A stretch of 29,446 nucleotides of DNA from a virus. The position numbers and the translations under genes were made by a program. Numbering within the stretch: position 1 is the stretch's first letter; each line of letters opens with the position of its first letter. Below, piece by piece: positions 1-29,446 of the stretch. The notes beneath the pieces are model-generated. The model made no database searches, was not told where the DNA came from, and saw only the letters and a list, made by a program, of their open reading frames with translations. Location of the stretch: positions 1-29,446 of the IMG/VR virus record IMGVR_UViG_3300009378_000037, one strand, 5' to 3'.

Positions 1-730
1 GCCCAATTAGATCTTCATGGAGTTCTTTTAAGGGACCGTGGCCACTCGAAGTTCCACCAAAGCCCAAAATCAAAGCGCCTTTTGCTCTAATGGCGGAATA
101 GTCAAACTTTGGCACTTGTGAGCCCAACAAGAACCCATCCAATAATTGACGGACAGAATTAACCCAGCCTTCACGCGAGTCTTCAATAATAAGTGTATCG
201 CCTGTATACATTGGTTCCTTGATTACGACTGTGCCAGCTCCAAGTGTATCAAACCCGACACCAACTCCTAGCATCAAGGCATCCATAATCCAAGCGTAAA
301 GGTATCCACCCTTTGTGGCTAAATCGGCTGTAGTTCTAAAGCCGCAATTGAACAGGGCTGCACCTGTTCGCTCTTCGGCAAACTTTGTGCCGGTCATCCA
401 TAGTCCGCGCCCAGGTGGTGTCCACTTGAGATTAAAAAGTCTATCATACGCATCTTTCGCTGTTCGCTGTGCTTTTGAATCATTCCACTCAAGGCCAAGC
501 CTAACAACATGTTTCTTTTGAATGTTAAACATTCCTTCGATAACACGGCGACAAGTTTGCCACCATTCTTCTGTGCCTGTTGCGTTGGGCTCAAATTCAT
601 TTAGGCGTCGAGCATATGTGCGCTTAAATGTCACATACCCTAGCGGGCCCCAGGGGACTTCGGCGGATGTATATGGTTCTAGGAACGTCTCCGATAGACG
701 AAACCTGCGTATGTTCTCTTCTGTTCTCAT
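1..730 (-). CDS. nrdJ: Class II (adenosylcobalamin-dependent) ribonucleotide reductase, N-terminal part
   Basis: The frame is open from the ATG at 730 to the window edge, giving the first 243 residues; the C-terminus lies outside. The protein resembles monomeric class II reductases of the Lactobacillus leichmannii RTPR type, which make deoxyribonucleotides using coenzyme B12. Visible landmarks are a KRTYAR segment near residue 36, PPGRGLW at 105-111, ALFNCGF with Cys129 (placed like the first redox cysteine of RTPR), DALMLGVGVGFD at 150-161 and EDSREGW further on. The active-site thiyl cysteine and the C-terminal cysteine pair are not in the window. The start overlaps the stop of the upstream HNH gene by four bases (ATGA), suggesting coupled translation. 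T4 itself uses a class I enzyme, so this is a departure from T4. The family call is confident; triphosphate versus diphosphate substrate is inferred. Confidence 0.85.
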   Translation of the reverse strand, partial: MRTEENIRRFRLSETFLEPYTSAEVPWGPLGYVTFKRTYARRLNEFEPNATGTEEWWQTCRRVIEGMFNIQKKHVVRLGLEWNDSKAQRTAKDAYDRLFNLKWTPPGRGLWMTGTKFAEERTGAALFNCGFRTTADLATKGGYLYAWIMDALMLGVGVGFDTLGAGTVVIKEPMYTGDTLIIEDSREGWVNSVRQLLDGFLLGSQVPKFDYSAIRAKGALILGFGGTSSGHGPLKELHEDLIG

Positions 731-1530
731 TTCTTATTTCCTTTCTTGATAATCTTGTTGCTTTTTTTAACATTTTCAAGCGCACATAAAGGGCGCAAGT
801 TCTCCAGCGCCCAGCACTTCTGAAAGTTGGGGTGCTGCATACTGTCGTAAGCTAGCATGGAGTGGGGGTAAATGTGATCAATATGCCAAGTTCTTCTCTC
901 CTTGGAGATTACTCCATAATTCTCCCACTTCATCCAGTCTTCAAATTGTGATTCTATATGATCTTTGAGTATCTGTGGAGTGTATGGAAGATGCTCGAAA
1001 ACACTTTGGCCAGCCTTGGCATCGCCTATTGTCGCCCGAATTCGCCTGGAGATGTTGTTGTGCAGCTTGTAACTTGGGTTGGTACGCCGAATGGCGGCAT
1101 CTCTTCTATCTCTTTGACGGCATAAATCCAAATTCTCCTCCCTGTATCTTCTTTTGCGGTCTCTTGTTTTTTCGGCGGTGCGTTTTTCGTATTCCGCTGC
1201 ACGAGCCCTAATACTCTCTCTGTTCTTCTTGTAATATTCTTTTTTCTGTTTTGCAATCTTCTCTTTGTTCTTGGTTCTCCAAGTGTCTTTATCACGGAGG
1301 AATTTCTCTCGATTCTCACTCTGCCAAACAGCAACCCGTTTGGAGATCTTCTCTTTGTTCTCAATGTAGTATCTTTTGGCCTCGATCTGAAGCCTCTCTT
1401 TGTTTTCCATTCTCCACTCGCGTTGACACCCTTTACAGCTGCTTGATAATCCCGACTTTACTGAACGGCAGATTGTAAATTCATCTGCGGCTTTCTCTGT
1501 TTTGCATTTTGAGCAAGCTTTAGATTTCAT
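727..1530 (-). CDS. HNH homing-type endonuclease with zinc-finger N-terminus and charged repeats
   Basis: 267 residues. The N-terminus has C6-x2-C9 and C32-x2-C35, a likely zinc-binding knuckle. Residues about 40-130 are a highly charged helical stretch of roughly five 15-residue repeats of the type ENKEKI...YY, probably a DNA-contacting spacer. The nuclease centre is HIDH at 216-219 with following N244 in CWALENLRPL and N253, the usual H-N-H pattern (FxxCWALENLRPL is typical of phage HNH enzymes). The start ATG at 1530 is preceded by AGGAG. It sits directly upstream of, and overlaps by four bases, the ribonucleotide reductase gene, a common target of phage homing endonucleases. It is free-standing; I see no intron signs. 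A TAAATAGA element lies 15 nt upstream of the start. Confidence 0.85.
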   Translation of the reverse strand: MKSKACSKCKTEKAADEFTICRSVKSGLSSSCKGCQREWRMENKERLQIEAKRYYIENKEKISKRVAVWQSENREKFLRDKDTWRTKNKEKIAKQKKEYYKKNRESIRARAAEYEKRTAEKTRDRKRRYREENLDLCRQRDRRDAAIRRTNPSYKLHNNISRRIRATIGDAKAGQSVFEHLPYTPQILKDHIESQFEDWMKWENYGVISKERRTWHIDHIYPHSMLAYDSMQHPNFQKCWALENLRPLCALENVKKSNKIIKKGNKK

Positions 1531-1544
1531 CTCTTTCTCCTGTG

Positions 1545-1552
1545 TAAATAGA
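1545..1552 (-). promoter_or_regulatory. Variant late-type element upstream of the HNH gene
   Basis: TAAATAGA, one change from TAAATAGT, 15 bases before the HNH ATG in the 85-bp gap after the helicase gene. Confidence 0.3.
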
Positions 1553-1615
1553 CACTCAAAAATGAAAAGATCAAAAACCGAATTCTCGCTAGCGAAACAG
1601 TGTTATGACACCCTT

Positions 1616-2986
1616 CTACTTCTTTCTCAATTTTGTGTATTTTTGTCTCAACAATTCTTGTTGCTGTTTCGCCCCGAGGGCAGGCATACCCCCTGAAACG
1701 CCGCTAATGGCCCCCTGAGCACGGGGCATAACTTTAATACACACATTCGATGTATCCATAAAAATATCATAAATTATCCCATCTGGGCCGTTCCTATTCT
1801 TTGCTATAAACATCTTGCCTTGGTTATTCTGTTTGTCCTCAATGGTTCTTGAGATAGAGAGAATAAAGTCAGCCACAAAGCACTTATTGAACGCTTCAGA
1901 TATTTGCTCCATTGTGATTACTTCGGCGTTAAGGCCCGATCTGTTGGTTTGAGAAGCTGTCCAAACTGGACACTTGAATTCTGTTGAGATTCCTCGCAAC
2001 TCTTCATAAATAGACTCCAATTCATTTCTCTTTTCTTTTCTCACTACAACTGGGCGCAAAAGATCGGCATAGTCAACAATTATCATTCCTGGATTAATTC
2101 CACGCTTTACAAGCCGAGATAGGTGTGCTCTGATCGTCTGTGTTGTAGCTGATTTGGTTGGATACTCCTTAATGATCAATTTGCCATTGATGCCCTTTAC
2201 TTTTTCATATATTTCGTCCTTGAAAGAAGTTAAGCTTGACAAAGGGAAGCCAGTGATACAGCTATCGTAGCGGCTTGCTATCACTGTCTCTTGTAGTTCC
2301 ATTGTATAGTGAACAACAACCTTTTCTTCTTTTAGTGCCTGTGCTCCCAAGTGGACCAGCACCATGCTCTTACCAGCACCCGTGGGAGCTATGACAACCC
2401 CCATCTCACTCACCCCAAGTCCACCACCAGTAATGCCATCTACTTCTTTCCACCCTGTTGTCACTGGCTTTCTGAATTTTGGAACAAACCTAGCTTCAAA
2501 GTCGGCTAGGTAATCATAACCAAAATTATTATCTGAGCCTAATTTAATAGCATTATTGATTGTGTTCGAAATCTCATCAAAGGAACAAGTCTGTAGCAGT
2601 CCTACCGACTTCAGCATCGCCTCTTTCAAATTCTGCTTTCTGCAAAATTCTAGCGACGACTCTTTGATATACTCTACATCAGTTGGTTCTCTGTTGTGTA
2701 TGCGACTAAAATAATCTAAAACCTGTTGCTTGACTGTCTCATCTTCTTCTTCTAATTCTGTACGGAGTATCGAGATCATTGCTTCCATTGATGGATGCTT
2801 GTCGTATTTACTTCGAAAGTTGATCACCTTGGCTGCAAACAGCCTTAAGTACTCAAGCTCTAAGAAGTCGAGATCTAATACCTCGGTTATTTGATCGGCA
2901 AAAGGACGATCTTCAAAGATTAATTGAACTAATCCCTCTTGAAACGATTTGCCATATTTGCCGAAGTTTATGTTTGCTGGTGACAT
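1616..2986 (-). CDS. 41: Replicative DNA helicase, DnaB/T4 gp41 family
   Basis: 456 residues. It should unwind DNA at the fork as a hexamer on the lagging strand. The N-terminal ~160 residues are helical, as in DnaB-type proteins. The RecA-like core has the Walker A motif PTGAGKS at 201-207, a catalytic glutamate in HYTMEL (E230), Walker B MIIVDYADLL with D305, a sensor-like TASQTNRSG near 343-351 and AKNRNG at 395-400, matching the arginine-finger region. Length fits T4 gp41 (475 residues). The ATG at 2986 follows GAGGAAAG. A sigma70-like promoter lies in the 59-bp gap upstream. The C-terminal tail is Gln/Lys rich. No primase gene is seen in the window. Confidence 0.9.
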   Translation of the reverse strand: MSPANINFGKYGKSFQEGLVQLIFEDRPFADQITEVLDLDFLELEYLRLFAAKVINFRSKYDKHPSMEAMISILRTELEEEDETVKQQVLDYFSRIHNREPTDVEYIKESSLEFCRKQNLKEAMLKSVGLLQTCSFDEISNTINNAIKLGSDNNFGYDYLADFEARFVPKFRKPVTTGWKEVDGITGGGLGVSEMGVVIAPTGAGKSMVLVHLGAQALKEEKVVVHYTMELQETVIASRYDSCITGFPLSSLTSFKDEIYEKVKGINGKLIIKEYPTKSATTQTIRAHLSRLVKRGINPGMIIVDYADLLRPVVVRKEKRNELESIYEELRGISTEFKCPVWTASQTNRSGLNAEVITMEQISEAFNKCFVADFILSISRTIEDKQNNQGKMFIAKNRNGPDGIIYDIFMDTSNVCIKVMPRAQGAISGVSGGMPALGAKQQQELLRQKYTKLRKK

Positions 2987-3014
2987 CTTTCCTCACTTGT
3001 CTATTGTAGCTTAT

Positions 3015-3042
3015 ATTATAACACGCTCACTACCAAAGTCAA
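3015..3042 (-). promoter_or_regulatory. Sigma70-like promoter of the helicase gene
   Basis: Sense strand reads TTGACT, 16 bases, TATAAT, in the 59-bp gap before the helicase ATG at 2986. Confidence 0.75.
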
Positions 3043-3045
3043 GCA

Positions 3046-4032
3046 CTAAGTCACTCTTTTTCGCTTCTCTGAACACTCTCGACTAATAAGAGCCAAATGT
3101 GTCCTCAGTGTTTCCCAATTTAGCTCCCCAAAGCCATCGATATTCATCATCTTAATGATCTCTGTTCTATTAAACTCACACTCAAAATTATTCACGGTAT
3201 ACTCAACATGTTGTTTTGATTGTATTGAAAGCTGAGGAGCATACAATTGCATTAGTTTATAATTGTGGCGTATTGTATCTTGTTCTTCAATTATGCGAGA
3301 TAAGACTTTTAATTTATTTTCTGACTCCTCGCAAGTTTGAACAATATCATCTAGCGTGTAGTCCTTGGCTTCTGCAAGATATGGAAATCTCTTCTTTATT
3401 GTTCCGAATCCTACGCCCCTGACGCCTTTAAGGTTGTCTGACTTGTCACCAATAATTGCCCTAGCTAACGCCATGTTTGTTGGGTGAACTCCAGTTTCTT
3501 CCACAACTCTGCCAGAATTTAAGAACTCATCTTTTGTTGGCCTCCATAAGACAGTTTCGTCATCACAAAGCTGCATGAAATCCTTGTCATTAGAGACGAC
3601 AATCTTCTGCCAGCCTTTGTAATATGACATTTGAGTCAAATAGGCAATTACATCATCTGCTTCGATATCTGGCACCATAAATTGAATCACCGGCATCGAA
3701 TTAAGATATTCAACAATACGAGCGTGTTGCCACATTTTGTTTTGTAGCTCTTCGTTCTCTGTAAGGTTCCGTATCGATCTATTTAATCGAACTGGCTTAC
3801 GACCCGCTTTATATTTTTTGTCCATAGTACGGCGCTTCCTAGAGCCATTGGGGCCATCCCATACGACTATGATCTGACTGGGCTTAGTGACACGAACAAG
3901 TTTCTGTAAGATCTTCGTAAAGCCCTTGAGGCCGCCAATTGGGCTTCCATTAAGAGACAAACTAGGATCAACTATATAAGCTCGTAAATATGCGTTCAGG
4001 CCATCGATGATTAGTACTCGTTGTTTTTCCAT
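3046..4032 (-). CDS. rnh: 5'-3' exonuclease / RNase H (FEN/PIN family, T4 Rnh-like)
   Basis: 328 residues from the ATG at 4032. A longer frame reaches 4092, but the ATG at 4032 forms a TAATG junction with the upstream stop, has AGAAGG just upstream, and begins at the family start (MEKQRVLIIDGLNAYLRA). Acidic metal ligands are visible: D10, D59 (VVWDG), E124/D126/D127 (IEADDV), D149/D151 (SNDKDF), D196 and D199 (GDKSDN). The helix-hairpin-helix stretch LKGVRGVGFGTIKK follows. R65-K72 resembles the arch-region basic patch. The enzyme should remove RNA primers and 5' flaps during lagging-strand synthesis, which fits its place directly upstream of the replicative helicase. Confidence 0.88.
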   Translation of the reverse strand: MEKQRVLIIDGLNAYLRAYIVDPSLSLNGSPIGGLKGFTKILQKLVRVTKPSQIIVVWDGPNGSRKRRTMDKKYKAGRKPVRLNRSIRNLTENEELQNKMWQHARIVEYLNSMPVIQFMVPDIEADDVIAYLTQMSYYKGWQKIVVSNDKDFMQLCDDETVLWRPTKDEFLNSGRVVEETGVHPTNMALARAIIGDKSDNLKGVRGVGFGTIKKRFPYLAEAKDYTLDDIVQTCEESENKLKVLSRIIEEQDTIRHNYKLMQLYAPQLSIQSKQHVEYTVNNFECEFNRTEIIKMMNIDGFGELNWETLRTHLALISRECSEKRKRVT

Positions 4033-4295
4033 TAGACCTTCTGTAAGTCTGAGATCATGGAGTCGACGTCTAATTTGCGGATTGAGCTCCACTTAAACCA
4101 ATCGTATTCTGGATTCAAGCCTTCATTACGAAGATCGGCTTTCCAGTTGTTGTATTTTTGGCGTGTTTCGTCATTGATCCAATCGACCTTGACATATTTC
4201 CAGCCGCCCTCTGTTTTTTCTTCTCTCACCGTTCCAAATAAAAGGCTCAGATCACCATACGTGGTCCAAACCTTTTGCCCTATTAAAGTGTCCAT
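4032..4295 (-). CDS. Small conserved-looking phage protein of unknown function
   Basis: 87 residues. The ATG at 4295 follows AGGAG at about 7 nt. The stop overlaps the start of the 5' nuclease by one base (TAATG), so translation is probably coupled and the gene is real. The N-terminal half has the look of a small beta-barrel (GQKVWTTYGDLSLLFGTVREEK...WKYVKVDW), reminiscent of SH3/KOW-like folds, and the C-terminal half is helical and rich in Trp and Asn. I do not recognise the family. It is the first gene after a consensus sigma70-type promoter (4320-4348), so it is likely expressed early with the nuclease. Confidence 0.7.
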   Translation of the reverse strand: MDTLIGQKVWTTYGDLSLLFGTVREEKTEGGWKYVKVDWINDETRQKYNNWKADLRNEGLNPEYDWFKWSSIRKLDVDSMISDLQKV

Positions 4296-4319
4296 TTAAT
4301 CTCCTATGGTTACTCTATT

Positions 4320-4348
4320 ATTATAATCTATTTTTTGTTGTTTGTCAA
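4320..4348 (-). promoter_or_regulatory. Consensus sigma70-like promoter for the 87-residue gene, 5' nuclease and perhaps helicase
   Basis: Sense strand reads TTGACA, 17 bases, TATAAT, a perfect match to both hexamers. It overlaps the end of the upstream cargo gene and lies 25 bases before the ATG at 4295. Confidence 0.88.
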
Positions 4349-5008
4349 GTGTTCTTTTATGGCCTTTTCGGCAATCTTTGCAACTGCCCATCTAGAATTT
4401 CGAGATAAGCCCTTATAAGTCTCCAGATGTTCAGATACCTCTTTAAAAACAAATGGGCGACGCTTAACACGACTCATAAATTCTGCCTCTTCTCCGCCAG
4501 TAAAATCGCCAACAGGCTCTTTTCTGCCCAAGCCAGGCCAAGCTTCATTGGTTCCTAGCAAATAAGCTTCTCTCCCTCCACGTGGAATAATCAGCACCGA
4601 ATCTTGACAAAACATTGCCGATAACGATCCTAAAGTGTCAGCAAATTTTGGATCATCTGTATAATTTACAACAAAGAAGCTCTCTTCAGCAACTTCTATA
4701 GATGGGTGCTTCTTTTTATCTTTTGAATTAAAATTCTCAATATAAGAGCCATCTATTGTAGTTACACCAAATCCCTTTTTCAGCAAAATAGCTCGCAGAG
4801 CTCTATTCCTTTCAAAATTGACATCCGCATCTTCATCCTTTTCTGTCCCTATTGATGGAACATCAAGCACACATTGGTGACGTGAACGCGGCGAATTGCG
4901 GTGTCCTGTGATAATTGCAGACTCGTGTTCTGAAATGTGTTGGTGTATTCTGCTCAGGCCGGATTCTCTGATATTTGATTTCTTCCAGTTTTCAATTATT
5001 TTCTTCAT
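4328..5008 (-). CDS. Unknown protein with putative capsid-targeting leader; DUF3293-like body
   Basis: 226 residues. The N-terminus MKKIIENWKKSNIRE matches the neighbour's leader (K2, E6-N7-W8) and carries I13-R14-E15, an (L/I)-x-E site like those cut by T4 prohead protease gp21. The body has NRALRAILLKKGFGVTTIDGSY near 68-89, VAEESFFVVN near 106-115 and MFCQDSVLIIPRGGREAYLLGTN near 132-154. This order recalls the DUF3293 family (N-R-x-L-R helix, G-G-x-Y, E-x-S-F, then QDSVL). That match is from memory and moderate. The ATG at 5008 overlaps the previous stop (ATGA) and follows GGAG. If the leader is real, the protein would be packaged with the DNA and injected. Function is unknown. Confidence 0.75.
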   Translation of the reverse strand: MKKIIENWKKSNIRESGLSRIHQHISEHESAIITGHRNSPRSRHQCVLDVPSIGTEKDEDADVNFERNRALRAILLKKGFGVTTIDGSYIENFNSKDKKKHPSIEVAEESFFVVNYTDDPKFADTLGSLSAMFCQDSVLIIPRGGREAYLLGTNEAWPGLGRKEPVGDFTGGEEAEFMSRVKRRPFVFKEVSEHLETYKGLSRNSRWAVAKIAEKAIKEHLTNNKK

Positions 5009-5538
5009 TCTTGGTCTCCGTAAAAATCATCAGCTAACTTAGTGGCAGGGACTTTCTCCCACAGAGCCACTATCGTAGTGTCTGGATCTTTGTCCTGCGG
5101 ATAGATAAACCCTTTCATTCCATGCTTTCGTGAAGCCATGGTGGCCACCATTTCAAATGTATTTACAGGATAATATTTGGGCTTCTTTGTTTCTTTCTCT
5201 CTTATCTCCAAGTACTCTTTTTTGCTGTCCGGGAAGGATAGCTTTAGAGGATCTTCGTAGATTGGGTACAGCTCGGAACTCTTTATTTTTACTTCGTAAG
5301 CATGCTCTCCTTGTATCTTGCCGACACCTGCATCTTCTTGCGACATCTGTGTAAAATAAAAAACTCTTGGACGATCCCAGGCTCGGTACTCTGCTTTCGT
5401 GTAGTTCTTTAAATTCTTGGCGGCTATTTCTGGATCTAATTCGGTAATGTCTGGCGATGATGATATATGATACAAGATCATTTCATCAGATTCTTCTTCT
5501 TGGAGGTAACTGTTCCAATTCTCAAACAAATGTTTCAT
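5005..5538 (-). CDS. Putative capsid-packaged protein, ADP-ribosyltransferase-like fold (tentative)
   Basis: 177 residues. The leader MKHLFENWNSYLQEEE has K2, E6-N7-W8 and L12-Q13-E14, a plausible prohead-protease site. After it, ILYHISSSPDITELDP (21-36), RVFYFTQ (58-64), YEVKIKSSELYPIY (81-94) and a C-terminal KGFIYPQD/TTIVALWE pattern resemble small ADP-ribosyltransferase-like phage proteins (YH-S start, then a short beta strand with F-Y-F). No complete R-S-E or H-Y-E triad can be assigned by eye. T4 packages an ADP-ribosyltransferase (Alt) in its capsid, so this could be an analogue. A TAAATAGT late-type element lies 19 nt upstream of the start, between uvsX and this gene. RBS GAGAGGA is well placed. 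The gene is certain, the fold is a guess. Confidence 0.75.
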   Translation of the reverse strand: MKHLFENWNSYLQEEESDEMILYHISSSPDITELDPEIAAKNLKNYTKAEYRAWDRPRVFYFTQMSQEDAGVGKIQGEHAYEVKIKSSELYPIYEDPLKLSFPDSKKEYLEIREKETKKPKYYPVNTFEMVATMASRKHGMKGFIYPQDKDPDTTIVALWEKVPATKLADDFYGDQE

Positions 5539-5556
5539 TTTTTATCCTCTCGGACA

Positions 5557-5564
5557 TAAATAGT
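5557..5564 (-). promoter_or_regulatory. Late-type element TAAATAGT upstream of the putative cargo pair
   Basis: Sense ACTATTTA, immediately after the uvsX stop and 19 bases before the ATG at 5538. It shares this octamer with sites before neck, sheath and tape-measure genes. Confidence 0.5.
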
Positions 5565-5566
5565 CT

Positions 5567-6703
5567 CTACTTATCGTCTTTGTCGGTAGGATCTTCATAA
5601 AAGTCGGCTGCTTTGCCTTCTCGCTTGTCGAACTTTTGGACGATATGTTCTTCTACAATCTCGTGTATTAATGCCTTGAACTCTGGCTTAGCCATTTGCT
5701 TCATCCAAGTTCCTGGTTGGAATTTAATGTGTTTGTCGGTGTCCTCGTCGATATGATACCAGCTTCCCCTACTGCACACCCTCTTAGAGCCCTTTATTGC
5801 TTCAAATAGGCTTTCGTCATTTTGGATGCCGATATTGTCTGTTCCCCAGAGAATTTTGAAAAAGCAATTTCGACCTTGTGTCCCAAAGCGTGATTTCTCA
5901 ATCTTACATTTTACTTCTGAGCCTATTCGAAATCCATTCTCATCTTGAACAAAGGCAGCCTTTGATTTACGACCTGTAAGCCATATGCGCAATGAGTATG
6001 AATAATGCAAAGCCTTGCCACCGGGAGTGACATACGGAGTCGTCATTACAATCTGTCGCGCCATCGGCCCCTGTGGAATGTTTGTTTTCAACTGGTTTAA
6101 TATAAGCAGAGTTGCTTGTCTGTCGGCAAGTGGTATGATAAGTTTTGACATTCCTTTGGCAAGAATACGAGCTTTTACTGCGACAGAAGATTGAGGATTG
6201 AAGTCACCTTCCACATCTGAGATTGACGGCGTGAATGCCAACGAATCCCAAATGAAAACCATCTGTTCCTCTGATGCACCTAGTAAGTCTTCTATTGTCT
6301 CTAGGACAAACTCAACTGACGATGCTTGAATGTACATCAGGCGCGACAAGTCGCAGCCAGAACGTTCTAAAAAGTCTGGATCGATGGCCGACTCAGAATC
6401 AAAATAAACAACGATTTTATTCATTTTTTGGGCGTTGGCGGCGATTTGGGCAGCCATGTAACTTTTACCGGTAGATGTAAGTCCTGCCAACTCACTGACC
6501 TTCCCAACTGGAATACCGGACATCTTACCCTTGCAAATAATAGAATCTAGCCATCGGCTGCCGGTCGGGATCCATTCCTTGACTTCTGTGGGGTTGTTGC
6601 CCGATAGATCGTGGGCAACATCTCTACCTGCCTTCTTATTGACAAGTTTCATTAGGTCTTTCATTGACACCCGACCGGCTTTAGTTTCTTTTTTCTTACT
6701 CAT
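5567..6703 (-). CDS. uvsX: UvsX/RecA-type strand-exchange recombinase
   Basis: 378 residues. It should coat single-stranded DNA and drive strand invasion for recombination-dependent replication and repair. The core shows Walker A GLTSTGKS at 74-81, catalytic glutamate E104 in FDSESA, Walker B MVFIWDSLA with D153, and an L2-like region around VTPGGKALHYSYS. The C-terminus is acidic (DFYEDPTDKDDK), as in RecA-family proteins. Length is close to T4 UvsX (about 390). The ATG at 6703 overlaps the dam stop by four bases. Its first ten residues, MSKKKETKAG, share an identical 27-bp coding stretch with the end of the tail-tube gene, which is odd. Confidence 0.92.
   Translation of the reverse strand: MSKKKETKAGRVSMKDLMKLVNKKAGRDVAHDLSGNNPTEVKEWIPTGSRWLDSIICKGKMSGIPVGKVSELAGLTSTGKSYMAAQIAANAQKMNKIVVYFDSESAIDPDFLERSGCDLSRLMYIQASSVEFVLETIEDLLGASEEQMVFIWDSLAFTPSISDVEGDFNPQSSVAVKARILAKGMSKLIIPLADRQATLLILNQLKTNIPQGPMARQIVMTTPYVTPGGKALHYSYSLRIWLTGRKSKAAFVQDENGFRIGSEVKCKIEKSRFGTQGRNCFFKILWGTDNIGIQNDESLFEAIKGSKRVCSRGSWYHIDEDTDKHIKFQPGTWMKQMAKPEFKALIHEIVEEHIVQKFDKREGKAADFYEDPTDKDDK
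6675..6701. repeat. 27-bp dispersed repeat, uvsX copy
   Basis: Identical over 27 bases to 19991-20017. Here it encodes SKKKETKAG right after the UvsX initiator methionine. Confidence 0.9.
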
Positions 6704-7560
6704 TGAATCTTCCCTATCATTAAAATCTCTCTTGCTTTCTTGGCCTCAAAGCCATCAGTAGTCTTCTTTCGCCTTCCTGCTGTATAAGTTACATCAAAAT
6801 ATACCATATCATTCTTTCCCACTCTTTCCTCAAAGAAGTTGTCTCCTACGTCTCTATTACTCATCATAGCATGTGCTCCCCTTGAAGTCAAGTCATTTAA
6901 GAAAGATATAACTTTTTCTTGGATTTCGTCATCAAAGTCGACGCCATACTTCGTGAAAGAGCCGCGATAAGGTGGATCAAGGAAAGCATAAGTGTTTGAT
7001 TTAACTTCGCCCAAAGTGTCGGCAAAATCACCCGACATAAGCTTGCACCGTTTTAATGCCGTGTGCCATTCCAATACGTTGTCCTTGTCATAAACTTTGT
7101 CCTTTTGATTCAATAGCCCAGAGGGAGTACCGAATCTGCCATTTGTGTTATTGTTGATCTGCCAGATGCCATTAAAGCCTGTCTTCATCAAGAAATATAA
7201 GGTTGCAGATTCTTTGATTGCAGACCATTCAGCATAGTGGTATGCATGTTGATCTCTAAGGTTATAATAATACTTTTTTCGTTCTGGTTTATCTAGAGGT
7301 AGAAATTCGGATTGATAGTTATCCATTACTTCCATAAACTCTTCTGGGTTCTGTTGTATGGCTCGATATATATTCATGATCGATTCATTGATATCATTTA
7401 AAACAAAAGTTGCCTCTGGGTTCTGCTTATATGCCCACACAAACATGGCTCCTGCGCCAAAAAACGGCTCAATATAGTGTTCAAATGAGTCGGGGAGATG
7501 TTCTTTGTACTTCTTGAGCATTTTGGTCTTTCCACCTGCCCACATAAATAATGGTTTCAT
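6700..7560 (-). CDS. dam: Dam-like DNA adenine-N6 methyltransferase (D12 class)
   Basis: 286 residues. It transfers a methyl group from S-adenosylmethionine to adenine, probably in a short palindromic site such as GATC, though the specificity is inferred. Landmarks are MWAGGKTKML at 6-15, motif I EPFFGAGAMF at 31-40, LNDINES at 54-60, FNGIWQINNNTNGRFGTP near 129-146 and the catalytic DPPY at 195-198. The length is normal for the family. The ATG at 7560 follows AAGGGTGG. It overlaps uvsX by four bases. In phages such enzymes protect the genome against host restriction. A terminator lies upstream, so it probably has its own promoter in 7561-7625 or is read through. Confidence 0.92.
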   Translation of the reverse strand: MKPLFMWAGGKTKMLKKYKEHLPDSFEHYIEPFFGAGAMFVWAYKQNPEATFVLNDINESIMNIYRAIQQNPEEFMEVMDNYQSEFLPLDKPERKKYYYNLRDQHAYHYAEWSAIKESATLYFLMKTGFNGIWQINNNTNGRFGTPSGLLNQKDKVYDKDNVLEWHTALKRCKLMSGDFADTLGEVKSNTYAFLDPPYRGSFTKYGVDFDDEIQEKVISFLNDLTSRGAHAMMSNRDVGDNFFEERVGKNDMVYFDVTYTAGRRKKTTDGFEAKKAREILMIGKIQ

Positions 7561-7580
7561 TTATCCACCCTTCTTATAAT

Positions 7581-7611
7581 AAAAAATAAGGCACCTGTAG
7601 ACCCGTGCCTT
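7581..7611 (-). terminator. Terminator after the small lipoprotein gene (copy 1 of a hairpin repeat)
   Basis: Sense stem AAGGCAC/GTGCCTT (7 bp, 10-base loop) is followed by A and six T. It begins 14 bases after the lipoprotein stop and is copy 1 of the 34-base repeat described separately. Confidence 0.75.
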
Positions 7612-7621
7612 CCTGCGGTTG
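7588..7621. repeat. Hairpin repeat, copy 1
   Basis: 34 bases that match copy 2 at 7767-7800 with five differences in the same orientation. Two differences form a compensating change in the stem (C-G here, T-A in copy 2). Confidence 0.8.
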
Positions 7622-7625
7622 CAAA

Positions 7626-7739
7626 CTACTCTGCGGTAGGGTTGCTTGTATCTACTACTGCTGTGTCATCTTTAGCATCGCTACAGCCGTTACAGCCAGA
7701 TAGCGCCACAGTAAGTACTGTAATCATCAATGTTTTCAT
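7626..7739 (-). CDS. Very small lipoprotein (37 residues), possible lysis or surface-modifying lipoprotein
   Basis: A longer frame exists, but the ATG at 7739 has an excellent AAAGGAGG seven bases upstream and begins directly with a lipoprotein signal (MKTLMITVLTVALSGC). The lipobox L13-S14-G15-C16 predicts cleavage before Cys16 and lipidation. Residue +2 is Asn, so the sorting rule known from E. coli would favour the outer membrane. The mature peptide is only 22 residues, acidic and Thr/Asp rich, with a second Cys19. The size resembles bacteriocin-release (lysis) lipoproteins and the smallest outer-membrane spanins, but no partner gene is visible beside it. It could also act in superinfection exclusion. 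The gene stands alone between two copies of a hairpin repeat. Confidence 0.7.
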   Translation of the reverse strand: MKTLMITVLTVALSGCNGCSDAKDDTAVVDTSNPTAE

Positions 7740-7766
7740 AATGTCCTCCTTTACATATAGAATAGC

Positions 7767-7800
7767 AAGGCATCTGTAACCCCATGCCTTCCTGCGGGTG
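7767..7800. repeat. Hairpin repeat, copy 2
   Basis: Stem AAGGCAT/ATGCCTT with a 10-base loop, 28 bases upstream of the lipoprotein ATG. Unlike copy 1 it lacks a T run, so it is unlikely to be a simple terminator; it lies in the lipoprotein leader. Confidence 0.8.
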
Positions 7801-7802
7801 GG

Positions 7803-7860
7803 GGCTACGCAGCCTCCCAAGTGTATAAACGGAGCAGACTATTTTCATGACCGGTCTGCT
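7803..7860 (-). other. Structured region between SSB and the lipoprotein gene
   Basis: The 142 bases between the SSB stop and lipoprotein ATG hold three hairpins: copy 2 of the repeat, AGCAGAC (7833-7839) paired with GTCTGCT (7854-7860), and a short GC-rich stem near 7800-7819 (sense GGGAGGCT...AGCCCCC with one bulge). No reading frame there has a good ribosome site. It could stabilise the SSB transcript or be a small RNA. Confidence 0.5.
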
Positions 7861-7882
7861 ATCGGTCGCGTTCAAGAATGAA

Positions 7883-8659
7883 CTATGCGCCGGCCATTAA
7901 CTCGTTGAAGGCTCGGTCTACTTCGTTGCCACCAGAATTGGTAGCGGCATACTTGGTGGTTTCCGTACTTCGACTTTCGGCAGAACCATTTCCAGCAAGT
8001 TGCTCATCAAGTATCGCATCAATCTGCTCTTTGGTCTGTCGCTCGAATAGCGAGTCGAAGTCGGGCATACGATCTAGGAGGGAAGGGATCGCTTCATCGT
8101 CTTCGAGCAAGAGTGATGTATTTCGTCGCATTTTCAGACTTGTCTGAGGGAATGCACCAGGCTTATTCGGCTTGGTGTATGTTAGGGCGATGTCAGTGCC
8201 CTCTTTGGCGTCAGTAATGTCGCCATACTCTGGGTCAAGGATATAACCAAGCAACAGTTCGTATGCTTGTTTTCCGTAACCATAAATTTTAATTCCTTCT
8301 TCTTCTCGGCCTCGGACAAGGACTGGGGAGAAGTATCTGGTTCGAACAAATAGGCTCTTTGCGAGATTCTTCGTTTCTGTGTCGTTTTTGTCTGTTCCTT
8401 CGCGCCATAGTGCGGAAGCAAACTCGCAAATCGGACAGGCTTCACCAAAGTTGCGTTTCGGGCACACAATCCCGCCTCTATGTTGACCGACATTGTAATG
8501 GAAGAACATTTCCTTAAGCGGGTCGCCGTCTTTAGTTGGGACGATACGAATGGTTGTTTCGCCCTCGTCTGGCTTGAAGAATGGACCGTGGTCTTTCTTC
8601 GCTCCTTCACCTCGTAGTGAAGCTAGTTTCTCTCTCATCAGTTTCATATCAATACTCAT
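7883..8659 (-). CDS. 32: Single-stranded DNA-binding protein, T4 gp32 type
   Basis: 258 residues. It should bind ssDNA cooperatively at the replication fork and recruit partners. The basic N-terminal arm (MKLMREKLASLRGEGAKK) resembles the gp32 cooperativity domain. The core contains a zinc site: His54 or His60, C66, C75 and C78 (CPKRNFGEACPIC), comparable with H64-C77-C87-C90 of T4 gp32. The C-terminal third is acidic, then Ser/Thr rich, and ends in DRAFNELMAGA, a likely partner-binding tail. The ATG at 8659 follows AAAGGAG. A sigma70-like promoter (8719-8747) lies 60 nt upstream. The 3' flank is rich in hairpins. Confidence 0.9.
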   Translation of the reverse strand: MSIDMKLMREKLASLRGEGAKKDHGPFFKPDEGETTIRIVPTKDGDPLKEMFFHYNVGQHRGGIVCPKRNFGEACPICEFASALWREGTDKNDTETKNLAKSLFVRTRYFSPVLVRGREEEGIKIYGYGKQAYELLLGYILDPEYGDITDAKEGTDIALTYTKPNKPGAFPQTSLKMRRNTSLLLEDDEAIPSLLDRMPDFDSLFERQTKEQIDAILDEQLAGNGSAESRSTETTKYAATNSGGNEVDRAFNELMAGA

Positions 8660-8708
8660 TATGCAGTCTCCTTTTTTTGTTATGCTTGAGTTCGGGTGTA
8701 AGCTTTCC

Positions 8709-9593
8709 TTACCCCTCTAATGTATCACCATTCAACGAGCTTGTCAAGTGGTTTTTTTGTTTTTGTGTCGCATTTGTATTAGCCACGACAAAGCCAAAGT
8801 CTTGTTTGTGTTCGGTGCCATAAATGGCATACGAAATGTGCTTAAAGGCATTTTTTGGTTTATTCTTCAAAATATCTACTAGCCTTCGGTGGAGTCCACC
8901 ATCAGTCTCAAGAGCCTCATCTCTGATACATATATAATAACACATATCTCGCGAGTTGTCAAGGTCAAATAGCCATTTTTCTTCTAAAGTTTTTGGATTT
9001 AATATTCCAATTGTTCTTATTCTGTTAATGTCGTTGGGCTTCGATATAACACCTATCTCTGGATCAGCATGAGTGAAATAGTTGTAATAATGAACAGTCG
9101 AAAAAATTGAATTATTGATCGTATCAAAATATGTTTTAATGGGCACTTGTCCAACAACCTCTTCAACTTTTAAATTGGAAATAAGAGTCACAGATGACAA
9201 AAGGCCAGATCTTGCGTACTCCTGTAATACACCAAAGACTGCTTGCTCTACTAGTCTCGGCATTCCTGTTAAAAGTTCTGTGTCTGGTTTAATGTAGAAT
9301 ACTTCTATTTTTTTATTTTTAATCTGCTCAAGTATTCCCAAAACATAGTTCGAACTAAACGAGGAGCCAACAACGAACACTTGTACGTGATCGTTAATGT
9401 CGGTAAAAAACTTAGTGAGGTCGGGGATGTTCTTTTCATAGTCCTCTGGGTTTGCATATGTTTTTAGTTTATATTTCCTCTTCGACGACCGAGCTACAGA
9501 ACTGCTCATTTGATATACATCGTAGTTGCTCGTTGAGTTGAACTTTTCAGCAATCGCTGAGGCACCGTTGCCTATTCCGACTATTGAAATCAT
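8709..9593 (-). CDS. Divergent FtsZ/tubulin-like protein lacking the canonical GTP signature (tentative)
   Basis: 294 residues. The N-terminus ISIVGIGNGASAIAEKF (2-18) looks like the first nucleotide loop of FtsZ/tubulin. QVFVVGSSFSSNYVLGILEQI at 71-91, followed by KIEVFYIKP, LTGMPRLVEQAVFGVLQEYARSG, VTLISN and a FDTINNSIFSTVHYYNYF helix, follows the FtsZ order: the GGGTGTG strand-loop, next strand, long helix, I-x-N and the central helix. However, the GGGTGTG signature is replaced by GSSFSSN, so GTP hydrolysis is doubtful. The start ATG overlaps the PolA stop (ATGA) and follows GAGGT. Alternatives are another Rossmann-like sensor protein. The position between PolA and SSB suggests a replication-linked role, which is inference. 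Confidence 0.75.
   Translation of the reverse strand: MISIVGIGNGASAIAEKFNSTSNYDVYQMSSSVARSSKRKYKLKTYANPEDYEKNIPDLTKFFTDINDHVQVFVVGSSFSSNYVLGILEQIKNKKIEVFYIKPDTELLTGMPRLVEQAVFGVLQEYARSGLLSSVTLISNLKVEEVVGQVPIKTYFDTINNSIFSTVHYYNYFTHADPEIGVISKPNDINRIRTIGILNPKTLEEKWLFDLDNSRDMCYYICIRDEALETDGGLHRRLVDILKNKPKNAFKHISYAIYGTEHKQDFGFVVANTNATQKQKNHLTSSLNGDTLEG
8719..8747 (-). promoter_or_regulatory. Sigma70-like promoter of the SSB gene
   Basis: Sense strand reads TTGACA, 17 bases, TACATT. It overlaps the end of the tubulin-like gene and gives an untranslated leader of about 50 bases before the SSB ATG at 8659. Confidence 0.65.
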
Positions 9594-10777
9594 ATATCCA
9601 ACCTCGTGAAGTCTAAATAGTTCTCTCCAATATTTAGATTAACTTTAAATGATCCAAGTTTATTGACAGAAAATGCCTCTTGTATTTCGGGAACAAGATA
9701 ACGATCCTCTTCAGCTAAATCAACAACTATCTCGTCATGAACAATGTGGGAAATAAAACTTTTCTTGTTCGCTAGTAGCTCGTCTATTGCAACAGCACGC
9801 CCTAATACCAAATCAGAAGTTGTACTCTGAATTAGATAATTAAATGACCTACGCTCATCTATTTTAATGTGTCTGTTCATTGGAGTGCTAATATAACCAT
9901 CTTTGTACCACTTGTCAAGTAATTTCTCACGGTCATAAACACCTGCGGCGGTCGAATCAGAATTATAGTCATAGAGCCACGCAAAAAACTTTACTTTAGC
10001 GGCCTCACGGTCAATCTTACGGTCTCTAAAAATGTTTTCCATATTCCACTCGTGGATATCTTTTTCTGGCTGGTCAACGCCCAGTAAGCCAAGCACAGTG
10101 CGTGCCTCTGCTCCATTGTAATCTAGAGATAAGAACCATCTATTGTGGGGGCGAATTAAAGCACGAAAGTCTTTCTTCATTGTTAGAATCGGACAAGAGC
10201 CAGTTTTTGTAGTTAGCCTACCGGTGACAGTTCCAAATAGATTATAGTCAATGTGTTTGGGGCCATTCATAAACTCACGAGCTTTTGTGCGAGTGTTATA
10301 GCCAACAAATAGGTTGCGGGCTTTAGAGCTATCGAAATTTAGATTCTGGTATTTTATCTTATAGAGTAATCTCTCTATTGATGCTAAATGATCGTAGTTG
10401 GCGGGGCGCTCGTAGTTGTCAAAAGCGTGTTGTGTGACTTTATTTTTAATCTCGCAGAACTCTGTTAAGAAGTCATGAGGCACAAGATCATAAAAACAAT
10501 GTTCTCGCAAGTTGATACGGCCAAGCTGAAAAGATTTAAGATATGCCCTAAATGTACGTTGGATGCGACTGACATCTTCCTTTTGTTCTTGTGAGCAAGC
10601 GTCCTCTAGTGTCTTTCCGTTAACATAAAGCCAAGCATATTCAACACTTGAATCCGTTATCGACGGAGTATATCTCCATGTTTTCGTTAAATTGGCTGGT
10701 ATGTGGTCAAAGTGCAATTGTCCATCAACATAAATTCCAACGCAATCTGATTTGTCGTCTAGTGTTTGAAATATCAA
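9590..10777 (-). CDS. polA: Family-A DNA polymerase, polymerase domain only
   Basis: 395 residues. Motifs of Pol I polymerases are clear: TGRL at 185-188, motif A LSLDYNGAEAR with D219, motif B R257-x3-K261-x3-F265-x3-Y269 (matching R754/K758/F762/Y766 of E. coli Pol I) and motif C IVHDE with D348. Phe at the 762-equivalent position is the type that discriminates against dideoxynucleotides. The N-terminal ~150 residues are too short for, and show no motifs of, a 3'-5' exonuclease, so proofreading would need a separate protein. The start is TTG at 10777, overlapping the previous stop (TTGA), with GGAGG seven bases upstream; no other start exists before the conserved region. Most T4-like phages carry a family-B polymerase instead. 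Confidence 0.9.
   Translation of the reverse strand: MIFQTLDDKSDCVGIYVDGQLHFDHIPANLTKTWRYTPSITDSSVEYAWLYVNGKTLEDACSQEQKEDVSRIQRTFRAYLKSFQLGRINLREHCFYDLVPHDFLTEFCEIKNKVTQHAFDNYERPANYDHLASIERLLYKIKYQNLNFDSSKARNLFVGYNTRTKAREFMNGPKHIDYNLFGTVTGRLTTKTGSCPILTMKKDFRALIRPHNRWFLSLDYNGAEARTVLGLLGVDQPEKDIHEWNMENIFRDRKIDREAAKVKFFAWLYDYNSDSTAAGVYDREKLLDKWYKDGYISTPMNRHIKIDERRSFNYLIQSTTSDLVLGRAVAIDELLANKKSFISHIVHDEIVVDLAEEDRYLVPEIQEAFSVNKLGSFKVNLNIGENYLDFTRLDI
9612..9638 (-). other. Inverted repeat containing a TAAATAGT octamer upstream of the tubulin-like gene
   Basis: TCTAAATA at 9612-9619 and TATTTAGA at 9631-9638 are perfect 8-bp arms with an 11-base loop, inside the last codons of polA. The octamer at 9614-9621 lies 21 bases before the next ATG (9593). 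It may be a hairpin, a late promoter or both. Confidence 0.4.
9890..9918 (-). promoter_or_regulatory. Possible internal promoter inside polA
   Basis: Sense strand reads TTGACA, 17 bases, TATATT, inside the polymerase coding region and about 300 bases upstream of the tubulin-like gene. Good match, but within coding sequence. Confidence 0.35.
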
Positions 10778-11970
10778 GGTTCCTCCGAACGTGCGTTTAT
10801 TCTCCTTACAATATAACTCAACGAACCCGATTTGTCAAATGGTTTGTTGGCTATTCTTTCAAACACAAACAAAGAAGCTTTTATTCCCTTATTGTCATAC
10901 AATTGAAGAGTGTCAGACAATAGTTTTATTTTATCTTCTTTCGGCATTGTTCCTTCTTCTTCAATAAGTCGCAACTTACAATATAATTCTAACATATTCC
11001 GTTCAGAAAAATGTTTATTCAAGCTCTCCGATGTATAAGTCAATGGTTTTTTGTAATGTGTGACAACTTTGCCAGCACATTCAGAAGTAAATGTGACAGT
11101 TTTTTTGATAGAGTTGTGATATATGTCTCGAATACTGATAACAAACTTGTTAAATGAACTTAAATAAGAAGAATTATAAGACGACCACAGAACAAGATCT
11201 GTTTCTGACTGGTCGTATTTGGCTGCATACTGTTGCATCTGCTTGGAGCCTATGTCGGCGACCAATCGCCAAGGATGAGATTTGTCTACCATAAATCCAT
11301 ATGTGGTGCAAGCATTTAAATAAAACTCCCAATTGGGGCTATTGATAAACTTATTAATCTTTTCACTGTCGTCAGTGGATTTGAGATTGGCTATATCAAT
11401 GACTAAGCCGGATACATTCATTGGGCATCTACGACTTTTAATATAAGATATCTTGGTCAAAGGCACTGATTCTAACGAGCGCGTAAAAACGGGAATCAGT
11501 GCGGTCGTGAATTCTGTAAAGTTCATTATTTGAGGGTTTCTTCTTTTTATCTCTTTCGATAATATGTCGACATGCAAATTGTGGTAACTGCTGTATTCTT
11601 TGTTGATGTCCTGATAGCCTTTAAATGCCCGTAGTGATGTCAAGAATGGATCTTGGGTGCCTATTTCGCCAGACAAAGATTTTTTATCGAATTGTCTAAC
11701 TAAATCTGAAAAAGCATCGGCCACAAAATTCAACACACGAATATCTCGATTTCCAGAAACTGATTTAATCGACTTGAGCCTTCGTTTGTTGACTATTTCC
11801 AGTGGCACATTGAATCTATCTACACGACCATATAGCAGTTTTTCGCCAAAGTTAAAATCAGTCAGAGTTGAGTATTTTTCTCTATGGCTCTGTAGCGTAT
11901 CGTTGTATATCACTCTTTCATCAAATAATTTGATTGTCTTTTCGGCATTATTCTTTTTGTATTTGGCCAT
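10774..11970 (-). CDS. Unknown phage protein, possibly virion-associated
   Basis: 398 residues from the ATG at 11970, which forms a TGATG junction with the preceding stop; a TTG one codon earlier is possible. The body is mixed helix and strand, Lys/Ser rich, with no membrane segment or signal peptide. A distinctive stretch around residues 215-255 (NSPNWEFYLNACTTYGFMVDKSHPWRLVADI) recalls conserved unassigned proteins in structural regions of marine T4-like phages; that is memory, not a search. It ends by overlapping the PolA start (TTGA), so it is translationally linked to baseplate genes upstream and to replication genes downstream. I find no nuclease motif that would make it the missing proofreading exonuclease. 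Confidence 0.8.
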   Translation of the reverse strand: MAKYKKNNAEKTIKLFDERVIYNDTLQSHREKYSTLTDFNFGEKLLYGRVDRFNVPLEIVNKRRLKSIKSVSGNRDIRVLNFVADAFSDLVRQFDKKSLSGEIGTQDPFLTSLRAFKGYQDINKEYSSYHNLHVDILSKEIKRRNPQIMNFTEFTTALIPVFTRSLESVPLTKISYIKSRRCPMNVSGLVIDIANLKSTDDSEKINKFINSPNWEFYLNACTTYGFMVDKSHPWRLVADIGSKQMQQYAAKYDQSETDLVLWSSYNSSYLSSFNKFVISIRDIYHNSIKKTVTFTSECAGKVVTHYKKPLTYTSESLNKHFSERNMLELYCKLRLIEEEGTMPKEDKIKLLSDTLQLYDNKGIKASLFVFERIANKPFDKSGSLSYIVRRINARSEEP

Positions 11971-14900
11971 CAACTTTTACTCACTACTTCTTTTGAATTC
12001 TGTATGCTGCACCAAGAGGGGGCATTAGTTGTATCCTTTTCCGAAACATTGTCCAATTCAGTGTGCACTTTGGGCGTTATGCTAGCAACCCATTTGGCCG
12101 ATATTGATGTCTCTGCTCTTCCAGGACCAAAACTGTGCTCTGATCGCACTATCATGTGGTAGCCACCAATGCCTATTTGTGTCAAATCTGCCCTTGATCT
12201 GACAGACGGAGAAAAGCCGGCTGGATCTACATATATGTATACCCCAGGATATGCATTGACATTAGTGAAAGTCTTTATATCAATATCATAGACCTCTCTT
12301 AACTGACTAAGGCCATCATAACCATCTTGTTCGAATCTCAGCTCTTTGAGACCAGTTGAGTCAGTCCTCTTTAAATTGATTGCTTTTACTATTCCTCTAT
12401 CCTTTCCCACAGAATAATGAAATATGCCTCGTGAGTGATCTCTAACAATATTACCATTCATTTTCTCTGATGGCTGGGAGCGGCCAGCATAATAAGCTAA
12501 ATAGTTGATCTCTTCACCGACAGCACCCGACGAAGCAGGGCTGTTTACTCTGCCAGAGATATTTCTTAGCAATGGTCGACTACTCATTACATCACCTAGT
12601 GTAAGTCGATTCTTCCAGTCTATGGGCCATGGGCCTGGACCCAATGTAAGGTCAGTTATTTCATCTACGCCAGTCGATCTATTTTTGTACGAAGTCAAGG
12701 AAGCTTGGCTAACTCTTGTTCTTTGCTTTGCTTGACTGCCAAAACATTCTTCCTCATTCAGAAATTCGCGAATAAGATTATTAAAGAAATCATTCAAAAA
12801 TTTGGGCAATGGGTAATAAGATTCACCTCGTTTGGCCATTTTGCGAGACATCCACTCAGTGAAATATTTTATCGAAATAGGCAAGTCCCCCATAGAAATC
12901 AAGATAGTTTTATTTATATCTGATTGGTCTTTAATCTCTAGTGGGCCCAACAGGACACGCAGTTTTTTAAATTGTGTCTCCATTTTTCGGACATTCTCGG
13001 CTTCTTCTTCTAAAATGGCATCAACTGCTGCTCCATGGATAATCTGACCAGTAGGTGTTTTTAGAATTTCACCCGGATCCTTTGACAAATTAGAGATAAA
13101 GTTGGCCATATGATCTTTGCCATATGTGGTGCCTATATTTTGCAATATGACATCGATTAGATCGCTAACATAGAAGAACGGAACTGTTTGTATGTCGTCT
13201 GTGTCTTCTGTGGCTATAGACTTAAAGCTTTCTAGTCTCTTTTCATTGTCGCCTAAGTCATTCTCAATTATAGCTTGACTCATTGAATTAGCTAGATCTT
13301 CCGTGTCCGTAGGTGCGGGAGATGAGAAATCACTTGATGTCAATGCATCTTCCATTTTATAAAACGGACCTTGACGTAGCATTTCTCGTACCTGTTTATC
13401 GGTGATATCAACAAATCTTATTTTACCATTAGAGGATAAATCTGTCACGATGGAGGCAAGGCTTATTTTCTTGTCATCATCTATTTCCGAAGCAGATGAC
13501 TTCTTTAATTCTTGGCGGTGCTCTGATTCGCATTTCTCGGAAAACACTTTTGTTTTGATTTTTCGAACCAGGCGGCGCTTCTCTGGCTCAGTACTTGAAA
13601 ATATATTAAATGACGGCTGATCAAAAAAGTCTTCAACATAAGCTAGATATTGAATCTTAAATACGACTCTTCCGTTTTCATCAATGTCAAAGTCATGAAC
13701 AGTTGGGGTTAAATTTAACGTAACATACGAATTATATATAGCGTCTTTTACTTCGCTTCTTATGATGCTCCTACCGGATCCAGAATAAGAAGTGTCCTTG
13801 GCTTTGCTTGCCCAGCCAACTACTGCCTTAAGGCGGAAGTCAAGTTTATCTAAATTGTTTGACAATTCTTCATTATTTTGTGCTTTAGTGGCAGATGCTT
13901 TTGAAGCTGACGAACGACCTGTCTTAAGAGCCAAATCAACATATTTGAAAGTGCGATTACGGCCTGTTTGCCTTTCAGTTAGCAACTCATCAAAGTCATT
14001 TGCAAAAATAGATAAAGAAGCCTTTATGCTCTTCTTGAGGGCAAATGGGTTATCCGCCTCATAAGAAAAAGTAAAATCTTGTATACCGACGCCAGCGCCA
14101 CGCTTAGTGCGATCCTTAAATAAAGCTAGATCTCTCTTTGTAAAATAAGAGTCGAATGGTATTTCAAACTCCTCCTCTGTTCCATCGGCATATGCTTTTA
14201 TCTTATATAACCTAATCATCGGCTGTAGGTTTGAAATCTCGCTTGTTTTGATATTCAGTAGATCTCCGTAACCCGGAAATTGAGTTAAGTGGTTCATGAA
14301 CGCAAACGGATCACCTTCAACCTGTAGACATGCGTTATGTTCTGCCCTCACCCAGTCAGAGCCCGGCAACGATGTATATGGCATCCTCTTTGCCAAGTTT
14401 GTCTTATCTAGTATGCCAACTTTGTAATGTGCAAAAGCAGGTATCTGTGACAGTAGGAAACACTGTTCTTTGAAGAATGGGGGGAAAGTGCCGGCAATAA
14501 ACTCAGATAAAGCCTCTCCTGATGTAGCGTTCGCCCTTTCAACGGCGATGTCGGCGGCTCTTCTTGCAGATTCCACATCGTCCTCTGTTACGTCCCAGTT
14601 CCAAGGCATAAAATTAAGATTTTGACGGCGGGAAGTGCTTTTTGCTTTGGCCTCTGCTGATTTCGCCGCATCAGTAGCGTCTTGGTGTAACTTCTTCGCA
14701 AGAATGTTAATTTCACGAGACTGAGACTGAGCTGCACGCAGAATCTTCAGCTTTTCATCATCTATTGGAACAGCACTTTTAGTGACTTTGATGACTTGAC
14801 GAATTTCATGAACTGTTTTCAGACTATCATAATCAGGATTACCTACATCCCACCACTGGCTACTCGATAATTCAGGAACTTTCTGTAAATTGGTTTGTAG

Positions 14901-15017
14901 TTCTTGAAGTAGTGCTGAAGTTCGCGCTGATTCCTTTCGCTTTTTCTCAGCTTCTGCCTCAGAGTCTATTGCACTAGATGGATCTCCCATTCCTTCTTCG
15001 TCGTCGTAGAAAGCCAT
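11970..15017 (-). CDS. Large virion structural protein, probably baseplate/tail hub
   Basis: 1015 residues, the largest gene in the window. The N-terminal ~160 residues are charged and helical (EAEAEKKRKESARTSALL..., DAAKSAEAKAKSTS). The middle is beta rich with RLYKIKAYADGTEEEFEIPF near 268-287. The C-terminal ~150 residues contain NAYPGVYIYVDPAGF, LTQIGIGGYHMIVRSEHSFGPG and SISAKWVASI, a pattern I associate with phage baseplate-hub proteins. No lysozyme or peptidase active site is recognised. The ATG at 15017 follows GGAGGGATAGG. It starts 3 bases after the gp53-like gene and its stop overlaps the next gene, placing it in the baseplate operon. Exact role is inferred from context. Confidence 0.8.
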   Translation of the reverse strand: MAFYDDEEGMGDPSSAIDSEAEAEKKRKESARTSALLQELQTNLQKVPELSSSQWWDVGNPDYDSLKTVHEIRQVIKVTKSAVPIDDEKLKILRAAQSQSREINILAKKLHQDATDAAKSAEAKAKSTSRRQNLNFMPWNWDVTEDDVESARRAADIAVERANATSGEALSEFIAGTFPPFFKEQCFLLSQIPAFAHYKVGILDKTNLAKRMPYTSLPGSDWVRAEHNACLQVEGDPFAFMNHLTQFPGYGDLLNIKTSEISNLQPMIRLYKIKAYADGTEEEFEIPFDSYFTKRDLALFKDRTKRGAGVGIQDFTFSYEADNPFALKKSIKASLSIFANDFDELLTERQTGRNRTFKYVDLALKTGRSSASKASATKAQNNEELSNNLDKLDFRLKAVVGWASKAKDTSYSGSGRSIIRSEVKDAIYNSYVTLNLTPTVHDFDIDENGRVVFKIQYLAYVEDFFDQPSFNIFSSTEPEKRRLVRKIKTKVFSEKCESEHRQELKKSSASEIDDDKKISLASIVTDLSSNGKIRFVDITDKQVREMLRQGPFYKMEDALTSSDFSSPAPTDTEDLANSMSQAIIENDLGDNEKRLESFKSIATEDTDDIQTVPFFYVSDLIDVILQNIGTTYGKDHMANFISNLSKDPGEILKTPTGQIIHGAAVDAILEEEAENVRKMETQFKKLRVLLGPLEIKDQSDINKTILISMGDLPISIKYFTEWMSRKMAKRGESYYPLPKFLNDFFNNLIREFLNEEECFGSQAKQRTRVSQASLTSYKNRSTGVDEITDLTLGPGPWPIDWKNRLTLGDVMSSRPLLRNISGRVNSPASSGAVGEEINYLAYYAGRSQPSEKMNGNIVRDHSRGIFHYSVGKDRGIVKAINLKRTDSTGLKELRFEQDGYDGLSQLREVYDIDIKTFTNVNAYPGVYIYVDPAGFSPSVRSRADLTQIGIGGYHMIVRSEHSFGPGRAETSISAKWVASITPKVHTELDNVSEKDTTNAPSWCSIQNSKEVVSKS

Positions 15018-15020
15018 AAC

Positions 15021-15356
15021 CTATCCCTCCAATACTTTTAATGCTTCTGAAACATCGAGAGGTATCACAAGAGAGGCACCGGTTTTGATAGCCGCTTCTA
15101 CTCCATATCCATTCCACCAAGCTATGACCCACCAGAAACGGGCGTCGCCGTAATATTGATGCGCCAAGTTGTACAATCTATCTCCGTATTTCCAAATATG
15201 CTTTGTAGACATTATTCTTGAACGCTGCCTTGAGGTTGGGTTTCTCATCACTGGCGATTCATAGTGGTGTATTTTTTTTAAATCTCGTTCTCTTCTATTT
15301 GGGCGACGGACGTCACTATCACTAGTTATGATCTTTCGATTATCATTCCTACTCAT
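15021..15356 (-). CDS. 53: Baseplate wedge protein, gp53-like with LysM-type domain
   Basis: 111 residues from the ATG at 15356. A longer frame starts at 15437, but only the 15356 ATG has a strong GGAGG (9 nt upstream) and it overlaps the previous stop by eight bases, so it is preferred. The N-terminal 45 residues are basic and probably disordered. The C-terminal half, KYGDRLYNLAHQYYGDARFWWVIAWWNGYG...GASLVIPLD, is a LysM-like fold typical of T4 gp53 and related wedge proteins, where it clamps wedges together rather than binding peptidoglycan. Size is smaller than T4 gp53 (196 residues). Confidence 0.8.
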   Translation of the reverse strand: MSRNDNRKIITSDSDVRRPNRRERDLKKIHHYESPVMRNPTSRQRSRIMSTKHIWKYGDRLYNLAHQYYGDARFWWVIAWWNGYGVEAAIKTGASLVIPLDVSEALKVLEG

Positions 15357-16392
15357 CTGGAAGTCCTCCAATCTCATCCCAATCCATGCCAATCCACGGA
15401 TCAGCGTCGAAATCAAGTAGCCTGTTGGCAGGTTCATCCACTATGCCGTCGCCGTTGGTATCAGGAAGACTGCTTAAATAGGCGTCCAATGAGGGGCTAC
15501 CGGTCGTGGCGGCCTCAGATCCTTGTGCATTAGCTTGGTCTGGGGTCTGTTCAGCATCGGGAATTGCCTGTGACTTGGCACCATCATCCTCTAGTGATGG
15601 CGCATTATTTGCTGGCGGCGGAAATACTTGGTGGGTGGATGCTTGGTGTTCCATTTGGACACCATATGGAAACAATTCTCCTGATGAGTTTGCTTGGCCG
15701 CTTTGTCCAAAACGACCTTCCTGGCTCCAACCAAGAGGATGTTCATGGATTGGAGTAAAAGTGAGATTAACTTCAATTAATTTAGGCAACAATGCCTCAA
15801 AGGCTCCATCTTTATTCTTCTCTATCACTCCCGAATCATTATCAATATTATGGTTTACTGTAAGGTTCTGTATTGCTCCCAAGAGACCTCTTCCGCTGGA
15901 GCCATGATTATAGTCTTTAAAGTATTGTTTTATGCTTGCTGCAGTTGCGGGTGACATCCCAGAAGTATCGCTCAAAAGATTCATAACCTTGATCCTCACT
16001 AATGGGGATTGTGTTATTGTTTGAGATAGGCCAGTGTTCTTATAAGTGGGATACAAGAACTGTGTTAAAAGCTGGGTTTTGCCGAGGTTCTCGTATGCTT
16101 CACTTTGTGTTGTGGCAGGAGCCTTAAAGGCCAACGTGATCGAGCGGGCAGTGTTCTTGAACATCTGTATAGGATCTGCTCGACCATATACGACCTCGCT
16201 GTTCCAATTAGAAGCGAAAGTATCAGTATAGGCGACTATAAAAGCCTTGAAAAAGACTTTTTTACCAGTCGGGACATGTTCGAAAGAGATGACAAGGCCA
16301 GCATTAGCCAAGTTGTCTTCACCAGATACACTAAGTGGTCCGTCTTCTTCTGAAAACCTCTGTGAGTTAAAAACATTGTAAAAATCTGCCAT
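15349..16392 (-). CDS. Baseplate or tail-tube-associated structural protein with a calcium-loop-like tail
   Basis: 347 residues. The first ~220 residues resemble baseplate/tube-junction proteins of distant T4-like phages: KKVFFKAFIVAYTDTFASNW...VVYGRADPIQMFKNTARSITLAFKAPA, then a KTQLLTQFLYPTYK helix and a strand-rich end (EVNLTFTPIHEHPLGW). Residues 225-300 are Gln/Ser/Pro/Ala rich and probably disordered. D311-T-N-G-D-G-I-V-D-E320 is a good EF-hand/dockerin-type calcium loop, followed by an acidic tail (DFDADPWIGMDWDE). The ATG at 16392 follows AGGAG, two bases after the tape-measure stop. In T4 the genes next to the tape measure encode tube-cap and initiator proteins, so a tube-initiator role is likely but inferred. 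Confidence 0.78.
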   Translation of the reverse strand: MADFYNVFNSQRFSEEDGPLSVSGEDNLANAGLVISFEHVPTGKKVFFKAFIVAYTDTFASNWNSEVVYGRADPIQMFKNTARSITLAFKAPATTQSEAYENLGKTQLLTQFLYPTYKNTGLSQTITQSPLVRIKVMNLLSDTSGMSPATAASIKQYFKDYNHGSSGRGLLGAIQNLTVNHNIDNDSGVIEKNKDGAFEALLPKLIEVNLTFTPIHEHPLGWSQEGRFGQSGQANSSGELFPYGVQMEHQASTHQVFPPPANNAPSLEDDGAKSQAIPDAEQTPDQANAQGSEAATTGSPSLDAYLSSLPDTNGDGIVDEPANRLLDFDADPWIGMDWDEIGGLPDE

Positions 16393-16394
16393 TA

Positions 16395-18782
16395 TTATTG
16401 TGCTCCTATGGCCTCTGCCATAACTTGAGTCGCGCCGTCTTTAATTAGTTGTTTTGTCTGGGTTGCGTCTAATACTAATCTGACATTCCACTTGGGCGAA
16501 GCACTTATGGAAGAATTCGATGAGCCCGCCTGCTTGGGCGAAGCACTTATGGAAGAATTCGATGAGCCCGCCTGCTTGGCATTGCCAATAGCAGCTGTGG
16601 TCTTCATAACAGTTGATATGCTGATTGCTTTGTTGGTCTCTATCGAGTTTACGGCGGCGGCTATCTTTCCTATTTCTGCTGCTACTTTACCTAATTTGGA
16701 AAAGCCTCCTAGTGTACTTAGCGAGTCAAACATCGCAGCAAGACCTATTGTTGCCGATTCTACGCCTTCTCCCATCATCCAGGCCGCAGCACCAACTCCC
16801 AACAGTAAACCAACTGCAAGACCTATTACGATAGCTTGAGGGCCAGCGCCGGCCATCATCAATAGTCCGAACAAAGCCCCAACACTAACCGAAAAGGCTA
16901 CAATTCCGGCCACTGCTGGCCAAGCTGCTTCACCTAGTCCACTAAATGCCGAGACGAGGTTACCTACACCTGTTGCTGCGAAATATATGGCTCCACCTAT
17001 GGCGACAGCCGCAAGTGCCGTGGACAGTAACGAAAGGTTCCAGCCTTTAGAAACCTTTGTTGCTTTTTGTTTCGCTGCAGTGGATGTTCTTATTGCCCCT
17101 GTGTTTGCTTTGGTTCTGGCAGTGGATGTTCTTGTTGCTGCTGTGGATATACCAGTGGTTGCTGTGTCAGCTGCCTGTGCTGATGTGCGCTGAATAATAG
17201 CGGCAGCTGATTTTATGGTTTCTTTTATGTATTCTCGCTTTGCCTTGGTAGCAAACCAGATCTTGACGCCCAATACAGTGGTGGCGGTGGCGGCGACAGC
17301 CATACCAATCGCCAACAACTTAAGGTTGTCTGCTATCATTTCTACGATTGGCACAAATTTTAAGCCAAAAACGATAGCCCTATTGACAACTGCATTCCAG
17401 CGTTCAGAGATGCTGGCATTCTTTTCTGCTTCTTTTTGCAGAGCTATCAATTCTTCTGCGGTTTGGTTGGTTGCACCACTAAGAGAATCCATATCACCCG
17501 ATAACATCATCGCAAGCTCGCCAACATCTGAAAGCCCAAGAGCCTCTTTATAATAATTCTTTTGATAATAGCTCATGTCATCAAAACTTAGCCCAGCGTC
17601 CAGTATCGAATCTCGTATCATTCCGAATCTTTCTGCTGGATCAGTGGACATCATCAGATCCATTGCATTGACGAAGTTTCCGCCAAGGGCAGCATTTAAT
17701 TTTCCTGCTTGGGTAGCAGCACCTTCAAATGTATCAAATTTGTTTGTCATTTGAGTAATTTTATCTATCTCAAAACCAGTTATCTTGGCCGCATGCGCCA
17801 AATCTTTAAACGATTTGACTCCACGTGAGCCCATTTTAGCCAACATATCGCCTGATTTTGCAAAATCGCCTGCCATTTTCTTGGGGGCTACTCCCAACGC
17901 TTTCGCGAAAGTGACCATTTCTCTCTGAGTTGTTCTGGCCTGTTTTGTCGTTTGCCCAAGTGCCTTATTTGACAGTTGAATACCTTTAGTGAAATCTTCG
18001 TTAGAAACTCCAAGTTTTTCCAAAGTGGATCCCAGTATCACAAGGGAATCACGCTGTTCTTTTGCCAGCATAGTAAAATCTGTGAACCCTGAGTGTAGTG
18101 AGGTCATAGATTTCGAAACATCCTCTAGCGATACAGTGTATTTCAGCATCTCAGCGGCGGAATCTCTTATACTAGAGGCAAATGCGTTTGAGGCTCCAGT
18201 GGTGCGACGAAAAGCAGCTTCAGCATCAACCAAAGCAGTCGCAAATCCAACCATTCCTGTTACCAAATTTGCCATCATGGTAGGAGCAGACATGGCGAGG
18301 CTTGTTACCAAAGATTTCCAGTCGCGAAAGCCCAGTACTATTTTCTTCACAAGAGGGATAACAGTTGAACCTGTTTTATACTGTGATTGTAGTGCACTAG
18401 TCATCGCTGTCCCCAGTTCTTTTCCGGCAGCAGCAGACTCTCTCATAACACGCACTTTGTGTTCTTCTAGGGCAATCGACTCTTCTTGTTTCTTGATCTG
18501 GTCCTCTAAAGCTTGTAGGGCGGCTTCGTCCATAGAGCCCTGCGCTTTCATTTCTGATAGCTGGAGTACATGGCCATCAAGAAGCTTCCTTTGAGTAAGA
18601 AGTTCTTGTTCTTTTATCTTCTCCATCTTCTCTTGATAGCTCATTAACGTTGAGAAGCTTTTAGTCATATTGGCAAACTGTTGTGCAGTCTTTTCAGACA
18701 GCTCGTTAATAGATTCTTTTGCTTTTAATATTTTCTTCAAGACTTCCAAGTTATCGTTTTCGTTGTTATCTTCTGGTGGCAC
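16395..18782 (-). CDS. Tail tape measure protein
   Basis: 795 residues from GTG at 18782, chosen because GGGGAAAG lies about 8 bases upstream and because a TAAATAGT late-type element at 18810 would start transcription between the two candidate starts; a TTG at 18806 would extend it by eight residues. The N-terminal 120 residues are coiled coil (KKILKAKESINELSEKT, QEKMEKIKEQELLTQ, DQIKKQEESIALEEHKVRVM). The middle is helical with a long ATT/TST low-complexity stretch. Two or three hydrophobic segments follow (LKLLAIGMAVAATATTVLGV; AVAIGGAIYFAATGV; AFSVSVGALFGLLMMAGAG). Near the C-terminus a 14-residue unit, KQAGSSNSSISASP, is duplicated. It sets tail length during assembly; at about 1.5 angstrom per residue the tail would be near 120 nm, a rough estimate. 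Confidence 0.88.
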   Translation of the reverse strand: MPPEDNNENDNLEVLKKILKAKESINELSEKTAQQFANMTKSFSTLMSYQEKMEKIKEQELLTQRKLLDGHVLQLSEMKAQGSMDEAALQALEDQIKKQEESIALEEHKVRVMRESAAAGKELGTAMTSALQSQYKTGSTVIPLVKKIVLGFRDWKSLVTSLAMSAPTMMANLVTGMVGFATALVDAEAAFRRTTGASNAFASSIRDSAAEMLKYTVSLEDVSKSMTSLHSGFTDFTMLAKEQRDSLVILGSTLEKLGVSNEDFTKGIQLSNKALGQTTKQARTTQREMVTFAKALGVAPKKMAGDFAKSGDMLAKMGSRGVKSFKDLAHAAKITGFEIDKITQMTNKFDTFEGAATQAGKLNAALGGNFVNAMDLMMSTDPAERFGMIRDSILDAGLSFDDMSYYQKNYYKEALGLSDVGELAMMLSGDMDSLSGATNQTAEELIALQKEAEKNASISERWNAVVNRAIVFGLKFVPIVEMIADNLKLLAIGMAVAATATTVLGVKIWFATKAKREYIKETIKSAAAIIQRTSAQAADTATTGISTAATRTSTARTKANTGAIRTSTAAKQKATKVSKGWNLSLLSTALAAVAIGGAIYFAATGVGNLVSAFSGLGEAAWPAVAGIVAFSVSVGALFGLLMMAGAGPQAIVIGLAVGLLLGVGAAAWMMGEGVESATIGLAAMFDSLSTLGGFSKLGKVAAEIGKIAAAVNSIETNKAISISTVMKTTAAIGNAKQAGSSNSSISASPKQAGSSNSSISASPKWNVRLVLDATQTKQLIKDGATQVMAEAIGAQ
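16491..16574. repeat. Perfect 42-bp tandem duplication in the tape measure gene
   Basis: Two identical 42-bp units (16491-16532 and 16533-16574) encode KQAGSSNSSISASP twice, in frame, near the protein's C-terminus. The identity suggests a recent event. Confidence 0.95.
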
Positions 18783-18809
18783 GTATTTACTTTCCCCGTA
18801 GTTCAAAAA

Positions 18810-18817
18810 TAAATAGT
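18810..18817 (-). promoter_or_regulatory. Late-type element TAAATAGT upstream of the tape measure gene
   Basis: Sense ACTATTTA lies between the terminator at 18828-18852 and the GTG at 18782, exactly where a new promoter would be needed. Confidence 0.55.
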
Positions 18818-18827
18818 TTTACAAACG

Positions 18828-18852
18828 AAAAAGCAAAGCATAACGCTTTGCT
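18828..18852 (-). terminator. Terminator between the small assembly gene and the tape measure gene
   Basis: Arms AGCAAAGC and GCTTTGCT (8 bp, loop of 5) are followed on the minus strand by four more T. Placed 20 bases after the stop at 18873. Confidence 0.8.
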
Positions 18853-18872
18853 CTTCTTAAAAGTTCTTGGCC

Positions 18873-19127
18873 CTAATCGCTAGGCCGAGAAGGTTGATTT
18901 TGCTTCGTTAGGGTTTGTGAGCCCCTATTGTTTCCAGAGTAAGCCTGCTTTGTTGCTTCTGCTTCATCATTAAGTTGCTTAAGGAGTCGCTTAACAAACC
19001 ATGTTCTGAGCCCTACAGGGAGGTTATATGCCTCTGAGAAACTCCAGCCTCCCGAATATTTTAGGAAGAAAAACTGTTCATAGATTTCTTCCATATATTT
19101 ATTGCTCAGGCCAAAAAAAGTCTGCAT
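18873..19127 (-). CDS. Small tail/baseplate assembly protein upstream of the tape measure gene
   Basis: 84 residues from the ATG at 19127, which has GGAGGTG nine bases upstream and overlaps the previous gene by 29 bases; an ATG at 19154 lacks such a signal. The conserved-looking core NKYMEEIYEQFFFLKYSGGWSF continues into an LPVGLRTWFVKRLLKQL helix. Small proteins of this pattern sit between the hub protein and the tape measure in several contractile-tail phages and probably help hub or tape-measure assembly. The C-terminal 25 residues are polar and likely disordered. A strong hairpin terminator follows 20 bases after the stop. Confidence 0.72.
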   Translation of the reverse strand: MQTFFGLSNKYMEEIYEQFFFLKYSGGWSFSEAYNLPVGLRTWFVKRLLKQLNDEAEATKQAYSGNNRGSQTLTKQNQPSRPSD

Positions 19128-19953
19128 TAAGCGGCACCTCCATTCCTTGCTCATAATCGCAAGAGGCGCACTCAAAGTCACAAGATAGATCTACGTTCGG
19201 GGCCAACACTCGATAAGCCATGCGCAAATATCGAGAGTCCAAAGAAGGCAGATTTTCAGATACATATTTTAGAGCCTCTTTCGAACTATCTCCGTTTACG
19301 GCCACTATAATGTTTGACAACTGAGTCGTCACATTATGTTCTATGTCTTTCTTCTTTTTGTTCCCTCGAAAGGCTGCCGCTAAAGCGTTCTCATCTTTGC
19401 CAGTTAGGAGTCGCAGTGTAATATTTAATTCTGTCTTAGGTAGAACGACGTCAAACGTGCCGTTGTTGTTGTCGGTCGCACCCAGTTTGTCTATTTCCTC
19501 TGATCCTTGATATGGCTCAATCTCACTTAAATCAAAAGTGTGCGACTGTGATTCTCCACAAGATGGACAATTAACTGTCGTGCTATAATCTTGGCCATAA
19601 CCTGAGATTCTAGCAGCAATGACAATCGCATTTCTGTCGCCGATCAGTAAAGTAGAGGCATCTATTGTCTTATTTACAATAATACTTTGAATAACTCTAT
19701 CAAGTGCTACCCCTTTTCGCAGCAAAGAGCGAGAAGTTAAAATGTCTTCTTCTTTTGCCGTCATTTGTTTAATCTCAATAGTGCCCTGTCCATATAGAGC
19801 ATGACCTTCTGGGTAATGATTACCATTTGAAGGCAAGTCTACGAATTCTGTGGGTACTACGAAAGAAAATCCTCCTGAACCTCCAGCTGCTTGTTGGGGG
19901 GGAGTATCGGATGCTGGGTTTTGTGTCCCCAGTCGATCATTATTTCTATTCAA
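19099..19953 (-). CDS. Baseplate hub protein of the T4_baseplate (gp26-like) family with zinc ribbon
   Basis: 284 residues. Characteristic family features are FVDLPSNGNHYPEGHALYGQGTIEIKQMTAKEEDIL at about 37-71, LLIGDRNAIVIAARISGYGQDY near 102-123, then CPSC at 129-132 and CASC at 262-265, which together should form a zinc ribbon. The N-terminal 30 residues are Gly/Pro/Gln rich and probably flexible. The start is TTG at 19953 with GAGGTG just upstream; the nearby ATG is out of frame, and the next in-frame ATG is inside the conserved region. It lies between tail-tube and tape-measure genes, as expected for hub assembly proteins. Confidence 0.85.
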   Translation of the reverse strand: MNRNNDRLGTQNPASDTPPQQAAGGSGGFSFVVPTEFVDLPSNGNHYPEGHALYGQGTIEIKQMTAKEEDILTSRSLLRKGVALDRVIQSIIVNKTIDASTLLIGDRNAIVIAARISGYGQDYSTTVNCPSCGESQSHTFDLSEIEPYQGSEEIDKLGATDNNNGTFDVVLPKTELNITLRLLTGKDENALAAAFRGNKKKKDIEHNVTTQLSNIIVAVNGDSSKEALKYVSENLPSLDSRYLRMAYRVLAPNVDLSCDFECASCDYEQGMEVPLNADFFWPEQ

Positions 19954-19972
19954 TTTACACCTCGTTGTTGTT

Positions 19973-19980
19973 TAAATATT
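19973..19980 (-). promoter_or_regulatory. Variant late-type element upstream of the gp26-like gene
   Basis: TAAATATT directly after the tail-tube stop and 20 bases before the TTG at 19953. Confidence 0.35.
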
Positions 19981-20586
19981 TTAAGCTGATCCGGCTTTAG
20001 TTTCTTTTTTCTTACTCGTGGTCTTCTCAAACCATTTTGCACTGCTGGCGTCTTCTAAAGTTGCCCAATCATACTTGAGAGTTAGGGACAATTCTGTCAA
20101 TTCGTCATCTCCGTATGCCAAGTCACCAAATTTCATCTCTGTGATAAATGCGTTGTTGAGAGTCCATTGTTCTACTGGCTTACCGTCGCCATCTAGTTGT
20201 TCAATGGTGATCATACCTAGTGCTCTAGACGCAGATGATTTTGTCATCGTAGATAAGTCTGCCGCTGATGCAGGTACTGCATATTTGGTGTTTTTCATCA
20301 GTTCGCCCATTGCTCCCGCTACATCTGGAGATTGTGGATCTACCAAAGTTATTGATACATCTTGCCAAGTGATAGCACCAGGGTAATAGAATGTATGATT
20401 CAAATATTTGTGCTCTGCTGCGTTTACTTGAAACGAAGGTTTCGTAGCAGTCTTAGCAAACCAAACTTGAGTTGTATCAGCTGCGCCGGTTGCTCCTAAG
20501 CCTGTCATGTAAATTGCAAATCTAAATTTTCTTTTAGGGTCTTTGATGTTACCCGTGATGTGATCACTGCTCCAAAAATCAGCCAT
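19981..20586 (-). CDS. 19: Tail tube protein (gp19-like)
   Basis: 201 residues. It polymerises into the inner tube around the tape measure. The sequence FRFAIYMTG...VWFAKTATKPSFQVNAAEHKYLNHTFYYPGAITWQDVSITLVDP is typical of T4-type tube proteins, and the rest is beta rich (MITIEQLDGDG, FITEMKFGDLAYGDDELTELSLTLKYDWA). T4 gp19 is 163 residues; this one has a short extra tail. The C-terminal SKKKETKAGSA is encoded by a 27-bp stretch identical to the start of uvsX. The ATG at 20586 follows AAAGGAAA. A variant late element (20614) and a hairpin lie upstream. Confidence 0.9.
   Translation of the reverse strand: MADFWSSDHITGNIKDPKRKFRFAIYMTGLGATGAADTTQVWFAKTATKPSFQVNAAEHKYLNHTFYYPGAITWQDVSITLVDPQSPDVAGAMGELMKNTKYAVPASAADLSTMTKSSASRALGMITIEQLDGDGKPVEQWTLNNAFITEMKFGDLAYGDDELTELSLTLKYDWATLEDASSAKWFEKTTSKKKETKAGSA
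19991..20017. repeat. 27-bp dispersed repeat, tail-tube copy
   Basis: Identical over 27 bases to 6675-6701, same strand and same frame. Here it encodes SKKKETKAG just before the C-terminal Ser-Ala of the tail tube protein. Confidence 0.9.
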
Positions 20587-20613
20587 TGTTGTAAGTTTCC
20601 TTTATTCTAATAT

Positions 20614-20621
20614 TAAGTAGT
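20614..20621 (-). promoter_or_regulatory. Variant late-type element upstream of the tail tube gene
   Basis: TAAGTAGT, one change from TAAATAGT, 28 bases before the ATG at 20586 and just after a hairpin that follows the sheath gene. Confidence 0.4.
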
Positions 20622-20623
20622 AA

Positions 20624-20642
20624 TGAGGTGAAAAACACCTCA
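20624..20642 (-). terminator. Hairpin after the sheath gene, possible weak terminator or processing site
   Basis: Arms TGAGGTG and CACCTCA (7 bp) with a five-base loop, 6 bases after the sheath stop. There is no T run after the stem, so termination is uncertain. Confidence 0.5.
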
Positions 20643-20648
20643 GTGGTT

Positions 20649-23597
20649 TTAGTCGTCAAAAGACGCCCCTGTTGAGGTTATTGAGAAGTCAATCGCAATA
20701 AACTCAATTGCTCTTGCCGGTTTGACCATAATCTTAGCATACAAGATATTCTGATCAATCAAATCTGGCGTTGTTGTTGTTTCGTCCAAGATTAGTTTAT
20801 AATCGGTGATTCCGTAGCCAGTCAAGGTGTTTGATAAAAGTGGCTCGATGAGCGCTTTAAAGCTGTTCCAAGTGGCTTGAGTATTTTGTTCGAACAGGAC
20901 TTGATTTGACAAGATTGAAATCTGCTTCTTGAGGAAGATTACCATCCTGCGCACGTTAATTCTATCTAGTGCTGATTGACGCTCTTGGAGTGTCTTCTGT
21001 CCAAATACCACTAGTCCCGTTGAAGGGAAGGAAGCAATAGGGTTAATTCTAGCTTCATATAGGGTATCACGGTTGTCAGATGTCAGCCTTTCGGATACAT
21101 TTGTGACAGGTATTCCTGCTGCCCCGTCTGAGAGACCACCGCGATTGAAACCTGCTGGTGCAAACCAAACTTCATTTGAAGATTCAGTACTCGCCATTAC
21201 TCCCATCATTGCTACCGATGGGGGTATCCACAAAGATGCTCCTGTGGAGGCGTCCTGCGTCTGTACCCAAGGGTAAAAAGTACAGCCATAGCTAGAGTCC
21301 AATCTTCTATTTCTCAGCGCCGTGGCGGCTGCTGATGGCGATGTGCCCACTCTCTGGTCTAAGCTGTTATAGTAAGACTCGTGTGAAGGAATATAGACGT
21401 CTGGGAGGTCTACCACTGCCAGCGCATCTCCACGACTTTCGCACGTTGAGATCATGTGCTCTGTTAGGGCGTTGTTCGTTAAACCTGGAACAGCCAACAA
21501 GTTCATATTTAAACTCTCTGGGTCTGCTACAGTGTCAATTGCTCTATGGTATGTGTGATACACGGAACTATTGTCTTCTGTGGAGGTGGACGACATTGCC
21601 TTGTTGTAGAGAGGATCTGGGTTTTTGATATTGAAACCATCGAATCCGCCCCAGAAGGGTGCAGTAAATCTGTCATATCCGGCTGATAATAGAGTCTCAT
21701 AGCTGTAAGCTGTATAGTCTGTGCCAGCGCGAGATCCTGATTGATAAAAGTAATTGCTTGAAGCGTCTGTCACTATGTCATCTAAAGAAAATACATACGA
21801 CCAAGCGTCAAAGCCACTAATGGCTGAAGGGTTTAATTCACCAGTAGATGTTGGATCATCGGGGAAACTTGAATATTGCAACCTGTGCCAATCTGAAACG
21901 CTCTTCCCAGCAACCACTGAAGTGGATGTTCTCCCAACCTGCAAACCAAAGTAAGCATCTGTTGGATCTGAGCCGCCGCCGTCTGAGGCTGATAGGCGCA
22001 ATCTGTCTACTGGCCAATGCAAAGTGGCTGACAGTTTTGCACCGCCGGCACCCAGTAAGAATGCTCCGTCGCGACCTGCAACTTGTCCTGCTGGCATTCT
22101 GTCCGAAGTAGATACGAATTTGCTGTTTATATCTGTGTCGGTGTTATCGTCGGCTGTTATCGATGACTGCACTGGTGGGCCAAAATATCCAAATGGCAAT
22201 AACAGTGCATCGGAGGCTCCTGCGTCCACGTCTGAGTTCATCTCAACATAGATATAATTTGATTCATTATTGTATGTGCCGAACTCTTCCAGTCTTCGCT
22301 GTGTTGAGTTCCACTTAAGATAAGTGTCGCCGATTACTCTTGCAATGTAATTCGGAGATGATGGGTCTAAAGTACATTGGTCAAATCGCTCCAAGACAAT
22401 AGTCTTTCTATCATTGTCACCTAACTGTCGCAACACAACAGAGAACGTGCCGTATGGGTTTGAACGAGATGAAGAAATTTTAATTCTCTCGATAGAAACT
22501 TTGACGTTCTTGTGCAACCACTCACCATGTCCTCGACCTTTCAATCGGAATAGTTTTGGCATCTTCTGTGGCACGTATGTTGCTTCGTTGCCAGACAAAT
22601 CTTGACCAATAAACCAACCTGCAACTGCTTCACGAGAAGCTTGCTTTACAGATGCTGGCGATGTTGTTGAGCCACTCAATTGGATACCAAAGATGGCACC
22701 TTGTATTTCTTGCCCAACAAGAGACGCTCCAGAACTATCAAGATAGTTACGAACGTTCTCTTCGAAAGTCTCTCCAAGCCAAATAGGCTTCGAATTTGGA
22801 TAAAATGTTCCTGAAGCATTTAGTAACTGGGGATTAGTGTTGAAACGATTACGGATAAAAGTGTCAGAGTCATCATCAAGACTAAATTTGACAGTATGCT
22901 CTACACCATCTGAGTCCGTATGGATAGTTGTGAATACTCCACTGGTATCTGAACCGATACACACACAAGTTCCACGACTGGCGGAATGTGCTGCAGCATA
23001 AGTGCCGCGTTTGAATCCAGATAGCTCGATTGAGCCAGAGTCCATATACCACACTGCTGCCAAAACTCCAGCTGATGGACTAGCCTCTGAGTTTAAATCT
23101 CTGCCTGGGAACGCTTGTGCTGGTGATTCGTCCATACTAGTTCCACTTCCTGAAGGGAAGATCCATAGCCCATAGGCGCCACCTACTGAGATATCATCTA
23201 CTGCTAGGGCACCATTAAGGTTAGTAGTTGACCAACCTGCGGCAGCATCTCCTCCTGCGGTTGCTCCTGCTGTTGTTTCTTGGCCCAATAGCCGAATAAA
23301 AGTCACTGGTGCTGGTGCGGTGCTTAAGAATGCCTTCGCTGCATACGTACCATACATGGGAGATTGGTAGTTACCATCGCGATAAATATCACCGCCACCA
23401 CTACCAGGCACAGTTTCGCCAAACAGTTGAGTATATTCATCATATGAACTGACTACTGCTGGTTGCATAGCTAAACCTTTACGTGAGCGTCCTACAATTA
23501 CTGGACCAATCGCGGTCGGAGTCTTTGGTATCCTTGAGTTATCAATTTCATTAATGAATACTCCAGGAGATACGAATTTAAAATTCTTTATAGCCAT
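20649..23597 (-). CDS. 18: Tail sheath protein (gp18-like), enlarged
   Basis: 982 residues. It forms the contractile outer sheath. The N-terminus MAIKNFKFVSPGVFINEIDNSRIP...PVIVGRSRKG is the standard sheath opening, and the C-terminal ~200 residues (NRGGLSDGAAG...RLTSDNRDTLYEARINPIASFPSTGLVVFGQKTLQ...SALDRINVRRMVIFLKKQI) are the conserved core. The GxxGGFDGFN pattern occurs near the middle. T4 gp18 is 659 residues, so about 320 residues are extra, mainly in the central part (roughly 150-560), probably surface domains. The ATG at 23597 follows GAGGA; a TAAATAGT element lies 51 nt upstream. Confidence 0.93.
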   Translation of the reverse strand: MAIKNFKFVSPGVFINEIDNSRIPKTPTAIGPVIVGRSRKGLAMQPAVVSSYDEYTQLFGETVPGSGGGDIYRDGNYQSPMYGTYAAKAFLSTAPAPVTFIRLLGQETTAGATAGGDAAAGWSTTNLNGALAVDDISVGGAYGLWIFPSGSGTSMDESPAQAFPGRDLNSEASPSAGVLAAVWYMDSGSIELSGFKRGTYAAAHSASRGTCVCIGSDTSGVFTTIHTDSDGVEHTVKFSLDDDSDTFIRNRFNTNPQLLNASGTFYPNSKPIWLGETFEENVRNYLDSSGASLVGQEIQGAIFGIQLSGSTTSPASVKQASREAVAGWFIGQDLSGNEATYVPQKMPKLFRLKGRGHGEWLHKNVKVSIERIKISSSRSNPYGTFSVVLRQLGDNDRKTIVLERFDQCTLDPSSPNYIARVIGDTYLKWNSTQRRLEEFGTYNNESNYIYVEMNSDVDAGASDALLLPFGYFGPPVQSSITADDNTDTDINSKFVSTSDRMPAGQVAGRDGAFLLGAGGAKLSATLHWPVDRLRLSASDGGGSDPTDAYFGLQVGRTSTSVVAGKSVSDWHRLQYSSFPDDPTSTGELNPSAISGFDAWSYVFSLDDIVTDASSNYFYQSGSRAGTDYTAYSYETLLSAGYDRFTAPFWGGFDGFNIKNPDPLYNKAMSSTSTEDNSSVYHTYHRAIDTVADPESLNMNLLAVPGLTNNALTEHMISTCESRGDALAVVDLPDVYIPSHESYYNSLDQRVGTSPSAAATALRNRRLDSSYGCTFYPWVQTQDASTGASLWIPPSVAMMGVMASTESSNEVWFAPAGFNRGGLSDGAAGIPVTNVSERLTSDNRDTLYEARINPIASFPSTGLVVFGQKTLQERQSALDRINVRRMVIFLKKQISILSNQVLFEQNTQATWNSFKALIEPLLSNTLTGYGITDYKLILDETTTTPDLIDQNILYAKIMVKPARAIEFIAIDFSITSTGASFDD

Positions 23598-23647
23598 ATT
23601 ATGTTCCTCTTTTCAAAATAAGTTGAGTTGTGCTTACAATCATACCT

Positions 23648-23655
23648 TAAATAGT
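23648..23655 (-). promoter_or_regulatory. Late-type element TAAATAGT upstream of the sheath gene
   Basis: Sense ACTATTTA in the 109-bp gap between the gp15-like and sheath genes, 51 bases before the sheath ATG. Confidence 0.55.
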
Positions 23656-23706
23656 ATTTTCATTTTCAAACGGCTTTGAAGCTTGAAAGAAAGTATAGTT
23701 GTGAGT

Positions 23707-24585
23707 TCAGGATGTGAAGTTGTAAAAGCCATCGGAGTCTGGCAGTATTATTCCCTCTTGTGGATATGAGATTTCCACTATATTCTCCTCAACTTTGACT
23801 ATAGGGCGATCATCATTCAAACCCTCGCCTACCAAGTATCCTAAAACTCTAATTTTAACTTCTGATGTGAATTCTCTGGCGTCTTCTCCAAGATTGGCTG
23901 AGTTGTTATTGTGAGAGATTCCCTGTTCTATGAAGCCTTCATATAGATGGCCGCTTTGACGCATAACAAATCCATTAATTTGACCAGTCCTGCCGAGGAA
24001 AGGAGCTATAAGATCATTCATTTGCTGTTGATAGTCTGATTTGATTGATATCTTATATTCTACATTGATGTATATCGGTATAGGAATAGACAATGTTTTG
24101 ATGACAACCTTTCGATTGACACGTGGTGACCACCGCTGAATCGATCCTGATATGCTTGTGCGTGGTCCGGCTACGGTAGCGAAATTTCGAGTCTTGTCGT
24201 CGACTATTTTGCGAGCTATGACCATACGACCGGTTCGTCCGTTCTTTTTGGCAGAAAACGTTTGGGCTTGGAACCCGCCTTTTCTTGCAGGATCTTTTGT
24301 TATTCCTGTTCTCTCGATGCTGACCAGTGGCAGCTTTAAATTACCAGCATCATCACGCAAATCTTTATTGTGTTTAATTTGAAATGCTCTCTCTGGAGCT
24401 TGCCAAATAACAGGGACTTTTTTGAAGCCATCATTTGATACCGTACTTAAGTCTAGGTCTTCACTTAACCACTTCTGTATAGCTCTATCAATATTCTCTA
24501 TATCGGAGGCTAACATACCTATCTCAGAAAGCCTCAGATCAATTCCGGCTGGTAACATGGCAAAATCAAAATTATCAGGTAGCAT
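23707..24585 (-). CDS. 15: Tail terminator / sheath stabiliser (gp15-like)
   Basis: 292 residues from the ATG at 24585, preceded by AAAGGGA and overlapping the previous gene by 11 bases; a longer frame to 24651 would overlap 77 bases and adds no conserved residues. The pattern GFKKVPVIWQAPERAFQIKHN...LKLPLVSIERTGI, followed by VIKTLSIPIPIYINVEYKISIKSDYQQQMNDLIAPFLG, matches the layout of T4 gp15 (RVPITYAS..., LPRINL..., PIKMIYELSIFTRYEDDM...). It should cap the tail and join it to the neck. A basic stretch at 120-165 (KKNGRTGRMVIARKIVDDKTR) is longer than in T4. Confidence 0.72.
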   Translation of the reverse strand: MLPDNFDFAMLPAGIDLRLSEIGMLASDIENIDRAIQKWLSEDLDLSTVSNDGFKKVPVIWQAPERAFQIKHNKDLRDDAGNLKLPLVSIERTGITKDPARKGGFQAQTFSAKKNGRTGRMVIARKIVDDKTRNFATVAGPRTSISGSIQRWSPRVNRKVVIKTLSIPIPIYINVEYKISIKSDYQQQMNDLIAPFLGRTGQINGFVMRQSGHLYEGFIEQGISHNNNSANLGEDAREFTSEVKIRVLGYLVGEGLNDDRPIVKVEENIVEISYPQEGIILPDSDGFYNFTS

Positions 24586-25066
24586 CAAACAATCCCTTTC
24601 TGGCTTTACGGCAGCGGGCAGATATTTCAAAACCGTGCTCCACTTGACCAAACAATTTCTTCTGTTCAGCTAGTTTTACAATCTCGTAAAAATAATCCCC
24701 GTATAATACAAAGTCGCCTTCTCTTACAAATAAGTTTTGATCATCCTCAAGTCTTCGCTTATGAAAGTGAACATTTATTTCTGTTTCTTTGTCTAATCCG
24801 GCGCCCTCTAAATAATTAGTAGTGTGACCAGTAAACTCTACCAAGGCAAAAACTCTGACAGGTGACAAGAATGTTTTCTCTATTGCTTCACCATATAGAT
24901 CATGAAACTTTGTTGTCTCAATATCAATAGAGTAATACAATATCTGTTGGCCTATGACCTTTTCAATTAACTCGTCGTTAACTTGTTTTACAAGGTCTCG
25001 CTCCTTCTTGCCTAGGAATAAAGGAGGGGGAGCTGCAGTTGGTCTTTTCCATTCGTTATCAGACAT
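24575..25066 (-). CDS. 14: Neck protein (gp14-like)
   Basis: 163 residues. It likely joins the portal region to the tail. PPPLFLGKKERDLVKQVNDELIEKVIGQQILYYSI, LYGEAIEKTFLSPV, NVHFHKRRLED and REGDFVLYGDYFYEIVKLAEQKKLFGQ follow the order of T4 gp14 (dimer helix, YY, LYGE/FGED, F-S-x-F, EGD-L-IYFP, LFEI, FYQLG). It is shorter than T4 gp14 (256). The ATG at 25066 follows AGGATAAGAAG and begins 4 bases after the previous stop. Confidence 0.72.
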   Translation of the reverse strand: MSDNEWKRPTAAPPPLFLGKKERDLVKQVNDELIEKVIGQQILYYSIDIETTKFHDLYGEAIEKTFLSPVRVFALVEFTGHTTNYLEGAGLDKETEINVHFHKRRLEDDQNLFVREGDFVLYGDYFYEIVKLAEQKKLFGQVEHGFEISARCRKARKGLFDAT

Positions 25067-25070
25067 CTTC

Positions 25071-26357
25071 TTATCCTACAAAGATTGGCAAAGGGGAGTG
25101 CTTGAATAGATCTGCTGCCGTTTCGGCGATCTCTGAGTCTGCTTTTGCCAATTCTTTATATGTGACAGAATCTAATATTTCCATCAACTTGTCTCGCAGT
25201 TGTTGTTGCTCTTCTTTTGCTTGTAACAAAAGCTCTGAGTGATTTAGTGTTACGCTTTCGCCAGGAATAGGTATTGTCGTAAACTTGCCGCGAATCTGAC
25301 CCAGCATCTCTTTGCACAAGGCTAGGGCGTACTTTCTAATCCATTGTTTACCAATAGCGTTAATGTTTCCAAACGGAATATTATCAAACGGAATAGTGTT
25401 TAGATTGTTCACTCCATTGACGCCATCCTCGTATCTATCATTGGAGTCCCAAGCATTTGCTCCGTCAATATAGAATTCTACCCACATACGATCTTGTTCG
25501 GTGAAGCCCCAAAAGCTAGGATTGGGATATAGTCTTAAAAAATTATCTTTAATCTCGTAGGCATAATGTGATGTTCTCGTGTATATGGAATCTTCGTACA
25601 TGACAGCTTGTAATTTATTTTGCCATGTCGGAACAACCTCAAAAGTAGAGTCGTCGGCAAATTGGCCATATGTTCCCATGTTGCCTACCACGCCAACACC
25701 ACCATAGTAGCCGTAGAATCGCCACATAGCACGAGGAGATTTGTAATGAACCTTAGTGACTACTACACGTTTATTTCCAACAGCACCGGAGAACGGGACG
25801 GCATTACCCTTGACATCAACACCAGAATCTGATGCACTAATGATAATACTCTGTAGGTCATAATCTTGTTGATTTACAACCACTCCAAAGGAGGCAGAAT
25901 ATATTCTTTCTGTGCCACCGTAGCCGCCAATGGTGGCCAGTCCATCACCGACCTTCCGAGCCTGTGCGTAATTAAATCTAGGGTACTTTAAATTTACATT
26001 TGAGCCACTTAAGCTGTCACCATCAGAAAAGTTTCCAAGGTGATCAAACGTTCCAGTCGCATTGCCAAGGGTGCTGCCCAGCATATTCTTGCTTTGGTGT
26101 AAATTGATTATATAAGAATATTCTAATACTGCCTCTTCGTATGCAGCATAGACATTAGATGGAGTCATCTCTATGTCTACAACGTCGCCGCCAAGTTTTT
26201 TGTAAACATAATCTACTTGAAGGGCAGCGCCATTTAGAAAGTCTTGAGAGCCTGAATAGATCCCAAATGGAACAGCGGCTGCAACATCTCCTACGGTTCC
26301 TGTAGCTGGTAATATTATTGAGTTTGTAGTTGATGATGGGGACAAGCTTGTTGGCAT
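25071..26357 (-). CDS. 13: Neck protein (gp13-like)
   Basis: 428 residues. The C-terminal third (FDNIPFGNINAIGKQWIRKYALALCKEMLGQIRGKF...IPIPGESVTLNHSELLLQAKEEQQQLRDKLMEIL, ending SPLPIFVG) is characteristic of neck proteins in distant T4-like phages. The N-terminal region is Ser/Thr rich and glycine-rich loops sit in the middle (GYYGGVGVVGNMG). Gene order gp13-gp14-gp15-sheath-tube as in T4 supports the assignment. The ATG at 26357 follows AAGGAACC, and a TAAATAGT element lies 31 nt upstream, marking a likely start of the late transcript after the endonuclease gene. Confidence 0.78.
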   Translation of the reverse strand: MPTSLSPSSTTNSIILPATGTVGDVAAAVPFGIYSGSQDFLNGAALQVDYVYKKLGGDVVDIEMTPSNVYAAYEEAVLEYSYIINLHQSKNMLGSTLGNATGTFDHLGNFSDGDSLSGSNVNLKYPRFNYAQARKVGDGLATIGGYGGTERIYSASFGVVVNQQDYDLQSIIISASDSGVDVKGNAVPFSGAVGNKRVVVTKVHYKSPRAMWRFYGYYGGVGVVGNMGTYGQFADDSTFEVVPTWQNKLQAVMYEDSIYTRTSHYAYEIKDNFLRLYPNPSFWGFTEQDRMWVEFYIDGANAWDSNDRYEDGVNGVNNLNTIPFDNIPFGNINAIGKQWIRKYALALCKEMLGQIRGKFTTIPIPGESVTLNHSELLLQAKEEQQQLRDKLMEILDSVTYKELAKADSEIAETAADLFKHSPLPIFVG

Positions 26358-26387
26358 TATGATGGTTCCTTATGCTCTCTTTCACAT

Positions 26388-26395
26388 TAAATAGT
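26388..26395 (-). promoter_or_regulatory. Late-type element TAAATAGT upstream of the gp13-like gene
   Basis: Sense ACTATTTA in the 43-bp gap after the endonuclease gene, 31 bases before the ATG at 26357. Confidence 0.55.
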
Positions 26396-26400
26396 TTTGT

Positions 26401-27831
26401 CTATGACAAAAGCATCTCATAAATATTAGAACCGCAACCGTATATCTTAAACACCCCTGCTTCCTTTGCTACTTCTTTCTCTGGCTTGTTTGGTTGAGCA
26501 CGATATGTAAATCTGTTGAATCTAGTTCTGCCGTCTGTATACCAATAGTCTGCTTTGGTTTCGCCTATAAGAGTGAAGCCTGTTTTTAAATATCCTTTAC
26601 CCTCGCCGAATCTTCTGTCGGCATAGGTTAGAATGCCATTGTATTTTTCTTGTCTCGCCCACTTTTTGGCTTGCTTTAGAAGTTTTGAAAGTCCGCCGAC
26701 GACAATTGTGTCGAGTTCCGATGAAAGGCGAGCAATTTCAATCATCTTTGCTTCTCGGTATTTGCGATGGAAAGATGTTCGCAGAGAGAGTGCCATCACG
26801 AGAGTGTCATGGTGATATAGGCCAAATGTGATCTTGCTGGGTGTGTTGCCCGATATGTGAGTTTTGTTGAAGAAGGTTTTTGAGTCTGTTCTTGGCACGA
26901 TTCTTGCAACACATTTGCGGGCAAAGATTCTCTCATTTGACTTACCTATTCGCTGGCGAATCATCGACTCTATTATCTCTTGCTTTTCTCGCCACTCGTC
27001 TGAGAAGATGTGAAAGAGTTGAATGTCTTGTTCTCTGCAGCTGTTTGTTTTATCAAAATGATATGTCTTGCCTTTACGTTCTTCTGAGTGCCAATATAAG
27101 CCGTTGTACTCAATAGCGAATTTGTGTTCTGGTAAATGTATGTCGAGCTCTTGTGGAGTGATGATGGAGCGAGTGTTGGACTGAAAGTTTTCAATTCCTG
27201 TTTCAGCGATGATCTTTCTTAAATCTCGTTCTGGTTTTGAGTATTTATTGATCGGATAACATTCGTGACAGAGGCTGCCTCGCTCTAAAGTTTGAAGGGT
27301 TCTCTCACAAATGGAGTTGCACTTGCGGCATTTACAAGAGATATATTGCTTTTGTCGTGATTCGTAGTCGATGTTGGTATAATCAAAGTGCCAATCATTC
27401 TCTCTTTCTTTGAGTCTCGTCAATAAAGTCTCTTTATCGATGCGACTGTTTGCTGTCATTTTGTCTATTGCTGTGGAGGTGTGTGTTTTGCCGTGGAACG
27501 GATTTCCGGTACCAGTATATTTCCTTGAACACTCTCTAAGTTTTGTTAGTGTCTCCTTTGTGTGACCTTTGTTCCAAGTTGTTTTAATCTTTCCACCTAT
27601 TCTGCCAGCTTCTGCTGCTGCCAGATTCGCATGTGACTTACAGTACTTCTTGAACATGAACGACACGTATCTGGTTTCGCTACCGCACTCTACACACATT
27701 GGCTGTGTGCTGTTATGGATGTATTTAATGGTGTAGTCTTTTGATTTTATTTTGTGACGGTGTTGGAGGTGTGTCGCAAGTGCTCGTGTAGATTTGAGCG
27801 TTTCATTACAAATAGCGCAGATAGTTGTCAC
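26401..27831 (-). CDS. Homing endonuclease, restriction/Vsr-like fold (EDxHD type) with zinc finger
   Basis: 476 residues, GTG start at 27831 with AAGGAG six bases upstream. Domains: a C2H2-type zinc finger at 5-26 (C5-x2-C8-x12-H21-x4-H26); a CxxC segment at 45-63; NUMOD3-like DNA-binding repeats (GRIGGKIKTTWNKGHTKET, NPFHGKTHTSTA) at 76-120; a zinc ribbon with C165, C167, C170, C174, C187, C190; and a nuclease core with KPERDL near 198, D229, E240-Y-N-G-L-Y-W-H247 and FHIFSDEW at 272-279. The C-terminal ~150 residues look GNAT-like (GLYHHDTLVMALSL, IEIARL, YADRRFGEGKGYLKTGF). It interrupts the otherwise continuous capsid-neck order and probably spread by homing. Confidence 0.85.
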   Translation of the reverse strand: MTTICAICNETLKSTRALATHLQHRHKIKSKDYTIKYIHNSTQPMCVECGSETRYVSFMFKKYCKSHANLAAAEAGRIGGKIKTTWNKGHTKETLTKLRECSRKYTGTGNPFHGKTHTSTAIDKMTANSRIDKETLLTRLKERENDWHFDYTNIDYESRQKQYISCKCRKCNSICERTLQTLERGSLCHECYPINKYSKPERDLRKIIAETGIENFQSNTRSIITPQELDIHLPEHKFAIEYNGLYWHSEERKGKTYHFDKTNSCREQDIQLFHIFSDEWREKQEIIESMIRQRIGKSNERIFARKCVARIVPRTDSKTFFNKTHISGNTPSKITFGLYHHDTLVMALSLRTSFHRKYREAKMIEIARLSSELDTIVVGGLSKLLKQAKKWARQEKYNGILTYADRRFGEGKGYLKTGFTLIGETKADYWYTDGRTRFNRFTYRAQPNKPEKEVAKEAGVFKIYGCGSNIYEMLLS

Positions 27832-27840
27832 TTGTTCTCC

Positions 27841-27900
27841 TTATAGTGGTGGTGGCAGCCTTCGTGAAAAGAGCCTTTGAATAAATTGTCTTTTCATCAT
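27841..27900 (-). CDS. Possible 19-codon upstream ORF of the endonuclease gene
   Basis: ATG ATG at 27900 opens MMKRQFIQRLFSRRLPPPL and stops at TAA (27843-27841), whose following bases are the ribosome-binding AAGGAG of the endonuclease. The first ATG lies six bases after a perfect TATAAT, so the transcript would be nearly leaderless. The peptide is strongly basic and ends in three prolines before the stop, a context known to slow ribosomes. It may be a regulatory leader peptide or a chance frame; short length limits certainty. Confidence 0.35.
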   Translation of the reverse strand: MMKRQFIQRLFSRRLPPPL

Positions 27901-27906
27901 AAACCT

Positions 27907-27935
27907 ATTATAACACACAATAAGTAGTTTGTAAA
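27907..27935 (-). promoter_or_regulatory. Sigma70-like promoter of the endonuclease gene
   Basis: Sense strand reads TTTACA (27935-27930), a 17-base spacer, then TATAAT (27912-27907): five of six and six of six consensus matches. It lies between the capsid terminator and the endonuclease start. Confidence 0.8.
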
Positions 27936-28016
27936 GTGAATAAAGGGTGTAATAACACTTTCGCTTGTGTGATAATTTTGGGGGTCTCGCTGTGTTGTTC
28001 GACTACTAGGCCAAAT

Positions 28017-28049
28017 AAAAAAGCCCCACCTTCCGAAGAAAGTGGGACT
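28017..28049 (-). terminator. Rho-independent terminator after the major capsid gene
   Basis: On the minus strand a 12-bp stem (two G-U pairs) closes a UUCG tetraloop and is followed by six T. Arms are 28038-28049 and 28022-28033. It isolates the capsid transcript from the endonuclease gene. Confidence 0.9.
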
Positions 28050-28072
28050 CTTTAAATGCTCTCTAAATGGTA

Positions 28073-29446
28073 TTAGGAGCCGCTTTCGCCCATCATTCCT
28101 CGAATAACAACTAGGCCATACATATCTGGACGTACCATTTTCTTGGCATATCTTGTCATGACGCCCTTACGAGGTACGAAATCCTCTGGTCCGAAGATTG
28201 TCGGTGTTGTCTGGAGAGGTACGTATGGTGAGTATACATATCCTGATTCTAGGAAACTAGAACCTCTGCGACCAATCAGAACAACATTGCGTAAGAAGTA
28301 AGGATCAACGATAACGTCGAACTTCTTAGAAATGCTTCCAACTTTGACTGCTCCTACTGAGCCCTTCTCGTCATCATGTGTGACTGAACCACGGAATCCA
28401 GCAGTAAACTCAAGGATATTTGCCACTTCAGGTGATACCACGATGAAGTTAGCTCCGCCTCGGAGAGTCTTGCGATGGATTTGTGCAGATACATCATTGA
28501 TGGTTTCGACTAGAGTCTCATACCATTCAGATACAGTACCTGTGAAGTCTGGAGCTTTTGTAGAAGCGCCTACTTCTGCACCTGTAGTACGGTTCACAAA
28601 GAGACCAGGACTACGTGCCCAATAGTAAGTGCCTGCAGTTGCACCGTTCACAAGGTCAGCTAGAATCTCACGGTCAATCTCAAGAGCAATCTGCTCTGAA
28701 AGGATTGAAGTAAGTTCAACCTCTGCGTCCAAGTTGTGGTAAGCATTGAGGTCTTGACCGAGTTCCGGTGTCCATTTCGCTTTCAACTTCTTGGTCTTCG
28801 CTGTGATAGCGATTGAGTCAACCTTGATGTCGATCTCTGGGATGTTGGCTTCGCCTTCAAGTCCCCATTCAGCCTGACCTACGATTGCACCTACAGCACT
28901 TGCAGCAGTTAAATCATCTGTTTGAGCCCAAGACACTGTGTTTGCTGATGAAGTAAGAGCAGCGGCGATTTGGATGCTCATAGCTTCAGCAGTACCTGAG
29001 TATGCACCATCGACACCAGTTCCAATCCAAACAGTCTCAAGACGAGTAGTAGCAGAGCCACTATAACGAGTTTGGCGGCGAACTAGACGAGCAGCAACAG
29101 TACCATCGCTTTTTTCTACTACTCCAAGTCCGCTAGAACTAGAGACACTAAAAGATTGTGGACCATTTGTATCAACTTGATCCAAGCCTGATACTAATAC
29201 AGATACACGAGCAACCTCAGTAGAACCGCTAACCATGTCTGCGTCAAAGCGCACTTCAGCGGTTATGCCAGCATCATCGCCAAAAGTACCATAGTTGATC
29301 ACCAATGGCGTCAATGTGATACCGTCAGCAGTAGAAGAACCAGTTGCTGAAGTATAACCATTGTTCAAGTAATATGGGCCACCGTTCTGGGTACCTACGT
29401 TCCTTGAAAGATCAATTCCACTCACCATACCAGAACCTACTTTATC
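28073..29446 (-). CDS. 23: Major capsid protein (gp23-like), N-terminus cut by the window
   Basis: 457 residues are visible; the frame stays open to the window edge (DKVGSG precedes the first in-window ATG at 29428), so the true start and prohead-protease site are outside. The core KLKAKWTPELGQDLNAYHNL and AEVELTSILSEQIALEIDREIL is a hallmark of T4-type capsid proteins. Further matches are FIVVSPEVANILE, VIDVDPYF-type DVIVDPYFLRNVVLIGRRG and YSPYVPLQTTPTIFGPEDFVPRKGVMTRYAKKMVRPDMYG. It forms the hexameric capsid lattice. A strong terminator follows 23 bases after the stop. Confidence 0.95.
   Translation of the reverse strand, partial: DKVGSGMVSGIDLSRNVGTQNGGPYYLNNGYTSATGSSTADGITLTPLVINYGTFGDDAGITAEVRFDADMVSGSTEVARVSVLVSGLDQVDTNGPQSFSVSSSSGLGVVEKSDGTVAARLVRRQTRYSGSATTRLETVWIGTGVDGAYSGTAEAMSIQIAAALTSSANTVSWAQTDDLTAASAVGAIVGQAEWGLEGEANIPEIDIKVDSIAITAKTKKLKAKWTPELGQDLNAYHNLDAEVELTSILSEQIALEIDREILADLVNGATAGTYYWARSPGLFVNRTTGAEVGASTKAPDFTGTVSEWYETLVETINDVSAQIHRKTLRGGANFIVVSPEVANILEFTAGFRGSVTHDDEKGSVGAVKVGSISKKFDVIVDPYFLRNVVLIGRRGSSFLESGYVYSPYVPLQTTPTIFGPEDFVPRKGVMTRYAKKMVRPDMYGLVVIRGMMGESGS

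What the first reader, a model, noticed from the sequence alone, without database searches (positions are those of the whole stretch)
4328..5538. Two adjacent proteins share a leader that looks like a capsid-targeting sequence; candidate injected effectors
Seen: MKHLFENWNSYLQE and MKKIIENWKKSNIRE share K2 and E6-N7-W8, and both reach an (L/I)-x-E tripeptide at residues 12-15; the bodies are unrelated. A late-type TAAATAGT element sits before the pair although neighbours are replication genes. Known: T4 internal proteins and Alt carry N-terminal targeting peptides cut by prohead protease gp21 after (L/I)-x-E. Inference: both are packaged in the head and injected; one may be an ADP-ribosyltransferase analogue of Alt.
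Basis: partly seen in the sequence, partly recalled or inferred. Interest (0 to 1): 0.75.

Follow-up and report, generated by a model that had tools for sequence, protein, structure and literature searches.

The report
Two phage effectors with a head-packaging leader
A phage related to T4, known only from environmental DNA, carries two neighbouring genes, one resembling an enzyme that destroys the methyl donor SAM and one with an ADP-ribosyltransferase fold, and both start with a short tag that appears on dozens of unrelated proteins in related phages and very likely loads them into the phage head for injection into the host.

Summary
The shared leader is real. MKxxxENWxxx(Y/F)LxE starts 103 proteins in 67 unrelated body clusters in related uncultured phages. 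Conservation ends at about E14. A gp21-type motif [LIVMF]-x-E follows in 62 of 67 representatives, against 8-12 of 65-67 at control offsets. Leader genes recur inside the terL-portal-gp21 head block. S77 prohead protease is encoded in 8 of 10 tested leader-bearing contigs over 100 kb.

Gene B (4328-5008) is a SAM-lyase-family protein: Pfam above cut-off, best fold match T3 SAM lyase (Z 9.5), active-site G, Y, E and Q invariant. It has a cut motif exactly at the body boundary. Gene A (5005-5538) has an ADP-ribosyltransferase-like fold at medium confidence; its catalytic residues are not established.

On the gene strand it is ACTATTTA, a late-promoter-like element: gp22 48/58, sheath 42/49, replication genes 0/42, gene A/B orthologs 7/23.

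Best reading: a late operon of head-packaged, protease-trimmed, injected counter-defence enzymes, analogous to T4 internal proteins. I found no virion proteomics for this clade. The exact leader is patchy: 2 of 16 closest gp23 relatives, 0 of 5 named phages tested.

The parts
5557..5564 (-). ACTATTTA, candidate late promoter element of the A-B operon (reads TAAATAGT on the + strand)
   Evidence: 6 copies in the window, all on the gene strand, expected 1.15, 0/100 shuffles; 18 nt upstream of gene A ATG; upstream of gp22 48/58, sheath 42/49, connector gene 38/73, tube 14/36, replication genes 0/42
5545..5551 (-). GAGAGGA, likely ribosome-binding site of gene A
   Evidence: read directly from sequence
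5497..5538 (-). gene A leader, residues 1-14 (MKHLFENWNSYLQE), predicted head-targeting propeptide with cut after E14
   Evidence: consensus and cut-site statistics; relatives of gene A carry it too (ENW in L223, L226, L227; ENF in L228), but they were found partly through a leader pattern
5005..5496 (-). gene A body, residues 15-177 plus stop: predicted ADP-ribosyltransferase-like fold
   Evidence: model mean pLDDT 65.6; best solved-structure matches ParT, AcrIF11, RES toxins, MbcT, diphtheria toxin
5016..5019 (-). GGAG, likely ribosome-binding site of gene B inside the end of gene A; start of B overlaps stop of A (ATGA, 5005-5008)
   Evidence: read directly from sequence
4964..5008 (-). gene B leader, residues 1-15 (MKKIIENWKKSNIRE), predicted propeptide with cut after E15
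   Evidence: [LIVF]-x-E directly before the conserved body in 12 of 13 distinct viral-contig relatives and in 5 of 5 named phages read; E at this column in 17 of 18 relatives
4328..4963 (-). gene B body, residues 16-226 plus stop: S-adenosylmethionine lyase family
   Evidence: Pfam PF23780 E 1.2e-8, 35.4 bits against cut-off 28; T3 SAM lyase 8bb1_E Z 9.5, rmsd 3.2 over 123 residues; G87, Y89, E108, Q135 invariant in 18 of 18 relatives and in T3 SAM lyase

Best explanation
Genes A and B form a late operon. Each product carries a 14-15-residue amphipathic leader that directs it into the prohead core. The phage's T4 gp21-type (S77) prohead protease then removes the leader after [L/I]-x-E, and the mature enzyme stays in the head and is ejected with the DNA. 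In the new host, gene B's SAM lyase would destroy S-adenosylmethionine at the moment of DNA entry, starving SAM-dependent restriction systems (inferred). Gene A's ADP-ribosyltransferase-like domain would modify a host or defence target (inferred). Shown: the shared leader, the boundary and cut-motif statistics, head-gene neighbourhood of leader genes in relatives, late-type promoter element, protease in relatives, and family or fold of both bodies. Inferred: packaging, cleavage, injection, enzyme activity and targets.
For: (1) Leader on 103 proteins in 67 unrelated body clusters. Positions that the search pattern did not fix are also conserved: R9 48/67, Y/F11 56/67, L/I/V12 60/67, E14 50/67. 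Conservation falls to near background by about residue 16. [LIVMF]xE ends at residues 12-19 in 62/67 against 11/67, 12/67 and 8/65 at control offsets.
(2) In 9 of the 80 loci the leader gene follows a conserved 179-aa-type gene downstream of portal; in the four of these loci that reach further (L060, L086, L088, L099), and in L329, gp21 comes shortly after it. In 2 more loci it directly follows gp21, and in 2 it directly precedes terL. T4 has its prohead genes 67/68 between 20 and 21.
(3) S77 protease in 8 of the 10 leader-bearing contigs over 100 kb that were tested (G003, G012, G014-G017, G020, G021; not in G018, G019). G014 counts only through a doubtful match on gp23; without it 7 of 9. 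Also in 12 of 16 contigs chosen by closeness to the window's gp23.
(4) In 7 of 7 leader-phage gp23 proteins read, the prologue holds KWExTGLLEG and an LL[RK]E site; T4 IPII and IPIII start MKTYQEFIAE.
(5) ACTATTTA precedes several late units and gene A/B orthologs (7/23) but no replication gene (0/42; Fisher p 3.5e-4).
(6) Gene B homologs with widely differing leaders keep [LIVF]-x-E directly before the body, including Campylobacter phage CPt10 and Lak phages; T3 SAM lyase does not.
(7) Leader bodies include protein kinase, Zeta toxin, NUDIX, RNase_T, GNAT and SAM lyase matches.
Against: No virion proteomics seen. The leader pattern is absent from 5 of 5 named phages tested and present in only 2 of 16 closest gp23 relatives. 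The window's 53.6-kb and 40.9-kb near-copies hold no S77 gene, but they are fragments. The genes lie among replication genes. One of 13 distinct gene B relatives has K instead of E at the boundary. The E|SSLSR boundary could also be conserved for folding. Five of 67 leader representatives lack the cut motif. Some leader bodies are not obvious effectors: M23 peptidase, endolysin- and tape-measure-type PHROG matches. ACTATTTA is absent before other structural genes (baseplate hub gene 0/30, 23707 gene 0/58, 24575 gene 0/63, gp23 0/77, gp21 0/30), which may be operon members. The hhalign probability for gene B against the single T3 sequence is 4% and Foldseek alone is weak. Gene A's fold matches are all at Z under 8, where a common arrangement is possible.
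Confidence: 0.77

Rival explanations
1. The leader is a targeting or docking tag for some other phage structure or host compartment (for example tail, baseplate, membrane or a replication body); it is not removed by the prohead protease.
For: Several leader genes lie near the tail sheath gene (L083, L094, L104, L120) or next to uvsX (L092, L127) rather than in the head block. Genes A and B sit between uvsX and the exonuclease. One leader body matches a tape-measure PHROG.
Against: The conserved part ends at an [LIVMF]-x-E in 62/67 representatives, the specificity recalled for gp21-type proteases. Leader genes recur inside the terL-portal-gp21 block. T4 internal-protein genes likewise lie away from the head cluster.
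Confidence: 0.13
2. Gene B is a cytoplasmic SAM or SAM-AMP lyase expressed in the infected cell, like T3 SAMase, and the N-terminal segment is only a structural helix of the enzyme family.
For: [quoted passage not shown] A [LIVF]-x-E-S-S-L-S-R boundary is conserved in gene B relatives with quite different leaders, which could be structural.
Against: The same leader stands on dozens of unrelated bodies. The segment has pLDDT under 50 in the model, and fold matches to SAM lyases begin at model residue 13-26. T3 lacks the boundary motif. A candidate late promoter lies upstream of the operon.
Confidence: 0.12
3. The leader resemblance is a chance or mechanical match with no biological meaning.
For: Nine of 105 pattern matches open ORFs under 45 aa and are probably chance.
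Against: 23 against 0 for the reversed pattern; 67 body clusters with unselected positions also conserved.
Confidence: 0.01

Closest known systems
T4 internal proteins IPI, IPII, IPIII with capsid targeting sequence
   Same: Short N-terminal leader shared by otherwise unrelated proteins, beginning MK and, in IPII and IPIII, reaching I-x-E; genes away from the head cluster. T4 Ip1-3 share only this leader, are injected and block GmrSD restriction (PMC12373910 passages; PMC3012670 passages).
   Different: Different consensus (MKLLxENWR(K)(Y/F)LxE instead of MKTYQEFIAE), many more and larger bodies, phages only distantly related to T4 (gp23 of leader phage G003: 249 of 249 matching phage records under 60% identity).
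T4 Alt (head-packaged ADP-ribosyltransferase)
   Same: Concept: an ART superfamily protein delivered from the head (PMC5512222 and PMC9503650 passages).
   Different: Gene A's best fold matches are ParT, AcrIF11 and RES-type proteins; no Pfam match. Relation to Alt was not directly tested.
T3 SAM lyase (gp0.3) and Svi3-3
   Same: Gene B: PF23780 above cut-off, fold Z 9.5 and 6.7, invariant G87-x-Y89, E108 and Q135 aligned with T3 and equivalent to Svi3-3 G56, Y58, E69, Q104 (PMC7877911 passages).
   Different: Carries a 15-residue leader with a cut motif and lies in an operon with a late-type element; T3 SAMase is reported as the first viral protein made after infection (PMC8406200 abstract).
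AcrIF11 (anti-CRISPR, PDB 6kyf) and ParT/RES toxins
   Same: Predicted fold of gene A (Z 6.2, rmsd 3.7 over 111 residues for 6kyf; Z 6.5 for ParT 6d0i).
   Different: About 10-15% identity; catalytic residues not matched; leader present. That 6kyf is AcrIF11 and an ART is recalled; the listing says only anti-CRISPR protein.

Membership tests
T4-type capsid-targeted internal proteins | Common N-terminal leader on unrelated bodies | tested here: met
   67 body clusters
T4-type capsid-targeted internal proteins | Leader ends at a gp21-type cleavage motif [L/I]-x-E (specificity recalled) | tested here: met
   L12-Q-E14 and I13-R-E15; [LIVMF]-x-E in 62/67 representatives
T4-type capsid-targeted internal proteins | Phage encodes an S77 (gp21) prohead protease | tested here: inconclusive
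   Present in 8/10 tested leader contigs over 100 kb and 12/16 closest gp23 relatives; the window's near-identical contigs are fragments without it
T4-type capsid-targeted internal proteins | Protein found cleaved in virions and injected | not testable with these tools
   needs virion mass spectrometry
T4-type capsid-targeted internal proteins | T4 leader sequence itself (MKT[YF]xEF) | tested here: not met
   different consensus
S-adenosylmethionine lyase (PF23780) | Profile match above curated cut-off | tested here: met
   gene B 35.4 bits against 28
S-adenosylmethionine lyase (PF23780) | SAM lyase fold | tested here: met
   top four VIA matches are SAM lyases, best Z 9.5; Foldseek alone weak, best E 0.038
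S-adenosylmethionine lyase (PF23780) | Conserved G, Y, E, Q of the active site | tested here: met
   G87, Y89, E108, Q135 invariant in 18 of 18 relatives and in T3; E108 aligns with T3 E67, next to catalytic E68
S-adenosylmethionine lyase (PF23780) | SAM-degrading activity | not testable with these tools
   enzyme assay needed
ADP-ribosyltransferase superfamily (gene A) | ART fold | tested here: inconclusive
   Foldseek's first 12 are ParT, AcrIF11, RES/MbcT-type toxins, a Vibrio toxin (8gug, class not checked) and diphtheria toxin; best E 5.9e-3, prob 0.98, none under 0.001; VIA best Z 6.5, below the 8 that the tool advises; model medium confidence. Favoured, not settled
ADP-ribosyltransferase superfamily (gene A) | Catalytic triad (H-Y-E or R-S-E type) | tested here: inconclusive
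   Y23-H24 invariant in 5 aligned sequences, no invariant catalytic Glu assigned
T4 Alt family | Sequence match to Alt | tested here: inconclusive
   no Pfam or PHROG match; not directly compared
T4-type late promoter | TATAAATA on the gene strand before gene A | tested here: not met
   TAAATAGT is on the opposite strand; with up to 1 mismatch, gene-strand sites at 5160-5167 and 5284-5291 lie inside gene A, none between gene A and uvsX; the element there is ACTATTTA

The most novel reading that the evidence does not exclude
A large group of uncultured phages with T4-type heads uses one cleavable leader (MKLLxENWR(K)(Y/F)LxE) as a general loading tag for a modular, exchangeable set of injected enzymes: SAM lyase, ADP-ribosyltransferase-like proteins, protein kinase, NUDIX, GNAT, RNase T and Zeta-like kinase. 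SAM depletion by a virion-delivered lyase would act at the instant of DNA entry, a pre-loaded counter to SAM-dependent restriction and possibly to SAM-AMP signalling.
Probability: 0.6. Interest if true: 0.82.

Novelty: new variant of a known kind. Interest (0 to 1): 0.7.

Why it matters
Anti-defence genes in phage genomes are hard to recognise because their bodies are diverse. A virion-delivered SAM lyase would be a new mode of deployment for an enzyme known as an expressed early protein in T3, and would let such a phage block SAM-dependent restriction before any of its genes is expressed. The ACTATTTA element gives a testable late promoter for this group.

Tried and rejected
Chance resemblance: rejected by the reversed-pattern control and the body clusters. 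T4-type late promoter TATAAATA: rejected.

First assignment of gene B's catalytic glutamate to E105 (invariant in the 10 sequences): dropped, because Mel-JY01 and CPt10 have N and V there; E108 is kept in 18 of 18 and aligns with T3.

Leader in named relatives: the pattern is absent from Mel-JY01, Alishewanella phage Slickus01, CPt10, immuto and RM378. A 20-aa leader query against 50,697 phage records found nothing. A search for a common leader form inside CPt10 and Mel-JY01 was not significant (8 of 298 and 4 of 552 candidate starts, against 13/718 and 24/1526 internal controls), so I make no claim that every phage has its own matched tag.

Looser leader regex in the 80 gp23-selected loci: 5 hits of 1368 candidate starts, against 1/1368 shuffled and 0/3493 internal. 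Real but rare near gp23.

Sequence search of the gene B alignment in the PDB: nothing meaningful. Gene A in the phage collection: no match. PADLOC and NCBIfam: nothing useful. Virion proteomics of IBB_35: the protein list is in a supplement; supplement look-ups are capped at 0 here and I did not try.

Literature: motif strings (313 papers, 25 listed, none on phages by title), 'capsid targeting' with phage and injected (12 papers), SAM lyase with virion terms (15 of 1,421 listed). By title and abstract start none listed reports this leader or a packaged SAM lyase; no wider claim is made. PMC7877911, PMC3322345 (also outline), PMC3012670, PMC12373910, PMC5512222 and PMC9503650 were seen as passages; PMC8406200 only as a listed abstract start.

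Rows dropped: duplicates; proteins under 60 aa; 11 of 67 representatives not given to Pfam and PHROGs; L020 (same contig as L246), whose stated range contains a stop, dropped from the gene B alignments but read; L243 and L247 not in the 10-row alignment; L248 (no N-terminus) dropped from the boundary count. Leader starts are the nearest ATG chosen by script.
Full report
Observation. Genes A (5005-5538, 177 aa) and B (4328-5008, 226 aa) are on the minus strand, overlap by ATGA and have their own likely ribosome-binding sites. The window is a 29.4-kb virus record of a T4-type contractile-tail phage: Gp23 capsid, RecA and DnaB, tail sheath, tail tube, head-tail connector, SSB, exonuclease, DNA polymerase and DNA methyltransferase.

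The leader is a module. In 13 related records the codon pattern for M-K-x3-E-N-W matched 23 times, in 9 records, against 0 for the reversed pattern. The 80 listed loci hold 105 matches, of which 9 open only short frames and 17 run off the locus. Together with earlier loci this gave 103 proteins of at least 60 aa in 67 body clusters. M1, K2, E6, N7 and W8 are fixed by the search, but R9 (48/67), Y/F11 (56/67), L/I/V12 (60/67) and E14 (50/67) are not, and conservation drops to near background after about residue 15. A [LIVMF]-x-E ends at residues 12-19 in 62 of 67, against 11/67, 12/67 and 8/65 at control offsets (Fisher 3e-20 against the first control). T4 IPII and IPIII begin MKTYQEFIAE and IPI MKTFKEF.

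Link to the head. Using head genes of leader phages as queries, the leader gene directly follows a conserved 179-aa-type gene downstream of portal in L060, L069, L084, L086, L088, L099, L135 and L138, and in L078, whose leader ORF is cut by the contig end. Where the locus reaches further (L060, L086, L088, L099, and L329), gp21 follows shortly after. The leader gene lies directly after gp21 in L118 and L126, and directly before terL in L067 and L103. T4 has genes 67 and 68 between 20 and 21. In contig G003 the protein next to gp21 has MDAWRKFLTEA within its first 25 residues. In 7 of 7 gp23 proteins read from leader phages the prologue contains KWExTGLLEG and an LL[RK]E site. One gp23, in L095 (G014), itself starts MKELLENW, which may be chance because it lacks E14. 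S77 protease was found in 8 of 10 tested leader-bearing contigs over 100 kb (7 of 9 without G014) and in 12 of 16 contigs picked by gp23 similarity to the window, including the closest at 73% identity. The window's near-copies G001 and G002 (53.6 and 40.9 kb) lack it, but they are fragments.

Promoter. TAAATAGT occurs 6 times in the window, all on the + strand, with 1.15 expected. On the gene strand it is ACTATTTA, and 5 of 6 copies lie 3-50 nt upstream of gene starts, including gene A and sheath. In G003 it occurs 25 times on one strand and 2 on the other (overlapping pieces, so slightly overcounted). Over window, G001, G003 and further loci, deduplicated by upstream sequence, it lies within 70 nt upstream of gp22 in 48/58, sheath 42/49, the connector gene (25071-26357) 38/73, tube 14/36, the 16395 gene 3/10, the 8709 gene 1/6, gene A orthologs 3/8 (the window's own included) and gene B orthologs 4/15, and of helicase, exonuclease, uvsX, dam, gp32 and the polymerase-region genes in 0/42. 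Several other structural genes have none (gp21 0/30, gp23 0/77, portal 0/14, terL 0/12, baseplate hub 0/30, 23707 gene 0/58, 24575 gene 0/63), which fits downstream operon members but was not tested. Among all leader genes in the 80 loci it stands upstream of 13/92 against 53/772 other genes, a modest excess. Chance is about 0.2% per upstream window. So the operon, although inside the replication block, carries the same candidate late element as structural units.

Gene B. PF23780 S-AdoMet_lyase is matched at 35.4 bits against a cut-off of 28. The model (mean pLDDT 69.6) matches T3 SAM lyase 8bb1_E at Z 9.5 (rmsd 3.2, 123 residues) and Svi3-3 6znb at Z 6.7, and the top four entries are SAM lyases; Foldseek alone is weak (best E 0.038). 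In Svi3-3 the ligand-binding residues are G56, Y58, E69, Q104 and E105, with three amino acids strictly conserved among active SAMases including T3 (PMC7877911 passages). G87, Y89, E108 and Q135 are invariant in 18 of 18 relatives and in T3, with E108 opposite T3 E67, beside catalytic E68; the hhalign overall probability is low (4%). The leader-body boundary is [LIVF]-x-E before S[SG]LSR in 12 of 13 distinct viral-contig relatives whose leaders differ widely. The same kind of boundary is seen in Mel-JY01 (ILGE), Alishewanella phage (ALSE), CPt10 (NFNE), Lak-B5 (INE|SSINR) and Lak-A1 (LNE|KSLNR). The exception has K for E; T3 lacks it. This boundary could in part be structural.

Gene A. There is no family match. 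Relatives are few: L223, the near-identical L226 and L227, and L228, with leaders ENW, ENW and ENF; the search used a leader pattern, so leader-less relatives could have been missed. The model has medium confidence (65.6). Foldseek's first 12 are ParT, AcrIF11, RES/MbcT-type toxins, a Vibrio toxin and diphtheria toxin (ParT E 5.9e-3, prob 0.98; none under 0.001), and VIA gives ParT Z 6.5 and AcrIF11 Z 6.2 with rmsd 3.7, followed further down by diphtheria toxin and tankyrases. These Z values are below 8, so the fold is favoured rather than settled. Y23-H24 is invariant but no catalytic glutamate could be assigned, so enzymatic activity is open. Other leader bodies begin with similar YH[IY]T segments (L079, L338).

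Cargo set. Pfam on 56 of the 67 representatives gives 23 families at E up to 0.01, each in one member: Pkinase, Zeta_toxin, NUDIX, RNase_T, GNAT, DUF192, M23, tRNA_lig_CPD, S-AdoMet_lyase, Gp23 and others. PHROGs adds deoxyribonucleotidase, endolysin- and tape-measure-type matches (first 25 of 56 families shown), so not every body looks like an effector. Enzymes of the ART and NUDIX kinds have been proposed as head-packaged in myoviruses (PMC9503650 and PMC5512222 passages). T4 Ip1-3 share only their leader and inhibit GmrSD restriction after injection (PMC12373910 passages).

Mechanism. Late transcription, co-assembly into the prohead core through the leader, S77 cleavage after [L/I]-x-E, retention with DNA, ejection, then SAM depletion and ADP-ribosylation-type modification in the new host. 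Only the sequence-level steps are shown. A DNA methyltransferase gene lies nearby (6700-7560, separated from gene A by uvsX), so a SAM lyase active throughout infection would conflict with it; delivery from the virion would confine its action to entry (inference).

Limits. No virion data for the clade were seen; the leader pattern is absent from five named phages and from 14 of 16 closest gp23 relatives. Novelty: a new variant of the T4 internal-protein principle, with a new leader consensus and a SAM lyase as a newly predicted packaged cargo; the searches listed no paper on either.

Noticed in passing
window 5557, 9614, 12498, 18810, 23648, 26388: ACTATTTA on the gene strand is a strand-biased, conserved candidate late promoter of this phage group (gp22 48/58, sheath 42/49, replication 0/42).
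   Followed up: yes
window 6700-7560: A DNA methyltransferase gene lies close to a SAM lyase that would deplete its cofactor.
   Followed up: no
window 9590-11973: The DNA polymerase appears as a separate short piece (395 aa), with an unidentified 399-aa protein upstream, suggesting a split polymerase.
   Followed up: no
L235:3001: A gene B relative with the ENW leader is 655 aa long, so the SAM lyase part is fused to a further large region.
   Followed up: no
L006:8941-9954: A leader-bearing 338-aa protein shows a protein-kinase-like glycine loop (by eye) and is a candidate injected kinase.
   Followed up: partly
L050 and L051 (contig G003): Proteins starting MDKWFRYINE and MQKSTDMWFRYLKDD (1191 aa) carry ACTATTTA upstream and a W-F-R-Y-[LI] variant of the leader.
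   Followed up: no
window 727-1530 and 26401-27831: Two genes with zinc-finger/HNH-like features may be homing endonucleases (read by eye, no search).
   Followed up: no
window 16395-18806: The 803-aa protein has an in-frame tandem repeat (KQAGSSNSSISASP) near its C-terminus.
   Followed up: no
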